A DNA stretch of 64,000 nucleotides from the NCBI GenBank assembly GCA_016208305.1, contig JACQYI010000006.1, positions 248,001-312,000 of the forward strand. Direction: 5' to 3'. The DNA is from Oscillatoriophycideae cyanobacterium NC_groundwater_1537_Pr4_S-0.65um_50_18 (GTDB lineage: Bacteria > Cyanobacteriota > Cyanobacteriia > Elainellales > Elainellaceae). Under the pieces are notes generated by a model, which was not told the origin of the DNA, ran no database searches, and worked only from the letters and a program-made list of their open reading frames with translations. Below, one piece after another: positions 1 to 64,000 of this stretch; positions within the stretch are counted from its first letter, which is position 1, and the number at the start of each line of letters is the position of its first letter. The translations under genes were made by a program, and so were the position numbers.

Positions 1-187
1 GAATAAATTTTGATAAGAGAGAAAAAATTGACCACTCTTTGACCCAAAAATTATCTCTGACTCAGCAATACTCTTGCCTCTATCCTAAGCCAACGGACAT
101 TTTCTGTCCTAGGCTCTGTTTTTGAAGGTTGAATTTCTAGCGCGAAGCTTTAAAAAATCCATCTTCAGACAATTACACCTCTAAATC

Positions 188-931
188 CTACTCTAAGGTA
201 CGCTCTAGCATAAGAACACCTGAACCGACGACAGGGCTACGCGCTAGCAGCACGCCTTCGGCATTAGTCAGTTCGAGCTGATTGAACTTGAGCTTTTGCG
301 ATCGCTTCAAGACCTCATTGGCCAATTTGTCTTGCTGGTCAGGTTCTAGAGCATACCAGGCATTGCTGAGCGTTACCTTGAGGCGATTATGGCGGGTAGC
401 CCGAACGGATTCCACCAGACCTTCAGAGTAAGGCATAGCAATTTCTGCAAGCTGATCTTGAATTTTGATCAGCCGATTAAAATCGGCGGTCTGAGCTGGC
501 TTAGCAGGGGATGAATCACTGGGCAATCCATTGGGCGATCCACTAGACGGCACATATGGAGCTTCGACCAGAGCAGGCGGCTTTCCAGGCAGCAGCGCGA
601 ACGTGATGGAAAGGAACGATAAGACAAATAGCAGCGCGATCGCGGTCAAAACTTGATTGGGCAACTTAGTTTTCCAGGGTTCTGGCAGTCCTGTCCGCAA
701 TTTGGGCAAGATTACCACCCACCAAGATTGAAGAGCCTTTAACCCTTTAAACAAGAGCTGTGCCAGACGACGCAGCAGATTAAATGCCAACGGCAGGGCA
801 GCAAACACAATCGCCAAAAGCTGCCCCATCATGCGGAAGAAGGCTGCGACCTTATTGCCAGAGGGCGTCGGTTGCGCGGGCTGAGCGGGCGGCTCTGTGG
901 GGCGATCGTCAGGAGGCTGAGCTTGCGACAT
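188..931 (-). CDS. Hypothetical two-segment membrane protein
   Basis: Protein of 247 aa that I cannot assign to a named family. The first ~25 residues are Pro/Gln rich. Two hydrophobic stretches follow, at about residues 30-55 and 93-115, so it is probably anchored in a membrane. The remaining ~130 residues are soluble; they open with a Pro/Ser-rich linker and then read as a compact alpha/beta region (around residues 150-240). The ATG at 931 is preceded by AGGGAAC, a weak ribosome binding site. It is transcribed divergently from the patatin-like gene. Codon use and HIP1 sites match the neighbours, so there is no sign of transfer. Function unknown; a cyanobacteria-restricted conserved protein is the likeliest description. 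Confidence 0.7.
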   Translation of the reverse strand: MSQAQPPDDRPTEPPAQPAQPTPSGNKVAAFFRMMGQLLAIVFAALPLAFNLLRRLAQLLFKGLKALQSWWVVILPKLRTGLPEPWKTKLPNQVLTAIALLFVLSFLSITFALLPGKPPALVEAPYVPSSGSPNGLPSDSSPAKPAQTADFNRLIKIQDQLAEIAMPYSEGLVESVRATRHNRLKVTLSNAWYALEPDQQDKLANEVLKRSQKLKFNQLELTNAEGVLLARSPVVGSGVLMLERTLE

Positions 932-1254
932 AAAGTTCCCTAAGAATGGGGCGGTTTGGTTTCATCTTTATTTAAATCTTGCCTTAGATGTTAGGCAATG
1001 GAGTTAAGAAATATAGTTTTGTCTGAGTTGGCAGCAATTTTTGATTTAGCCGATTGACCCAGCCAATCAGGAACAGGTTGATAAAGAGCTGAGCACGGCT
1101 TCGCCCTCGTCTAGCAGCCTCAACTGCGCGCAAGATGCAGCTCCATCGATTATTCCTAGAGATTGCTAGGAGATTTTTATGTCGCTAGCCGCTTGACATG
1201 GTAATAAGAGCATAGGTGCTGCATCAAACTGTCAAGTCACTGAGGGCTTACTTC
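932..1254. other. Divergent intergenic region
   Basis: About 320 bases between the divergent hypothetical gene and the patatin-like gene. A TTGACA hexamer lies at 1193-1198, but no convincing -10 box follows at the right distance. I see no RNA gene and no significant repeat. Confidence 0.4.
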
Positions 1255-4200
1255 ATGTCTGAATCAACCTCAAAAACCGGATCAACTACCAGCCATATCC
1301 CTTTTCGTCAGGAGTTTCGCCTGGGCTTAGTTGTATATGGCGGTGTTTCGTTAGCTGTGTATATGAACGGAGTTTGCCGCGAATTTTATAACGCGGTACG
1401 CGGTAGAGGCATCTATAAGCTGCTAAAAGCGCTAACCGATTCAGACATTATTGTAGATGTTCTTTCAGGTACATCGGCTGGAGGCATTAATGGCGTCTTG
1501 CTAAGCTATGCCTTGACTAACAGCACTGAAGGCAAAGGCGAAGAGAAAGGTAAAGTTTTTGATTTCAAAGACTTTGCTGATGTGTGGCGCGAAAGTGGCA
1601 ACATTAGTCAATTGCTACGAGAGCCAGAAGAACCTCTTAGCTCAGCTCAAGCATTTCCCTCCGGGAAAGCGGTAGATTCTATTCTAGACGGTGATAACTA
1701 TTACCAAAGCCAGTTAACCAATGCTTTTCAAACAGTTTGGAATAACAGCGCTGAACCCATTGTGGGCGAATGGTTTTCACCCAGTAGCGAACTCGATCTA
1801 TTTATTACGGGCACTGACTTATTAGGCAAAGTCTATAAGGCGTTTGACAACACAGGAAGCCTAATTGAAGTTAAAGAGCATCGCACAGTTTTTCATTTGA
1901 AATATCGCGAGGGTCGCAAACATGACTTTCAACCCGCAAGAGATCAGATTCCTCAAAAGGCTCTGGCAAAACTTTGTCGCATCACGTCTTGTTTCCCCGT
2001 CGCTTTTCCTGTTGTGAGTGTTCAGCTCAAGAGTGAAGATGCGATCGATCGCCATTTGATCTCTTGGGGACAGCTCGAAAACCGTGAGCTGCCTTCAACA
2101 CCTCCACCCAAAGGATATCAGCTGCATTTTGTCGATGGAGGCGTGCTGGACAATCGCCCTTTTAGCTACACCATTAACGAAATTTATCGCCGTACTGCCT
2201 ATCGTCCAGCAGCGCGCAAGATGTTCTACATTGATCCCAGTCCAGATCAATTTTTGAATAGCCCTAAGTTTCGGAATATGCAGCGACCTAGTATCTTACA
2301 AGCTGCTACAGATTCTTTAGTAGGAATGCCTCGTTACGAAAGCATTGCTAATGATTTAAAGGAAATCAGCGATCGCAATGAAAAAGTTCGGCGCTATAAG
2401 TTTTTGAGAGCAACCGCACAACGCGCTGTAGAAGAAGATAAGCAACCCGGCAATGCTGATGAAAACTCAAGGAAGGTTTATTTAAGATGTCGGTTAGTAG
2501 GACTGCGCGATCGCATTTTACCTCTCATTTTGAGAATTGATTCTGTTGATCTTGAGGATCAGGCTACCCGCAATGAGGACAAGTCTAAGCTTTTAGAGAG
2601 AGCAGCAGAGCTGATGACTCAATATGTGGCTGATAAGGAAGGTCGTGATGCGCGAGAGGAGTTTCTCAATAAACTATCTGATGAGATTCGCAATTTAGAT
2701 ATTGATTATGCCTTGAGGAAGCACTTTTTTCTGCTAGAAAAAATCTGCGAATTGATGGGTCGATCGCAAGAGAATGAAGAACATCAGAAATTGGCAAATT
2801 TAGCGGGAAACTTAGGGCTGCAAATTCAGCTTTTAGAAACAATCCAGGCAGGATTAGACCGATTGCTCCAAATGAAGCCTATCAGCCAAGTCTTCTATGG
2901 CTTAATTGAGCGCGATCTGACGCTGCCCCTAGAGAGGCAGCCAGCAAATCAGCGACAAATTTATGATTTTCTACTCAAAATGCATCGCTTTTTTCTAGAT
3001 AATGATTTAGATGGAGATGGATTGCCGCCCTCTAAACCTATTGCAGACAGAGCTATTGCAGATCAAGATGTAAAAGCGATCGCGCCCCACTTCTTTGACA
3101 CCTATGATCCGGCTCAATGTGCTAATTCTGAGCGTACAAGTATTCTTGATAGGCTGCTTGAAAAATCAGAGCGCTTGGGCAAGCTGCTTGAAACAGGCGA
3201 TCGCTTAGGTGATGATTTAGACAGCGATGCCTCTAGATATTTCTGGAACAACGATCGCTATAAATTCAACAAAGATAGCGAAAACGATAGTGATAAGTAT
3301 CGTAGTTTTTTGAGGAGAATTGAGCAAGCCTCAGAGCAGTTAATTGAGGCGGCCAATCTAACTTTAAAAGAAGGAGATTCAAAGGAAAAAGACTTAGCTG
3401 TTTTGTTTAAACGATTTCGAGATATTGATCAAGCCGTTTACTCGTTTGAATATCTATCCGATATTCAAGCAAAAGAGCAAATTGAAATTATCCGAATTAG
3501 CCCTGCAGATGCTCAAAAGGGTTATGGAAAAGACAAAGGGCTAATTGAGAAATTGGCGGGCGATCAGTTTCGAGCCTTTGGCGGATTCTTCAAAAAATCC
3601 TGGCGCTCTAACGATATTCTGTGGGGACGTTTGGATGGCGTAAATCGCATTATAGAGGCTTTGCTAACCCCCAAGGCACTCCTGGCTTTTCCAGGATTCT
3701 TGCAGCGTCAGATTGAATCGTTGAACCAACAAGATCCATCTCTAAACGTTACACCTGAAGGCTATTTAACAGAGTTAATTCAGGAGACTTTGCCTCAGGC
3801 AACAGCTATTCAGAAACAGACAGTGCTGCAATCTCTATTGGAGCTGTGTGATTTATGCAAAGTACTGATGGATCAGGAACGGGCGGATCAGAAACCAACT
3901 CGAAAACAGACGCTTGAACTTCAAGAATTTGCTCAAAAATTGATTCCAGAGCTGCAAGAGATCATGATAACCGCAGAGCATCGGGCGATCGTTCAATCTG
4001 AATTAGGCTATGTCTTAGAAGATGCGATCGACGAACAGCTGGAATGGAATCAACAGCAAATTAAACCTACGAAAGAGACGAGTAAACTTTTAACCCAGTT
4101 CCACTATAAGCCTGTTTCAGTCAAGCATTTGGAAGGTGATGAGCTTAAGGCGGTTAAGCAACTCGACCATTTAGTAAAAAATGTGGTTGATCCTAAATTA

Positions 4201-5055
4201 TTATCAGGCGTTGCCAACTCTCTAGGTCTGCTATCTACCTCTACACAAAGTCTAGTGGGTCAGCCTGGTCGGGAAGAGACAGATCAAGGCATTCATTGGG
4301 CGCAATTGCCAGATTTAATGCATATTGCCTTTCGCCATTCTAGTCAAAGCGATCGCCGTAAACTATCCGATTACCTGCTGCCCATTGTTCAAACGAAAAC
4401 GCCAGCGGTTGATGATTTCTATCGGTTTTTTAATCAGCTCTTGCTTGCAACTTCCCATGAGCTATCTTATTCCACCTCAAGCCAGAACTTTAAAGCCGCA
4501 CTTAAAGACATTGAGCAGCAGCTTAGAAAAATCGTCGCTCAGCTCAGACCGACCTTCCAACCGGTGGGGGGATATTTCGATCGGGCTATCACTCCCTTTG
4601 TGGCAACAGAACTAGCTCGGACTTCAACTCAATCTCTATTGCAAAATGGGGATGTAGATGCCTACTTTCGCAACAAATATCGCGTCGGTTCTGAAAATCT
4701 GGCTGATGCCATTCCCCCGCTCATCTTACAAAATCTGGCAGCTCAGGTCGGCATGATTTTGCGGAATGTTTTAGTAACTTCTTCCGTAGGTCCTCAGGTA
4801 CGTCCGACTGTCGCCTATAAGATTTTTAATGCATCCCTCAATTTGTTTTACTGGGCTGTTCGCTCTAAAAATTCAAAATCTCGGCTCAGGGCAGGCTCTC
4901 TGGCTGCGATTTTGGAGCTGATTTTTCTAGTGGCGATCGCCGCTATCACAGTCATCCTCATCAGCAAAATTCCTTTTGGGCTAATGGTGATTCTGCTCTC
5001 TGTTCCAGCACTAGGGCTAATTTTCTACATCTGGAGATTGCTGACAAAAAGGTAG
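1255..5055 (+). CDS. Patatin-like phospholipase, very large, membrane-tailed
   Basis: Predicted serine lipid acyl hydrolase of the patatin family, 1266 aa from the ATG at 1255. A GTG at 1216 is in frame, but the ATG has GAGGG eight bases upstream. The N-terminal ~330 residues carry the family hallmarks: a glycine-rich oxyanion region (YGGVSLAVYMNG), the nucleophile elbow GTSAGG with Ser at about residue 74, and the DGG motif of the catalytic Asp (FVDGGVLDNRP). The long middle part (about 350-1200) is helical, charged and of no recognised catalytic type, as in patatin-like proteins with a DUF3376-like region. The last ~50 residues form two adjacent hydrophobic segments ending in a basic tail, so the protein is probably tail-anchored in a membrane. 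The family normally deacylates phospho- or galactolipids; the real substrate is unknown. Confidence 0.85.
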   Translation: MSESTSKTGSTTSHIPFRQEFRLGLVVYGGVSLAVYMNGVCREFYNAVRGRGIYKLLKALTDSDIIVDVLSGTSAGGINGVLLSYALTNSTEGKGEEKGKVFDFKDFADVWRESGNISQLLREPEEPLSSAQAFPSGKAVDSILDGDNYYQSQLTNAFQTVWNNSAEPIVGEWFSPSSELDLFITGTDLLGKVYKAFDNTGSLIEVKEHRTVFHLKYREGRKHDFQPARDQIPQKALAKLCRITSCFPVAFPVVSVQLKSEDAIDRHLISWGQLENRELPSTPPPKGYQLHFVDGGVLDNRPFSYTINEIYRRTAYRPAARKMFYIDPSPDQFLNSPKFRNMQRPSILQAATDSLVGMPRYESIANDLKEISDRNEKVRRYKFLRATAQRAVEEDKQPGNADENSRKVYLRCRLVGLRDRILPLILRIDSVDLEDQATRNEDKSKLLERAAELMTQYVADKEGRDAREEFLNKLSDEIRNLDIDYALRKHFFLLEKICELMGRSQENEEHQKLANLAGNLGLQIQLLETIQAGLDRLLQMKPISQVFYGLIERDLTLPLERQPANQRQIYDFLLKMHRFFLDNDLDGDGLPPSKPIADRAIADQDVKAIAPHFFDTYDPAQCANSERTSILDRLLEKSERLGKLLETGDRLGDDLDSDASRYFWNNDRYKFNKDSENDSDKYRSFLRRIEQASEQLIEAANLTLKEGDSKEKDLAVLFKRFRDIDQAVYSFEYLSDIQAKEQIEIIRISPADAQKGYGKDKGLIEKLAGDQFRAFGGFFKKSWRSNDILWGRLDGVNRIIEALLTPKALLAFPGFLQRQIESLNQQDPSLNVTPEGYLTELIQETLPQATAIQKQTVLQSLLELCDLCKVLMDQERADQKPTRKQTLELQEFAQKLIPELQEIMITAEHRAIVQSELGYVLEDAIDEQLEWNQQQIKPTKETSKLLTQFHYKPVSVKHLEGDELKAVKQLDHLVKNVVDPKLLSGVANSLGLLSTSTQSLVGQPGREETDQGIHWAQLPDLMHIAFRHSSQSDRRKLSDYLLPIVQTKTPAVDDFYRFFNQLLLATSHELSYSTSSQNFKAALKDIEQQLRKIVAQLRPTFQPVGGYFDRAITPFVATELARTSTQSLLQNGDVDAYFRNKYRVGSENLADAIPPLILQNLAAQVGMILRNVLVTSSVGPQVRPTVAYKIFNASLNLFYWAVRSKNSKSRLRAGSLAAILELIFLVAIAAITVILISKIPFGLMVILLSVPALGLIFYIWRLLTKR

Positions 5056-5365
5056 TCGAGGCATCTAGCTGGGCTAACTGAATTTCAGTCAGGCTATCTC
5101 ACTTTTGAGTCAAATTTTTGACAAACTTTCTTAAGTAAAGAAGCTTAGACTAAGAAGTAAAAGCGGGTGTTGTCGAATCCCAGAATATTTTGTAAAGGTA
5201 TAGCATTGTCCTATTTTTCATAGGTGATTTTTTCTACGGGAGATTTGGCCGTCATGCATTCATCCTCAGATTGTGCTATGGCGTTAAACCTACAGTCACT
5301 CGCCTAGATGAGTCACTTGCCCAGATCGATAGTCCCACGGATCTACAGGGTGCAACTGCCGAACT
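5056..5365. other. Intergenic region with small inverted repeat
   Basis: Roughly 310 bases without a gene. The only structure I can point to is an imperfect 14-bp palindrome at 5109-5122 (GTCAAATTTTTGAC), which could be an operator or chance. No tRNA-like or terminator-like structure was recognised. Confidence 0.35.
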
Positions 5366-6748
5366 ATGACTGAAGATAATTTGATCCCAGACAGCTTGAT
5401 TCAAGAGAGCTTGATCCCGGAAAACTTGACCCAAGAGAACCTGACCCCAAATGGGTCAACTCAAGATAGCGCTATTCCAGTCGATGCTGCTCCAGGCAAT
5501 CTCAAGATAGCTAAGCCTAAGCACATCATTCTCACCTCCCATCAGCATCGCGGTAATGGCAAGGTGATTCCCATCCACTGGGGGGCAGAAAGTCCGAGCG
5601 ATCGCGGCCCCATCATTGGCTCGATTCGCAACCCGCAACATCGGAATGTGATTGGCACCCATGCCGGATCATATGGGGTTTATCGGGCGTTGGCAGTGGC
5701 AAGTGGGGATTTAGATCCCACCCATAAGGCTGATCTAACCAACACCTCCCCACCTGTACAAATTGGGCCATACCCAAGCTGGAGCGATCCTGACAAGATT
5801 GTCTCGCTTGATCCGTTTGGCGCGTTCGCTGGGAATGTTTTTACAGGGTATGAATCTGAGGGTTATGACATCCTACCGACGATCGCTATTACCAAAGCCC
5901 ATATCAACATTCCAGAGCTAAAGGATGCGATCGCTCAAGGTCGGATTGAGGTAGACGGTAAGTTACTCAAGTCGGACGGCAACTTGTTAGTCACCAAGGC
6001 CGCGATCGATCCCGTTTGGTATCTCCCTGGCATTGCCAAACGCTTGCAGATTGAAGAAACCTATCTGCGTCGGGTTTTGTTTCAGCAAACGGGTGGGATG
6101 TTCCCTGAGTTGGTAACGCGACCTGACCTGCATGTATTTTTGCCGCCCATCGGCGGATCGACGATCTATATCATCGGCAATGAGCAAGCGATCGTTGATC
6201 CTAATCAGCCGTTAGCTGTTCGCGTGCATGACGAATGCAATGGCTCTGATGTCTTCGGCTCAGATATTTGCACCTGCCGTCCCTATCTGGTTCACGGCAT
6301 TGAGGTTTGTATTCAGACGGCGCAAGAAGGTGGTGCTGGCGTGATTGTTTACTGCCGCAAAGAGGGACGGGCGCTAGGGGAAGTGACAAAGTTTTTGGTC
6401 TACAACGCCCGCAAGCGCCAAGAGGGAGGCGATCGCGCCGATGCTTATTTCACCCGCACCGAGTGCGTTGCTGGCGTGCAAGATATGCGCTTTCAAGAGC
6501 TAATGCCTGACATGCTGCACTGGCTAGGCATAACGCGGATCGATCGCCTCGTCTCGATGAGCAACATGAAATACAATGCGATTACTCATGCTGGCATTGA
6601 GGTCGTGCAGCGTATTGCTATTCCACCAGAGCTAATTCCTGCTGATGCACAAGTGGAAATTGAAGCTAAGAAAGCGTCAGGTTACTACTCGGAAGATGAG
6701 GTGCTAGCCGCAGAAGAATTGGCACAGATCAAGGGGCGAGACTATTAG
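5366..6748 (+). CDS. Urc1-type GTP cyclohydrolase II paralogue
   Basis: A GTP cyclohydrolase II fold protein of the Urc1 branch, 460 aa. The zinc site is intact: Cys-X10-Cys-X-Cys within HDECNGSDVFGSDICTC, followed by the catalytic region EGRALGEVTKF. The ~200 residues ahead of it (LTSHQHRG, GTHAGSYGVYRALA, DLTNTSPPVQIGPYP, ITKAHINIPEL) match the N-terminal half typical of Urc1-like proteins and not a RibB domain, so this is not the RibBA riboflavin enzyme. Fungal Urc1 acts in uracil catabolism; a similar role here is inference. The usual partner (DUF1688/Urc4) is not in the window. Oddly, the first ~40 residues are a degenerate ten-residue repeat (LIPDSLIQES / LIPENLTQEN / LTPNGSTQDS). No clear ribosome binding site precedes the ATG, so a downstream start is possible. 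Confidence 0.85.
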   Translation: MTEDNLIPDSLIQESLIPENLTQENLTPNGSTQDSAIPVDAAPGNLKIAKPKHIILTSHQHRGNGKVIPIHWGAESPSDRGPIIGSIRNPQHRNVIGTHAGSYGVYRALAVASGDLDPTHKADLTNTSPPVQIGPYPSWSDPDKIVSLDPFGAFAGNVFTGYESEGYDILPTIAITKAHINIPELKDAIAQGRIEVDGKLLKSDGNLLVTKAAIDPVWYLPGIAKRLQIEETYLRRVLFQQTGGMFPELVTRPDLHVFLPPIGGSTIYIIGNEQAIVDPNQPLAVRVHDECNGSDVFGSDICTCRPYLVHGIEVCIQTAQEGGAGVIVYCRKEGRALGEVTKFLVYNARKRQEGGDRADAYFTRTECVAGVQDMRFQELMPDMLHWLGITRIDRLVSMSNMKYNAITHAGIEVVQRIAIPPELIPADAQVEIEAKKASGYYSEDEVLAAEELAQIKGRDY

Positions 6749-6804
6749 GTGCCTAGATGGGTGCCTCGATTAACCCCTAAGATCGCACACAAAATAAAAC
6801 CGAA

Positions 6805-6864
6805 TAGTTTTTTGGAAATGCCGCGCGGCACTTCCAAAAAACTACTCCAGATTAATTTGCGATC
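6805..6864. repeat. Dispersed hairpin repeat, copy 1
   Basis: An almost perfect palindrome with no loop: 6805-6824 pairs with 6825-6844 at 19 of 20 positions. It is followed at 6851-6864 by ATTAATTTGCGATC. The same tag, in either orientation, sits beside hairpins at 46.5 kb and 48.9 kb, so this is a member of a repeat family. It may also end transcription of the upstream Urc1-type gene. Confidence 0.6.
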
Positions 6865-6983
6865 TCGACCTGAGAGGCTGATTTTTTTAGGCGTGATAGA
6901 CTCGAGAAATTAGGCCAACCTGTTGCCTAACCTGCCTTAGCAATCTCGGATTGCATGCCCTTAACTCCTACCCCACCTTTCCT

Positions 6984-7841
6984 ATGGCGGTTCGCAAAGA
7001 TACGATATTTGAACGATTCCTTGCCCCGATCTTTCAAAATTTCTTGATCGATCGCGAGGCATTGACACGCTACTACAAGAGCCGTGATTGGGAGCAGGTC
7101 AGCGATCGCTTTCGCCAGCCCAACTTTACCTATCCTGATTACTACCAGTCACACAATTTTCATGGTGTAGAAGGGGGCTATCTCAGCTTAGGTGCTGCTT
7201 TATCCTACGATCCGATCACGCAGTATGTGCTGCCGCCCAATGAGGTCTGGGTGCGTCAGGAGGCGCTTGATCGGATTCGATGTCACCCTCGCCGCATCCT
7301 TGACTTAGGCTGCGGTACAGGCACCATGACGCGACTGCTCAAGCAAAAATTTCCTCAGGCTGAAGTGATAGGCATCGACTTTTCGCCTTATATGCTGGCC
7401 GTGGCTGATGACAAAGCAAAATCTGATGGGCTGGCGATCGAATTTTTGCAGGGCAATGCTGAAAGCACAAGTTTTGCGGCCAACAGCTTTGATTTGGTAA
7501 CAGCAGCCTTGCTCTTTCATGAGACACCGCCCACAGTGGCTCTTAACATCCTGCGCGAAGGGTTCCGGCTGCTAAAGACAGGCGGAGAAGCGTTAATTTT
7601 TGACGGTAACCAAGCTACATTGCGCCAGACAGAATGGCTGACGGAAATCTTTGAGGAACCCTACATCAAAGCCTACGCCCAGGGCAGCATTGATGCCTGG
7701 ATGGGGGCAGCTGGATTTGGGGATGTGCTCACTGAAGAAGTGTGGTGGGTGCATCAGGTGACGCGGGGCGTGAAACCATTGCCCTATCATTCTGAATTGG
7801 CAACCTTGACCGATCGCCAGTATGGATTAGCGATGGGTTAG
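6984..7841 (+). CDS. Class I SAM-dependent methyltransferase
   Basis: Predicted S-adenosylmethionine methyltransferase, 285 aa from ATG 6984 (a TTG at 6951 is in frame). Motif I is clear (ILDLGCGTG, about residues 110-118), followed by the acidic end of strand 2 (VIGIDFSP), a post-I region (FLQGNAES) and motif III (LLKTGGEALIF). The N-terminal ~100 residues are aromatic rich and family-specific. The substrate cannot be read from the sequence. The gene lies about 235 bases after the Urc1-type gene on the same strand, with a palindromic repeat in between, so co-transcription is doubtful. A perfect-stem terminator follows. Confidence 0.8.
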   Translation: MAVRKDTIFERFLAPIFQNFLIDREALTRYYKSRDWEQVSDRFRQPNFTYPDYYQSHNFHGVEGGYLSLGAALSYDPITQYVLPPNEVWVRQEALDRIRCHPRRILDLGCGTGTMTRLLKQKFPQAEVIGIDFSPYMLAVADDKAKSDGLAIEFLQGNAESTSFAANSFDLVTAALLFHETPPTVALNILREGFRLLKTGGEALIFDGNQATLRQTEWLTEIFEEPYIKAYAQGSIDAWMGAAGFGDVLTEEVWWVHQVTRGVKPLPYHSELATLTDRQYGLAMG

Positions 7842-7926
7842 CGAACATGAGTTTGCAAATTGAATAAACCTATAGCCACTTTACTTGGGACGTTGGTGGC
7901 GCGCTGTCCTAGCCTCGCACAGCTAA

Positions 7927-7972
7927 AAATAACGGTTTCAAAAAGCGGTCTGCTCTTTTGAAACCGTTATTT
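7927..7972. terminator. Bidirectional intrinsic terminator
   Basis: Perfect 17-bp inverted repeat (7927-7943 with 7956-7972) around a 12-base loop, A-rich on one side and T-rich on the other. It lies between the convergent methyltransferase and kinase genes and can serve both. Confidence 0.75.
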
Positions 7973-8048
7973 CACGTCAATTTATCAGCGATTCTCGAAG
8001 CGTCAGAGTTCCAGGAAGGCTCTGCCTCCATTGACTCTTCCTCTTCCT

Positions 8049-9131
8049 TTACCAAGGCACCATAACTTCCTCTGGCTTCGTTTTGCTGCGGCGATCGCGC
8101 ACTTTTTGACGGGCGCGCCACTGGCGAATGGCGATCGCGGTTCGCATGATGGGCGACACGTAGCCTTCGGGCATTTCTTCTTCGGCAATGACGCCTAACG
8201 GCACATTGTTCATGCAGTCTGCCAGAGAGTCGAGATATGGCTCTAAATCGAGCATCCGCAACACTTCTTCAGCATTTTGGTAGCGATCGCGAGCCGAAAC
8301 CTTCAGCATTTTCTCCAGCAGTTTACCGAAGTGATCGCTGACCTGAACCGTGTCTTGCCAGTTAACTTCGCCCGTCGCTGGGTTGTAGTCAAACTCCATT
8401 GGAGGCTTGCCCGTTAGTAAGTACAGACAGGTCACGCCCAAGGCAAACATATCGCTGGCAAAGGTCGATCGCAGGGCAAGTTGCTCAGGTGGGGCAAAGC
8501 CGAGCGTCCCGACAAAGTGAGTCGTGGTGGCGCGCTGGGTACTTTCTCCCATGCGAATGAAATGCTCTTTAACGGCTCCAAAGTCGATCAGCACAAGGCG
8601 ACCGTCATCTTGGCAGCGAATAATATTGGGAGGCTTAATGTCTCGGTGGATCACCTGGTTCTCATGCACATAGCTCAGAACAGGCAGGATCTCCCAGAGA
8701 AATTGCTTGACCTCACGCTCTGACAAAGAGCCTTTAATCTTAACCTCACGAGCTAAGGTGCGCCCCTTAATGTATTCCTGTACAAGATAGAATTCACCAT
8801 TCACCTGAAAATAATCCAGCAGGCGGGGAATTTGAGCATGGCTGCCAAGCTGGCTGAGGATTTTAGCCTCTCGCTCAAACCTTTGACAGGCACGCTGTAG
8901 CGCCATAGGGTTGCTCACCTTGGGACACAAGAGCTTGATGACGCAAAGGGGATTGCTGGGGAGCGCCATATCTCTGGCTAGAAACGTGACCCCGAAGCCC
9001 CCTCGCCCCAGAGTGCGAAAGATTTTGTAGCGATCGCGGAACAGCCGATCTGACCCGCAGATCTGGCTCAGATAAGTCTGATGCTGGGGTGAGGAGCGCA
9101 AATTGTCCAGTTTTGGAACTGATGAATCCAT
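8049..9131 (-). CDS. Ser/Thr protein kinase, cyanobacterial Pkn2-like
   Basis: Eukaryotic-type serine/threonine kinase, 360 aa from ATG 9131. The reading frame stays open to 9239, but the extra 36 codons include a 20-bp duplication and look non-coding. Kinase motifs in order: glycine loop GRGGFGVTF, the catalytic Lys in VIKLL, HRDIKPPN catalytic loop, IDFGAVKE (DFG Mg loop), a Thr-rich activation segment (TTTHFVGT) and APPEQ. The domain covers about residues 35-305. The C-terminal ~55 residues are basic and contain no recognisable sensor repeat, so the kinase is probably cytosolic. It ends convergently with the methyltransferase gene. Target unknown. Confidence 0.9.
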   Translation of the reverse strand: MDSSVPKLDNLRSSPQHQTYLSQICGSDRLFRDRYKIFRTLGRGGFGVTFLARDMALPSNPLCVIKLLCPKVSNPMALQRACQRFEREAKILSQLGSHAQIPRLLDYFQVNGEFYLVQEYIKGRTLAREVKIKGSLSEREVKQFLWEILPVLSYVHENQVIHRDIKPPNIIRCQDDGRLVLIDFGAVKEHFIRMGESTQRATTTHFVGTLGFAPPEQLALRSTFASDMFALGVTCLYLLTGKPPMEFDYNPATGEVNWQDTVQVSDHFGKLLEKMLKVSARDRYQNAEEVLRMLDLEPYLDSLADCMNNVPLGVIAEEEMPEGYVSPIMRTAIAIRQWRARQKVRDRRSKTKPEEVMVPW

Positions 9132-9192
9132 GGCAAATCCAGGGTCAGAGATCTCGTCCTGAAAGGCAATATAACACTCGCTGCCCGAATGG

Positions 9193-9232
9193 CTGCGTAA
9201 AGACACAATAAACTGCGTAAAGACAGAATAAA
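9193..9232. repeat. 20-bp tandem duplication
   Basis: CTGCGTAAAGACACAATAAA is repeated once directly, 19 of 20 bases identical. It lies upstream of the chosen kinase start, in what is probably its leader. Confidence 0.7.
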
Positions 9233-9390
9233 GAATCAATCAAGCTAATTGCTGTGATCTAGGACACGCTTAGAGTTGAATCCGCTCAGTAGAATTACAG
9301 GATGAACAGTTAAGGGAAGTAAAGTTTGTGTCTAGCTGCTCAGCTGTGGTGAAGGTTTTGGCTCCTGATAAAACTCAAACTCAAAAATTT

Positions 9391-9423
9391 TTAAGAGCGT
9401 GCGGCGGAGCCGCACGCTCTTAA
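9391..9423 (-). terminator. Terminator downstream of maf
   Basis: Perfect 15-bp GC-rich stem (9391-9405 with 9409-9423) with a 3-base loop. On the minus strand it is followed by AAATTTTT, consistent with an intrinsic terminator for the maf gene. Confidence 0.7.
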
Positions 9424-9463
9424 AAAAGCTCTCTAAGTGATTGCTGAAAAGCTCTACTAGCCA

Positions 9464-10072
9464 TTAGCGAGCTGTATTTGCTCCCCAAAAATCTACGGCA
9501 TCGTATCCCAAATCGGCTAGCATTTGCCGGAGCAAAGGCAGGCTGAGTCCAATGACGTTGCTGTGACAGCCATTAATTTTTTCGACGAATAGCCCACCTC
9601 GCCCCTCTAAGGCAAAACAGCCTGCGCAGGCCATCGGCTCACCTGTTGCGATGTAGGCCGCAATTTGGCGATCGCTCACCTCGGCAAAATGTACCTGGGT
9701 CATCTGAGCGCGCACCAGCACCCGATTCTGCACCTGATCAATCAGCGCATGTCCTGTATAAAGCTCTCCAACTTGCCCCCGCATTTTCTGCCAACGGGCG
9801 ATCGCCTCAGCCTTATTTGCAGGCTTGCCATGAATTTCGCCATTTAACGCCAGCACCGAATCGCAGCCCAGAATTAGAGCACCTGTAACCTGTGGTGCAA
9901 CGGCTCCTGCCTTTCCCTGAGCCAAGGTTCTAACCAATACATCCGCGTCTGTAACTTGAATCTGCGATTCGTCAAAATCGCTAGGACGCACAATGGGCAC
10001 AATACCAGCCGTCTGCAACAGCCGCTGTCGCGCTGGAGAAGCGGAGGCCAAGATGAAGGGAGGGACAGCCAT
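9464..10072 (-). CDS. maf: Maf-family nucleoside triphosphate pyrophosphatase
   Basis: Maf/YhdE-type house-cleaning pyrophosphatase, 202 aa, the usual family length. The start has the signature [13 protein letters not shown], followed by the conserved Asp region ([16 protein letters not shown]) and the [12 protein letters not shown] helix typical of the family. Maf proteins hydrolyse non-canonical or dTTP/UTP-type nucleotides to monophosphates and affect septation when overproduced. It lies 26 bases after the CyanoP gene, on the same strand. With mazG upstream, two nucleotide-sanitising enzymes flank the CyanoP gene. Confidence 0.92.
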
Positions 10073-10098
10073 TTGAAAGTCACTCCGTTAAAGAAATC

Positions 10099-10641
10099 CT
10101 AATAAACCGAGAAGGAATTGACAGACTGACGGAATTTATCCTGTGCTTTTTCCCAGCGCTTTTCGGTAGTTGAAAGGTTGTAGGTGAAAAGCTGTCCCCG
10201 CCGCACGACCACGCTAGCCAAGTTATGACGGGCTTGGGTTGGCAACTGCACAGCATATTCCAGCAGGTAGTAGGTTTGATCACCAATCTGACGCGCTTTG
10301 GCATCTACCAGTTCAGCGGTGCGATTGGAGCCTGGAGGAGCGATCGCATTTTTTGACAGCCTGTAGCCCACTTCGCTGGGGGTGCCCAACTCCTCTAAGG
10401 TCTTGCCGTCTGGCACATCGCTAATAATAACGCTGGCGTTTTCGGTTTCTTCAATGATGTCATGCAGTACCAAATCTGCATCGCTTACCTTAACGGGCAC
10501 CCAGCCGTTGGGATAGAGAAACTCATAGCCTTTGTAGCTTTCAACGTAGCTCTTAAGTCCGGCTCCTGCTACTGTTGCAGTGCAGCTTTGCAGACTCAAA
10601 CTCAATACAACCAGCAGCACAACTGCAATTCGCTTCAGCAT
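10099..10641 (-). CDS. CyanoP, PsbP-like photosystem II lipoprotein
   Basis: Cyanobacterial PsbP homologue, 180 aa. A lipoprotein signal peptide ends in LSLQSC, so the mature protein starts at the Cys and is lipid-anchored on the lumenal side of the thylakoid. The body shows the PsbP pattern: YKGYEFLYPNGWVPV, then NASVIISDV, and YYLLEYAVQLP near the middle to C-terminal end. CyanoP takes part in early photosystem II assembly and is not a stable oxygen-evolving subunit as plant PsbP is. It sits between mazG and maf, all minus strand with short gaps. Confidence 0.92.
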   Translation of the reverse strand: MLKRIAVVLLVVLSLSLQSCTATVAGAGLKSYVESYKGYEFLYPNGWVPVKVSDADLVLHDIIEETENASVIISDVPDGKTLEELGTPSEVGYRLSKNAIAPPGSNRTAELVDAKARQIGDQTYYLLEYAVQLPTQARHNLASVVVRRGQLFTYNLSTTEKRWEKAQDKFRQSVNSFSVY

Positions 10642-10718
10642 CTTCAGACATCCTAAAACCGCTCAGACTAAAATTTTACTGGTTTGGGGGACACCCCGAT
10701 CGCCCCTAGCGCTCATTC

Positions 10719-11546
10719 TTACCTTTTACCCAGCTTCGCCTTGGCCTGCTGCCAAAACAATTCCAGTTCTTCTAGGCTGTAATCAGAGAGCGATCGCCCT
10801 TCACTCATGGCTTCTACCTGGCTAAACCGCTGAATGAATCGCTGATTGGTGCCTTGGAGGGCAGCATCTGGGTCAAGCCCATACCAACGTGCCAAATTGA
10901 CGATCGTAAACAGCAAGTCTCCTAGCTCTTCTTGCTGTCGCGCTTGGGTATCCTCGTCGATCGCCTGCTTAAACTCACCTAGCTCTTCTTGGAACTTTTC
11001 CCATACGCCTTCCACGGTTTCCCACTCAAACCCAACGGCTGCCGCTTTTTGCGAAATCTTGAGCGCTGCTGTGATCGGAGGCAGCGATCGCCCATAGCGG
11101 CTCAGGCGGGGACTAAGGAACTGCACTTGAGATTTGGCTGCTTCTTCGGCTGCTTTAATTTGCTCCCAGTTTTGGTGAACTTCGGTGACGCTACTAACCG
11201 TAACCTCGCCAAAGACATGGGGGTGCCGTCGGATTAACTTTTCGGCAATATTGTCCGCCACGGTTGCCAAATCAAATTGTGCAGCTTCGCTGGCAATCTG
11301 CGCCTGTAGCACCACTTGCAGCAACAAATCGCCCAATTCATCGGCGATCGCTTCGGGTTCGCCCTGCCGAATGGCGTCCACGACCTCGTAAGCTTCTTCT
11401 AAAACATAGGGTATGAGCGTTTCGGGCGTCTGTGCCAAATCCCAGGGACAGCCGCCATCGGGCGATCGCAGCGTAGCCACCACTTCAATCAAACGCTGGA
11501 GCGCCTCAAGGGTGGACTGACGAGTTGGCGGGTGCGGTGGGGTCAT
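10719..11546 (-). CDS. mazG: Nucleoside triphosphate pyrophosphohydrolase MazG
   Basis: MazG, 275 aa, with two MazG all-alpha NTP-PPase domains. The first has GGCPWDLAQT, EEAYEVVDAI and DELGDLLLQVV, carrying the EExxE...ExxD metal ligands. The second repeats the pattern in FQEELGEFKQAI and EELGDLLFTIV. The enzyme hydrolyses NTPs and dNTPs to monophosphate and pyrophosphate, removing aberrant nucleotides. It is the likely first gene of a minus-strand run with CyanoP and maf. Confidence 0.93.
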   Translation of the reverse strand: MTPPHPPTRQSTLEALQRLIEVVATLRSPDGGCPWDLAQTPETLIPYVLEEAYEVVDAIRQGEPEAIADELGDLLLQVVLQAQIASEAAQFDLATVADNIAEKLIRRHPHVFGEVTVSSVTEVHQNWEQIKAAEEAAKSQVQFLSPRLSRYGRSLPPITAALKISQKAAAVGFEWETVEGVWEKFQEELGEFKQAIDEDTQARQQEELGDLLFTIVNLARWYGLDPDAALQGTNQRFIQRFSQVEAMSEGRSLSDYSLEELELFWQQAKAKLGKR

Positions 11547-11596
11547 TGTGGGTAAGCGGTTAAGGGGGAACGTTTCATTTATATTAAGGCACCCAT

Positions 11597-12124
11597 TTAC
11601 CTCCCTCTTTTCTTTGCCCGCTTCTTTTTTTTTCGCTTATGGGAAGACACAAGCCAATCAGCCGTGTAATGGCTAAACGCTCCCAGCTCCAAACCAATCA
11701 CAAAGGCGATCGCCTCAAGGCGGTTTTGCCAGAGCGATCGCTGAATCACCCCACCAATCTCATCCCAAGTCCAGCCCAACTGCCAGAGTTCGTTGGCTAG
11801 CGCTAGGCTCGCAAACCCGGCAAACCCTAACCATGCCAGCAGATAAATTACCCGCACCGTGGTTCCGGTAATGGGAGCATGTGACCAAGGCGATCGATGC
11901 TTCATGCTGCCGCGATAGGGCAACCAAATCCAGCGCAGCCAGCCCCAGCGCTTGTATTGAATGGAATGAATATCGAGGTCAGGCCCTAGCATTAGCCCAC
12001 CGAACAGGAACCCAGCACAAATCATTAGGGTTGCCATGCCTTGCCGGGTTGCTGCCAAAGTCAAACCTGCAACTACAGGCAAAGCCCATAGGGTAATGCG
12101 ATCGTGGGTTTTACCCGAGGGCAT
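11597..12124 (-). CDS. DUF2227-family putative metal-binding membrane protein
   Basis: Protein of 175 aa matching the cyanobacterial family annotated as metal-binding (DUF2227). Candidate ligands are the N-terminal His/Asp (GKTHDR), GPDLDIHS and the KHRSPWSHAP segment. Three to four hydrophobic segments (about 14-50, 85-108 and 135-155) indicate a membrane protein; the last ~12 residues are a run of Lys/Arg. It is 50 bases downstream of mazG's start on the same strand and could head that run. No demonstrated function. Confidence 0.8.
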   Translation of the reverse strand: MPSGKTHDRITLWALPVVAGLTLAATRQGMATLMICAGFLFGGLMLGPDLDIHSIQYKRWGWLRWIWLPYRGSMKHRSPWSHAPITGTTVRVIYLLAWLGFAGFASLALANELWQLGWTWDEIGGVIQRSLWQNRLEAIAFVIGLELGAFSHYTADWLVSSHKRKKKKRAKKRGR

Positions 12125-12160
12125 GGAGAGGGTTCCGTAAAATTTATTTCTGAACAGATC

Positions 12161-12189
12161 TTAGCAACTTGTGATCTGTCTGCTATGAT
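12161..12189 (+). promoter_or_regulatory. Likely tRNA-Val promoter
   Basis: TTAGCA (12161-12166), a 17-base spacer and TATGAT (12184-12189), placing transcription start about 35 bases before the tRNA. The -10 box is good, the -35 box matches consensus at four of six positions. Confidence 0.45.
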
Positions 12190-12230
12190 GTCTATCGGTG
12201 CACTTGATGCACAAAGCTGACCTTAAGCAT

Positions 12231-12303
<73 letters not shown>

Positions 12304-12539
12304 TTTGTCTCTTATTCCTATGGGTTCTGTGCCTCCGGCTGTCTGCAAAAGCAAGACTTGCCGAGCGATCGCAGTACCTCAAAAGCAGTGGTTGAAGAAG
12401 GCTACCTAACCCTTCTCCACGCTTCTTTAATTTTTAAAATAAAGCGAGTCGAATACTGCGATGAAGAAAGCATCTAGTTTGGTCTTAACCCCATTCTGGC
12501 TAAAGCTAAGCAGTTGCATGACTGGAAACGCCGATGTAA

Positions 12540-12686
12540 CCAGAGCCAGATATCGCCATAGTGAAGTGATCGCTAGACTCTTACACGCAACATTACCTCT
12601 ATCCTGAAGAGGTATTCTGGCTGATTGAATACGCCCTTGAAAGCAAGAGCAGTCGAACCACTAGGATTTGCAGGGGTGGAAGTTAA
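12540..12686 (+). pseudogene. Degraded Uma2-family (DUF820) endonuclease-like gene
   Basis: Reading one frame from 12540 gives PEPDIAIVK, a stop at 12567, then DSYTQHYLYPEEVFWLIEY, ending at the stop at 12684-12686. The order (E/P)PDIAxV, D.Y...H..PEEVFWLIE is the core of Uma2-family PD-(D/E)XK proteins, which are abundant in cyanobacteria. Both ends are lost and no start or downstream KxxxY region is recognisable, so this is a fossil of a once complete gene. The identification rests on remembered family patterns. Confidence 0.5.
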
Positions 12687-13017
12687 CAAGCTCCTCCGTT
12701 AGCCAAAGCCTTGACCTTCAAGCAAGTTAGAAAAACGACACTTACTTTGCGAAGTGTTCAAGCGATCGCCTGATTTTTGCAAGCAAGTAGCTATCTGCAT
12801 GTAAAGCCTCTAAAACGCTTGACGAATAAGCTTTTCAGACTTTTGCTTGATGCAAAATCGGTTGGGCGATCGCGATATTTAATGTGCGGACGAACAGGCT
12901 GAATTGACAGATCGAAAGGATAATTTACGGTAATTCACGCAGAAGGTTCGTATCAATTCATCAAAGTAAATGAGTTGAGATTATAGTATACTAGTACTAA
13001 TCTACGCTAGACAAGCT
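12687..13017. other. Non-coding stretch before DUF559 gene
   Basis: About 330 bases with no gene. The last part is AT rich (TTATAGTATACTAGTACTAATC at 12979-13000) and probably contains the promoter of the next gene. The first 60 bases may be further decayed Uma2 sequence, which I cannot prove. Confidence 0.35.
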
Positions 13018-13770
13018 ATGACTCGACGGGGTGAGGTGCTAGTAGCCCTCCTGAATAACCGGGCAGATTGGACGATCGCCTATGAGCAGCATTGGTATCG
13101 CATTCCCGTTACCAGCGTCGAGAAATTTCTCAAATCTCGCTGGCCGCCGGAATGGCTAGCCTTTTACCAAACTCGGGTCTTCGGTCATGAAAAGTACGCC
13201 GTCAACTACTGCGCTCGGGTTTTACGAATAGAGTTATGCGATCGCACCCAGCTTTTTCCTCAAGAGCGGCCTAATGCTAAAAGCTACAAGCGCTATTACA
13301 AGCTAACGCTGTCTCCGCTCGAAAAACTGCCTCAGGCGATCGTGAGTCTGCGCCAGCGTCGGATCACCTTTACTGCTACAACGTTGAATAAGCTGATGAC
13401 GGCTACAGAAATCAATGATCTATACGACGATAGCCCGCTGGAAGATCAGGTCTGGCGTGCTTTGAAACAGCTTCACATTCATGCAGAGCGCCAAGAGCGG
13501 ATCATCGTCAAAGAGAAGATCTACTTTCTAGATTTTGCGATCTACTGCGTTCAGGGAAATATTAATGTTGAAACTGACGGCGATCGCTGGCACTCGCAGC
13601 CGCAGCAGATTCCGCAGGACAACGTGCGTCACAATGATTTGGGAACTCAGGGCTGGCGGACGCTGCGGTTCAACACGGCTCAAGTTCGGGAGCAAATGGG
13701 CGAATACTGCATTCCCACAGTGATTGAAAACATTGAGCGGCTCGGCGGATTGAGCCAGTCGTCCAATTGA
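13018..13770 (+). CDS. DUF559 (Vsr-like nuclease fold) protein
   Basis: Protein of 250 aa. The C-terminal ~110 residues match DUF559, a PD-(D/E)XK fold related to very-short-patch-repair endonucleases: SPLEDQVWRAL (conserved Glu), YFLDFAIYC (catalytic Asp), then INVETDGDRWH (Glu and Asp), and GWRTLRFN at the end. The N-terminal ~130 residues are a separate domain with no family I recognise; it begins with a DWTIAYEQHWYRIP beta-rich segment. It could act on nucleic acid, but no partner (methylase, toxin, transposase) is adjacent. It lies beside a decayed Uma2 gene, also of the PD-(D/E)XK superfamily, which marks this spot as accessory DNA. Confidence 0.75.
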   Translation: MTRRGEVLVALLNNRADWTIAYEQHWYRIPVTSVEKFLKSRWPPEWLAFYQTRVFGHEKYAVNYCARVLRIELCDRTQLFPQERPNAKSYKRYYKLTLSPLEKLPQAIVSLRQRRITFTATTLNKLMTATEINDLYDDSPLEDQVWRALKQLHIHAERQERIIVKEKIYFLDFAIYCVQGNINVETDGDRWHSQPQQIPQDNVRHNDLGTQGWRTLRFNTAQVREQMGEYCIPTVIENIERLGGLSQSSN

Positions 13771-14022
13771 GTCGCTTTTGCCCATTCGGCAAAATCATTC
13801 TCAGGGTTACTGTTCCTCAAGACAGATTCGCGTTAAGTTTTGAAAAGTTGCCTGCCGCTCAAGGAAGTAGGTGATGTTCTAGATTGCTGTGAGCTTTTGA
13901 GAGGGACGCAGCGAATCTTTCAAATCAAGACGGGCGAAAAAATGGCGCTGCTGATTTTATCTATGAAATTAGCACCGCCAAAAATCAGTTCGATGGGCAG
14001 TTCAGCAACGGGGAGCAAGCAG

Positions 14023-16344
14023 ATGGATAGCGGCACAGAGTCGGAATTGGCAGCGGAAAAATTGGCAACCGAAAAATTGGCAACCGAAAAAACAGACGAT
14101 CGCGCCAAAGCGCTAATGGCGCAAGACGAAAACTCACCTGATAAAGGCGGAGGCTTGCCGATTATTCAATATTGGGCAGAGCATACCCTATCGCCCGAAG
14201 GGCCAAAGCTGTGGAAAACCTTGCTGCATAAAAGTGCTTGCCTCTCTTGCGCCTGGGGCACAGGCGGACAAAAGGGAGGATTTACCAATGAGGAAGGCGA
14301 GAAACTTCAGCGCTGTATGAAGAGCGTTGAGGCGATCACCGCAGAGATGATGCCGCCCGTTGCTGACGACTTTTTTGCCCGATATAGCCTAGATGAACTG
14401 CAACAGCTAACCTCTTTGGAGGCCGATCGCCTGGGTCGGCTGAGCTATCCGGTGATTTTGAGAGCAGGCAGCACGCACTATGAGCGAATTGGTTGGGAAG
14501 AAATCTACCAAATGACCGCAGCGGCGTTTCGTCAGCAGCCCGAACGGGTGGCTTCCTATAGCTCAGGGCGATCGTCTAATGAGGCCGCCTATTTGTTGCA
14601 ATTAATGATGCGGACGCTCGGCTCCAATAATTTGGCTGACTGCTCAGATTTATGCCATTCCCCTTCGACTGTCGGGCTAAAGGAGGTCTTTGGTACCAGC
14701 ACCTCAATGGTGAGCCTAGAGAACCTCAAGCAGGCAGATTGCGTAGTGCTGATTGGTGCTAATTCGCCTTCTAATCATCCTCGGTTCATGAACGAGTTGA
14801 TTAAGCTACGCGATCGCGGCGGCAAAGTCATCATCGTTAATCCGGTGGTAGAAGTCGGGTTGGTTAAGTTTGGCTCTCCGGCGTTCCCCATTAAGTCGCT
14901 GATTCCTGGTTCAGATATTGCATCGCTCTATCTTCAATTGATTCCGGGTAGCGATGTAGCGCTGTTTGTGGGTATCCAGAAAGCGTTGCTGGAAAAGGGT
15001 TTAGCGAAACAGGATTTTTTGCATGCCCATGCCGAAAACTGGGAAGCTGTGGTGGAGTTTGCTCAAAATACGGCCTGGGAAACCCTAACGGCAACATGCG
15101 GCGTTTCGCAGCAGGAGATCGAGGCCGCCGCAGAGATCATTGGCGCAGCCAAGGGTGCGGTGTTTGCTTGGGCTATGGGGGCAACGCAGCACGATAACTC
15201 TGTTGATAATATTTACAGCATTGCCAATACGGCTGTTTTATCGGGTCATGTTGGCAAGCCGGGGGCAGGCACGATGCCGATTCGTGGCCACTCTAACGTG
15301 CAGGGCTTTGGCTCGATGGGTGTGACCACAAAGCTAAAGCAGGAAATTAAGCAGGCGCTGGAAAAGCTATTGGGGCGATCGCTCAATTTGCCCGAAGGCT
15401 ATGACACCCGTGCCCTGATTGAAGCCGCTGATCTGCACAAGGTCGATGCGCTGCTGTGTCTGGGAGGCAATCTCTATGCCGCCAACCCCGACTCAACCCA
15501 GGCAAAACGCGCTTTGGGTCAAATCGAAACGATCGTCTATCTGGCGACCAAGCCCAACTTGGGTCATTTTCACGGTTTGGCAAAGCAGAATACTCTGATC
15601 ATTCCAGTCTTCAACCGCTTCGAGAATCCGCATAAGACCACAACAGAATCGGGCAACAATTTTGTGCGGCTCAATAACGAAGGTGAAACCCATCTAAAGT
15701 CAGCCGATCTGGTTTCAGAAGTGGGTTTTTTGACAGAGCTAGCGCATCGGCTGCATGGTGCCGACCCGGTAGACTGGCGTAAATTGCAAGACACGCAATA
15801 TGTGCGGCACTTAATTGCTCAGACGATTCCTGGCTACGAGAAAATTGGGGCGATCGATACAACGCTAGAAGAATTCACCATCTCAGGGCGCATTTTCAAT
15901 CAGCCTCATTTTGCTACGCCTTCTGGCAAAGCGAAGCTGTTTGTCACGCCGCTTCCGCTGCTCACATTGCCCTCTATCAGCGAGTTTGGGCTACCCGACT
16001 CGACTCAGGGGATTGTCTTAGCGCTCATGACCGGACGCAGCTATTCGCAGCACAACACCGTAGTCTACAAAATTGGCGACCAGTATCGGGGCATGCCCCA
16101 CCGCAACTGCATTTTAATGAATGCCGGAGATGCCAGACGCGTTGGATTTGAGGAGCACGATCGCGTCACGGTGCAAGCCAATGCGGGCAAGTTGGAGAAT
16201 GTCGAAATTATTTATGGCATGGTGCGAGAAGGTTCGGCGCTGATGTTTTACCCTGAGGTGAATGTGATCTTTAAGGCAAAAGTTGAGCCGCGATCGGGTA
16301 CTCCGGCATTCAAGCGTGTTCCTGCGGTGGTGTATGCGCTATGA
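14023..16344 (+). CDS. FdhF/YdeP-type molybdopterin oxidoreductase
   Basis: Molybdopterin-dependent oxidoreductase of the FdhF/YdeP group, 773 aa from ATG 14023, which has GGGAG seven bases ahead. The frame is open back to 13840, with other ATGs at 13942 and 13993. An N-terminal Fe-S motif is reduced (CLSCAWG, then RCMKSVEA). SSGRSSNEAAYLLQ and DLCHSPSTVGLKE mark the cofactor region; the Cys in DLCHS is the probable metal ligand. The molydopterin-binding C-terminal domain starts near GLVLALMTGRSYSQHNT-like sequence and ends at PAFKRVPAVV. The native reaction of this group is not well established; formate dehydrogenase is only a family label. No FdhD, electron-transfer or cofactor genes lie nearby. 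Near the N-terminus a 15-bp in-frame repeat encodes KLATEKLATEK. Confidence 0.85.
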   Translation: MDSGTESELAAEKLATEKLATEKTDDRAKALMAQDENSPDKGGGLPIIQYWAEHTLSPEGPKLWKTLLHKSACLSCAWGTGGQKGGFTNEEGEKLQRCMKSVEAITAEMMPPVADDFFARYSLDELQQLTSLEADRLGRLSYPVILRAGSTHYERIGWEEIYQMTAAAFRQQPERVASYSSGRSSNEAAYLLQLMMRTLGSNNLADCSDLCHSPSTVGLKEVFGTSTSMVSLENLKQADCVVLIGANSPSNHPRFMNELIKLRDRGGKVIIVNPVVEVGLVKFGSPAFPIKSLIPGSDIASLYLQLIPGSDVALFVGIQKALLEKGLAKQDFLHAHAENWEAVVEFAQNTAWETLTATCGVSQQEIEAAAEIIGAAKGAVFAWAMGATQHDNSVDNIYSIANTAVLSGHVGKPGAGTMPIRGHSNVQGFGSMGVTTKLKQEIKQALEKLLGRSLNLPEGYDTRALIEAADLHKVDALLCLGGNLYAANPDSTQAKRALGQIETIVYLATKPNLGHFHGLAKQNTLIIPVFNRFENPHKTTTESGNNFVRLNNEGETHLKSADLVSEVGFLTELAHRLHGADPVDWRKLQDTQYVRHLIAQTIPGYEKIGAIDTTLEEFTISGRIFNQPHFATPSGKAKLFVTPLPLLTLPSISEFGLPDSTQGIVLALMTGRSYSQHNTVVYKIGDQYRGMPHRNCILMNAGDARRVGFEEHDRVTVQANAGKLENVEIIYGMVREGSALMFYPEVNVIFKAKVEPRSGTPAFKRVPAVVYAL

Positions 16345-16369
16345 GCGATTGATTTTATGAGCGATCGGT

Positions 16370-17011
16370 TTAAGGGGTAGCTGTTCCCTCGGTTGGGGTG
16401 GCTTCTGGGGGAGTCGCTGCCTCGCTAGCAGGATCGGCTTCTTTTCCCATCCAGATCACCGCATAGTTCTTATAAATGCCTATGCCGATCGCCTGCCAAG
16501 GATACTCTTGCCAGACGCCTTGGTTTAGGATCACCGCATTATGGGCGCTACTGCTTTGCCAGCTAGCAAAAGCCGATTGAGCCGTCGCATCACCTCCGCT
16601 GGCGTGGGCATTTTCGTAGCCAGAGCCAGGATAGGCTGTATTGAGTCGCTGTGGGGCAGCCCACATACAGGAGTAAGTGGTGCGATCGCCAGCGGTATAG
16701 GGACAGTCACTCCAGCCATGCGTCAGCTTACCAACATTCTCTGCCAAATCTCGCACATGACGATTGGCCACGCGATTAAGCGAAGGCGATAGCGGAATAG
16801 CGGGCAGATTGTTCTGGGCACGGTAGTTATTAATCACCTGATAGAGCCGTTCTTCCTCAGACTCTAAGCCGTCGCCTGTACAACTTTGGGCTTGAATAAT
16901 TGCCTGCCCTTCACAGGTTTGCTCTGGGGCTGGGGCAGGCTGCTGCGCCAAAGCAAAGCCTGAGAGTGAGCTAGCAGCCCAAAGTAGAGGGGCGATCGCA
17001 AACTGACGCAT
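16370..17011 (-). CDS. Secreted CAP (SCP/PR-1-like) domain protein
   Basis: Exported protein of 213 aa from ATG 17011, chosen over the TTG at 17026 because TGAGGAC precedes it. A signal peptide (hydrophobic to ALAQQ) is followed by a short Pro-rich part and a CAP domain at about residues 45-190. Markers are YQVINNYRAQNN, LNRVANRHVRDL, YENAHASGGDA with the cavity Glu and His, SSSAHNAVILN and WQAIGIGIYKNYAVIWMG. Four cysteines could form disulfides. CAP proteins bind lipids or act as secreted proteins of varied role. The tail is Ala/Pro/Thr rich. It converges with the molybdoenzyme gene at a distance of 25 bases. Confidence 0.9.
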   Translation of the reverse strand: MRQFAIAPLLWAASSLSGFALAQQPAPAPEQTCEGQAIIQAQSCTGDGLESEEERLYQVINNYRAQNNLPAIPLSPSLNRVANRHVRDLAENVGKLTHGWSDCPYTAGDRTTYSCMWAAPQRLNTAYPGSGYENAHASGGDATAQSAFASWQSSSAHNAVILNQGVWQEYPWQAIGIGIYKNYAVIWMGKEADPASEAATPPEATPTEGTATP

Positions 17012-17189
17012 TAGATTTGTCCTCAAGTCGTACTCGGTTGATGAGAGGGGATCTAACGAAATGTGTCTTAGATCACCTTAATTCATGCTTCTAATAGTAA
17101 TGACTTTAATCGCGGATTCAATCTCTCTTCAGAAGACTGGAAGCAATCTACACAATCGATCTCTGGTGTGAATCCTCTGGTATTGGTAT

Positions 17190-17222
17190 GAATTGTTGCG
17201 TGTCTCTGCCGCGCAACAATTC
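17190..17222 (-). other. Stem-loop downstream of HpxZ-like gene
   Basis: Perfect 11-bp stem (17190-17200 with 17212-17222), 11-base loop. No T-run follows on either strand, so it may be an RNA processing or stability structure at the end of the HpxZ-like transcript and not a classical terminator. Confidence 0.4.
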
Positions 17223-17273
17223 TCACGTTTAAAGAAGCGCTCATTAAAATTGCGGGTTAGAACCTTCTGTCCG

Positions 17274-17642
17274 CTAAGGCAGAAAAGACACATGAGCACT
17301 GACCACACGCCAACCCTCTGGCGATCGCATCCAGGTTTGGCTCTGTCTTCCATTCTTGCCCAGGCGCTGAAATTCAGTGTTGGCTGTCGCAAAGTCTCTG
17401 CCGTAGGTGGTGATAATGGTGTTGCTCAGGGTGCGATCGAGTCCTTGAGCCGATCGGGCGCTGCGGAAGGCTGCGATCGCTCCATAGCCATATAGATTCT
17501 CGGTTGCGCCATAGCGAATGGTGTGGGGACTGTCCCAAAACAAAGCATCCAAAACAGCAACATCATTGCTGATCAGCGCCGCTTCATAACGCTCAAAAGC
17601 CGCAGTGACTTCGGCAACTATTTCAGGTAAGTTAATGTCCAT
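17274..17642 (-). CDS. HpxZ/AtzH-like small NTF2-fold protein
   Basis: Small protein of 122 aa from ATG 17642. It matches the HpxZ/AtzH-like (DUF3225) family along its length: [48 protein letters not shown] and [13 protein letters not shown]. HpxZ-type proteins accompany oxalurate or allophanate breakdown, probably as accessory proteins of amide hydrolases. Here it is alone: no amidase, allantoin or atz gene is near. It ends before the CAP gene and begins 68 bases after the DICT-kinase stop, same strand. Confidence 0.8.
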
Positions 17643-17710
17643 AAAGAGCCATAGAGGGAAGGAAGGCAATCAGGGGCAAGGCGGCAAGGTCGCCAACAGT
17701 CATGGGTTTC

Positions 17711-19777
17711 CTAGCCCAAAGCCGCTCGTTTCCGGCTCGATCGCCGACCTTTCGGGGGAGGCTCAACGACCTGACCATTCTGACCACTATTGGGGGTACT
17801 GTTCGGTCTGTTAGTTGGGCTACTGCTCTGGCTACTGTTTCCGACCACGGCTGGGGCGATTGGTAGGGTGAAATGAAACTGGCTGCCCTGATCGCGCCCT
17901 GCCGATTCTGCCCAAATCTGCCCGCCCAAGCCTTTAATAATTTGGCGGCAGATTGCCAGCCCTAAACCTGTCCCTCCAGCGGTGCGGCGTAAGGCTCCTT
18001 CTTCTTGGTAAAAGCGATCGAACACAGTTTCTAGCCGATTTGGCTCGATACCGCGCCCGGTGTCGGTTATGGTGATTTCTAGCATTTTGCCGCCGTTGGT
18101 CTTGGCTTCAATCACAACCTCGCCTTCAGGGTTGGTGAACTTGCAAGCATTGTCTAGCAGCTTCGAGAGAACTTCGACCACTCGCTCACCATCGGCTTGC
18201 ACCTGTGGCAGCTCTAGCGGCACCTGTGCCCGGATCTGCGGCAGTTCTTCTCGGTTCATGCTGCGGATGCTGCTGACGGCCAGATCAACACATTCATCCA
18301 GAGCGATTGGTTCTAGATGCCACTGCACGCGACCGCTTTCTAGCCGCGAAAGTGTGATGAAATCCTGGATTAGCTTTCGCATGCGATCGGCATCGGTCAT
18401 GGCCGTATTCAGCATCACCTGTCGCAGCTCTGGGGGCATATCGGGTTCGCTGGCAAGGCTTTCTAGACAGACTTGAATGGTCGAAAGCGGCGTGCGTAAC
18501 TCATGTCCAGTAATCGCAATTAAATTGCTGCGGGTGCGCTCTAGCGCTTCAAGCTGCTGGTTTAAATCCTCTAAGTTGGCGTAAGATTCTGATTGAATCA
18601 GCGCGACGCCGAGCTGCGTTGCCACCGCCTCCACTAACCCCATTTCGTCGTGGCTCCAGCCATAGGGTTCTTGCCGACAGTGGTGTAGCTCTACCATGCC
18701 CAGCAGCCGTCCTTGGTAGATGACAGGCACCATTAGCCAAGAGCGAATCTGCCAGCGATCGACCAGGAGATCGAGCGAGGACAGATCGACCGGTTGGGCA
18801 ATTTGGGTATCGACAACGGCGATCGCCTCTAGCTGCTGCACCACAGCCTGAAAGAGAGGGTTTTCCTGTAACGGCCAGCTTTGCCCGACGACCGACTTCA
18901 CCGCCGCACTCGACAGCGATTCATAAATAATGGGCACGGTAGCGTCGGTTGCCTTGCAGCGATAGACCAAACAGCGGCAGACCTGCATGGCTCGCCCCAG
19001 CTCCTCTACAGCTACCTTAAAGATTTCGTTGGGGTCGAGCGATCGCCGCATCGCGGAGGTAATCAAATTCACCAGCCGCTCTCGCCGCTCTTGAGCCGAC
19101 ATGGCACGGTAAGCCTTGAGTAGCTTATATTGTCCTGCTTGTAGATATGTGACCAGCCGTTGGGCAAACGGATCAGGATCAACCTCACTCAAGCCGGGTA
19201 CCGCTTCTACCAAATAGTCTGTCTTGGCTTGCTCAATCTTTGCCCGTAATTCTGGCCGATACAGCGCAATCCGATCAAGCAAAATTCGGGCGGCTGTGCA
19301 GCTGGCCTGACGATCGAATGTCCAAACGCCCTCAAACCGTCGGGTTTGATCCATCGCGGGCAGTCCGGCGGTTTCCTGTTCGCTGGGGGCAAGGGTTTGG
19401 CGCTCTTGACACACTAAGCAGGCTGTATAGTTTTGCCCAAGCACGACCAAATGCCACTCGCGGCTGAGCTGATCGTCTGAATCAAAGGCGATCGTTTCAT
19501 ATTCTTTAGACTCGCTCATGAAGCTGGTTTCTGGAGCAGCCAGCACATAAATATGAGGAGTCAGAGCGGCAATTCGCTCATAGCGATGAGACTCTTGCCG
19601 ATAAAACCGCTCTCGCTGAAAGCTGGCAATCACCAGAGGCATACGAACTCCCGCCGCCAAGACCTGATCCTCCATTGCGTGAGACAGGGCGGTTAGCGAA
19701 GCCTTGAAGTAAAGTTGAGGGCGCAGCTGGGGCGAGCTTTTTAATAGCTCTTCCAGGACAGAAGCTTGGATACTCAT
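17711..19777 (-). CDS. DICT-GAF sensor histidine kinase
   Basis: Histidine kinase of 688 aa with no membrane segment. The order is DICT sensory domain (about 15-160; LTALSHAME, ASFQRERFYRQ, YVLAAPE), a connector, GAF domain (about 235-400), HisKA with the phospho-acceptor His near 425 (ITGHELRTPLS), and HATPase with N (LLDNACKF), G1 (DTGRGIEP) and G2 (GTGLGLAI) boxes. The GAF lacks the Cys-His chromophore motif, so it is not a cyanobacteriochrome. The last ~50 residues are a Ser/Asn/Pro-rich tail. It is transcribed divergently from the 20.1-26.3 kb sensor operon across a 302-base region with a tandem repeat, suggesting shared control. No response regulator follows it. Confidence 0.9.
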   Translation of the reverse strand: MSIQASVLEELLKSSPQLRPQLYFKASLTALSHAMEDQVLAAGVRMPLVIASFQRERFYRQESHRYERIAALTPHIYVLAAPETSFMSESKEYETIAFDSDDQLSREWHLVVLGQNYTACLVCQERQTLAPSEQETAGLPAMDQTRRFEGVWTFDRQASCTAARILLDRIALYRPELRAKIEQAKTDYLVEAVPGLSEVDPDPFAQRLVTYLQAGQYKLLKAYRAMSAQERRERLVNLITSAMRRSLDPNEIFKVAVEELGRAMQVCRCLVYRCKATDATVPIIYESLSSAAVKSVVGQSWPLQENPLFQAVVQQLEAIAVVDTQIAQPVDLSSLDLLVDRWQIRSWLMVPVIYQGRLLGMVELHHCRQEPYGWSHDEMGLVEAVATQLGVALIQSESYANLEDLNQQLEALERTRSNLIAITGHELRTPLSTIQVCLESLASEPDMPPELRQVMLNTAMTDADRMRKLIQDFITLSRLESGRVQWHLEPIALDECVDLAVSSIRSMNREELPQIRAQVPLELPQVQADGERVVEVLSKLLDNACKFTNPEGEVVIEAKTNGGKMLEITITDTGRGIEPNRLETVFDRFYQEEGALRRTAGGTGLGLAICRQIIKGLGGQIWAESAGRDQGSQFHFTLPIAPAVVGNSSQSSSPTNRPNSTPNSGQNGQVVEPPPKGRRSSRKRAALG

Positions 19778-19939
19778 CGGTCATTCAACGGTATAAGCTC
19801 CACTATATAGTTTAGAGGGGAGCGGTGGATGTAAAGGGATAGCAAGTTTAATAACTGCTCGTTTTATTTATTGTTGTTGTAGGTCAGCGGTAAAGTTCGT
19901 CCCATACAGCACCCGCATAACAACATCCGCACAACAACA

Positions 19940-20014
19940 GTGGACAAGGCAAGAGTGGACAAGGCAAGAGTGGGCAAGGCAAGAGTGGGCAAGGCAAGAG
20001 TGGACAAGGCAGAA
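19940..20014. repeat. Five tandem 15-bp repeats
   Basis: Unit GTGGACAAGGCAAGA (or GTGGGCAAGGCAAGA) repeated five times without a gap: 19940, 19955, 19970, 19985 and 20000. Only the last copy is degenerate at its end. It fills the middle of the 302-base divergent promoter region of the DICT kinase and the ethylene-type kinase. The rest of the region holds no gene. Confidence 0.9.
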
Positions 20015-20079
20015 AATTCTGGTTTGCCCCAAAATGGGAACCCTTCTAGAAGTTGGCCGCAAGGACAAGGGAGAAAAAT

Positions 20080-23000
20080 ATGTTGGAATTTCACAGCACT
20101 CTGGCATTTATTCCCCACGGGCATTGCTACCTCTGGAAGCCTGGATTGGTCAGGCTACATGCGCTATCTGACGGCTTGATTGCCCTAGCCTACTTCTCCA
20201 TTCCTCTGACGCTCCTCTATTTTGTGCGGCAACGCCGAGATTTGCCCTATCCCTGGATCTTTCAACTCTTTGGGCTATTCATTGTCGCTTGTGGTCTTAC
20301 CCATGTCATGGAAATCTGGACGCTCTGGCACCCGACTTATTGGGTGGCAGGCGGGCTAAAAGCGTTCACCGCTCTCGTCTCTTTGACGACGGCATCGGCG
20401 TTGATTCCGGTTATTCCCCAAGCCTTAACTCTGCCCAGCCACAGTGAGTTAGAGGCGGCCAAAGCCGAATTAGAACAGCAAGTGTACGATCGCACCCAGT
20501 CGCTCCGGCAGAGTGAGGAGCGCTTACAACTTGCCTTGGCTGGCTCTGGAGACGGATTGTGGGATTGGAATATCGCTACGGGAGAAGCTTATCTTAGCCC
20601 CCGCTGGCAGGAGATGTTGGGCTATGAAGCGGGTGAATTGGCGAACCACATTAGCACCTGGCAAACTTTGATTCACCCTGAAGATCGACCCTGGCTCATG
20701 GAACGGTTAGAGAAACACCTGCAAAACCCTCAAATTCCCTATGGGTTTGACTATCGGCTTCAGACCAAATCTGGAGAATGGAAGTGGGTTGGCACCTATG
20801 GCAAGGTTGTTGCCTACGATGATCAAGGGCGACCTGTGCGTATGGCGGGTACCCACAAAGATATTAGCGATCGCAAGCGCCATGAAGCCGAGCGCAAGGC
20901 TGCAGAAGAGGCGATGCAAGAGAGCAACACGCGGTTTAGAAACCTGGCAGCCAATGTGCCCGGAGCGATTTTTCGCTACATGCTGCGACCGGATGGCTCT
21001 GACAAGATCTTGTATATGAGTCCGGGTTGCTATGGTCTCTGGGAGGTGGAAGCAAGCGTGGCGGAAGCGGATGCTACCGTACTCTGGCAGATGGCTCACC
21101 CTGATGATTTTCCGGCTCTGTACGACTCTGTCTTGGAGTCTGCCCGTACAGTACAGCCTTGGTCATGGTCATGGCGAATTACGACACCCTCAAAGCGACA
21201 AAAGTGGCTGGAAGCCTCAGGCAGACCAGAACGTCAAGCGAATGGTGATGTTATTTGGGATACGGTGATCTTGGATATCACAGATCGCAAAACTGCCGAA
21301 ATGGCTCTGGCAGAGTCGCAACAGCAATACCAAAACTTGGTAGAAAATTCTCCCGACATTATTGAACGGTTTGACCTGCAACTGCGCCACCTTTATGTCA
21401 GTCCTAGCTTGACCCAGATTACCGGGATGACCGCAGAAGTTTTTTTGGGCAAAACCTGTCGCGAGCTGGGTTTGGATGAAGTCATGGTGACTCAGTGGGA
21501 GGAGGCAGCAGCAGCTCTATTGAAAACTGGAAAAAGACAGGTGATTGAGTTTTCAAGTCCCACATCGGAAGGGATGCGATCTTTTGAAATGGCGATCGCC
21601 CCTGAATGGTCTGATCCGCAAACCCTTAAGTCGATCCTCTGCATCTCTAGAGATATTACTGCGCGTCAACAAGCCGAGGCCAATCGCCTCCAGGCCGAGA
21701 AACTGCGCCTCAATCTGACGCTGCTAGAAACCTTGCTCGACAATATCTTGGCTGGGTATTGGGATTGGGATATCCCTAACCATACTAACTATTGGAGTCC
21801 GGGGCTAAAGCGCATGTTTGGCTATGAAGACCATGAACTGCCTAACATACCCGAAACCTGGAAAAGCCTCATCTTTGCAGAAGATTTGCCGGAAGCGCTT
21901 GAGTGCATCGATCGCCATGTGCAGAGTCATGGAGAAGTCCCCTTCTACTGCGAAGTCCGGTATCGCCACAAAAATGGCTCGACCATTTGGGTTATCTGCG
22001 TGGGGCAAGTGATTGAATGGAGTGCTTCGGGTCAGCCGCTGCGGATGGCTGGCTGCCACATTGATATTACTAAACTCAAGCAAGCAGAAGCCCAACTTCA
22101 AGAGAGTGATTCTCATTTAAAGCTGGCTCAACGCATTGGCAAAATTGGTAGCTGGGAATTTAATCTGCGGACTGAGCAAATCACTTGGTCCGATCAGGTT
22201 TTCCGCCTGTTTGGGTACGATCCAGCAGCAGGGACTCCCAGCTTTAGCGACCTCCAGCAGTATATTCACCCCGACGATCGCCGTTTTCATCAACAAACGC
22301 TGCAAACGGCGATCGCTAAGGGGCAACCTTACGATATCGAATGCCGCATTTACAATACCGACGGTGAGCTTCTCTATATTCAAGACAAAGGAGAGCCATT
22401 TTGGGATGCGACAGGGCAGCTGACGCATCTGACGGGCACGGTGTTAGACATCACAGAGCGCAAGCAGGCCGAAATTGCCTTACGGCAGAGCGAAGCCACC
22501 AATCGGGCTTTGATCAGCGCTATTCCAGATCTGCTGATCTGGATCAATCACGATGGCACCTATCTCCATATCTTGGGCGGGGGCAAAAGCATTAAGTTAC
22601 ACAAGCCCTTATCAGAACAAATGGATGTCAGTGTTTACACTGTGCTGCCCTATGAGATGGCAAAAGAGCGAATGCACTATATCCAGCAGGCGCTACAAAC
22701 CAACGAACTGCAAGTGTATGAGTATCAATTTAATATCCAAGGTGATATTCGCGATGAAGAAGCGCGCATTGTCAAATGCGGCGATCATCAGGTGTTGTGC
22801 ATGGTGCGAGACATCACCGATCGCAAGCGAACTGAAGCCAGTCTCTTGCACACAACAGCCCAATTAGAAGCCTCTAATCGAGAGTTAGAAGCTTTTGCTT
22901 ACTCGGTATCCCATGATTTGCGATCGCCACTACGAGCAATTGATGGCTTCAGCAAAGCCTTGGTGGAAGACTACAGCGATCGGTTAGATGCAGAAGGTCA

Positions 23001-23565
23001 AGACTACTTCGATCGCATTCGCCACAATGTTCAGCGCATGGGAATGCTAATTGACGATTTGTTGAACCTTTCTCGCGTCTCTCGATCGGAAATGCGATAT
23101 GCAGAGGTCAACCTGAGTCTGTTGGTACAAGAGCAGATCAATGAATTGCGCGCTGCGGAACCAGACCGACAAGTTGAAGTGGTCATTGCTCCAGAAGCGA
23201 TCGTTTCAGCAGATCTCACCCTCATGCGCGTGGTGGTCAGCAACTTGTTAGGAAATGCTTGGAAGTTTACCAGTCACCGTTCTGTTGCCCGGATCGAATT
23301 TGGCATAATCAGGAGAGATGAACAATTCGTCTATTTTGTTTGCGATAATGGAGCAGGGTTTGATATGACCTATGCTTCTATGCTTTTTGGCGTCTTTCAA
23401 CGCTTGCACAATACCAATGAGTTTCCGGGCACGGGTATTGGTCTTGCTACAGTTCAGCGGGTCATTCATCGACATGGCGGCCAAATTTGGGCAGAAGCCG
23501 CTGTAGAACAAGGAGCCACGCTTTACTTCACCCTACCCAGTCCACTCACGATGGCAAAAATCTAA
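20080..23565 (+). CDS. Ethylene-receptor-type multi-PAS histidine kinase
   Basis: Hybrid-less histidine kinase of 1161 aa. The ATG at 20080 has AAGGGAG just upstream. Residues 1-115 contain three hydrophobic helices matching the ethylene-binding domain of plant ETR1: [13 protein letters not shown] and then FIVACGLTH. All key positions are kept with a constant offset of six: Asp31, Tyr38, Pro42, Phe67, Ile68, Cys71, His75 (ETR1 D25, Y32, P36, F61, I62, C65, H69). Cys71 and His75 are the expected Cu(I) ligands. Six PAS domains follow (about 135-260, 285-405, 415-545, 555-690, 700-820, 825-925), then HisKA with His near 945 ([10 protein letters not shown]) and an HATPase of the phytochrome-like type ([24 protein letters not shown]). 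Stop is four bases before the response regulator start, so they form an operon. Predicted signal: ethylene or copper, by inference. Confidence 0.93.
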
Positions 23566-23569
23566 TTTC

Positions 23570-23992
23570 ATGTCTCCATTGCGTGTCATCTTGTTGGTTG
23601 AGGATAATCCTGATGATGAACGCCTCACCATTCGCGCTCTTCGACGTGGTCAGATTGCCAATGAAATTCGGGTGGCTCGAAATGGCGAAGAAGCCTTAAA
23701 TCTTGTTTTCAGTTTAGAGCCATTACCCAGCGTGGTGCTTTTAGATTTGAAATTGCCCAAAGTTGATGGTCTAGAAGTTTTACGGCAAATTCGGGCTAAT
23801 GAACATACTCGTTTATTGCCAGTAGTCGTACTCACGTCTTCCAGTGAGGATCGAGATATTATTGAAAGCTATAGCCTGGGAGCGAATAGCTATGTGCGAA
23901 AACCCGTTGAGATTGATCCATTTACCGAGGCGGTGCGTCAATTGGGACTCTATTGGGTGCTGATTAATGAGCCGTTACCCGAAGGGCTGTGA
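23570..23992 (+). CDS. Rcp1-type single-domain response regulator
   Basis: Receiver-only response regulator of 140 aa. The acidic pair is in LVEDNPDDE, the phospho-acceptor Asp in [12 protein letters not shown] (residue 63), the conserved Thr/Ser in [11 protein letters not shown] and Lys in YVRKPVE. The C-terminal extension [10 protein letters not shown] is typical of Rcp1-type partners of cyanobacterial phytochromes and phytochrome-like kinases. No output domain is present, so it must pass the signal on by binding or phosphotransfer. It is separated by four bases from the upstream kinase and by three from the downstream photoreceptor kinase, which strongly suggests translational coupling within one operon. 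Confidence 0.95.
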
Positions 23993-23995
23993 GCC

Positions 23996-26311
23996 ATGAG
24001 TGACTCCCTCACTGTTTTGATGGTAGAAGACTCAGAGGATGATGCATTGCTCGTACTGCGAGAGCTGCGTCGTGGGAACTTCGACCTCATTTGGGAGCGG
24101 GTGCAAACGGCGATCGCACTTCGTGCCGCCCTTGCCAATCGGGCTTGGGATGTGATTATTTCAGACTATAGACTGCCTGGGTTTGATGCACCTGCGGCAC
24201 TAGAGGTACTTCAGGAAAGCCAAATTGATCTGCCCTTTATTGTAGTGTCAGGCACGATTGGCGAAACGCTAGCGGTTGCCATGATGAAAGCGGGTGCCCA
24301 TGATTATCTGATGAAGGATAATCTAACGCGATTACCAGAGGCGGTGCGGCGGGAAGTTCGCGAGGCGCAAATTCGCTCAGAGCGCAGACAGGCCGCTATT
24401 GAACTCCGGCAAACTGCGGAGCGAGAGCATTTAAGCCGCATGGTCACTGAGCGAATCCGGCGATCGCTCAATTTGGATGAAATTTTGATGACGACCGTTA
24501 CCGAAGTCCGCCAGGTCTTGCAGACCGATCGGGTTATCCTGTTTCGGCTCCATTCCGATGAGCAAGGCTACGTCGTACAAGAGTCGGTTGATCCGCGTTG
24601 GCAGGCTCTGCTGGGTCAGGATATTCATGACCCTTGCTTTTACACAAATTATACGCAGCAGTATTTTCAGGGGCGAGTCCGGGCGATCGCAGATATTGAT
24701 GATGGCAGCATCCAGCCTTGCCATGCTGATTTTCTCAGGCAGTTTCAGGTTCGAGCGAATTTGATTGTGCCGATTATCCAAACCACAGAGCTATGGGGCT
24801 TGCTCATTGCCCAGCAATGTGAGCAACCGCGACAGTGGTCTCAGGATGAGATCTATCTCTTGAAGCAGCTAGCCGATCAAGTGGCGATCGCGATTTACCA
24901 AGCCGATCTTTATCGTCAGACTCAGCTTGAGCTAGCCGAACGTCAGCGGGCAGAAGCCGCTCTCCAACGTCTGAATCAGGAACTCGAACAGCGTGTGCAA
25001 GATCGCACCCAAGCCTTAAAGCAACAGGCAGAACAGGAGCGATTGCTGCGGCTAATCATTCAAAATATTCACCGATCGCTCGATCTGGATGAGATTTTGA
25101 CAACAGTGCTGAGCGAAACTCGGCAGACGCTTCAGGCCGATCGGGTTGCCATCTATCAGTTTGCTCCTGATTGGAGCGGCTGTTTTGTGGCCGAGTCTGT
25201 GGCAGAAGGATGGGCACCCCTCGTTGGAGAAGATATTCAAACCCTTTGGGAAGATACCTATCTGCAAGAAAATCAGGGCGGGCGCTATCAAAACAATGAA
25301 ACCTTTGCCGTCAACGATATTTACACAATTGGGCATAGCCAGTGCCATATCGATGTGCTGGAGCAGTTTCAGGTGAGAGCTTATGCGATCGCGCCTATTT
25401 TCTTAGGCGATCAGCTGTGGGGATTGCTTGCGGCCTATCAAAACACGGGCTCGCGGGAGTGGCAAGCTTGGGAAATGAGTTTGCTCAGACAGATTGGCAT
25501 CCGTACCGCGATCGCCCTTCGCCAATCTCAGCTCTATCAAGCTTCTCAGATGCAGGTCAAAGCTCTAGAGCAGGTGAGTCAACTCAAGGATGATTTTTTG
25601 AGTACGGTTTCTCATGAGCTGCGATCGCCGCTGGCTAACATCAAAATGGCGATCCAAATGGTGAAGCTCAGCCTCGATCAACAGCAGATTAAAGACGATC
25701 GACTCGATCGCTATCTCCAGATCCTCGAAGAAGGCTGTACTCAGGAGCTGACCCTAATCAATGACTTACTGGACTTACAGCGCTTAGAGGCAGGCGTAGA
25801 GTCTCTCGATCTAGAGAGTATTGATCTCAATTATTGGCTGCCCTCGATCGTCGAACTTTTTGAAGATCGTGCTCAAAAACAGCACCAGCAGCTGACGATC
25901 AGCATACCTTCAGACTTGCCCACCATTACGACCGATTTAAATGAGTTTAAGCGTGTCCTGATGGAGCTGCTCCACAATGCCTGCAAGTATACGCCCCCCC
26001 ATGAGCAGATCACGGTAACGGCTCAGGTAATAGAAACCACCCTACAAATCCAGGTGAGCAATTCAGGGGTAGAGTTGCCTGCTGGAGAATTGCCTCGCTT
26101 GTTTGAGAAGTTCTATCGGGTTGCTAGCGTCGATCGCTGGAAACATGGGGGAACTGGGTTAGGACTCGCACTGGTTAAACATTTGGTTGAGCACCTGCAT
26201 GGCTCGATTCAGGTGGAGAGCGCTAACTCCGTCACCTGCTTTACCCTTCAGCTTCCCCTTAAAATAAAGCAGGCCCAACCCTGCGGGGATGAGAAACGGC
26301 CTGTCGGGTAA
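23996..26311 (+). CDS. Receiver + dual cyanobacteriochrome GAF histidine kinase
   Basis: Predicted photoreceptor kinase, 771 aa, soluble. Residues 1-125 are a receiver domain (Asp57 in ISDYRLPG, Lys107). GAF1 (about 148-305) holds both cysteines of DXCF cyanobacteriochromes: DPCF with Cys214 and the canonical Cys242-His243 (PCHADFLRQFQVRANL). Their spacing of 28 equals that in TePixJ. GAF2 (about 345-512) has only the canonical pair, Cys450-His451, plus WEDTYLQENQGGRY, the signature of the red/green class. HisKA follows with His540 (VSHELRSPLANI), then HATPase boxes (ELLHNACKY, GTGLGLAL). The expected chromophore is phycocyanobilin, which GAF1 may convert to phycoviolobilin. Predicted colours (blue/green and red/green) are inference. 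It is third in the operon with the ethylene-type kinase. Confidence 0.95.
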   Translation: MSDSLTVLMVEDSEDDALLVLRELRRGNFDLIWERVQTAIALRAALANRAWDVIISDYRLPGFDAPAALEVLQESQIDLPFIVVSGTIGETLAVAMMKAGAHDYLMKDNLTRLPEAVRREVREAQIRSERRQAAIELRQTAEREHLSRMVTERIRRSLNLDEILMTTVTEVRQVLQTDRVILFRLHSDEQGYVVQESVDPRWQALLGQDIHDPCFYTNYTQQYFQGRVRAIADIDDGSIQPCHADFLRQFQVRANLIVPIIQTTELWGLLIAQQCEQPRQWSQDEIYLLKQLADQVAIAIYQADLYRQTQLELAERQRAEAALQRLNQELEQRVQDRTQALKQQAEQERLLRLIIQNIHRSLDLDEILTTVLSETRQTLQADRVAIYQFAPDWSGCFVAESVAEGWAPLVGEDIQTLWEDTYLQENQGGRYQNNETFAVNDIYTIGHSQCHIDVLEQFQVRAYAIAPIFLGDQLWGLLAAYQNTGSREWQAWEMSLLRQIGIRTAIALRQSQLYQASQMQVKALEQVSQLKDDFLSTVSHELRSPLANIKMAIQMVKLSLDQQQIKDDRLDRYLQILEEGCTQELTLINDLLDLQRLEAGVESLDLESIDLNYWLPSIVELFEDRAQKQHQQLTISIPSDLPTITTDLNEFKRVLMELLHNACKYTPPHEQITVTAQVIETTLQIQVSNSGVELPAGELPRLFEKFYRVASVDRWKHGGTGLGLALVKHLVEHLHGSIQVESANSVTCFTLQLPLKIKQAQPCGDEKRPVG

Positions 26312-26323
26312 AGCGTTCTTGAC

Positions 26324-27211
26324 TCAGGCCGCATCAGCCTTTTCTACTTTCAGCAGTGGAAACCCCAATGCTTCTCGCTGCTTGGCATAAAGCTGGGCGA
26401 CTTGCCGTGCCAAATTGCGAATTCTGCCGATATAGCGCGTTCGCTCTGTCACCGATATGACGCCCCGCGCATCTAGCAGATTAAAGGTGTGCGAACATTT
26501 CAGCACATAGTCCAGCGCGGGTAGCACCAGCCCTTTTTGTAAAATCTGCCCTGCTTCTTGCTCATACAGCCCAAATAGGGTGAACAGCATATCAGGGTTT
26601 GAGACTTCAAAATTATAGGTTGAATGTTCGATCTCACCTTGAAGATGCACATCGCCGTAGGTGACGCGATCGCTCCACTGAATCTCGGTGAAGGCATTCA
26701 CCTCTTGCAAATACATGGTCAGGCGTTCTAGCCCATAGGTAATTTCGATCGACACCGGGCGGCAGTCGATGCCCCCACATTGCTGAAAGTAGGTAAACTG
26801 CGTGATTTCCATGCCGTCTAGCCAGACTTCCCAGCCTACGCCCCAGGCTCCTAGCGTGGGCGACTCCCAGTTATCTTCCACAAACCGGATGTCATGATCT
26901 TCGGGGCGAATGCCTAGCGCCCGCAGGGAGTCGAGGTAGACCTCCTGAATATTGTTAGGGGAAGGCTTAATCAGCACCTGATACTGATAGTAATGCTGAT
27001 AGCGATTAGGGTTTTCGCCATAGCGCCCGTCGGTGGGTCGGCGGCAAGGCTCTGCATAAGCAACTGACCAGGGTTCAGGCCCGATCGCCCGGAGAAAAGT
27101 ATGGGGACTCATAGTGCCTGCCCCTTTCTCAGTGTCGTAGGGCTGGACAATTAAGCAGCCGCGATCGCCCCAAAACTGGTGCAGCGTCGAAATCACCGAC
27201 TGAAAATTCAC
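26324..27211 (-). CDS. glyQ: Glycyl-tRNA synthetase alpha subunit
   Basis: Catalytic alpha subunit of the bacterial tetrameric glycyl-tRNA synthetase, 295 aa, GTG start at 27211. Family signatures appear from the start: [65 protein letters not shown]. The beta subunit (glyS) is not in the window, as expected where the genes are apart in cyanobacteria. It ends convergently with the photoreceptor operon, 12 bases apart, and lies downstream of hisD with a hairpin between. Confidence 0.97.
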
Positions 27212-27264
27212 GATACCTGACCTCTTCTACTTCTGTTTCTCTTCATTTCTTCGCTCAGTTATCT

Positions 27265-27297
27265 ATTGGGGGTAAAGAACGCGCCTTTCCCCCCAAT
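27265..27297 (-). terminator. Hairpin downstream of hisD
   Basis: ATTGGGGGTAAAG (27265-27277) pairs with CTTTCCCCCCAAT (27285-27297), 12 of 13 bases, 7-base loop. It lies between hisD and glyQ, both minus strand. No clear U-tract follows, so terminator function is likely but unproven. Confidence 0.5.
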
Positions 27298-27321
27298 AAA
27301 TAGCAGGTTTGAAACGCTATC

Positions 27322-28635
27322 CTATTTTCCTTTGTCTAGGCGATCTTGAACGCGCAGCTTGACCGAATCAGCGTGAGAGGGCAAACCTTCTGCTGTTGCC
27401 AGGGTGTCGATCGCCTTTGCCATCTGTTCCAGAGCGGTCTGCGAATATTGAATCAAGCTGGAATGCTTCATGAAAGTTTCGACACTGAGCGCAGAAGCAT
27501 AGCGAGCCGATCCTGAGGTGGGCAGGGTATGGTTTGGCCCAGCCAAATAGTCTCCCACAGCTTCAGGTGTAGAATTGCCCAGGAAAATAGCTCCAGCATG
27601 GCGAATCTTTTCCAAAAGACTCCAAGGATCAGCCACCTCAAGCTCCAAATGTTCGGGGGCAAATTCGTTGGAGAGTTCTGCGGCTGTATCGAGTGAGTCT
27701 ACGACCACCACCAACCCATAATGGGCGATTGCCTTCTCAGTCAGCAGCTTGCGTTCATGATTGACCAATCGCCGTTTGACCTCAGTGACCACTTGCGCCG
27801 CCAAGTTAGCATCAGTCGTTAGCAAAATCGCAGCCGCCATCGGGTCATGCTCTGCCTGTGCCAGCATATCCACGGCCACATGTGCCGGATTGGCCTGTCC
27901 GTCAGCAATAATCAGCACCTCAGAAGGCCCAGCCAAAGAGTCAATGCCAACCGTGCCATAGACCAGCTTTTTCGCCAACGTCACATAAACATTGCCAGGG
28001 CCAGTGATCACATCGACTTTGGGAATGGTTTCTGTCCCATAGGCAAGGGCGGCAATCGCCTGTGCCCCACCAACCCGATAAATTTCCTGTACGCCCGCTT
28101 CTTGAGCGGCCACCAGCACCGCTGGGTTGACGGTTTTGTCGGGGCTAGGAGGGGTCGTAATGACGATATGCGGCACCTTGGCCACCCTGGCCGGAATGGC
28201 ATTCATAATCACCGTACTGGGGTAAGCCGCCCGTCCGCCTGGGATGTAAAGCCCAGCCCGATCGACAGGGGTGTAGCGTTTCCCCAAAACCACTTCATTG
28301 TCGCCAAAATGCACCCAGCTTTTGGGTACCCGCTGCCGATGAAAAGCTTCGACCTGACGGCAAGCCAGCTGAATAGCGTCCAGTAGATCTTTGGAAATCT
28401 GCTGATAGGCCGCCTCCAGTTCAACGCCCGTAACTCTTAGCTCCTCTGGCTTGAGCGTGAGCTGGTCATACTCTTCGGTGTAGTGTAAAACTGCGCGATC
28501 GCCTTGCCGCTTTACCGCCTGCAAAACCTCCCGAACCGTTGCCTCCTTGTGGACAACTTGATCGTCATGGGTGCGATCGCAAATTCGCCGCAGTTCGGTA
28601 AGCGCCTCAGACCGCTGAGTAATAATTCGCAGCAT
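27322..28635 (-). CDS. hisD: Histidinol dehydrogenase
   Basis: Catalyses the last two steps of histidine synthesis (L-histidinol to L-histidine, NAD, zinc). 437 aa from ATG 28635, close to the standard length; an ATG at 28689 would add 18 residues atypical of the family. Motifs in order: YIPGGRAAYPSTV, VGGAQAIAALAYG, GPGNVYVTLAKK, GPSEVLIIAD, LAQAEHDP (zinc/substrate His), NEFAPEHLEL and GPNHTLPTSGSAR. It is divergent from rpsT. The hisD-rpsT-tatD-rpoB order is common in cyanobacteria. Confidence 0.97.
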   Translation of the reverse strand: MLRIITQRSEALTELRRICDRTHDDQVVHKEATVREVLQAVKRQGDRAVLHYTEEYDQLTLKPEELRVTGVELEAAYQQISKDLLDAIQLACRQVEAFHRQRVPKSWVHFGDNEVVLGKRYTPVDRAGLYIPGGRAAYPSTVIMNAIPARVAKVPHIVITTPPSPDKTVNPAVLVAAQEAGVQEIYRVGGAQAIAALAYGTETIPKVDVITGPGNVYVTLAKKLVYGTVGIDSLAGPSEVLIIADGQANPAHVAVDMLAQAEHDPMAAAILLTTDANLAAQVVTEVKRRLVNHERKLLTEKAIAHYGLVVVVDSLDTAAELSNEFAPEHLELEVADPWSLLEKIRHAGAIFLGNSTPEAVGDYLAGPNHTLPTSGSARYASALSVETFMKHSSLIQYSQTALEQMAKAIDTLATAEGLPSHADSVKLRVQDRLDKGK

Positions 28636-28889
28636 CGCCACACTAATTTGAGAAACATTGATTTGAGAATCTGCTGATCCACGAAGCACTAGCCCAGGAA
28701 CAAACGGCTAGACCCTCAAGTCGAACCTGGTTAGCTAGACAGTCTTCAGCCTATCTCTTCTATAGCTTAACCTGGATTTTTGGTGGATTCATGAAGATAG
28801 CAAGGGAGTTTTTCTAGCATTTTTGCGCGATCATTCGCTACAATGATTGACTGCTAAAAGTTTTTTCTTTAATTTTCAGAGGCTAGGCT

Positions 28890-29195
28890 GTGGCAAATAT
28901 TAAGTCAGCAATTAAACGGATCGAAGTTGCAGAGCGCAATCGTCTGCATAACAAAGCCTATAAGTCAGCCGTCAAGACTCTGACCAAGCGGTATCTCACG
29001 GCAGTTGAAGCCTATGGGGCTAATCCCTCTCCTGAGACGGAGCAAGAAGTCCATCAACGGATGTCAGCGGCTTACAGCAAAATTGACAAGGCAATCAAGC
29101 GGGGCGTAATTCACCCCAACAGCGGCGCGCGCAAGAAATCTCGGATGGCAAGATTGCTGAAATCCAAGCAAGCTCCAGTTGCGGCTGAAGCATAA
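28890..29195 (+). CDS. rpsT: 30S ribosomal protein S20
   Basis: Basic protein of 101 aa with the S20 pattern: [18 protein letters not shown] at the start, [16 protein letters not shown], and [20 protein letters not shown] near the C-terminus. It binds 16S rRNA in the body of the small subunit. GTG start; a -10-like TACAAT at 28839-28844 lies 45 bases upstream. It begins a plus-strand cluster with tatD and the rpo genes. Confidence 0.97.
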
Positions 29196-29248
29196 GCTCT
29201 TCGATCCGGTAGGCTCTCAGAACTCTATAGCTAGAGGCTAAGGCATTC

Positions 29249-30139
29249 ATGACAGAGCCGATGATGGCAGAGTTCGTTAAGGCGCAAGCTCCTACAACGG
29301 AGTCTTTGTTGTTGGTTGACACCCATGTCCATCTCAACTTTGAAGGTCTTCAGGAAAATCTCGATAGCGTTGCCCAAAATTGGCGACAGGCTGGGGTGGC
29401 TCGACTGGTTCACTCTTGCGTTGAACCCTCTGAATTTGCGGGTATCCAGGCGATCGCCAACCGTTTTCCAGAGATTTCTTTCGCAGTCGGTCTGCATCCC
29501 TTAGATGCCGACAAGTGGACATCAGATTCGGCGCAACAGATCCTGGAGCTAGCGCAGTCGGATCAGCGCGTGGTCGCGATCGGTGAAATGGGCTTGGATT
29601 TCTTTAAAGCTGAGAACCGCGATCGCCAGATTGCTGTATTCATAGCTCAGTTGGAGATCGCTCACCAGCTTGATTTACCTGTAATTATTCACTGTCGAGA
29701 CGCGGCTGTGGAAATGGCAGAGATCATGCAGTCGTTTTGGCAATCGCGCGGTGCAGTTCAAGGCGTGATGCATTGCTGGAGCGGTACATCTGAAGAGACT
29801 CAGTGGTTTCTCGACCTAGGGATGTATGTCAGCTTTAGCGGCATTGTCACCTTTAAGAGTGCCGTTCAGGTTCAAGCCTCGGCTCAAAGGGTGCCAAGCG
29901 ATCGTCTTCTCATTGAAACCGATTGCCCGTTCCTCTCCCCTGTGCCCAAGCGAGGGGAAAGACCCAATCAGCCTGCCTATGTTTACTATGTGGCTCAGCA
30001 AATGGCTCATCTCCGTCAGGTGACTCTAGAAACTCTGGCCTCACAAACTACTGCAAATGCTTGCCGTTTGTTTAAGCTGTCCTTGCCCCTAGAGCCTGTG
30101 GGTGCAGCAAGCACAGGTGTCGCAAACACAAATGGCTAA
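29249..30139 (+). CDS. tatD: TatD-family metal-dependent hydrolase
   Basis: TatD/YcfH-type TIM-barrel deoxyribonuclease, 296 aa. Metal ligands are in [33 protein letters not shown] and ETDCPFLSP, all intact. The family trims 3' ends of DNA or RNA and removes D-amino acids in some members; the name is historical. It follows rpsT by 53 bases and precedes rpoB. The last ~25 residues form a low-complexity tail. Confidence 0.92.
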
Positions 30140-30307
30140 GCTTGCGTCATAATAAATTCATGTAAAGCAGATGAATTTTTGAAAGCGAACCGTGCCTTGT
30201 GTTCCCTGTGAGCTTGATCTTGAAAATAAGCCTAAAGGTTGACGATCCAAGCCGATCTCCAGACGAGCAGTTCTAATCTGGATTGTTTGTTTTTTGAGTA
30301 CAATGGG

Positions 30308-30336
30308 TTGACATACTTTTTCGCTCAGGTTAAAAT
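30308..30336 (+). promoter_or_regulatory. Strong sigma70-type promoter in rpoB leader
   Basis: TTGACA (30308-30313), a 17-base spacer, then TAAAAT (30331-30336). This is the best promoter match I noticed in the window. It would start transcription near 30343, about 240 bases before rpoB. The whole gap 30140-30580 (441 bases) holds this promoter and a terminator-like hairpin, but no convincing gene. Confidence 0.65.
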
Positions 30337-30476
30337 CACCACTGCCATACCCTGCCTTTGCGATGAATTGCAGCTATTGAAATTTCTTCTAAAAGTTTCT
30401 CAAAACTATCTCTTTCACAAGTCCCATAGGACAGGAACACTACGGGTTCACCAATCTACAAGACAACCGAGAATTG

Positions 30477-30511
30477 TTCAGTCTTCATTGATGTGAGGAC
30501 TGAAGTTTTTT
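30477..30511 (+). terminator. Terminator-like hairpin in the rpoB leader
   Basis: TTCAGTCTTCA (30477-30487) pairs with TGAGGACTGAA (30494-30504) over 11 bp with one G-U, 6-base loop, followed by GTTTTTT (30505-30511). It has the form of an intrinsic terminator. It lies between the promoter at 30308 and the rpoB start at 30581, so it may be an attenuator of rpoB-rpoC1-rpoC2 or simply the end of the tatD transcript. Confidence 0.6.
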
Positions 30512-30580
30512 CGTCAATACATATTCTAAGCGCTGTATTGCCTGGTTTTAGCCCCAGGCGCGATCGACTTGAGGAGCCGC

Positions 30581-33500
30581 ATGAGTAACCTAACCCAATC
30601 CGCACCCGTCTTTACCCTACCCGATCTCGTAGAAATTCAGCGTGCTAGTTTTCGCTGGTTTCTAGAAGAGGGTCTGATTGAAGAACTCGACAGTTTTTCG
30701 CCCATCACTGACTATACGGGCAAACTGGAACTCCACTTTCTGGGGAAAGACTATAAGCTCAGACGACCCAAGTACGATGTTGATGAGGCGAAGCGTCGAG
30801 ACAGTACCTATGCGGTGCAGATGTACGTCCCTACTCGTCTGATCAATAAAGAGACGGGAGAAATTAAGGAGCAAGAGGTTTTCATTGGCGATTTGCCGCT
30901 GATGACCGATCGGGGCACATTTATCATCAATGGTGCCGAGCGTGTCATTGTTAACCAAATTGTCCGTAGCCCTGGCGTTTACTATAAAAAGGAAATTGAT
31001 AAGAACGGGCGTAGTGCCTTTAATGCCAGCCTGATTCCCAACCGGGGAGCCTGGCTGAAATTTGAAACAGATAAGAATGACCTGGTGTGGGTGCGAATCG
31101 ACAAGACTCGCAAACTGTCGGCACAGGTGCTGCTGAAGGCTCTGGGCTTGACGGATGGTGAAATCTTTGATGCTTTACGCCACCCTGAGTACTTTCAAAA
31201 GACGATCGAAAAAGAAGGGCAATTCAGTGAAGAAGAGGCGCTGATGGAGCTTTACCGCAAGCTGCGTCCGGGTGAACCCCCGACGGTTTCTGGCGGTCAA
31301 CAGCTTTTAGACTCTCGCTTCTTTGACCCCAAGCGCTACGACTTAGGTCGCGTGGGTCGCTATAAGCTCAACAAAAAGCTGCGGCTCAATGTGCCGGAAA
31401 CGACGCGAGTTTTGACGCCACAAGACATCCTGGCATCGGTTGACTACCTGATTAACCTAGAATTCGATATCGGCAGCATTGATGATATCGATCACTTGGG
31501 CAATCGGCGTGTGCGATCGGTTGGGGAGTTGTTGCAAAACCAGGTGCGTGTTGGTCTTAACCGTTTAGAGCGCATCATTCGGGAAAGAATGACGGTTTCG
31601 GATGCCGACTCTTTGACCCCTGCCTCCTTGGTTAACCCCAAGCCTCTGGTCGCCGCGATCAAGGAGTTCTTTGGCTCGTCTCAGCTCTCTCAGTTCATGG
31701 ATCAAACCAACCCCTTAGCTGAGTTGACGCATAAGCGTCGTCTAAGCGCCTTAGGGCCGGGTGGTTTAACTCGAGAACGGGCAGGCTTTGCGGTGCGAGA
31801 CATTCACCCCTCTCACTATGGTCGCATTTGCCCGATCGAAACGCCAGAAGGCCCCAACGCCGGACTGATTGGCTCCTTGGCTACCCATGCTAGAGTCAAT
31901 TCCTACGGTTTTATTGAAACGCCTTCTTTCAAAGTAGAAAACGGTCGTGTCCTCAAAGATGAATCTCCTATCTATCTGACCGCAGATGAAGAGGATGATA
32001 TGCGGGTAGCGGCAGGTGATGTCTCTATGGACGAGAACGGCTATCTGCTAGGCGATTTAGTGCATGTGCGCTATCGGCAGGAATTTACGACTACCAGCCC
32101 GTCGGAAGTAGACTATGTTGCCGTTTCTCCGGTACAAATCATCTCGGTTGCAACGTCTCTGATTCCTTTCTTGGAGCATGATGATGCCAACCGAGCGCTG
32201 ATGGGTTCAAACATGCAGCGTCAGGCTGTGCCGCTCTTGCGACCTGAGCGTCCTCTGGTGGGTACGGGTCTAGAAGCGCAGACCGCTCGTGACTCTGGTA
32301 TGGTCATCGTGAGCCGGACTGCGGGAGAGGTGACCCATGTCGATGCTAACCGGATTCGCGTTCGCAGCGATGCTAACGGCAGAGAGATTGAGTACACCCT
32401 TCAGAAGTACAACCGATCGAACCAGGATACTTGCTTGAACCAGCGCCCCATTGTCTTTAATGGCGATCGCGTTGTGGCGGGGCAAATTCTGGCAGACGGC
32501 TCTGCGACTGAGGGGGGTGAGATTGCTCTAGGACAGAACGTTCTGGTGATCTATATGCCTTGGGAGGGCTACAACTACGAGGACGCCATCCTGATCAGCG
32601 AACGTCTGGTCTATGACGATGTTTACACCTCAATTCACATTGAGAAATATGAGATTGAAGCGCGTCAGACTAAGCTAGGCCCTGAAGAAATTACCCGCGA
32701 GATTCCTAACGTCGGGGAAGATGCCCTACGTCAGCTTGATGAGACGGGGATTATTCGGATTGGCGCTTGGGTTGAGAGTAGCGACATTCTGGTGGGTAAA
32801 GTGACGCCCAAAGGCGAATCGGATCAGCCTCCCGAAGAAAAACTGTTGCGCGCTATCTTTGGTGAAAAAGCTAGAGATGTGCGGGATAACTCGCTGCGGG
32901 TACCCAACGGTGAAAAAGGCCGCGTGGTGGATGTGCGGGTGTTTACCCGTGAGCAAGGCGATGAGTTGCCTCCGGGTGCCAACATGGTCGTGCGGGTCTA
33001 TGTCGCCCAGAAGCGCAAGATCCAGGTGGGCGACAAGATGGCAGGTCGGCATGGCAACAAGGGGATTATTTCCCGGATTTTGCCGAAGGAAGATATGCCC
33101 TATCTCCCAGACGGTACGCCTGTAGATATCGTGCTCAATCCGCTGGGTGTGCCTTCCCGGATGAATGTGGGTCAAGTGTTTGAGTGTTTGTTGGGCTGGG
33201 CAGGTCACAATCTAGGCGTTCGGTTCAAGATGGTGCCGTTTGATGAGATGTACGGCGAAGAGGCTTCTCGTCTAACGACCCATGCCAAGATTCAAGAGGC
33301 GCGTGACAAGACTGGGCAAGACTGGGTGTTTAACCCTGACAATCCTGGCAAGATCCAGGTGTATGACGGTCGCACGGGTGAAGCTTTCGATCGCCCGGTA
33401 ACGGTCGGCAAAGCTTATATGCTGAAGCTGGTACATCTGGTCGATGACAAGATTCACGCTCGTTCAACGGGTCCATACTCTTTGGTAACGCAACAGCCGC

Positions 33501-33883
33501 TGGGTGGCAAAGCTCAGCAGGGTGGTCAGCGCTTTGGAGAAATGGAAGTTTGGGCTTTGGAAGCCTTTGGTGCAGCCTACATTCTCCAGGAATTGCTAAC
33601 GGTGAAGTCAGACGATATGCAAGGCCGAAATGAGGCTTTGAATGCGATCGTCAAGGGCAAGGCGATTCCTCGACCTGGAACCCCTGAGTCTTTTAAGGTG
33701 CTGATGCGAGAGCTTCAGTCTCTCTGTCTCGACATTGCGGCTCACAAGCTGCAAACCCAGGAAGACGGTACCAGTCGCGATATCGAAATTGATTTGATGG
33801 CGGATGTGGGGAATCGCCGTACCCCCTCTCGTCCCACCTATGAGTCCATCTCTCGCGATGAGATGGAAGAAGTTGAAGACTAA
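30581..33883 (+). CDS. rpoB: RNA polymerase beta subunit
   Basis: Catalytic beta subunit, 1100 aa from ATG 30581, which has GAGGAG seven bases ahead; the TTG at 30569 is not needed. Recognisable blocks are the fork region [66 protein letters not shown], and [22 protein letters not shown] near the end. The rifampicin-binding region appears normal for a cyanobacterium. The protein is compact, as in other cyanobacteria and plastids. It heads rpoB-rpoC1-rpoC2. Confidence 0.99.
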
Positions 33884-34057
33884 CAGCTAGAACTCGGTCT
33901 GGCGATCGCCTTGACATGACATTGATCAAGCATCTGATGAGATCAAAACCCTGATCAGATGAGCGATTCAGATCAATGGGCAACCTAAAGGGCGATCGCC
34001 AAATCTGTTTTCTATAGCTGATGGATACCTGCTAGGAGTATGAGGGAGTAACTTGCG

Positions 34058-35932
34058 ATGGCTAAGCTAGAGCAGCGGTTTGACTATGTAAAGATTGGTC
34101 TGGCATCTCCAGAGCGGATTCGCCAGTGGGGAGAACGCACCCTGCCGAATGGTACGGTCGTGGGCGAAGTTACCAAGCCGGAAACCATTAACTACAGAAC
34201 TTTGAAGCCAGAAATGGATGGCTTGTTCTGTGAGCGAATCTTTGGCCCTGCGAAGGATTGGGAATGCCACTGCGGCAAATACAAGCGGGTGCGCCATAGA
34301 GGTATTGTTTGTGAGCGCTGTGGCGTAGAGGTGACAGAGTCTCGCGTACGCCGCCATCGCATGGGCTATATCAAGCTAGCGGCTCCAGTCGCCCATGTCT
34401 GGTATCTCAAAGGGATTCCCAGCTATATGGCGATCTTGCTAGATATGCCTTTGCGGGATGTTGAGCAGATCGTTTACTTCAACTCTTACGTGGTGCTGAA
34501 TCCGGGTAATGCCGAGAACCTCAGCTACAAGCAGCTACTGACTGAAGATCAGTGGATTGAAATTGAGGATCAGCTCTACAGCGAAGACTCTCAGCTTACT
34601 GGGGTTGAAGTCGGTATTGGGGCAGAGGCGTTACAGCGTCTTTTGCAGGATCTTGACCTAGAAAAAGAAGCTGAAGTCCTGCGGGAAGAAATTGCGGCGG
34701 CTAAGGGTCAAAAGCGCGCCAAGCTGATTAAGCGACTGCGGGTAATTGACAACTTTATTGCCACGCGATCGCTGCCTGAGTGGATGATTCTGGAAGTGAT
34801 TCCGGTCATTCCTCCCGATCTGCGACCGATGGTGCAGCTAGATGGCGGTCGGTTTGCTACCTCTGACCTTAATGATCTCTACCGTCGAGTCATTAACCGC
34901 AACAACCGTCTAGCAAGGCTTCAAGAAATTCTGGCTCCTGAAATTATCGTCCGTAACGAAAAGCGGATGCTTCAGGAAGCGGTAGATGCGCTGATTGACA
35001 ATGGCCGTCGGGGTCGCACAGTGGTAGGGGCGAATAACCGACCGCTGAAGTCTCTGTCCGACATTATTGAAGGGAAGCAAGGTCGTTTCCGCCAAAACCT
35101 TTTGGGCAAGCGGGTTGATTACTCTGGCCGATCGGTAATTGTGGTGGGTCCTAAACTCAAGATTCACCAGTGCGGTCTGCCAAGAGAAATGGCGATCGAG
35201 CTATTTCAGCCCTTTGTGATTCATCGCCTGATTCGTCAAGGATTGGTCAACAACATCAAGGCTGCGAAAAAGCTAATTCAGCGTAACGATCCCAGCATTT
35301 GGGATGTGTTGGAGGAAGTAATTGACGGACATCCCGTCATGCTCAACCGCGCTCCGACGCTTCACCGTCTGGGTATCCAGGCGTTTGAGCCAATTTTAGT
35401 AGAAGGGCGCGCTATTCAGATTCACCCCCTCGTTTGTCCTGCCTTTAACGCAGACTTTGATGGTGACCAGATGGCGGTGCATGTGCCCCTATCGCTAGAG
35501 GCGCAGGCTGAAGCCCGTTTATTAATGCTGGCTTCTAACAACATCCTGTCTCCCGCAACAGGCAGACCGATCGTGATGCCTAGCCAAGATATGGTGTTGG
35601 GCTGCTACTATTTGACCGCAGAAAACCCCAAGGCAACCCTAGGAGCCGGACGCTATTTTTCTAACATGAAGGATGTGATCACGGCCTACGAGCAGAAGCA
35701 GGTTGATATTCACTCTTACATTTGGGTGCGATTTGAAGGGGATGTTGAAGGCGCAGAAGCCGAAGGTGAGCCTTTAGAGGTCAGCACGACCGAGGAAGGG
35801 ATTGTGACGAAGGTTTATCCATTCCGGCGCGTTCGTGAAGACAGTGAGGGCAAATTGGTGTCTCAGTACATCAAAACCACGCCTGGACGCATCATCTACA
35901 ACAAAACCATTCACGATGCGCTAGCGCTTTAG
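34058..35932 (+). CDS. rpoC1: RNA polymerase gamma subunit (beta' N-terminal part)
   Basis: Cyanobacterial/plastid RpoC1, 624 aa. It has the zinc-finger cysteines (CHCGKYK...CERCGV), the lid and switch region [19 protein letters not shown], and the active-site NADFDGDQ whose three Asp hold the catalytic Mg. The split of beta' into RpoC1 and RpoC2 is diagnostic of cyanobacteria and plastids. It follows rpoB by 174 bases and is separated from rpoC2 by 123. Confidence 0.99.
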
Positions 35933-35989
35933 TCAAGACGCGCAAGGCGAATTCTAGGGCAAGACTGGGTTAATCGAACGGGATTAATC

Positions 35990-36034
35990 AGAACTGGGCT
36001 AAACAGAGCTGGGCTAGACAGAATTAGGCTAAAC
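35990..36034. repeat. Three 15-bp degenerate repeats between rpoC1 and rpoC2
   Basis: Units AGAACTGGGCTAAAC, AGAGCTGGGCTAGAC and AGAATTAGGCTAAAC run head to tail at 35990, 36005 and 36020. Weaker copies may extend back to about 35960 (AGACTGGGTTAATCG). They fill most of the 123-base spacer. Confidence 0.7.
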
Positions 36035-36055
36035 AGATTGAGGGGCAAAGATCTA

Positions 36056-39000
36056 ATGACGGAAGAGCAAAAGTCAACGCAGTCCGAGCAGAAGACCATT
36101 TTCCGCAACCGAGTTGTTGACAAAGGGCAACTCAAACGGCTGGTTTCGTGGGCATTTACCAACTATGGCACTGCTCGTACCGCCCAAATGGCAGATGATC
36201 TGAAGGATCTAGGGTTCCGATTTGCCACCCGTGCAGGGGTGTCAATTAGTGTGGATGATCTGCAAGTGCCACCCAGTAAGCGACGATTGCTGGCTGCCGC
36301 AGAGGAGCAAATCCGGGATACCGAAACCCGCTATACCCGTGGCGAAATTACTGAGGTGGAGCGCTTTCAAAAAGTAATCGACACCTGGAACGGCACGAGT
36401 GAGGAGCTAAAGGACGAAGTGGTTCGCCACTTTGAGTCCAACGATCCGCTGAATTCCGTCTACATGATGGCCTTCTCAGGTGCACGCGGTAACATCTCTC
36501 AAGTGCGGCAGCTGGTAGGAATGCGGGGGCTAATGGCTGATCCGCAAGGACAAATTATTGACTTGCCGATTAAAACCAACTTCCGCGAAGGGCTGACGGT
36601 GACGGAGTATATTATCTCCTCATACGGTGCTCGGAAAGGTCTGGTGGATACTGCGCTTCGCACGGCAGATTCTGGATACTTAACCCGCCGTCTGGTGGAT
36701 GTGTCTCAGGATGTGATCATTCGTGAGATTGACTGCGGTACCGATCGCGGCGTCAGCGTTCGTAACATGACAGATGGCGAACGGATCTTGATTAAGCTGG
36801 AAGACCGCCTATTGGGTCGGTGTGCAGCTCAAGATGTGGTTCATCCTAAGACGGGAGAGGTGATTGTTGCCCGTAATGAGCCGATTTCCAATGAGATTTC
36901 GCGCTTGATTGGCAAAGCAAAAGTAGAAGAGGTGATTGTGCGATCGCCCCTGACCTGTGCCGCTACGCGATCGGTCTGCCAAACCTGCTATGGCTGGAGC
37001 TTGGCGCATGCATCGCTGGTGGATTTGGGAGAGGCGGTCGGTATTATCGCGGCTCAGTCGATTGGCGAACCGGGCACCCAGCTGACTATGCGGACGTTCC
37101 ACACGGGCGGCACGTTTACAGGAGAAGTTGCGCCGCAAATTCGTCCTACTTTTGATGGCACTGCCCGCACGAAGCCTAAGCAGTTCCGTTCTCGCCCCTT
37201 CCGTACCCGACATGGGGAAGATGCTCTGATTGCTGAAGTGAGCGTAGAAATTAGCGTTGAATCGGGCGATCGCAAAGAAACTGCAACCGTTCCTCCGGGT
37301 TCGATCATCTTTGTAAAAGATGGTCAGGCCGTCAAGATCGGGCAAATGATGGCGGAGATGCCTTCAGCAGGTCGCGTTCGCAAGGTGACGGAAAAGGCTA
37401 CTAAAGAAGTGGCTTCTGACTTAGCCGGAGAGATCAAGTTTGCTGACGTGGTTCCCGAAGAGAAGAAAGACCGTCAGGGCAATACAACTCGCATTGCTCA
37501 GCGGGGTGGTTTGATCTGGATTCTCTCTGGCGAGGTTTACAACCTGCCGCCCGGAGCAGAACCTATTGTCAAGAATGGCGATCGCGTCGATTCTACCAGC
37601 ATTCTGGCAGAGTCAAAGCTGGTAACTGAGCATGGGGGTACGGTTCGGATTCCTCAAGAAAGTGAAGGCAACAAAGGCGGACGTGAAATTGAAATCATCA
37701 CGGCTGCTGTGTTGCTAGATGAGGCCAAGGTCACAAGCGAGACGCAGCAGGGCAGAGAGCAGTACCTGATTGAAACCCAGCACAATCAACGGTTCTCGCT
37801 GATCGCAACGCCCGGTACCAAAGTCTTGAACAATCAGGTTGTCGCTGAGCTGATTGACAATCGCTACCATACCCAAACGGGCGGCATCATTAAGTACTCT
37901 GGCGTTGAAGTCGCTAAGAAGGGTAAGCCCAAGCAAGGCTACGAAGTAATTTCGGGCGGCACGCTGCTCTGGATTCCAGAAGAAGCCCATGAGGTAAACA
38001 AAGACATCTCTCTGCTGCTTGTAGAAGATGGGCAGTACGTCGAGGCGGGAACAGAGGTGGTCAAAGACATCTTCTGTCAAAGCAATGGCGTGGTTGAAGT
38101 CACACAAAAGAATGACATTTTGCGTGAGATTGTCATCAAGCCGGGTGAGCTGCACCTCGCTGACAATCCAGAAGCAGTCATGTCGAAGCATGAAACGATC
38201 GTCAACCCAGGGCAGGAGGTAATGCCAGGGCTAACGGTCGATGAGCTGCGCTACGTCGAGTATATTGAGTCTCCTGAGGGGCCAGCGCTGCTGCTGCGTC
38301 CTGTGACGGAATTTACCGTACCCGATGTCCCTTCGGTTCCCAGTCAAGCTTCTACATGGGAAGAATCTGGCGGGCGATCGATTCAGCTTCGCGCCATTCA
38401 GCGCATGCCTTACAAAGATGGAGAGCGGGTGAAGTCTGTAGAGGGCTTGGAACTTCTGCGTACCCAGCTTGTGCTTGAGATTGATCAAGATGCCCCTCAG
38501 CTTGCAGCCGATATTGAGCTGATTCCGGACGAAAATGAACCTGGCGTCATGCGTTTGCAGCTCGTTATTCTGGAATCTCTCGTGATTCGTCGGGATATGG
38601 CAGCTGACCAAACTCAAGGCAGCACGCAAACGCGTCTCCTGGTTGAAGATGGGGACAAAATCGCGCCGGGAGCTGTGATTGCTCGCACCGAAATTCTCTG
38701 TAAAGAGGCAGGCGAAGTGCGGGGGATTCGCGAGGGTGGTGAGGCGATTCGCCGGATCTTGGTGATGCGAGATGCCGATCGCTTTACAGTAGACACACGC
38801 GGCAAAACACCGACGGCAAAAGAAGGTGAGCTGCTCGTTGCAGGTTCTCACATTGCTTCGGGGATTGTCTTGGAAGAGTCGGGTCAGGTGATTTCGACGG
38901 CAGAAGGGCAGGTCGTGATGCGGATTGCCCGCCCCTATCGCGTGTCTAACGGCGCAGTCTTGCATATCGACGATGCAGATTTGGTGCAACGTGGAGACAA

Positions 39001-40081
39001 CCTGGTACTGCTGGTGTTTGAACGAGCCAAGACCGGAGATATCATTCAGGGTCTACCTCGGATTGAAGAACTGTTGGAAGCCCGGAAGCCTAAGGAAGCC
39101 TGCATTCTCGCCAAACGTCCTGGAACGGCTCAGGTGGTTTATAGCGACGATGAATCAATCGAAATTAAGGTGATTGAGGCCGATGGGGTGACAACTGAGT
39201 ATCCTCTGATGCCGGGGCAGAATGCGCTGGTGATGGATGGTCAGGATGTGGGGGCTGGAGAAGCACTCACCGATGGGCCAGCCAATCCCCATGAGATTCT
39301 AGAAACCTTCTTCACGTACCACCGTGAAACTGAGGGCATTCATGAGGCTTCTCTCAAGAGTTTGCAGGCTGTCCAGACCTTCTTGGTCAATGAAGTACAG
39401 TCTGTGTATCAGTCTCAGGGAATTGACATCTCCGACAAGCACATTGAGGTGATTGTGCGGCAGATGACCTCTAAAGGCAGAATTGATGATGGGGGTGACA
39501 CCACCATGCTGCCGGGTGAGCTAGTTGAGCTGCGCCAGATCGACCAGGTTAACGAGGCGATGGCGATTACAGGCGGTGCTCCGGCTGAATATACGCCGAT
39601 TCTCTTGGGTATTACGAAGGCATCGCTGAACACCGATAGCTTTATCTCGGCTGCTAGTTTCCAAGAAACCACGCGTGTTTTGACAGAAGCGGCGATCGAA
39701 GGGAAGTCTGATTGGCTACGCGGCCTCAAAGAGAACGTGATTATCGGTCGTTTGATTCCAGCAGGTACAGGCTTCAATGCTTACGAAGAAACCAGCACTG
39801 TAGAGGTTGATCCCATTTACGAAGGCAGTGTCTTTGAAGATGATATCGACCTGAGCGATGTTGTTCTAGACGATCGCACGGCTCGCTCCTACGATCGCGA
39901 TGGTGGCTTCGAGGTCTTCCCACCCCCGCTCCGGACTCCAGGTTTGGAAGGTGGGGATTATGGCTTGGGCTTTACAGCCAAGGTACCCGATGCGCTAGAA
40001 GATGAAGAAGACTTTGCTTCGCCCCTGCTCGAAGACGAAGAAGATGACTTTGAAGAAGTCGAAGTAGATGATGAAGACTAA
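36056..40081 (+). CDS. rpoC2: RNA polymerase beta' subunit (C-terminal part)
   Basis: RpoC2, 1341 aa from ATG 36056; a TTG at 36038 is in frame. It starts with [20 protein letters not shown] and continues with the bridge/trigger-loop region ([37 protein letters not shown]). The zinc cysteines are in CGTDRG...[14 protein letters not shown]. About 370-1000 is the large SI3 insertion of beta-rich modules found only in cyanobacterial and plastid enzymes. The C-terminus is very acidic ([16 protein letters not shown]), as in other cyanobacteria. Confidence 0.99.
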
Positions 40082-40151
40082 GATTTCATCGATAAAACTA
40101 GCAGCGCCAAATCAAATTTGGGCAGACGGCTAGGAGTCTGAAAAAGTCAGC

Positions 40152-40190
40152 AAAAAGTGGGTCAACCTTTACGGCTGACCCACTTTTTTA
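40152..40190 (+). terminator. Terminator of the rpo operon
   Basis: AAAAAGTGGGTCA (40152-40164) pairs with TGACCCACTTTTT (40176-40188) around an 11-base loop, followed by more T. It ends rpoB-rpoC1-rpoC2 and probably also the convergent WG-repeat gene. Confidence 0.9.
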
Positions 40191-40247
40191 TTTCTGAGCA
40201 TGTCCCAGAGAGGGGGCAAGAAAAATCAGTCTAGTGCATCCCCAACC

Positions 40248-41273
40248 CTAAGCCCCTTGCCCTAGAAAGCGGCCTTCTGAATCAATAAAATACCAATTGC
40301 TTTCTAACTGAACCCAGGCAAACCCTTCAGCAAAGGAACCTGCCTGGGCAAACTGCGGAGCGATCGCCATTGCTCCTGAGCGATCAATGTACCCAATCTT
40401 GCCATTGAGCGTGACAGCAGCCAGACCTGCCGAAAAATTGCTGGCAAAGTTGAATTGGGGTGCGATCGCCATCTTTCCTTGCGGATCGATATAGCCCCAT
40501 TGACTGCCCACCAGCACGGCTGCCAAGCCTTCAGAGAAATCTGAGGCAAAATCAAATTGAGGGACAATTACCTCGGTACCCCCCTCATCTACAAAGCCCC
40601 AAATCGAACCTTTGCGAATGCGTCCGAGCTGTTCGGAGAAGCTAAAGGCTCCATCAAAGGCTGAAGGAATCACAATGGCGCTGCTGCGATCGATATAGCA
40701 GGATTGTCCATTGACACGAACCACAGCGCGCGACTCCGAAAAGCTCCAAGCGTCCTCATACTGCGCCGCAATCACCCACTTGCCTTGCGGATCAATGTAG
40801 CCATAGCGATCGTCTAGCTTGACCGCAGCAACCCCCTCTGCAAAGTCACTCGTCAGGGTGTATTGAGGCTCGATCGCCATCTCACCTGACAAATTGATGT
40901 AGCCATAGCGGTTTCCCGTTCGCACTGCCGCTAGGCCGTTTGCGAAGGAATTTGCGCCAGGAAACTGCGGCGGAATCACGATTGTGCCAAGCCGATCGAT
41001 ATAGCCACAAACATCATTGACGCGAACCAATGCCCGCCCCTCGGAGAAGGCAGACACCCCATCAAAGCTTGAATCTACAGCAATCACCTCTTGTCCAGAG
41101 CGATCGATATAGGCATAGCGATCGCCCTGACGTACGGCAGCAAGACCTTCTGAGAAATCTGAGGCAAAATCAAATCTAAGCATCGTGGCGTTTATCGAGA
41201 GAACGTAACGTATCCGTGAACAAGAAATTACCCGCAGAGGGCTGGCGATCGGCTGCTTAATTTTGCCGCTCAT
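40248..41273 (-). CDS. WG (KWG) repeat protein
   Basis: Protein of 341 aa made almost wholly of WG/KWG-type repeats of about 45 residues. Each has the frame (F..A..F.EGLA.V..G..YGYID..G...I.PQF), with about seven copies (from residue ~30 to the end). The repeat is beta-rich and probably forms a propeller-like or solenoid structure for protein binding. No catalytic domain or convincing signal peptide is present. An internal ATG at 41183 begins directly with the first repeat and could be the true start. It is divergent from tsaB. Function unknown. Confidence 0.85.
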   Translation of the reverse strand: MSGKIKQPIASPLRVISCSRIRYVLSINATMLRFDFASDFSEGLAAVRQGDRYAYIDRSGQEVIAVDSSFDGVSAFSEGRALVRVNDVCGYIDRLGTIVIPPQFPGANSFANGLAAVRTGNRYGYINLSGEMAIEPQYTLTSDFAEGVAAVKLDDRYGYIDPQGKWVIAAQYEDAWSFSESRAVVRVNGQSCYIDRSSAIVIPSAFDGAFSFSEQLGRIRKGSIWGFVDEGGTEVIVPQFDFASDFSEGLAAVLVGSQWGYIDPQGKMAIAPQFNFASNFSAGLAAVTLNGKIGYIDRSGAMAIAPQFAQAGSFAEGFAWVQLESNWYFIDSEGRFLGQGA

Positions 41274-41395
41274 GTTATCAAAGCAGGCGCAATCCTCTTT
41301 TTCAAAAAATAGGCTGTGACGCCAGAACAGAGCCGAGATAGTGCTAGGGTTAGAAGTTGGGCTTCATTACTAGACGCAAGTCCAACGATTCTCGC

Positions 41396-42016
41396 ATGTA
41401 TGCCTTAGGGATTCACACTGCTGGCTCAGATTTGGGTCTAGCCTTAAGCAATTTTGATGACTCGACTCGCAGCCAGACTTGGGCATTGGGGCGTGAGATC
41501 TCTACGCATCTGCATTTGCATCTGGCTGAGTTTCTTCAACCCCAAACCTGGTCAGATTTGTCATTCTTAGCGGTTGCCAAAGGGCCAGGTAGTTTTACAG
41601 GTACGCGAATTGGGGTTGTGGCAGCGCGAGTTTTAGCGCAACAGCTCGATATTCCCCTGTTTGGCATCTCTACTTTAGCGGCGATCGCCTATACCCATTT
41701 CCCTGCTCAAGGAAATGCGCCTAGTCGGGAGCCTATGCCCGATCTGGCTGTGCAAATGCTGGCGCAGCGAGGAGAAGTGCATGGTGCTGTGTATTCGCCT
41801 CAGCTCAAACCGTTGCTCAAGGATACTGTCCTGAGCCAAGCCCAGTGGCAGCAAACTTTGGACTCTTGGCCTCGTCCTTATCAGCTGATTGTGGCCGAGG
41901 GTGGGCTTGGCTCAACAGCTCCGGCACTGCTAGAGCTGGCCTATCGAGATTGGCAGCAGGGCGATCGGCCAAACTGGTCAGAAGTGCTGCCATTCTATGG
42001 ACAAAGCCCGGTTTAG
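41396..42016 (+). CDS. tsaB: TsaB, tRNA threonylcarbamoyladenosine biosynthesis
   Basis: TsaB (YeaZ) partner of TsaD in making t6A37 of ANN-decoding tRNAs, 206 aa from ATG 41396; the frame opens at a TTG 41357. Features are the ASKHA start (ALGIHTAGSDLGLAL), the conserved GPGSFTGTRIGV loop (residues ~65-76) and ISTLAAIA. TsaB lacks its own activity and scaffolds TsaD and TsaE. The cyanobacterial sequence is divergent at the N-terminus (HTAG for DTS) but otherwise intact. Confidence 0.93.
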   Translation: MYALGIHTAGSDLGLALSNFDDSTRSQTWALGREISTHLHLHLAEFLQPQTWSDLSFLAVAKGPGSFTGTRIGVVAARVLAQQLDIPLFGISTLAAIAYTHFPAQGNAPSREPMPDLAVQMLAQRGEVHGAVYSPQLKPLLKDTVLSQAQWQQTLDSWPRPYQLIVAEGGLGSTAPALLELAYRDWQQGDRPNWSEVLPFYGQSPV

Positions 42017-42063
42017 GCAGCAGCGAGTCAGCATTGCTCAATAGAACAAAGCTCAGAGTTTTG

Positions 42064-44475
42064 CTACTTTGCGGACTTTGCGGACTTTGCGGACTGATTT
42101 CTGAACAGCCGCATGCCGTTTGCCGTGACAATCAGCGACGTTCCGGTATCTGCTAAGACTGCGATCGCCAACCCCACGACTCCAAAAGTCCCTAGCAGCA
42201 AAAACAACCCCTTCGTCACCAGAGAAAAAATCACGTTTTGCTGAATCACGGCTACCGTGCGGCGGCTGAGTTTGACAGCATCAGCCAGATGCCTTAAGTC
42301 ACTGCCCACCAACACCACATCTGCCGTTTCTAAGGCAATGTCGATGCCCCCGACAGCAAAGCTGACATCTGCTGCCGCCAAAGCAGGCGCATCATTAATC
42401 CCGTCGCCCACCATACCCACGACTCCCGAATGACGGAGCTGTTGAATTTCCTGGAGCTTATCCTCTGGCAGCAGTTCGGCTCGATATTCAGCAATTCCTA
42501 GCTGCTGTGCCGTTTGGTGGGCAACAGCCGCGCGATCGCCCGTCAACATGACCAGCCGCTTTACCCCCACTTGTTTGAGCGCGTGTAGCGTTTCTGCGGC
42601 TTCTAGTCGGATACCATCTGCCAGCGCAATTGCCCCGATTATTCCTGCTTTTGTGCCAATCAAGACTGGGGTTTGACCCAGCGTTTCAATCTCGACCTGT
42701 AGGGATGCGGCGGCTGGATCGATCGGGATATCTTGCTCTGCAAACAGTCGTTGATTCCCTACAAAATAGACCGCTTCTCCAAAGTTAGCCCAGATGCCTT
42801 TACCCGGTAGATTGGTAAAGTTTGTCGGCGGCTCTAATTCCAATCCCTTGGCTGTTGCTGCATGAACGATCGCTTTTGCCAGAGGATGCTCAGACTGCTG
42901 CTCTAAAGAACCTGCAATCATCAATATCAGATTGGCACTCCCACCCCCCAAGCTGTAAACCTTTTGCACCTGGGGCGATCCTTGCGTTATCGTTCCAGTT
43001 TTGTCAAAGGCAAGGGTCGTAAGATGACCGACTCTTTCTAGGGCATGCCCCCCTTTAAATAACATGCCTTGCCGGGTGGCAGCCCCGATCGCACTCACAA
43101 TTGAAACTGGAGTGGAGATGACCAAGGCGCAAGGGCAGGCGATCACCAGCATCACTAAAGCGCGATACAGCCACACATTGAAAGGTTGGGCAAAAGCCAA
43201 AGGCGGAATCAGAGCAATGGCGATCGCCGCTAGAATCACAATCGGCGTATAGACATTGGCAAAGCGATCAACCCACTGTTGGGTTGGGGCGCGGCTAGAT
43301 TGTGCCTCTTCTACCAGGTGAATAATTTTGGCAACGGTCGTATCGTTAGCTGCATGTGTGACTTTGACTTCTAGGAAGCCGGACTGGTTTAGGGTTCCAG
43401 CAAATACTGAATCTCCAGGCGCTTTGTCTTCTGGCACAGACTCTCCCGTGATGGGAGACTGATCGATTGCAGAGTATCCAGCGGCAATGATGCCATCGAG
43501 TGAAACGCGCTGACCTGGCCGAATGGTGATGGTTTCACCCACTTGAACGGACTCAACAGGAACAGTAACTTCTTGTCCCTTTCGTTTGACCGTTGCCGTC
43601 GATGGAGCCAGATCCATCAGCGATCGAATGGCGCTGCGGGTGCGTCCAAAGGTGAAGCTTTGCAGCGTCGTTCCCAGTGAAAACAAGAAAACAACCAGTG
43701 CGCCCTCAAACCAGTCTCCTAACGCCACTGCGCCTATGACTGAGAGCGTCATGAGCAAGTTCATATCAGCACGGCGCAAGCGCAGCTCAAATAGCCCTGC
43801 CCGCGCGATCGGGTAGCCCGCAACCACAATGCCAATCCCATAAAAAGCTTGTGCTACCCAGATCGGCAGCGTCAAAAGCTGGGCCAACAGGCCGAGAGCC
43901 ATTCCAGCTCCAGCCAAAATAACGCTTTGCCCACGACGGCTTTGAAGCCAAAACTTTAAACCTGTCGGCGCAGATAATTGAGCAGATTTGTGGCTTTCTT
44001 GTACGGAATTGACCTGATCAGCAACAAGGGCTGCTGCTGGCTCAACGGTATAGCCTAAAGCGGCAATGCGATCATGTAGGGTTGATTCATTGACTTGCTG
44101 CGGGTCATAGGTCACTTGCGATCGCCCCGTTGCGAAGCTCACAGACACCTCATTGACCCCTGAGATCTGCTGCAAGCTAGCTTCGATCGTCTTGGCACAG
44201 CTGCCACAATCCATACCGCCAATCTGCGCCTGGAAAATTTTAGTTGAGGAAGCTTCGACGGTGTAACCCAGGGCAGTGATTCGATTTCTCAATTCAGGTT
44301 CACTCACCTGCTGAGAGTCGTACGATATGCTTAATTTTCCTGCTGTAAAGCTGACAGATGCCTCTGTTACTCCCACCATTTGCTGCAAACTGGCTTCGAT
44401 CGTTTTGGCACAGCTGCCACAATCCATGCCGCCCACTTGCATTTGCTGAGTTTTAAGAGATGGAATTGAAGTCAT
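42064..44475 (-). CDS. Zinc/cadmium-type P1B ATPase with two HMA domains
   Basis: Heavy-metal exporting P-type ATPase, 803 aa from ATG 44475. The N-terminus has two tandem HMA domains (about 8-70 and 80-145), very similar to each other, both GGMDCGSCAKTIEASL. The MDCxxC form and the CPCALVISTP transmembrane motif fit the Zn/Cd/Pb branch (ZntA, ZiaA) more than copper pumps, which usually have MTCxxC. Catalytic features are intact: TGES, DKTGTIT phosphorylation site, SEHPLAKAI, GDGINDAPAL. Eight membrane helices are expected. A 12-2-12 operator lies just upstream. The C-terminal SAKSAKSAK tail is encoded by three perfect 9-bp repeats (42066-42092). No metal regulator gene is adjacent. Confidence 0.92.
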   Translation of the reverse strand: MTSIPSLKTQQMQVGGMDCGSCAKTIEASLQQMVGVTEASVSFTAGKLSISYDSQQVSEPELRNRITALGYTVEASSTKIFQAQIGGMDCGSCAKTIEASLQQISGVNEVSVSFATGRSQVTYDPQQVNESTLHDRIAALGYTVEPAAALVADQVNSVQESHKSAQLSAPTGLKFWLQSRRGQSVILAGAGMALGLLAQLLTLPIWVAQAFYGIGIVVAGYPIARAGLFELRLRRADMNLLMTLSVIGAVALGDWFEGALVVFLFSLGTTLQSFTFGRTRSAIRSLMDLAPSTATVKRKGQEVTVPVESVQVGETITIRPGQRVSLDGIIAAGYSAIDQSPITGESVPEDKAPGDSVFAGTLNQSGFLEVKVTHAANDTTVAKIIHLVEEAQSSRAPTQQWVDRFANVYTPIVILAAIAIALIPPLAFAQPFNVWLYRALVMLVIACPCALVISTPVSIVSAIGAATRQGMLFKGGHALERVGHLTTLAFDKTGTITQGSPQVQKVYSLGGGSANLILMIAGSLEQQSEHPLAKAIVHAATAKGLELEPPTNFTNLPGKGIWANFGEAVYFVGNQRLFAEQDIPIDPAAASLQVEIETLGQTPVLIGTKAGIIGAIALADGIRLEAAETLHALKQVGVKRLVMLTGDRAAVAHQTAQQLGIAEYRAELLPEDKLQEIQQLRHSGVVGMVGDGINDAPALAAADVSFAVGGIDIALETADVVLVGSDLRHLADAVKLSRRTVAVIQQNVIFSLVTKGLFLLLGTFGVVGLAIAVLADTGTSLIVTANGMRLFRNQSAKSAKSAK

Positions 44476-44538
44476 AGCCAATTTTCATTTCAACGCTGAA
44501 AGATAGAAGCATGTCTCCAAATTGTAATCTGATTTCTT

Positions 44539-44564
44539 TATATCTGAATATATATTCATATATA
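44539..44564. promoter_or_regulatory. SmtB/ZiaR-type 12-2-12 operator
   Basis: TATATCTGAATA, two bases, TATTCATATATA: the two 12-base halves are inverted copies with 11 of 12 matches, and the core TGAATATATATTCA is a perfect palindrome. This is the form bound by ArsR/SmtB-family zinc repressors. It is 64 bases upstream of the metal ATPase start and would place that gene under a metal-released repressor encoded elsewhere. A second small palindrome AGAATGATTCT follows at 44564-44574. Confidence 0.65.
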
Positions 44565-44760
44565 GAATGATTCTTACTCTCAACTCTTATACTGAAGACG
44601 GATGCCCAAGACAACGTGAAAACCTCAATAGTTTTTTGGAAGTGCCACACGAAGTGCGACATCGCCAAAGCTGGAAGCAGCCCTTCATCTGGCTTATTCG
44701 TTCTAAAGAGGCTGAACTTGGTATGGTGAGGTTAGTGACTGTTTTAACAAGAAGTACGTT

Positions 44761-45423
44761 ATGAAGCCGTTGCATTATGCCCTGGCCGCAAGTTTAATGG
44801 TGGCTACTGGGATTACAGGTTTACCTGCCTTAGCCTTTAAAGCAGCTCTTAGTCCAGCACAGGCGGAGTATAGTCAGGGAGCCGATCGCCTGAATAGCGG
44901 AGATTTTGCAGGCGCAATCGAGGCATTCACCCAAGCTGTCGAACTCGATCCTAATTTTGTTGAAGCCTACTGTGACCGTGGGCTAGCTTATGCCCTGGCT
45001 GGAAACATTCAGTCGGCGATCGCTGGATTTGAGCGCGCAATCGAACTTGATCCTAGCCACGTAGATGCCTATGCCCGTTGGGGAACTGCCCTGGCAACGC
45101 AGAAGAATCTACAGGGCGCGATCGCAAAATTTGATCAAACCTTGGCGATCGATCCTAACTTTATTGATGCCTACTTCAATCGGGGGCTAGCGCACTACAG
45201 CCTGAGAAACTACCAAGCTGCGATCGCAGATTTTACGGCAGCAATTGATCGCGATTCATCGTTTGCTAGGGCTTTTGGTCGGCGGGGACTAGCACACTAC
45301 GCAGCGGGCAATCGACCCTTAGCGATCGCTGATTTACAGCAAGCTGCTACGCTATTTCAGCAGCAAGGCGATACCCTTGGCTACCAGCAGTCGATTGAAT
45401 TCATGCAAATGATTCAGCCGTAA
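44761..45423 (+). CDS. Exported TPR-repeat protein
   Basis: Protein of 220 aa with a probable signal peptide (residues 1-25, MKPLHYALAASLMVATG to LPALA) and four to five tetratricopeptide repeats from about residue 35 to 190: YSQGADRLNSGDFAGAIEAF, AYCDRGLAYALAGNIQSAI, YARWGTALATQKNLQGAI, YFNRGLAHYSLRNYQAAI, AFGRRGLAHYAAGNRPLAI. TPRs form a helical scaffold for protein binding in the periplasm or thylakoid lumen. No catalytic part. Partner unknown. It is divergent from the metal ATPase. Confidence 0.9.
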   Translation: MKPLHYALAASLMVATGITGLPALAFKAALSPAQAEYSQGADRLNSGDFAGAIEAFTQAVELDPNFVEAYCDRGLAYALAGNIQSAIAGFERAIELDPSHVDAYARWGTALATQKNLQGAIAKFDQTLAIDPNFIDAYFNRGLAHYSLRNYQAAIADFTAAIDRDSSFARAFGRRGLAHYAAGNRPLAIADLQQAATLFQQQGDTLGYQQSIEFMQMIQP

Positions 45424-45472
45424 GTCGAGGAGGCTTTGCTGATTTCAAGAATCGACTGAGCAAGCATTTCTT

Positions 45473-45520
45473 CTGATTTTGAGCACCCCTGATTTTGAGC
45501 ACTCCTGATTTTGAGCACCA
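45473..45520. repeat. Three tandem 16-bp repeats
   Basis: CTGATTTTGAGCACCC / CTGATTTTGAGCACTC / CTGATTTTGAGCACCA, contiguous at 45473, 45489 and 45505, in the gap between the convergent TPR and periplasmic-binding-protein genes. Confidence 0.9.
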
Positions 45521-45573
45521 TAGAGTCTGGCAAAGTCAGCGGGCTAAATCATTGCTACAAGCAAGGGCTAGGA

Positions 45574-46461
45574 CTAGCGGTTCGGCAGCGCCGTTAAGCG
45601 GGGCACTCCTGCTTCTGGCAAACCCCAATTGAGCACATGCTGGCGCAAATCACCGCCATTCAGCCAGCCAGCGATCGCCTGATTAATCAATCGGCGTAGC
45701 TCATCATGCTGTACTCCTCTCGGCAACGCCACAGAGAGCGGCTCAGCAGTCACTAAGTCAGACACAATGGCATAGCGTGGATCTTCCTGCACCCAGCCCG
45801 CTAGAACGCTGGCATCGGCTGCGAATGCAGTAGCCTGCCCCCTCTCTAAAGCAGCCTTTGCCGCCTGGTAAGAGGCAACGCCCACTAGAGTCGCGTTGGG
45901 AAAGAGCGATCGCACAGTGGCAATGCTATCTGAGCCATTGAGAACGGCGATCGACTGATTCTGTAGATCTTTGAAGGTTAGCAAATCGCCACGGCGCGTC
46001 AAAAAAGCCATGCCATCTAAGTAATAAGGCGAGCTGAAGCTAACTACACGCGATCGAGACACCGTAGCCGCCAATTGGGCGATCGTCAGATCAACCTGTC
46101 CGTCAATAACGGCAGATAGCCTTTCCGAGTTAGACAAGGGCTGCAAAACCAAAGCTTCAGGACTGCCCAACAGTTCTTGTGCCAAATGGCGAGCCAAGTC
46201 AATTTCAAAGCCTTGAATCTCGCCTTCTTCGTCTTTAAACGCCAAAGGCCGCAGGTTATCTTTCACACCTACGACCAAATAGCCTCTCTCCATAATCTCT
46301 TGCAGTTCCGCAGCAAGAGCCGGAGGGGAAATCATCCCGACGCTGCCTGTCAAGATCAGCCCAATTAGAAATTGTTGCAGCGCTTTAGGTTTAAGCCTTA
46401 CCTTCCTCCAACTCATTCGGAGGAGCGGATTGGAAAGATTTTTGACCCAAAAAGGAAACAT
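45574..46461 (-). CDS. Family 3 periplasmic solute-binding protein
   Basis: Extracytoplasmic amino-acid-type binding protein (SBP_bac_3), 295 aa from ATG 46461, which has AGAGG six bases ahead; the frame extends to 46494. A signal peptide with a long basic n-region ends near PPALAAE. The mature part has the family pattern: MERGYLVVGVKDNLRPLAFK, GFEIDLARHLAQEL, VDLTIAQLAATVSRSRVVSFSSPYY, IAVLNGSDS. No permease or ATPase gene is adjacent, so it is an orphan component or a transporter-independent sensor. It is terminated divergently against the rplT terminator. Confidence 0.88.
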   Translation of the reverse strand: MFPFWVKNLSNPLLRMSWRKVRLKPKALQQFLIGLILTGSVGMISPPALAAELQEIMERGYLVVGVKDNLRPLAFKDEEGEIQGFEIDLARHLAQELLGSPEALVLQPLSNSERLSAVIDGQVDLTIAQLAATVSRSRVVSFSSPYYLDGMAFLTRRGDLLTFKDLQNQSIAVLNGSDSIATVRSLFPNATLVGVASYQAAKAALERGQATAFAADASVLAGWVQEDPRYAIVSDLVTAEPLSVALPRGVQHDELRRLINQAIAGWLNGGDLRQHVLNWGLPEAGVPRLTALPNR

Positions 46462-46535
46462 CTCACCTCTCCGCAGCGAACACAGGGTTTTCAACAGCTA
46501 AGTTTCTGACTCGTCAAGGGTCATGAATTAAATCA

Positions 46536-46606
46536 AACCCGATGGTTTTGAAGGTGCTGCGATCCGCATGCCTCTCAAAAACCATCGGGTTAATTAATTT
46601 GCGATC
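46536..46606 (-). terminator. Hairpin repeat copy 2 / rplT terminator
   Basis: AACCCGATGGTTTT.. (from 46536) pairs with ..AAAACCATCGGGTT (to 46591), about 18 bp with one bulge. It is followed by AATTAATTTGCGATC (46592-46606), the tag shared with copies at 6.8 and 48.9 kb. It directly follows the rplT stop in the minus direction and probably terminates rpmI-rplT. Confidence 0.6.
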
Positions 46607-46957
46607 CTAAGCTTTGCTCACGATCTCGACAACTTTTTGAAAACCTGCGGGATCAAGAACAGCCATTTGAGCCAACATCTTACGGTTGATCAGGATGTCT
46701 GCTTTTTTCAGCCCTCCCATCAGCTTGCTATAGCTCATGCCATGCTGACGAGCCGCAGCGTTGATCCGGGTAATCCACAGACGGCGGAAGTCGCGCTTGC
46801 GCTTGCGGCGATCGCGATAGGAGTTGCGCAGGGCTTTCATCACCTGCTGGTTAGCGGTGCGGAAGAGCTTGGAGTGAGAACCCCGGAAGCCCTTGGCTAG
46901 CTTGAGAATCTTTTTGCGGCGTTTTCGAGCAACATTGCCGCGCTTTACACGTGTCAT
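46607..46957 (-). CDS. rplT: 50S ribosomal protein L20
   Basis: L20, 116 aa, highly basic: [26 protein letters not shown] at the N-terminus, [21 protein letters not shown] in the middle, and [18 protein letters not shown]. It binds 23S rRNA early in large-subunit assembly and can repress its own mRNA in other bacteria. It follows rpmI by 257 bases, an unusually long gap for this pair, containing small stem-loops that could be a control region. Confidence 0.98.
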
Positions 46958-47214
46958 AGTGAAATTCCTTATGGCTTACATGAATGGCGCTTGTCGTGTT
47001 CTTCAGGTATCAGGTGGCGGACAAAACCCGATCCCTTGAATGAAGATCTCTAGATCGGCGACACCAGAGAATTTAGACTCTCTGAAAGTCTCCCTAGAGG
47101 CACTCTGAACTATTGTTCAATTTGAACTGGCTCTCCTGCACGCTCGACTTTAACGAGGCAAAGTACAGAAACCCGATTAGAACAAAATTTAGAGTTAAAG
47201 CAAAACCTAGAGGT

Positions 47215-47412
47215 TTAGAGGTAAGGAAGCATGAGCTGCACGTTTTCAGCATCGCGCTCATTCACCACCGCAAGCCCCGTGAGGGTGCGCTTGCGCTTTG
47301 CAGTCTTATGCTGCAATAGGTGGTTTTTGAACGCCTTACGACGCATCAGCTTACCTGTACCACTTTTTTGAAACCGCTTAGCGGCTGCTTTGCGAGTCTT
47401 AAGCTTTGGCAT
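47215..47412 (-). CDS. rpmI: 50S ribosomal protein L35
   Basis: L35, 65 aa: [42 protein letters not shown] pattern is the whole-family signature. First gene of the rpmI-rplT pair. The infC gene, which precedes it in many bacteria, is not here, as is usual in cyanobacteria. Confidence 0.97.
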
Positions 47413-47682
47413 GAGCTTGAAGTAGTTTTATTTTTGATTTGGCACAGTCTAAAATTTTAGCCCTTAAAGCATAAACATTGCAACTTTAGTTTGAGCAATC
47501 CTCTGCCCATAGGAGCGATCCCCGAAAACTTGACCAAAAAATGCCTAAGTCTCTACCTATTCGTTGATCCCAAAGTGGTTTATTACTATTTACAGTTGAG
47601 TCCAGATCGTTTAAAGTCCAAAGTCAAGGGTCGGAATTTTGAAATTCATGACGTCAGTTTTTCCTAGGAAAGTGCAGATTAT

Positions 47683-48396
47683 ATGCCTCACGACTGGCTA
47701 ACCCCTAGCCACTTTGTCATGTTTGGACTTTTGCTAGGGTTCGCGATCGCTCACAGCGGGTTAGCAGCTCTAAGACCCTGGGGTGAGCAACGGCTTGGCG
47801 CTCGGCTCTATCGAGTTCTCTTTGCCCTCGTCAGCTTGCCTTTTGCAGGAGTGCTCATTGCCTACTTCATTAGCCATCGCTATGACGGCTTGAGGCTGTG
47901 GAATGTCCAAGGTTTTGCTGGGGTAGAGCCTCTGGTATGGGTGCTTTCGGCACTTTCATTCCTGTTTCTATACCCATCTACTTTTAATCTTTTAGAGGTG
48001 GCAGCTATCCAGAAGCCACAGGTTCATATCTATGAGACGGGGATCATTCGGATTACGCGGCATCCCCAGATGGTAGGCCAAGTTATCTGGTGCGTTGCCC
48101 ATACGCTTTGGATAGGCACAAGCTTTATGCTGCTGACCTCACTAGGTCTGATCTTGCACCACTTATTTGCGGTATGGCATGGCGATCGCCGTCTGCTGGC
48201 TCGGTATGGAGAATCCTTTGAATCCTTGAGATCTCGGACTTCTGTTATCCCGTTTTTGGCGATCTTTCAAGGTCGTCAAACGCTGAAGTGGCAAGAGTTT
48301 CTCCGTCCTGCCTACTTGGGAGTAGCAGCATTTGTGTTTTTATTTTGGTGGGCACATCCCCTGCTAATTCGTGCAACTGGCGAGATAGCCTGGTAG
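47683..48396 (+). CDS. 15-cis-zeta-carotene isomerase (NnrU family)
   Basis: Membrane protein of 237 aa, NnrU family. It matches the plant/cyanobacterial Z-ISO subgroup, which isomerises the 15-cis bond of 9,15,9'-tri-cis-zeta-carotene in the poly-cis carotenoid pathway. The core is ITRHPQMVGQVIWCVAHTLWIG, with His residues used as heme ligands, followed by HHLFAVWHGDRRLLARYGE, RTSVIPF and a C-terminal WAHPLL. Six hydrophobic segments. The next gene encodes a thioredoxin-like protein; the gap of 144 bases suggests separate transcription. No other carotenoid gene is near. Confidence 0.88.
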   Translation: MPHDWLTPSHFVMFGLLLGFAIAHSGLAALRPWGEQRLGARLYRVLFALVSLPFAGVLIAYFISHRYDGLRLWNVQGFAGVEPLVWVLSALSFLFLYPSTFNLLEVAAIQKPQVHIYETGIIRITRHPQMVGQVIWCVAHTLWIGTSFMLLTSLGLILHHLFAVWHGDRRLLARYGESFESLRSRTSVIPFLAIFQGRQTLKWQEFLRPAYLGVAAFVFLFWWAHPLLIRATGEIAW

Positions 48397-48540
48397 CATG
48401 ATCCCAAGCCTTTTTTAGCGATCTGTTTTAAAGCAAATCGAAATCAGAAATATAAGATTTGAAATTCAGAACTTTTTGAAATTCAGAACTACTCCTTTAG
48501 CACTCCCCATTCAATAGTTTTAATAAAAAAGAGGTACCTA

Positions 48541-48900
48541 ATGGCGCGATCAGTAAGCCAAGCGACATTCAAGCAAGAGGTTTTAGAAGCTCCTACCCCT
48601 GTTTTGGTCAATTTTTGGGCACCTTGGTGTGGGCTGTGTCGACTGGTTGATCCCATCATTTTAGAGACTCAGGCAAACTGGAAAGGGCAGCTCAAGTTAG
48701 TTGGCGTTAATGCAGATGAGAACCTAAAACTGGTGAGCCTTTACAAGTTGACCACACTGCCAACGATTATGCTGTTCAACGAAGGGACTGCTTTATATCG
48801 CATGGAGCAGTTTCGCAGTCGGGAAGACTTCCGCACCACTTCAGCAGACCTTGGTGCAGCCTTAGAAAAAATTGTCAGTCAGTATAGTCTGTCACGCTAG
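48541..48900 (+). CDS. Thioredoxin-like protein with WCGLC site
   Basis: Soluble thioredoxin-fold protein of 119 aa. The active site is WCGLC, not the usual WCGPC; the cis-Pro is kept (TLPTIMLF). The first strand and helix are NFWAPWCGLCRLVDPI. The C-terminal ~20 residues are longer than in TrxA and carry DFRTTSADLGAALEK. AGAGGT precedes the ATG by 7 bases. Atypical cyanobacterial thioredoxins with Leu in the motif have changed redox potential; reductant and target are unknown. Confidence 0.92.
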   Translation: MARSVSQATFKQEVLEAPTPVLVNFWAPWCGLCRLVDPIILETQANWKGQLKLVGVNADENLKLVSLYKLTTLPTIMLFNEGTALYRMEQFRSREDFRTTSADLGAALEKIVSQYSLSR

Positions 48901-48927
48901 ACGACTCAAAGTCAGATCTATACTGAG

Positions 48928-48990
48928 GATCGCAAATTAATTAACTTGTAATCGTTTTTTGGAGGTACCGTGCGGCACTTCCAAGAAATG
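48928..48990. repeat. Dispersed hairpin repeat, copy 3
   Basis: Tag GATCGCAAATTAATTAA (48928-48944), then a hairpin (48954-48990) whose core GTTTTTTGGAGGTACCGTGC and GCGGCACTTCC is close to copy 1. It lies just after the thioredoxin-like gene. Confidence 0.6.
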
Positions 48991-49015
48991 AGCTTTATTT
49001 AATCCATGCTCCTAA

Positions 49016-49293
49016 GGGTCAAAATTAAGAGGGTGTTTGAAAAGCCCAACTAGGGGGAGCGAAACGTTTCAGATCCCCCTAAATCCCCGTGCTGGCGCGC
49101 CGCTGCGCTAGAAAAGAGGGGGACTTTGAGTTCGGCTCCCCCCTTAAAAAGGAGGGTTAGGGGGGGATCAAACCCAGTTGACTCTGCATCAGAGGACTTG
49201 GTACACCGTAGCCTTTTTAAGGGGGGCAGGGGAGATCAACAGGTGCCTAAAGTCACAGCCGACCCCTTTTCAAACATCCTCTAAGGGTCAAAA
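49016..49293. mobile_element. 260-bp MITE with 9-bp target duplication
   Basis: Element 49025-49284 is bounded by inverted repeats: TTAAGAGGGTGTTTGAAAAG at the left, and CTTTTCAAACATCCTCTAA at the right, which reads TTAGAGGATGTTTGAAAAG in reverse. They are flanked by a direct 9-bp repeat, GGGTCAAAA at 49016-49024 and 49285-49293, the expected target duplication. Inside are GC-rich inverted segments (49137 and 49210 areas: CCCCTTAAAAAGG / CCTTTTTAAGGGG) and no coding capacity. It is non-autonomous. The sequence of the flank is also GGGTC-rich, so the left copy may extend by four bases by chance. Confidence 0.8.
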
Positions 49294-49346
49294 CAAGTAG
49301 CTTCGAGACAGATAGATTCGAGACAGAAACGGATCAGGGTAAATAT

Positions 49347-50501
49347 ATGGTTGAAGTCTTCAGTCACGCTTCTACGGTTCAGGTTCGCGCCGTGACAACC
49401 TCAGCAGATGCTGAGCGATTCTTAGACGTTCCTGCTCGTGTGTATGCTGGCGATCGCAACTGGGTGCCCCCTCTGCGCAGCAGTATTGCCAAGCAGTTTG
49501 CCCCAAACAATCCTTTTTTTCAGTACGGTCGGTTGCAGCAGTTTATTGCGATCGCGCCAGGTAGCGATGAAGCGATCGGGCGGATTGTGGCAGCCGTTAA
49601 CGATCGCTTAGTAGAGCGGCAAGGGCACAATGTCGGCATTTTTGGCTATTTTGAATGCATTAACGACTTCAGCGTGGCGCAAGCGCTCTGGCAGGCGGCC
49701 TGTGATTGGTTACGACAACAGGGAATGACTTCGGTGCGGGGGCCAATCGATCTCTCAACTCACAACAATTGCCTCTTTTTGGTGGATGGCTTTGACTCAC
49801 CCCCTATGGTGATGATGCCCTACAACCCGCCCTACTATCCGCAGTTCATTGAGCAAGATGGCTGGACGAAGGCCAAGGATGCTTATTCTTACGGTTTGCC
49901 TCTGGGAGCAGGACTGCCTAGTGAATTTGAGAAAGGCTATCGGATTGCCTGTAAGTCAGGCGTGACCTTTCGCCCTATTCACCTCAAGGGGGAAGCCTTT
50001 GAGCAGGATGTCACAAAGATGTACCACCTGTTCAATGCCTTATTTGCCAACAACTACAGCTCTACGCCTCGCACCCTAGAAGAATTCATGGATGAGGCGA
50101 AAGATCTCCAAACTCTGGTTGATCCAGATGTGTTTCCAGTTGCTGAATATCAAGGCGAAATGGTGGGCTTCTTCATGAGCCTGCCCGACTACAATATTCC
50201 GCTGAAGCAGGTCAATGGCAAGTTAAATTGGCTAGGCATCCTAAAGTTTCTCTGGTTTCGGCGGCAAATAGACCAGGGGCGAGTGATCGTCATTTGTGCC
50301 CTGCCAGAGTTTCGTCGCAAGATGGTGCCTTTGGCGCTGGTCTATTTAGGCATGCAGGGCTGTATTAAAAAAGGCAAGCCCTATCGGCGATCGGAGTTGG
50401 GGTATGTGTATGAAGACAACATGCCTTCCCGCAAGGTCGTGGAGGCAGCAGGCGGTAAAATCTGCAAAACCTATCGCATTTATGAAAAGTCTCTGGTTTA
50501 G
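49347..50501 (+). CDS. GNAT-fold acyltransferase-like protein, unassigned
   Basis: Protein of 384 aa, soluble, that I recognise only as a widespread bacterial family annotated as GNAT-like N-acetyltransferase. Conserved parts are FLDVPARVYAGDRNWVPPLR at the start, GFFECINDFSVAQALWQAA, the block RGPIDLSTHNNCLFLVDGFDSPPMVMMPYNP, and the end LGYVYEDNMPSRKVVEAAGG. These divide it into an N-terminal GNAT-like half (about 1-190) and a C-terminal GNAT-like half (about 200-384). No canonical acetyl-CoA loop (Q/RxxGxG/A) stands out. Substrate unknown. It follows the MITE by 53 bases. Confidence 0.65.
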   Translation: MVEVFSHASTVQVRAVTTSADAERFLDVPARVYAGDRNWVPPLRSSIAKQFAPNNPFFQYGRLQQFIAIAPGSDEAIGRIVAAVNDRLVERQGHNVGIFGYFECINDFSVAQALWQAACDWLRQQGMTSVRGPIDLSTHNNCLFLVDGFDSPPMVMMPYNPPYYPQFIEQDGWTKAKDAYSYGLPLGAGLPSEFEKGYRIACKSGVTFRPIHLKGEAFEQDVTKMYHLFNALFANNYSSTPRTLEEFMDEAKDLQTLVDPDVFPVAEYQGEMVGFFMSLPDYNIPLKQVNGKLNWLGILKFLWFRRQIDQGRVIVICALPEFRRKMVPLALVYLGMQGCIKKGKPYRRSELGYVYEDNMPSRKVVEAAGGKICKTYRIYEKSLV

Positions 50502-50693
50502 CCTGATTTGCTCACGCTAGAAACATACACACAAGCCTTACATTAGCTTTGTTAATTGGCTTCAATTAGATGACAGTCAAGCTCCGTTCGGTATTTCGTG
50601 CTGCACTGCATTAAAACGCCGCGTCGGGTTTTAAATGGATTGGATACTAGCCCCGATCTGGCGCGCGATCGGAACACAAGGAGAAGTTGAAGC

Positions 50694-51653
50694 ATGAAGG
50701 CTTTAGTCACAGGGGCAACAGGCTTTACCGGATCGCATCTGGTGAAGGCGTTGATTCAACGGGGTGATACGGTGGTGGCGTTAGCCCGCAAGACCAGCGA
50801 TCTGAGCCGTTTACAGGGATGCGCAGTGGAATTAGCCTATGGAGACATTGGCGATCGCTCTAGCCTGGAAGCCGCTATGCAGGGGGTAGACACCGTTTTT
50901 CATGTTGCTGCCTATGTAGAACTGGGAATCGTCGATGCGGCCAAAATGGAGCAGATTAACGTTGAGGGCACCCGTGCCGTCTTAGAAACTGCCAAAGCCG
51001 CAGGAATCACTAAGCTCGTGTATTGCAGCACGATCGGCGTGTATGGCGATACGCAGGGCAAGGTGGTGGATGAAACCTTTCAGCGGACACAAACCGACTT
51101 TTCTTCAGCTTACGATCGCACCAAGTACCTGGCGCAACAGTGGGTTGATCAGGCTGCTGCCGAGGGTCTGCCTGTCGTCAGCGTCATGCCTGCGGGTATT
51201 TTTGGCTCAGACGATCCGCACTTTGGTAAGGTTCTGGATGCTTTTCTTCAGGGAAAACTCAAAGTCTGGGCTGGGGGCGATCGCATTACAGGCTTTGTCC
51301 ATGTCGATGATTTAGTGGCAGCGATGCTGTTGGCCGCTGAGAAAGCGCCGACCGGAGCGCACTACATTATTTCTGCCGGAGAGCTTTCTACTCGCGAGAT
51401 GTTTGAGTTTTTGAGCCAGGAAACAGGAATTCCGACACCTTGGGAAGTGCCCGAACCCCTCGTTCGGCTAGCGGGAAATCTGTTAGAACCCGTAGGCCGT
51501 TTGCTATCCTGGCAACCTCCCATCAGCCGTGAGCGGGTGCATTACATCTACGATCGCTGTGTGCGCATTGATGCGACTAAAGCAAAACAAGAGCTAGGGT
51601 GGCAGCCCCGATCGGTCGAAGAGACACTCCGTGAAGCTTTGAAGCGATCGTAG
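50694..51653 (+). CDS. Extended SDR, NAD-dependent epimerase/dehydratase
   Basis: Extended short-chain dehydrogenase, 319 aa. The Rossmann GATGFTGSHLV motif is at residues 7-17, the catalytic Ser/Thr is in YCSTIGVYG and the pair Tyr-Lys in YDRTKY (about residue 146-150). The C-terminal substrate domain is standard. It resembles hopanoid-associated sugar epimerase HpnA and flavonoid-reductase-like SDRs, which cannot be told apart here. AGGAG precedes the ATG by nine bases. It stands alone between the GNAT-like gene and ruvC. Confidence 0.85.
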   Translation: MKALVTGATGFTGSHLVKALIQRGDTVVALARKTSDLSRLQGCAVELAYGDIGDRSSLEAAMQGVDTVFHVAAYVELGIVDAAKMEQINVEGTRAVLETAKAAGITKLVYCSTIGVYGDTQGKVVDETFQRTQTDFSSAYDRTKYLAQQWVDQAAAEGLPVVSVMPAGIFGSDDPHFGKVLDAFLQGKLKVWAGGDRITGFVHVDDLVAAMLLAAEKAPTGAHYIISAGELSTREMFEFLSQETGIPTPWEVPEPLVRLAGNLLEPVGRLLSWQPPISRERVHYIYDRCVRIDATKAKQELGWQPRSVEETLREALKRS

Positions 51654-51812
51654 AAAGTGCGGTAAAAATGCGATCGTCATAGACAAATTTCAAAACTTGT
51701 AGCTCAATCAGTACATTTTGAGTACAGTTAAGGATAATGTTTTGGGCTGAAAGGCTATTTTTTGCCGGGGGTACGTATCCATCCCCTTAGAAAAATAGCT
51801 ACCTGATTTTTT

Positions 51813-52304
51813 ATGGAGAAACGCATCTTAGGTTTAGATCCAGGGTTGGCGATCTTGGGTTTTGGAGCAGTTTCCTGCAAAGCTTCTCAAGGACGGGATC
51901 AGCCAGAGGCGGTCTCAACGCTTGACTTTGGGGTTATTCAAACACCCGCCCATACTGACACAGGCGATCGTCTTTGCATGATTTACGACGACTTGCACAG
52001 CCTGTTAGAGCTAGTAAAGCCTGATTTGGTGTCGATCGAGAAGCTGTTTTTTTACAAAATGGGGAATACGATCGCAGTTGCTCAGGCGCGAGGGGTGGTG
52101 ATGCTGGTGTTGGCACAATATCGCGTTCCTTTTGTTGAATTTACGCCTGCTCAAGTGAAACAAGCGCTAACGGGCTATGGCAATGCAGACAAAAAGGAAG
52201 TGCAGGCAGCCGTAGCCCGCGAACTGAATCTCGCTACAATTCCCAGACCTGATGATGCTGCTGATGCTTTGGCGATCGCACTGGCGGCTTGGTTTCAGTG
52301 TTAG
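51813..52304 (+). CDS. ruvC: Holliday junction resolvase RuvC
   Basis: RuvC, 163 aa, a dimeric RNase H-fold endonuclease that cuts four-way junctions. Catalytic acids are Asp in [12 protein letters not shown], Glu in [14 protein letters not shown], and the Asp pair in [11 protein letters not shown]. Its 3' end is overlapped on the other strand by a possible small lipoprotein gene. Upstream at 51711-51725 are two GTAC half-sites (GTACATTTTGAGTAC), but the spacing does not fit the LexA box. Confidence 0.96.
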
Positions 52305-52374
52305 TGACAGAGCAGCCTGAGAACAAGCTCAAAACCGCTAGGCTCATAGCCAAACCGCATACCCTAGATTTCAT
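52234..52374 (-). CDS. Possible 46-residue lipoprotein, antisense to ruvC end
   Basis: A reading frame of 46 aa from ATG 52374: a basic start (MKSRVCGLA), a hydrophobic core, and LSLFSGC, a good lipobox. The rest is polar with a Pro/His-rich tail. AAGGGAG lies eight bases upstream of the ATG, a plausible ribosome binding site. The last 70 bases run opposite the 3' end of ruvC. Combination of signal, lipobox and ribosome binding site makes it more than a random frame, but no homologue is known to me. Confidence 0.4.
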
Positions 52375-52552
52375 TGTTTTGACTCCCTTGTTTTGAGTTG
52401 AAAGTTGAGCGTTGCTGATCTTTGGGATGCGTTTTTGTTGGAGAGCCAAGCTGACTTGTAAGTTACTGAACTTGTAAGTTATTGAACTTGCGCGTAGAGA
52501 AATATTCCTCTATTTCGTTTTGCCCTGCCAACTCAACTTTTAGTGAATATTT

Positions 52553-55093
52553 TTAGTGAATATGTTGATAGAACATCCGCTTCACATTCTCGGCACAGAA
52601 GATATAGAGTCCTACAATGGCTGCTAACACCCAAAGAAACTTAATGGGCAATGCCTGAAATCCCAAGAACGCTGCAAGTGGGGTATAGGGAAGAACAATG
52701 GCGACAATGGCGATCGCGATCGTAGCTGAGAACAGCGATCGACTCGGTTTACTGTTAAAGATAGACTTATGGGTGCGAATAGACAGCACAATCATGGAAG
52801 CAGAGATGACCGATTCCATAAACCAACCTGTTCTAAATTGGACTGAATCCGCTTGCAACAAAAATAGCAGGACGGCAAAGGTAAGGTAATCAAAGACAGA
52901 ACTCAGTAAACCAAACGTCAGCATAAAGTTGCGAATGAAGCGAATATCCCAGCGGCGGGGTTGACTGATCTGTTCTCGATCGACGCGATCGGTAGCGATC
53001 GTCAGCTCTGGGAAATCGGTGAGGAGATTGGTGAGTAAAATCTGGCTGGGCAACAGCGGCAAAAAGGGCAGAAATAGAGAAATTCCTGCCATGCTAAACA
53101 TATTGCCAAAGTTAGCGCTAGTAGCCATAAAGACGTATTTTAAGGTGTTGGCAAATGTCACTCGCCCTTCTTTCACGCCTTCGACTAAGACATTTAAATC
53201 TTTTGCCATCAGCACAATATCAGCGGCTTCTTTAGCCACATCGACGGCGCTCTCGACTGAGATACCCACATCAGCCGCATGAAGGGCAGAGGCATCATTA
53301 ATTCCATCTCCCAGATATCCCACAACATTGCCTGCCTTTTTGAGAGCAATGATAATCCGCTCTTTTTGGTTGGGTTCCACTTCGGCAAAGACATTGGTAT
53401 TTTGAACGCGATGCATCAAGGCGGCATCGCTCAGCTTCTCTAACTCAGAACCTGTTAAAGCCTGAGGCTCTGGTAGTCCGACCTGCTGAATAATACTCAT
53501 CGCTACCGCCTTGCTGTCTCCGGTAATCATCTTCGGCGTGACTCCTAGCCTCTCCAGTTCTTTGAGGGTGTCAGCAATGCCCGCTTTGGGTGGGTCAAAG
53601 AGCGCTAGGTATCCCAAAAACGTCATGTTTGTTTCATCCTCTTTGCTGAAGGAATCGCCATCAAAATTACGATAGGCTACACCCAAAACTCTAAAGCCCC
53701 TGCTGCCGAGATTTTCGGCTTGCTGATACAGCTCTGGCTGGCGATCGGCAATGGAAATTGTTTTACCCTCAGCCACCTCAACGGTTGAGCAAATCTCCAG
53801 AACATTTTTGAGTGCGCCTTTGGTCACAATCAAATGGGCATCCTGCGTCTTAAACAGGATGCTGAGGCGTTTACGATTAAAGTCATAAGGTACTTCATCG
53901 CGTTTCTCATAGCCAGAAATATCAAATGTTTGGTAGGCGAGAATTGCGGTATCAATCGGATTCGCATAACCTGATTCTGAGGCGGCATTTAGATAGGCGT
54001 AAAGCAGTACTCGATTCGCCTGTGTCGAAGTTCCGCTAAGGCTATCTTGCCCTTCTGCATCCACCGCAGAATGAATTTTCACGGCTCCTTCGGTTAGCGT
54101 CCCTGTCTTGTCGGTACAAAAGACGTTCATACTGCCAAAGTTTTCGATCGCAGACAAACGCTTGACGATCACTTGCTTTGCCGCCATTCTCTTTGCCCCA
54201 CGCGCCAGATTAACGCTGACGATCGCAGGTAAGAGCTGGGGCGTTAGACCCACGGCTAGCGCTAGAGAAAACAGAAAAGATTCCAGTACGGGGCGATCGA
54301 GGTAGACGTTGGCGACAAAGATCAGAACCACCAAAATCAGCGTGACTTCCATGAGGAAGTAGCCGAATTGGCTCAGTCCCCTTTCAAATTCTGTCTCAAG
54401 CGGTCTGAGCTTTAGGCGCTCCGATACTTTGCCAAATTCTGTTTCTTTTCCGGTATGAACAACGACGGCTTTGGCTGTTCCGCTAATGACATGCGTGCCT
54501 AAATAGAGGGAATTTGTGCGTTGGCTGAGTCCTGCCTCAGCAGACAATACGCTGCTGAATTTGTTCACCGGATAGGTTTCTCCAGTGAGTGCGGCTTCAT
54601 CAACTGACAAATTTTTTGACTCTAAAATCAGGCAGTCCCCTGGAATGTTTTTCCCAGCGCTTAATAACACAATGTCACCCGGAACCACCTCCTGACTGGA
54701 GATTTCTTGAGCTTCGCCCTCTCTCAAAAGCGTTGCCTTAACTTGCACCAATGCCAAGAGTTTAGTGACAGCATTTGAGGCTCCTCGCTCTTGCCAAAAG
54801 CCTAACAGTCCACTAATAAGAACGATCGCTAAAATGATCAAAGCCGATGCTGCATCTTGAAGAAAAATTGACAGCACCGCAGCAAAAATTAGAATCAAGA
54901 TAATTGGACTTTTGAACTGATTGAGTAACAGCATCCAGTCGCTGGATTTACGCTTTTGTTTGAGGGTGTTTGCGCCGTACTCGATCAGCCGTTGTTTCGC
55001 TTCTTGACGGCTTAACCCTGCAATCGTAGAGTGCGTCTGCCGCAGCACTTCATCCTGGGACAAACTCCAAAATTTGGCGAGTTGAGGATTCAT
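52553..55093 (-). CDS. Mg2+-importing P-type ATPase (MgtA/MgtB type)
   Basis: P3B-type magnesium transport ATPase, 846 aa. Signatures: LTGETYPV, CTDKTGTLTEG with the phosphorylated Asp, TGDSKAVA, GDGINDASALHAADVG, and ESAVDVAKEAADIVLM. The hydrophobic segments fit ten membrane helices. Length is slightly shorter than Salmonella MgtA (about 900 aa); the N-terminal part is short. No MgtC or PhoPQ-like gene accompanies it. It imports Mg2+ with the gradient and is normally induced at low Mg2+. The rhodanese gene lies upstream, same strand, 47 bases apart. Confidence 0.93.
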   Translation of the reverse strand: MNPQLAKFWSLSQDEVLRQTHSTIAGLSRQEAKQRLIEYGANTLKQKRKSSDWMLLLNQFKSPIILILIFAAVLSIFLQDAASALIILAIVLISGLLGFWQERGASNAVTKLLALVQVKATLLREGEAQEISSQEVVPGDIVLLSAGKNIPGDCLILESKNLSVDEAALTGETYPVNKFSSVLSAEAGLSQRTNSLYLGTHVISGTAKAVVVHTGKETEFGKVSERLKLRPLETEFERGLSQFGYFLMEVTLILVVLIFVANVYLDRPVLESFLFSLALAVGLTPQLLPAIVSVNLARGAKRMAAKQVIVKRLSAIENFGSMNVFCTDKTGTLTEGAVKIHSAVDAEGQDSLSGTSTQANRVLLYAYLNAASESGYANPIDTAILAYQTFDISGYEKRDEVPYDFNRKRLSILFKTQDAHLIVTKGALKNVLEICSTVEVAEGKTISIADRQPELYQQAENLGSRGFRVLGVAYRNFDGDSFSKEDETNMTFLGYLALFDPPKAGIADTLKELERLGVTPKMITGDSKAVAMSIIQQVGLPEPQALTGSELEKLSDAALMHRVQNTNVFAEVEPNQKERIIIALKKAGNVVGYLGDGINDASALHAADVGISVESAVDVAKEAADIVLMAKDLNVLVEGVKEGRVTFANTLKYVFMATSANFGNMFSMAGISLFLPFLPLLPSQILLTNLLTDFPELTIATDRVDREQISQPRRWDIRFIRNFMLTFGLLSSVFDYLTFAVLLFLLQADSVQFRTGWFMESVISASMIVLSIRTHKSIFNSKPSRSLFSATIAIAIVAIVLPYTPLAAFLGFQALPIKFLWVLAAIVGLYIFCAENVKRMFYQHIH

Positions 55094-55140
55094 CAGTTTG
55101 AGGTTGGGGGTGAATCACTTTGAAATTTTGCTGGGCAGCA

Positions 55141-55656
55141 TTACCTAGAAGCGATCGCCTCTCCTGCGGCCTGCCAACCCTTAAAGCTGGGCGGAAATCC
55201 TCGCACATTCTCGTAGCCCAAAAGATGCAGCGTCATGACTCCCATTGCCGAGCGATAGCCAGAGGAGCAGTACAGTACCACAGGGCAATCATGCGGAATT
55301 TGCGCTAGGTTATGCGCCAATGTTCGGAGTGGAATCGTGATGGCGTTGGGGATATGACCTGACTGATATTCAGAAGGTTCTCGCACATCCACCAGCAGAG
55401 TTTGAGGGTTTTCCAACTGGGTTTTCAACGCTTCGACAGTGGCGATCGTGTAATAATTTGCTGGAATTGAGGTGAGAAAGCGATCGACTTGTGATTCTAA
55501 ATCGAGTCGTTGAGGCAATGCTTGCATGCTGCTTTGAGGAATGGCGTCAATCTCCATAAGAGGTGCAGCGAAGACTGAGCTTTGCCCAACGTCAACTGAG
55601 AGAGATACCCATGGAAAGAATCCCAATAACAAAACCTGAATTGTTCTCTGAAACAT
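55141..55656 (-). CDS. Exported rhodanese-like protein
   Basis: Protein of 171 aa with a signal peptide (hydrophobic to SVFAAP) and one rhodanese domain (about 70-170). The loop holds the catalytic Cys in LYCSSGYRSAMG; LLVDVREPSEYQSGHIPNA is the standard entry. A periplasmic or lumenal sulfur carrier or protein-binding role is likely. It is probably co-transcribed with the Mg ATPase, whose ATG lies 48 bases downstream of its stop. Confidence 0.9.
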   Translation of the reverse strand: MFQRTIQVLLLGFFPWVSLSVDVGQSSVFAAPLMEIDAIPQSSMQALPQRLDLESQVDRFLTSIPANYYTIATVEALKTQLENPQTLLVDVREPSEYQSGHIPNAITIPLRTLAHNLAQIPHDCPVVLYCSSGYRSAMGVMTLHLLGYENVRGFPPSFKGWQAAGEAIASR

Positions 55657-56127
55657 CGTGAAATTCTCCTGAACGCGATTTACCCGGTTAGAAGATGGAC
55701 GAAAAGTGCCAATAGTTTTTTACTGTTCTCTTTTCTACTATTCTCGGTGTCTGGCGTTTGATTTATTGTGTAAGTTGATGAACTACGATATGAATCGTCA
55801 ACTCAACCTATAAGTCGGTGGGTGGAATGAGTTATAGGAGGGATTAGCGATCGCGTAACCCATGCAGTCTTTGGATCACCCTGCGGGAAGCAAGCTACAT
55901 GCGTTAACCCAACTAGGTTTTGTCCTTAATGCGTCCCGGCTGCTTAGCCCAAGCTGTAGCTTATTCCTCTGAGGACATTTTGGAGAGCGCCCAGAGCACG
56001 CCTCCAAAAATGTCTAAACCCGATGATTATGGCTATAAAAAACTGGCTGACTCAAAAATTGAATCAGCCAGGAGAAAATTGTAAAAAGGCAATGGCGTGA
56101 GTTTGTAGCCTCACGCCTCCTGCCTCC
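55657..56127. other. Intergenic region with hairpins
   Basis: 471 bases without a gene. It contains a hairpin at 55974-56014 (GACATTTTGGAG with CTCCAAAAATGTC), resembling the dispersed hairpins of this window, and a terminator at 56043-56071. Between 55660 and 55960 I see no gene, only promoter-like AT-rich sequence. Confidence 0.5.
56043..56071 (-). terminator. Terminator of the debranching-enzyme gene
   Basis: CTGGCTGACTCAA (56043-56055) pairs with TTGAATCAGCCAG (56059-56071), 12 of 13 bases, 3-base loop. On the minus strand it is followed by TTTTTTAT, a typical intrinsic terminator. Confidence 0.85.
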
Positions 56128-58458
56128 TTAAGCCTCGATTACCACGCGCAAATTGCCTCGCTTGCGCACTACCCGACAGGCGGTTGCCGACTCCGATCGC
56201 TCTTCGGGTGAATCGCCCTCCCGCACAAATTCCAGATCCACTAAGGTTGATCCGACGCGGAAATTCTTCAGAGACAGGTGCTCAATAGAGGCCGGTAAGG
56301 CTGGATCAATAATACGCAAGTGGTTTCCAGGCGCGTCTGGCACCAAATTGACCATCACCTGAATGAGCTGAAAGATCGTACCCGTTGCCCAAGCCTGGGG
56401 AGAGCAGGCTACCGGATAGCGCACTGGCTCAATGTGGTCGCGCTCATAGCCGCAAAACAGCTCTGGCGGACGTTGATAAGGCTGATGCATGGTCATATCA
56501 ATCAGCCCTTGGCTTACCTCCAAGGCTTGCTCGACGTGACCGAGCGATCGCAGTCCCAAGGTCGTCATGCCGTTATCATGCGGCCAAACCGAGCCAACAT
56601 GGTAGCCCATAGGGTTGTAAGCCGGAGAAAGGCTGCTGAGGGTGCGAATACCCCAGCCATTGAACATATCAGGCGCATGCAGCCGCTCTGCGACGCTCTT
56701 GGCGCGCTCAGGCAGAAAAATTCCCAAGTTCAAGCAATGCCCCGGATTAGAGGTAATGCTGTCTACCTGTTTGCCCTCGCCATCTAGCGCCAGGGCACAG
56801 AAATCTAAATCAGCTACCCAAAAATCTCGATTAAAGCGAATCTTGAGCTGCCGCGCTTCTTCCTGCCAGCGATCAGCTAAATCAATCCGCTTTTTGAGAC
56901 GGGCAATTTCGCTAAGGCGGATCTTCGCGGCATAGACATAGCCCTGCACTTCACAAAGCGTAATGGGGCCTTTGGCTTGGGTGCCATCTCGATAGACAAT
57001 GCAGTCGCCTGAGTCTTTCCAGCCTTGGTTCATCAGCCCCCGTTCCGATCGCCGATCGTAGCTGAGATAGCCTGTCTTCTGCATATTGCGATCGATCCAG
57101 CTCATGGCCGCTAAGGCACTGTCCCACAGCTTGTCTAGCGTTGCCTGGTCATAGGTCCAGGCATAGTATTCGGCATAGAGCATGATCCACAGGGGCGTTG
57201 CGTCTACGGTGCCATAGTAGGGCGTATGGGGAATTTCGTGGCAGCGCGCCATTTCTCCCAAACGCAGCTCATGCAAAATTTTCCCTGGCTCTTCTTCTTT
57301 CCATTCGTCATCGACTTTGCCCTGATACTGCGCCAACACCGTCAGCGTTTCGCGGGCGATCGCCGGATCTAAAATCAGCGTTTGGGAGGCCGAAATAATG
57401 GAGTCGCGCCCAAACAAAGTGCAAAACCAGGGTACGCCTGCTGACAAAATCTTGCTCTGCTCAAAGGTTTGACGCAGCAGATAGATGTCATGCTCTGCCC
57501 GCTCAATCACTTGATTAAAGGCGCGATCGTTAGAGCGAATTTGGGTAATGGAATTGCGCCACTCTTCTTCTTCTTGAGACTCAGCCGCCTTGGCCTGCAT
57601 CAGCGTCAGAGGAGCATTCACCTTAGAAACAGGACGGCTGTTGGTCAGCGTTTCTAGCCGATAGCCAATGCGTTCGGTTGTGTGCGGCTCTAGCTCTAGC
57701 TGCCAAACGGCAGTGTACCCCTTGAAGAGATCAGGCAACCGATATAAGAACTGGATATGAGACTCCATGACATCTCCATCCAATCCTTGGTAGCCCATTG
57801 TCAATTCGGCGGGCGTCGAGTAAAGCACTGGAGGGGAGAGAGCGACCTCGGTCGCTATGTCAGGAGAATCAATCAAAAATTCGCCTTTGGCATCTATAAC
57901 CTGTTTGGCTGACGGATCGGCCACGACGCGCCGCAGCAGCCGTCCTTTGCCTTTGCGGCTAAAGCCTCGGATCTCAAACAGATCCATAAAGTCGGCATCG
58001 AAGCTGAGGGACAGCTCAAACTTCATTGTCCTTGTGCTGTAGTTGGTCAGGGTAGTTTCTTCAAACAAACCGCCATTCAGCGCAATTTCTCGCTGGATAC
58101 CAATAGTCTCAGCCGGGATGCGATCGTCATCAATCCGGGGGTTGGCACAGAGTACCGAAAGGGCAAACCCCTTGTGGGCATTGCTGCTGAGCAGTACAGG
58201 CAATCGTCCTTCAATTTGCAGCTCAGAGCGACTTAAAAATCGAGTATCTCGACCAAACAGCCCCATGCTGTCGATCGATCCATTGCCCAAGCATCCAGAA
58301 ATGTTGCCGAGAGTATCGGTAATTAAAAACAGATCGTCGTCTTTGAGGGTCAAGGTAACGTGAGATTGATCAGTCGGGCTTGGACAAGCCCATTCTGAAA
58401 TAGGCAATTGCTCTGCTGGGACAAAAACCCTACCATTCAATTCGATAATATCTTGCAT
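56128..58458 (-). CDS. Amylo-alpha-1,6-glucosidase-type glycogen debranching enzyme
   Basis: 776 aa. The N-terminal ~260 residues form a beta-sandwich domain (GDE_N type) and the remainder an (alpha/alpha)6-barrel of the GH15/GH133-like class. Blocks are GLFGRDTRFLSR, the active-centre TLFGRDSIISASQTL, YYGTVDATPLW, GWKDSGDCIVY, GWGIRTLSSL and GSVWPHDNGM. Family members hydrolyse alpha-1,6 branch points, but some act on sucrose-like or other small glucans, so the substrate is not certain. It is upstream-linked to two GT4 genes on the same strand, which suggests a carbohydrate metabolism cluster. Confidence 0.88.
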   Translation of the reverse strand: MQDIIELNGRVFVPAEQLPISEWACPSPTDQSHVTLTLKDDDLFLITDTLGNISGCLGNGSIDSMGLFGRDTRFLSRSELQIEGRLPVLLSSNAHKGFALSVLCANPRIDDDRIPAETIGIQREIALNGGLFEETTLTNYSTRTMKFELSLSFDADFMDLFEIRGFSRKGKGRLLRRVVADPSAKQVIDAKGEFLIDSPDIATEVALSPPVLYSTPAELTMGYQGLDGDVMESHIQFLYRLPDLFKGYTAVWQLELEPHTTERIGYRLETLTNSRPVSKVNAPLTLMQAKAAESQEEEEWRNSITQIRSNDRAFNQVIERAEHDIYLLRQTFEQSKILSAGVPWFCTLFGRDSIISASQTLILDPAIARETLTVLAQYQGKVDDEWKEEEPGKILHELRLGEMARCHEIPHTPYYGTVDATPLWIMLYAEYYAWTYDQATLDKLWDSALAAMSWIDRNMQKTGYLSYDRRSERGLMNQGWKDSGDCIVYRDGTQAKGPITLCEVQGYVYAAKIRLSEIARLKKRIDLADRWQEEARQLKIRFNRDFWVADLDFCALALDGEGKQVDSITSNPGHCLNLGIFLPERAKSVAERLHAPDMFNGWGIRTLSSLSPAYNPMGYHVGSVWPHDNGMTTLGLRSLGHVEQALEVSQGLIDMTMHQPYQRPPELFCGYERDHIEPVRYPVACSPQAWATGTIFQLIQVMVNLVPDAPGNHLRIIDPALPASIEHLSLKNFRVGSTLVDLEFVREGDSPEERSESATACRVVRKRGNLRVVIEA

Positions 58459-58825
58459 GATTTCTTCTTGTAAGACTTCCCATCTTGGATCTTAGTTTCA
58501 GTCGATCGCAACTGCTTTCAATGTGTCTTGGGTGCATCTTGTCGCTAGGGGAGCAAATATTTTTAGTGATGAGAGAGTGAGATGATGTCGGGGAGTGAAC
58601 AACGGCGATCGCATCATCCCATCCTCCTGCTCTCATAACATTTAGAGGCTCCTCCAACTGCCAGATGCACCCAGGTGTCTTCCAAGATCAACCGAGGATT
58701 ATAGAGCAATTTACCTGAAAGGTTTTTTTGAACCCATAAGCGAATTGTTCAAAAATCTTTGGCTCTATGAAGTTGCAGTCCTTAGAGCTTGATGGCGCTC
58801 GCCGTAAAACTGCAACCTACTGAGG
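58459..58825. other. Intergenic region
   Basis: 367 bases without a gene. A consensus -10 box TATAAT reads on the minus strand at 58703-58698, but no good -35 box is present. An 8-bp stem (GTTGCAGT/ACTGCAAC) spans 58772-58813 just after the glycosyltransferase stop. Confidence 0.4.
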
Positions 58826-60283
58826 TTAAGAAGTTCTAGCAAGAGGTTCAGCCAAGGAGGCTATCTTTGGCAACTCTCGGTTGGATAACGATTGTTCTGA
58901 CAACTCTCGTCCCATCCCAAAGGAAGGATGCATAATAGATTGCGCCAGTAGACGACGATAGAGATCGCTGAGCTGAATGGCAACCCCTGTCCAACTAAAG
59001 TTTTCTTGTACTCGCATTGTGGCCTGCCGCTGAAGCTTTTTTGCCCAGATAGCATCGGTGAGAATGCGATCGATCGCCTCTGAAAAAGCGGTTTCATTTT
59101 GAGGTGGCACCAATAAGCCTGTTTCTTCGGGCACCACTGTAAACTTCAATCCGCCCACATCTGAAGCCACAACCGGAGTGCCGCAGGCCATTGCCTCGAT
59201 CGCCACCAACCCAAACGGCTCGTAGTGGCTGGGAATGACGCAAACATCGGCTGCCGTGTAGTAGGTGGGCAGCATGTCATGTCCGATCCGTCCGGCAAAT
59301 GTCGTCTGCTCTGTCAGTCCTAGCTCTTGCACCAGGTGTTCAATGCGCGATCGCTCTAATCCGTCTGGTTGTCCTGGTTCGCTGCCGCCTACAATGACCA
59401 ACCGCAGGCGCTCTGCTGCTATCGGATCGGTTGTTCTATGTTTTAGGGCTGCGAAAGCTCGTACCAGCGTCTCAATTCCCTTGCGCGGATCAAACCGTCC
59501 CACATAGAGAACCACCCGATCGTCTGAACCAATACCCAGACGCGATCGCGCCTCTGGCTTAGACATGATGCAGAAATTGCTAATATCTGTGCCGCAGGGA
59601 ATAACCTCTACATAGCCTTTTTGGGAAACCAAAGCACGTAAATACTCTCGCTCTTGTGGGCTGGTTGCCACCACACAATCTGCTTCTTCCAGGATTTGGC
59701 GCTCAACATCCATGCGGGTTTGGGCAATGGTGGGACGAGCGATCGCCTGGTATTTAACGGCTCCTAAAGAATGGTAGTTATGAATCACCTGAATATTGCT
59801 GAGCTTCCGTAGCTCTAGCCCAATCCAGGCCGACATCCAATAGTGGGTATGTACCAACGGATAATTTGTGCCTTCCCGCGTTTGAAACTTTTGAAACGCC
59901 TCAACAAACTGCGGTAGGTATTGAAAGAGCTGATCGCGTGGGATAAATTCTTCTGGCCCTGCCACGAGTCGAATGGTGCGGCAGTAGGGTGAGTGCTCGA
60001 CAATAGTTGGGTCGCTAGCACGGCTCTTGCGGGTAAACATATCCACTTGCCAACCTAGCTTTGCTAGGGCTTCACCCACTTGGCGAACATAGACATTCTG
60101 ACCGCCCGCCTCCTCTTTACCAATCTCCGCAGCCGGATCGCCATGATCTGAAATCAGCGCAATTGCTTGTCGGGCAGGAACTCCTGACACAGGAATTTTG
60201 GGAGCCGTGGCAGTTGCCTTTGTGGCAGCGCAGACTTGAACATTGGGAACTAACTTAAAAGATTGTGCAATTGCGTTCGGCAT
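58826..60283 (-). CDS. GT4 glycosyltransferase, sucrose-synthase-like N-terminus
   Basis: Retaining glycosyltransferase of family 4, 485 aa. GGQNVYVRQVGEALAKLG at ~60-77 and HTHYWMSAWIG resemble the N-terminal part of sucrose synthase and sucrose-phosphate synthase; the UDP/ADP-sugar site is at LYVGRFDPRKGIETL and the EX7E motif at HYEPFGLVAIEAMACGTP. The first ~35 residues are a nonconserved extension. Acceptor unknown; sucrose, glucosylglycerol or polysaccharide are possible. It is 202 bases after the next GT4 gene. Confidence 0.88.
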   Translation of the reverse strand: MPNAIAQSFKLVPNVQVCAATKATATAPKIPVSGVPARQAIALISDHGDPAAEIGKEEAGGQNVYVRQVGEALAKLGWQVDMFTRKSRASDPTIVEHSPYCRTIRLVAGPEEFIPRDQLFQYLPQFVEAFQKFQTREGTNYPLVHTHYWMSAWIGLELRKLSNIQVIHNYHSLGAVKYQAIARPTIAQTRMDVERQILEEADCVVATSPQEREYLRALVSQKGYVEVIPCGTDISNFCIMSKPEARSRLGIGSDDRVVLYVGRFDPRKGIETLVRAFAALKHRTTDPIAAERLRLVIVGGSEPGQPDGLERSRIEHLVQELGLTEQTTFAGRIGHDMLPTYYTAADVCVIPSHYEPFGLVAIEAMACGTPVVASDVGGLKFTVVPEETGLLVPPQNETAFSEAIDRILTDAIWAKKLQRQATMRVQENFSWTGVAIQLSDLYRRLLAQSIMHPSFGMGRELSEQSLSNRELPKIASLAEPLARTS

Positions 60284-60484
60284 ACCTTAACCTCAATCAC
60301 TTCACCGCATCAACTGGAAACCAGTTGCATTTCAAAAAACAGACGGCAAGCCCAGGGCTGGTTCTAGAGCGGACTATCGGGGTTGATTTTTACTGCGTGA
60401 GTCTTTGGAAAAATCAACTTCATCCGTACATAGACTAGAGCGACACCTGAGCGTTGCCTTAGTTGACTCAACTAGCTGGCTAGA

Positions 60485-61561
60485 CTAATTCACTAAACTG
60501 ACATCGCGCCGAGAGTAACCATTGCGGCTAAACCGCTCCTCTAACAGCTTGCGGTAGACTGCTTCATAGCCATCTGCCATTTGCGTAACGCTAAAGTGAT
60601 TGGAAGCATACTCGCGGCAGGCTAGGCGATCGAGACTCGCGACTTGGTCAACGGCCTCAATGCATTCCTCAAGGGTGTCGCACAAAAAGCCCGATACGCC
60701 CGGTCGAATGACTTCGGGGGTAGAGCCAAGGCGCATGGCAATGACCGGGGTTCCAGCCGCCATAGATTCTGTCATGACCAACCCAAAAGGCTCTCGCCAA
60801 GTGATGGGAAAGAGGGTAGCGATCGCCCGACCCATCAGATTATTCTTCTGTTCATGGTTTGCTTCACCCAAAAACTGGATCTGCTCTCCATCCACATGCG
60901 GCTTGATTTCTTTCTCAAAAAACTCTGCATCTACCACATCGATCTTGCCTGCCATTTTTAGCGTCAAGCCTGTTGCTTTGGCAATGGCGATCGCATGGTG
61001 TGGGCCTTTTTCAGGAGACATTCGCGCTAAGAATGCTAAATAAGGTGGCTCATCAGGCTGCGGGAAGAACTTGTGGCTGCTAACGTCAATGCCGTTGTAA
61101 ACAGTTGCAACACAGTTTAAATCGAGATCGTGATCTCGCTGCGTATTGGAAATGCTGACATAGGGCTGCGCTTTAGCATGAGAAAACATTTTGCGGTTGT
61201 CTGGCGTAAATACCCCATGAAGTGTATGCACTGTGGGTGTTTTTACCAGCTTTGTATAAGGCAGCGCTACACAACCCATATGAGAGTGAATGACATCAAA
61301 TTCATCCGCTCGTTCGTAGACTTGACTCATTTGCAGCATTTCATAAATGCCGTATTCTTTGACGGACGAATCCAGTCGCAAAGCCTGAGGATGAATCGAT
61401 TCCAGCTTGGCTAGCGTGATGGAATCACCAGAAGCAAATAACGTAACATCATGTCCGCGCCGAACCAGCTCGTCTGTTAACAAGCTCACAACCAGCTCAA
61501 TGCCACCATAAGCTGGAGGAGGAACGCGTTCCCATAACGGAGCAACTTGTGCAATTCGCAT
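60485..61561 (-). CDS. GT4 glycosyltransferase
   Basis: Family 4 glycosyltransferase of 358 aa. MRIAQVAPLWERVPPPAYGGIE is the donor-side start; HSHMGC and THTLHGVF give acceptor-side His; LAFLARMSPEKGPHHAI starts the second Rossmann domain; EPFGLVMTESMAAGTPVIA is the EX7E motif. It is the common actinobacterial/cyanobacterial glycogen- or sugar-linked glycosyltransferase, not assignable to a product. First gene of the cluster with the second GT4 and the debranching enzyme. Confidence 0.88.
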   Translation of the reverse strand: MRIAQVAPLWERVPPPAYGGIELVVSLLTDELVRRGHDVTLFASGDSITLAKLESIHPQALRLDSSVKEYGIYEMLQMSQVYERADEFDVIHSHMGCVALPYTKLVKTPTVHTLHGVFTPDNRKMFSHAKAQPYVSISNTQRDHDLDLNCVATVYNGIDVSSHKFFPQPDEPPYLAFLARMSPEKGPHHAIAIAKATGLTLKMAGKIDVVDAEFFEKEIKPHVDGEQIQFLGEANHEQKNNLMGRAIATLFPITWREPFGLVMTESMAAGTPVIAMRLGSTPEVIRPGVSGFLCDTLEECIEAVDQVASLDRLACREYASNHFSVTQMADGYEAVYRKLLEERFSRNGYSRRDVSLVN

Positions 61562-62363
61562 TATTATTCTCCACGACTAAATATTTACGATTTAGGAATA
61601 TTTATTTTTCTACCCGCACCTTCAATTAACTCGATCGCTAAAGGTTTCCGAAACCCTCTTTGGAGAGATATTGACTATACCACACGAGAGAGAATGTCTC
61701 GGATGACGCTATGGGTATAGGCACACACCCGTAAATTGCAGCCTATGCTACAAAAAAGAAATCAATGAATGAACAGGTAGGTGAACTTTTTAACGAACGG
61801 ATTGTATGAGTTCCTGTATGAATTCTTGTATGACTTGTATGAGTAGACTTTGATAGATGGATGTTCTAAGACATATCCTAGTTATGTCAGTGGCAATGCA
61901 AGTATCTCGCCCACGCGAACAAGACTCACGTAAGCGAGACTTAAATGAGTTAAATGAGTCTTTACCTCTTTACCAATCTTGCCGATCGCAGTTCCCTTGC
62001 TCATGTGTAGGTAAAGATTCTTTCACAGGAGAGTTAAGAAACTCACTTGATAACTCTGTAAATCTGCAAGCCCATCTGCGAATCTAGAGCTGCAAAACTA
62101 GGACATGGCCGATGGCTTATCTGGTCGGCTGCATCTGAGATGGCTGCATCAAGGCAGGTTGCTAGCGAAAGTTAAGCACTTAGAAGATTTAGGTATAAAA
62201 AAGCGAAAATTATGCCGCAGTCAAGGGACAGGTGATAGTTCTGAAATAGGCATGAAACCGAGTAGAAGGTATTCGCCGGATTTTATTAGCCGGATTTGAT
62301 GAAACTTGCGATCGTAGGTATTAAACTGAGTTTGTCAGGGTACTGCCGCAAGGATAGCTAGAT
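61562..62363. other. Long intergenic region with short repeats
   Basis: 802 bases with no convincing gene; small frames inside lack recognisable sequence. Four copies of TGTATGA occur at 61803, 61815, 61827 and 61836, and TTAAATGAG is repeated in tandem at 61941 and 61950. The gap divides the minus-strand glycosyltransferase from the plus-strand SLH gene, so it should hold two promoters. An unannotated small RNA is possible. Confidence 0.45.
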
Positions 62364-63404
62364 ATGACCAATCCGCCACCTGTTGAGCCTAGACCCTCGC
62401 GCAATCGTGACCTTGGCTTCGACGATGCCATTGCGATGCTGATTGCCTTTGGCACAATCGGCGCAGTTTTGTGGTGGGGACTGAACCAAAAGGGCGCAGA
62501 CTTAGCTCAGGGAGTACAAGTGACCCCATCTGCGGAAGCAGGTTCTGTGTTTGAGGGGCTAACGGTTCCTGAAGGCGAGGCTAGTCAAGCCTCTGGAATC
62601 ACCTCTTCTGCCGATCAGGCTGCTGCTCAGTCTGCGGGTCAATCCGGACTATCGCCTCAGGTTCCCCGATCTGATTTGGTTCCTGCTCCTAACAATCCAA
62701 CTGCGGTTGCCCCTGTCATCATTGCTCCTGCGGTTGTACCTGGGCGAATTCCTGCATCTTCTGCTGCCATTGCCCCCCCGTCCGAACTCGTGGTGCCAGC
62801 AGCACAAGCAACCCCTGTCGAATTTTCGGATGTAGCCGCAGATTACTGGGCACGTCCCTTTATTGCAGCTTTAGCACAGCGCGGCATCCTAACGGGATTC
62901 TCAGACGGCACGTTCAAGCCCGATGAACCCGTGAGCCGATCGCAATATGCAGCTCTGATTGAAACGATTTTTCAGACAGATGCCGCCCAAAACCCGATCG
63001 CCTTCAACGATATTCCAGAAGGCTTCTGGGCGACTCCGGCCATCAACACTGCTGTAAAGACTGGCTTCATGAAGGGATTTCCTGAAGGTACCTTCCTGCC
63101 TGATCAACCTATCTCGCGCGTTCAGGTACTAGCTTCGCTGGTTAATGGCTTAAAGGTGTCTCAGCCCGCCTCTCCGACAGATGTGGTTAAGCTTTACCAA
63201 GACAGCGCTCAGATTCCGGCTTGGGCAGTGCCCGCTGCCGCTTCAGCAACCCAAGCGGGCATGGTTGTAAATTATCCTGTTCGAGATGTCCTCAACCCCA
63301 ATCAGCCAATTACCAGAGCCGAAATATCGGCGGTTGTGCATCAGGCTTTGGTGGCGGCGGGTAAGCTAGATCCCATTCCTTCTGATTACATTGTGCGACC
63401 CTAA
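62364..63404 (+). CDS. Membrane-anchored SLH-domain protein
   Basis: 346 aa. A single N-terminal membrane segment (DAIAMLIAFGTIGAVLWWG, about residues 20-38) is followed by a Pro/Ala/Ser-rich spacer (40-140) and three S-layer homology domains (about 145-200, 210-262, 270-335): SDVAADYWARPFIAAL, GILTGFSDGTFKPDEPVSR, FNDIPEGFWATPAI, FMKGFPEGTFLPDQPISR. SLH domains bind peptidoglycan-linked polymers; with an inner-membrane anchor it spans to the cell wall. Its stop overlaps the next ATG (TAATG), so both genes are translationally coupled. Confidence 0.9.
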   Translation: MTNPPPVEPRPSRNRDLGFDDAIAMLIAFGTIGAVLWWGLNQKGADLAQGVQVTPSAEAGSVFEGLTVPEGEASQASGITSSADQAAAQSAGQSGLSPQVPRSDLVPAPNNPTAVAPVIIAPAVVPGRIPASSAAIAPPSELVVPAAQATPVEFSDVAADYWARPFIAALAQRGILTGFSDGTFKPDEPVSRSQYAALIETIFQTDAAQNPIAFNDIPEGFWATPAINTAVKTGFMKGFPEGTFLPDQPISRVQVLASLVNGLKVSQPASPTDVVKLYQDSAQIPAWAVPAAASATQAGMVVNYPVRDVLNPNQPITRAEISAVVHQALVAAGKLDPIPSDYIVRP

Positions 63405-63763
63405 TGTTAGATTTTGAGCAAGTTTCTCTGGTTCAACCGGCAACCTTGGTGACGATCGCCACTGAAGCCGTCCTGAAAGATAGCATTATTACCCTGTTGA
63501 AGAATCTCAAGGTAAAAAGCTACACGATCACGGACGTTTCGGGTGAAGGACGCTGCCCTAGATTGGTAGAAGTGCCGTCGGGCGAGGGGACTGAAACTGC
63601 GACAGAAACTAAAGTTGAGACGCACATCGCAACACCTATCGAGATTCGAGCGATCGTCTCTCAAGATCTATCAAACGTGATTCTTTACACGCTCAAAGAG
63701 TATCAGCATGAGTTTGCGATCGTGGCCTATCGTCAGGCTGTAGAGGCGTTAGGAGAGTATTAA
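63404..63763 (+). CDS. PII-like signalling protein
   Basis: Small protein of 119 aa with the fold of the PII superfamily: LVTIATEAVLKDSIITLLKNL as strand 1 and helix 1, a TDVSGEGRC turn, and a C-terminal pair with VILYTLKEYQHEFAIVAYRQ. The loop (PRLVEVPSGEGTETATE) would be the T-loop, but it lacks the conserved Tyr of GlnB. It is not SbtB by sequence. It is coupled to the SLH gene by overlap. A nucleotide-binding sensor role is inference. Confidence 0.7.
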   Translation: MLDFEQVSLVQPATLVTIATEAVLKDSIITLLKNLKVKSYTITDVSGEGRCPRLVEVPSGEGTETATETKVETHIATPIEIRAIVSQDLSNVILYTLKEYQHEFAIVAYRQAVEALGEY

Positions 63764-63810
63764 TTCTCTTCTCGTAGCTATAAGCTGTATTTACAGCGGT
63801 TAGGACGGAG

Positions 63811-63855
63811 AAATTTTTGAGGGTGCGCTCTGCATGCCCTCAAAAATTTTTTCGA
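63811..63855 (+). terminator. Terminator after the PII-like gene
   Basis: AAATTTTTGAGGG (63811-63823) pairs perfectly with CCCTCAAAAATTT (63837-63849), 13-base loop, followed by TTTTTC. It ends the SLH-PII-like pair and may serve the minus-strand gene at the right edge. Confidence 0.85.
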
Positions 63856-63936
63856 TCGATCGTCCGATTAAGGTTTAGGTGGCTGCAAAAAAGCGTTCAC
63901 GCAAGCTCTCGATCGAGAAATTTATTATTGAGAGAT

Positions 63937-64000
63937 TTACTGAGGCGGATCTTTGTCAGAACTGGGGCGATCGGGCACATACTCAATCAGGTCAAAGGGG
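63937..64000 (-). CDS. C-terminal fragment of an unidentified gene
   Basis: On the minus strand the frame from the window edge reads PFDLIEYVPDRPSSDKDPPQ and then stops at 63937-63939. The other two frames close at once. The gene continues beyond the edge. I cannot name it; the 20 residues are not diagnostic. Confidence 0.45.
   Translation of the reverse strand, partial: PFDLIEYVPDRPSSDKDPPQ

Follow-up and report, generated by a model that had tools for sequence, protein, structure and literature searches.

Organization of the locus

The window, i.e. the whole stretch of 64,000 nucleotides that was analysed, carries three closely spaced genes on its forward strand (Table 1). The first encodes a histidine kinase (HK1) in which an ethylene-receptor-type N-terminal domain (ETR1_N) is followed by PAS repeats, the second a single-domain response regulator (RR), and the third (gene 3) a kinase that starts with a receiver domain and continues with two GAF domains of cyanobacteriochrome type. 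For HK1, the ATG at 20080 is the likelier start. The end of HK1 is separated from the start of the RR gene by 4 nt and the end of the latter from gene 3 by 3 nt. Across the orthologous loci the gap before gene 3 ranges from -4 to 6 nt, and the order HK1-RR-gene 3 is found in all nine loci for which upstream DNA is available; the tenth is situated at the edge of its contig. No published description of this operon or cassette was found in the literature searched.

Table 1. Features of the three-gene operon, with positions in the window
Feature	Position	Strand	Basis
Gene 1 (HK1), ETR1_N-PAS repeats-HisKA-HATPase kinase	20053..23565	+	Pfam, PDB, gaps
ETR1_N, ethylene-receptor-type N-terminal domain of HK1	20146..20433	+	Pfam, motif
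Gene 2 (RR), single-domain response regulator of 140 aa, a relative of Rcp1-type regulators	23570..23992	+	Pfam, PDB, gaps
Gene 3, REC-GAF1(DXCF)-GAF2(XRG)-HisKA-HATPase histidine kinase, 771 aa	23996..26311	+	ORF, Pfam, ortholog alignment
Receiver domain, residues 7-117	24014..24346	+	Pfam (Response_reg), alignment columns
Acceptor D57 of receiver	24164-24166	+	Alignment columns
GAF1, residues 159-300, DXCF-type cyanobacteriochrome	24470..24895	+	Pfam (GAF, best of two stretches), tree, REC-GAF1 model compared with PPHK
DPCF motif of GAF1 with second Cys C214	24629..24640	+	Residue check, PDB register, alignment columns
Canonical bilin Cys C242 and H243 of GAF1	24719..24724	+	Residue check, alignment columns
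GAF2, about residues 363-508, red/green (XRG) type	25082..25519	+	PDB matches 6bhn, 3w2z; tree
WXDXXL motif of GAF2, WEDTYL, W418-L423	25247..25264	+	Alignment, alignment columns
Canonical bilin Cys C450 and H451 of GAF2	25343..25348	+	Residue check, alignment columns
HisKA (531-600, H540) and HATPase_c (647-756; N-type G1 box NSG)	25586..26263	+	Pfam, alignment columns, G1 tally

The kinase domain of HK1 has bacteriophytochrome kinases as its nearest PDB matches, and the RR matches 5brj, 5ic5, 1k66 and 1i3c. In the phytochrome-Rcp1 and RcaE-RcaF-RcaC relays, too, the sensor kinase is followed by a small regulator of the Rcp1 kind that consists of a single domain. The third member differs, being a DNA-binding regulator in the known relay and a receiver-led photoreceptor kinase in the window. 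In two loci (L161 and L163) a phytochrome is the first gene, in otherwise the same order, before REC-DXCF kinases.

Orthologs of gene 3 at a level of at least 74% identity were found in 10 of 388 genomes, a class sample drawn from a larger group, with two candidates scored per genome. All ten (nine beyond the window, 74–86% identical to it) were kept in the alignment, whose mean column identity is 72%. C214, C242, C450, H451, W418, D420, D57, H540 and N661 are present in every ortholog. The same holds for receiver residues E11, D12, D57, S85, T87 and K107, and the acceptor site of the receiver is intact. No membrane domain was recognised in the gene 3 protein. Its G1 box reads NSG instead of DxGxG, which could have meant a dead kinase. 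This reading was dropped, as Asn occupies this position in all 59 related kinase domains (at least 45% identity) in the loci gathered up to then, which makes NSG a trait of this kinase group.

Two cyanobacteriochrome classes behind one receiver

The preliminary description had proposed that the gene 3 protein combines two different cyanobacteriochrome classes on one receiver-kinase, and this was borne out by Pfam, motifs, ortholog conservation and phylogeny. In GAF1 a scripted residue check confirmed the DPCF motif at Cys214 and the canonical Cys242-His243, 28 residues apart as in TePixJ. The latter is a taxis receptor, whereas GAF1 is part of a receiver-led kinase. When a 37-residue query around the motif was compared with PDB sequences, DPCF was in exact register in the four best ones (6p58, 3vv4, 2m7u and 4fof), all of them PixJ; the weak E-values of 0.004–0.005 are due to the short query. 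After shuffling of the GAF1 segment, D-x-C-[FL] followed by C[HY] at a distance of 28 residues from its Cys arose in 5 of 200,000 shuffles. Around the invariant cysteines some variation is seen among the ten orthologs: D212 is present in nine and replaced by Glu in L046, residue 215 (the last of the DXCF motif) is Phe in six and Leu in four, and residue 243 is His in seven and Tyr in three. In GAF2 the WEDTY signature was likewise found as described, as part of WEDTYL, with W418, D420 and L423 each present in 10/10 orthologs. It had also been stated that Cys450-His451 is the only such site of GAF2. The pair is there, but the domain holds one further cysteine, C396, which in the alignment column is specific to the window (1/10). 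The best PDB matches of GAF2 are red/green cyanobacteriochromes, including 6bhn and 3w2z.

Phylogeny of each GAF had been suggested as a check. In a quick tree with several long branches, both domains fall inside the cyanobacteriochrome assemblage that contains all seven references. GAF1 is grouped with DXCF-type GAFs in a set of 16 rows, in which the 11-row set that contains GAF1 is joined by five more DXCF GAFs; the SH-aLRT support for this joining is a modest 86. GAF2 lies in a 28-row XRG clade together with AnPixJg2, NpR6012g4 and Slr1393g3 (SH-aLRT 96). It has the WXDXXL motif, the canonical Cys-His and the clade in common with these three proteins, and no sequence difference setting it apart was noted. 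The genome encodes two haem oxygenases and three bilin reductases (Fe_bilin_red). From the sequences we infer that both GAF1 and GAF2 attach a bilin. By analogy, GAF1 may respond to blue and green light, as is typical of the DXCF type.

One or both GAFs could also have lost photoactivity and serve as linkers. Such losses do occur among relatives: the GAF2-like domain of a related fusion protein (L051) has lost its Cys, and a GAF with the DXCF motif in L047 has no canonical Cys. The invariance of C214, C242, C450 and H451 in all orthologs, against the mean column identity given above, makes this very improbable for gene 3.

The plan of receiver, cyanobacteriochrome and kinase is not new. PPHK of Leptolyngbya sp. 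JSC-1 (PDB 6oap, 6oaq and 6ob8), a dual-sensor histidine kinase in which a receiver precedes a cyanobacteriochrome GAF, is a solved relative, and gene 3 has the same REC-GAF(CBCR)-HK order and an intact acceptor Asp. The REC-GAF1 part is 38–39% identical to PPHK, which is its best PDB match by sequence and by fold. The predicted model of this part (pLDDT 83, pTM 0.54) has the three PPHK entries as top matches, with Z 20.9–21.2 over 293–298 residues and an rmsd of 6.4; this rmsd and the pTM mean that the placement of the two domains is uncertain. Among the best 50 matches listed for the model, only the PPHK entries span both receiver and GAF. There are also differences. The PPHK GAF has Tyr at the position of C214, where GAF1 has the DXCF Cys, and gene 3 has an extra red/green GAF before the kinase. 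Excerpts of two papers describe PPHK as integrating light and phosphorylation signals (PMC8584932) and its solved Pg state as absorbing at 562 nm (PMC11480761).

Neither is the presence of DXCF and XRG modules behind one receiver unique to gene 3, as a REC-DXCF-PAS-XRG-HK protein is encoded elsewhere in the same genome (G000:C38). DXCF and XRG GAFs may also occur together in other known proteins, e.g. NpR5113. While the parts are known, the wiring, with two light sensors behind a phosphorylation switch and HK1 beside them, appears from the sequence to be an unusual combination. Gene 3 adds a second colour to the PPHK plan, and the operon gives a candidate supplier of phosphate.

The receiver as a putative output port of HK1

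The preliminary description had missed that gene 3 is the third gene of an operon with HK1 and the RR, which makes HK1 the probable source of the phosphate. Co-occurrence alone was dropped as evidence for a tie between RR and light kinase: gene 2-type RRs are present in 72 of the 388 genomes (E <= 1e-50) versus the 10 with light kinase orthologs. We therefore surveyed one RR locus from each of the 63 genomes with this RR beyond the nine operons. Upstream, downstream and effector classes were assigned by blastp against the window proteins and two others, and Pfam was run on nine third-gene and eight first-gene proteins. In 59 of the 63 loci, the RR is followed by a gene that starts with a receiver 56–73% identical to that of the window. 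In 55, the RR is preceded by a kinase whose catalytic domain is of HK1 type (57–77%). What stands behind the receiver in the 59 loci varies: a kinase in 35, GGDEF-EAL in 19 and an unclassified effector in five. Where measured, these kinases are 29–38% identical to that of the window. The RR of L198 shows 69% identity. Exceptions are few. Despite upstream room, no HK1-type kinase was found in six loci (L186, L187, L188, L191, L204 and L232), and L195 and L236 have one at a distance of about 1.8–1.9 kb. A window-like receiver gene downstream is absent from two loci (L195 and L237), and an intact RR from one (L231).

If this receiver takes the output of HK1, one would expect it to stay constant while the effector changes, as in the loci surveyed. 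Most likely, judging from these comparisons, the gene 3 receiver is the output port of HK1 and the two-colour kinase the effector behind it. HK1 would phosphorylate both the RR and the gene 3 receiver. The gene 3 protein would have three inputs in series acting on one HisKA/HATPase core: phosphorylation at D57, light at GAF1 (typically blue/green for its DXCF type) and red/green light at GAF2. Phosphorylation and light would jointly act on its kinase, as described for PPHK, and the light kinase would in turn probably phosphorylate the same RR. We give this scheme as a whole a probability of about 0.7. It builds on the sequence features and their conservation, the recurring operon and the fold similarity to PPHK, whereas the colours, the partners in phosphotransfer, the direction in which signals run and the way in which they are integrated are inferred.

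Identity between the gene 3 receiver and the RR is only 33%, and it is not self-evident that one kinase would recognise both. This could mean that gene 3 encodes a stand-alone dual-colour light kinase, its receiver being a feedback element or phosphate sink served by its own HisKA, with HK1 sharing only the RR. Fusions of receiver and kinase can self-regulate, and the operon could be useful without any contact between HK1 and the light kinase. However, such a role does not account well for the same receiver being kept beside the RR in loci where its effector is of GGDEF-EAL class. The third-gene protein of L196, a REC-PAS-GGDEF-EAL protein by Pfam, has no HisKA, so that there is no kinase within the same protein to serve the receiver. 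A stand-alone function of the light kinase is thus improbable. The recurring triad also offers a simple way to test if one and the same relay is used by cyanobacteria with different sensors and effectors, photoreceptors and c-di-GMP enzymes among them.

The ethylene-type domain of HK1

If HK1 supplies the phosphate, the question arises which signal it senses. Its ETR1_N domain has a Pfam E-value of 3.7e-42 in the window and was recognised in eight of the nine operons, L044 being the one in which it was not found. We compared a motif made up of the seven residues that ETR1 needs for ethylene binding. Three of them, D25, C65 and H69 of ETR1, are named in PMC11819568. With ETR1 spacing, the motif is intact in HK1 of the window and in three other operons (L038, L040 and L041). 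The distant L200 also has all seven residues with ETR1 spacing. Five of the nine operons have a broken motif, for which reason ethylene was rejected as the signal conserved across them. Six of the nine have both copper ligands, Cys and His. Among the 55 HK1-type neighbours elsewhere, blastp detected ETR1_N in only four, three of which have an altered motif.

HK1 of the window could be a working ethylene receptor, in which case ethylene would set the receiver phosphorylation of the light kinase. The strong ETR1_N match and the full set of residues in the window, L038, L040, L041 and L200 are consistent with this, and there is a precedent in SynEtr1/UirS (slr1212), where, according to excerpts of PMC6682694 and PMC5812497, an ethylene domain and a cyanobacteriochrome kinase are in one protein. 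The operon likewise combines an ethylene-type N-terminus with cyanobacteriochrome kinase signalling (cf. the excerpt of PMC6682694), except that SynEtr1/UirS is one polypeptide, whereas the operon of the window has the ethylene-type domain on one kinase and the cyanobacteriochromes on another. The broken motifs, the incomplete copper ligands, the failure to recognise the domain in L044 and its scarcity among HK1-type neighbours argue against it, and HK1 may sense another signal through its PAS repeats. Ethylene as the signal of HK1 in the window genome, and with it an ethylene setting of the light kinase, are both tentative proposals, weaker than the scheme given above. A somewhat better, though still less than even, chance can be given to ETR1_N having been retained solely to anchor HK1 in the membrane or to bind a different ligand, with the PAS repeats carrying the signal. 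The pocket residues drift in the operons with a broken motif while the domain itself is still recognised nearly throughout, but an anchor alone would not need all the tested residues, which the window, the three other operons and L200 retain.

A wider and more doubtful idea is that of a widespread cyanobacterial cassette in which the HK1 catalytic domain, the RR and the receiver are fixed, whereas the HK1 sensor and the effector (kinase, GGDEF-EAL or two-colour kinase) are exchanged. In the clade of the window, an ethylene-receptor kinase would then drive the light-kinase receiver, a gas signal setting the gain of colour vision. If the ethylene reading is true, the effect of ethylene on cyanobacterial phototaxis reported in an excerpt of PMC6682694 could be tested at one phosphotransfer.

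The L051 fusion (ETR1_N-PAS-PAS-GAF-HK, 841 aa) was considered as a clean Rosetta stone and rejected, since it has an altered ethylene motif and a GAF without the bilin Cys. In the window HK1, Thr is found at +22 after the ethylene His, the position of the ETR1 lysine, and the alignment places a Lys at +19, the spacing given for AzoEtr1 in an excerpt of PMC11819568.

Two cyanobacteriochrome GAF classes on one receiver kinase

The preliminary description assigned a DXCF GAF (GAF1) and a red/green, XRG-type GAF (GAF2) to one receiver-led kinase, here called the light kinase. The residues it named are confirmed in the sequence, for GAF1 (DPCF with C214, C242-H243, spacing of 28 residues) as well as GAF2 (WEDTY, QGGRY, C450-H451). 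The DPCF stretch of GAF1 is in register with that of PixJ in PDB sequences, and a D-x-C-[FL] plus C[HY] pair at 28-residue spacing arose in 5 of 200,000 shuffles of the GAF1 segment. The phylogeny of each GAF, which the same description had proposed as a check, was addressed with a quick maximum-likelihood tree (90 GAF rows, seven PDB references), and agrees with both assignments. In this tree GAF1 groups with its own orthologs and a GAF of locus L021 (11 rows, SH-aLRT 99), a set that joins five more DXCF GAFs (16 rows, SH-aLRT 86), and GAF2 lies with AnPixJg2, NpR6012g4 and Slr1393g3 in a 28-row clade (SH-aLRT 96). The top PDB match is NpR6012g4 for GAF2 (4.7e-63) and, for the receiver with GAF1, PPHK, a known receiver-cyanobacteriochrome kinase (4.5e-60). 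An AlphaFold model of the latter part (9 sequences, mean pLDDT 83, pTM 0.54) has three PPHK entries as top matches in both Foldseek and VIA-align (the latter with Z 20.9-21.2, rmsd 6.4, 293-298 residues); among the best 50 rows of model matches, PPHK entries alone span both receiver and GAF.

Orthologs (protein identity of at least 74%) occur in 10 of the 388 genomes of the class sample, own genome counted, and all 10 were aligned, none left out. In the G237 ortholog an inserted PAS domain follows the receiver, so that its match begins only with residue 128. Invariant in all ten are the GAF residues C214, C242, C450, H451, W418, D420 and L423, the receiver residues E11, D12, D57, S85, T87 and K107, and H540 and N661 of the kinase core. 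D212 is kept in nine; residue 243 is His in seven and Tyr in three, residue 215 Phe in six and Leu in four, and C396 of GAF2 is found in the window's protein only. The combination of DXCF and XRG in one receiver kinase is present as described, but it is less singular than first thought: the same genome encodes a second REC-DXCF-PAS-XRG-HK protein (L159, 1039 aa; DXCF C219/C247, XRG W572 and C604), and 9 nt downstream of its gene lies a single-domain regulator.

Haem oxygenase is matched twice in the own genome and Fe_bilin_red three times, each above its cut-off. Two ferredoxin-dependent bilin reductase genes adjoin each other on contig C41 and the third is on C46; with three such genes, bilins besides phycocyanobilin may therefore be available. 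XRG-lineage GAFs of four loci (L030, L033, L036, L037) lack the Trp and carry a Cys in the DXCF register (DHCL); by these motifs they form a two-Cys group within XRG.

Coordinates of the features discussed
Feature	Location	Coordinates	Strand	Remarks
Divergent kinase adjoining the operon	window	17711-19777	-	DICT-CHASE6_C-GAF-HisKA-HATPase
HK1	window	20053-23565	+	upstream of light kinase; ETR1_N, PAS repeats, HisKA, HATPase
Regulator	window	23570-23992	+	response regulator, 140 aa; 4 nt after HK1, ends 3 nt before light kinase
Light kinase ORF	window	23996-26311	+	771 residues; Pfam Response_reg 7-117, two GAF stretches, HisKA 531-600, HATPase_c 647-756
Multi-GAF protein upstream of orthologous operon	L039 (G034)	11305-14604	-	four GAFs, three of them XRG-type
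Fusion kinase	L051 (G173)	5250-7775	-	ETR1_N-PAS-PAS-GAF-HK
Second DXCF-XRG kinase	L159 (G000:C38)	2800-5919	-
Adjoining bilin reductase genes	G000:C41	203348-204911	-
GGDEF-EAL protein	L196 (G134)	9107-11257	+	REC-PAS-GGDEF-EAL
Regulator before hybrid kinase	L207 (G108)	7435-7857	+

An operon with an ethylene-receptor-like kinase

The order HK1, regulator, light kinase is found in all nine orthologous loci with upstream DNA, window counted; the remaining one, L045, starts at the edge of its contig and lies outside this count. The second and third genes are separated by -4 to 6 nt in all nine operons, the first and second by -4 to 4 nt in seven and by 350 and 594 nt in the other two. Top PDB matches of the regulator are 5brj, 5ic5 and the Rcp1-type regulators 1k66 and 1i3c, and the closest PDB kin of the HK1 catalytic part are bacteriophytochrome kinases.

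ETR1_N was detected in eight of the nine HK1 proteins scanned; that of L044 gave no match and no alignable domain. The HK1 motif was scored on a seven-residue ETR1 set. Three of its members, D25, C65 and H69, are named for the ETR1 ethylene motif in PMC11819568. The full motif at ETR1 spacing is present in four of nine operons (window, L038, L040, L041). In the HK1 alignment (ETR1 numbering), L039 has Ser and L046 Tyr in place of C65, L042 has Val in place of P36, and L043 differs at two positions, with Asn for D25 and Val for I62; the copper ligands Cys and His occur together in six of nine. On these counts ethylene sensing by the window's HK1 is plausible from its sequence, yet we rejected it as what binds the operon together, the full motif being limited to four operons.

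Seven ETR1_N matches, six of them strong, are spread over contigs C4, C7, C41, C47 and C60 of the own genome. The kinase of the L051 fusion is 75% identical to the window's; its GAF is without the bilin Cys and its ethylene motif is altered.

A triad with exchangeable effectors

The regulator is found in 72 of the 388 genomes (E <= 1e-50), nine of these being the operons with light-kinase orthologs. One locus from each of the other 63 genomes was scored by one script. A receiver-led gene follows the regulator in 59 of the 63, its receiver 56-73% identical to the window's; none was found in L195 and L237, L239 is at a contig edge and L231 has no intact regulator. Upstream of the regulator stands a kinase whose catalytic domain is of HK1 type (57-77%) in 55 of the 63, including L195 and L236, where it lies about 1.8-1.9 kb upstream (split into two ORFs in L195). 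Among the 63 no such kinase was found in L186, L187, L188, L191, L204 and L232; L226 is at a contig edge upstream and L231 was left unscored.

What stands behind the receiver varies: by blastp classes, kinases in 35 of the 59 loci, GGDEF-EAL proteins in 19 and unclassified proteins in five. Pfam on nine of these proteins agrees: besides the L196 protein (REC-PAS-GGDEF-EAL) there are eight kinases, of which six combine PAS with a terminal receiver, that of L197 has the terminal receiver but no PAS, and that of L200 is a short REC-PAS-HK. In 12 triads compared pairwise with the window, identity is 63-78% for the HK1 catalytic domain and 60-73% for the receiver, and 29-38% for the kinase behind it (11 of 12, L196 being without a kinase). 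HK1 front ends also differ: of eight scanned with Pfam, one has ETR1_N (L200), two CBS, and the others PAS and GAF. By blastp, 4 of the 55 HK1-type neighbours carry an ethylene-type domain; its motif is intact in L200 and changed in the other three (L233, L234, L236).

Since the receiver stays constant while the effector shifts from kinase to c-di-GMP enzyme, the best reading is that it serves the conserved HK1 as an output receiver. HK1 would signal out through this receiver, and the effector behind it in the window's clade is the DXCF-XRG photoreceptor kinase. PPHK, according to PMC8584932, integrates light and phosphorylation as a logic OR. The light kinase would integrate both in the same way and would take in a second colour besides; we infer the logic OR by analogy with PPHK, and likewise the signalling direction, partners and colours. 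Cyanobacteriochromes of both types, DXCF and XRG, are already known, and so are cyanobacteriochrome kinases led by a receiver and receptors for ethylene and light. As far as the literature searched shows, two things are new: the operon, which links a kinase resembling an ethylene receptor with a two-colour light kinase, and the exchangeable triad behind it.

Distant versions

Eight neighbourhoods of GAF1-related kinases were examined (L158-L165). A Cph1-type phytochrome (PAS_2-GAF-PHY-HK), regulator and REC-DXCF kinase stand in a row in L161 and L163 (gaps -4 and 2 nt). The phytochrome is immediately upstream, without intervening regulator, in L162; phytochrome and regulator are divergent in L164, and the first gene of L165 is a PAS kinase. 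No such first gene was seen in the own-genome neighbourhoods L158-L160. The long multi-domain kinases of L047, L048 and L049 end in GAF-GAF-HK related to the C-terminal half of the light kinase, and no receiver was detected in them (by Pfam for L047); such an arrangement fits a domain swap.

The place of the light kinase is filled by REC-PAS-GGDEF-EAL-type proteins in L196 and 18 more loci, and a link of the HK1-regulator relay to c-di-GMP through them is possible. In L207 the regulator is followed by a hybrid kinase of 1329 aa that begins with a receiver and holds a GAF resembling the cyanobacteriochromes of the window; it may be a second light kinase of the triad cassette.
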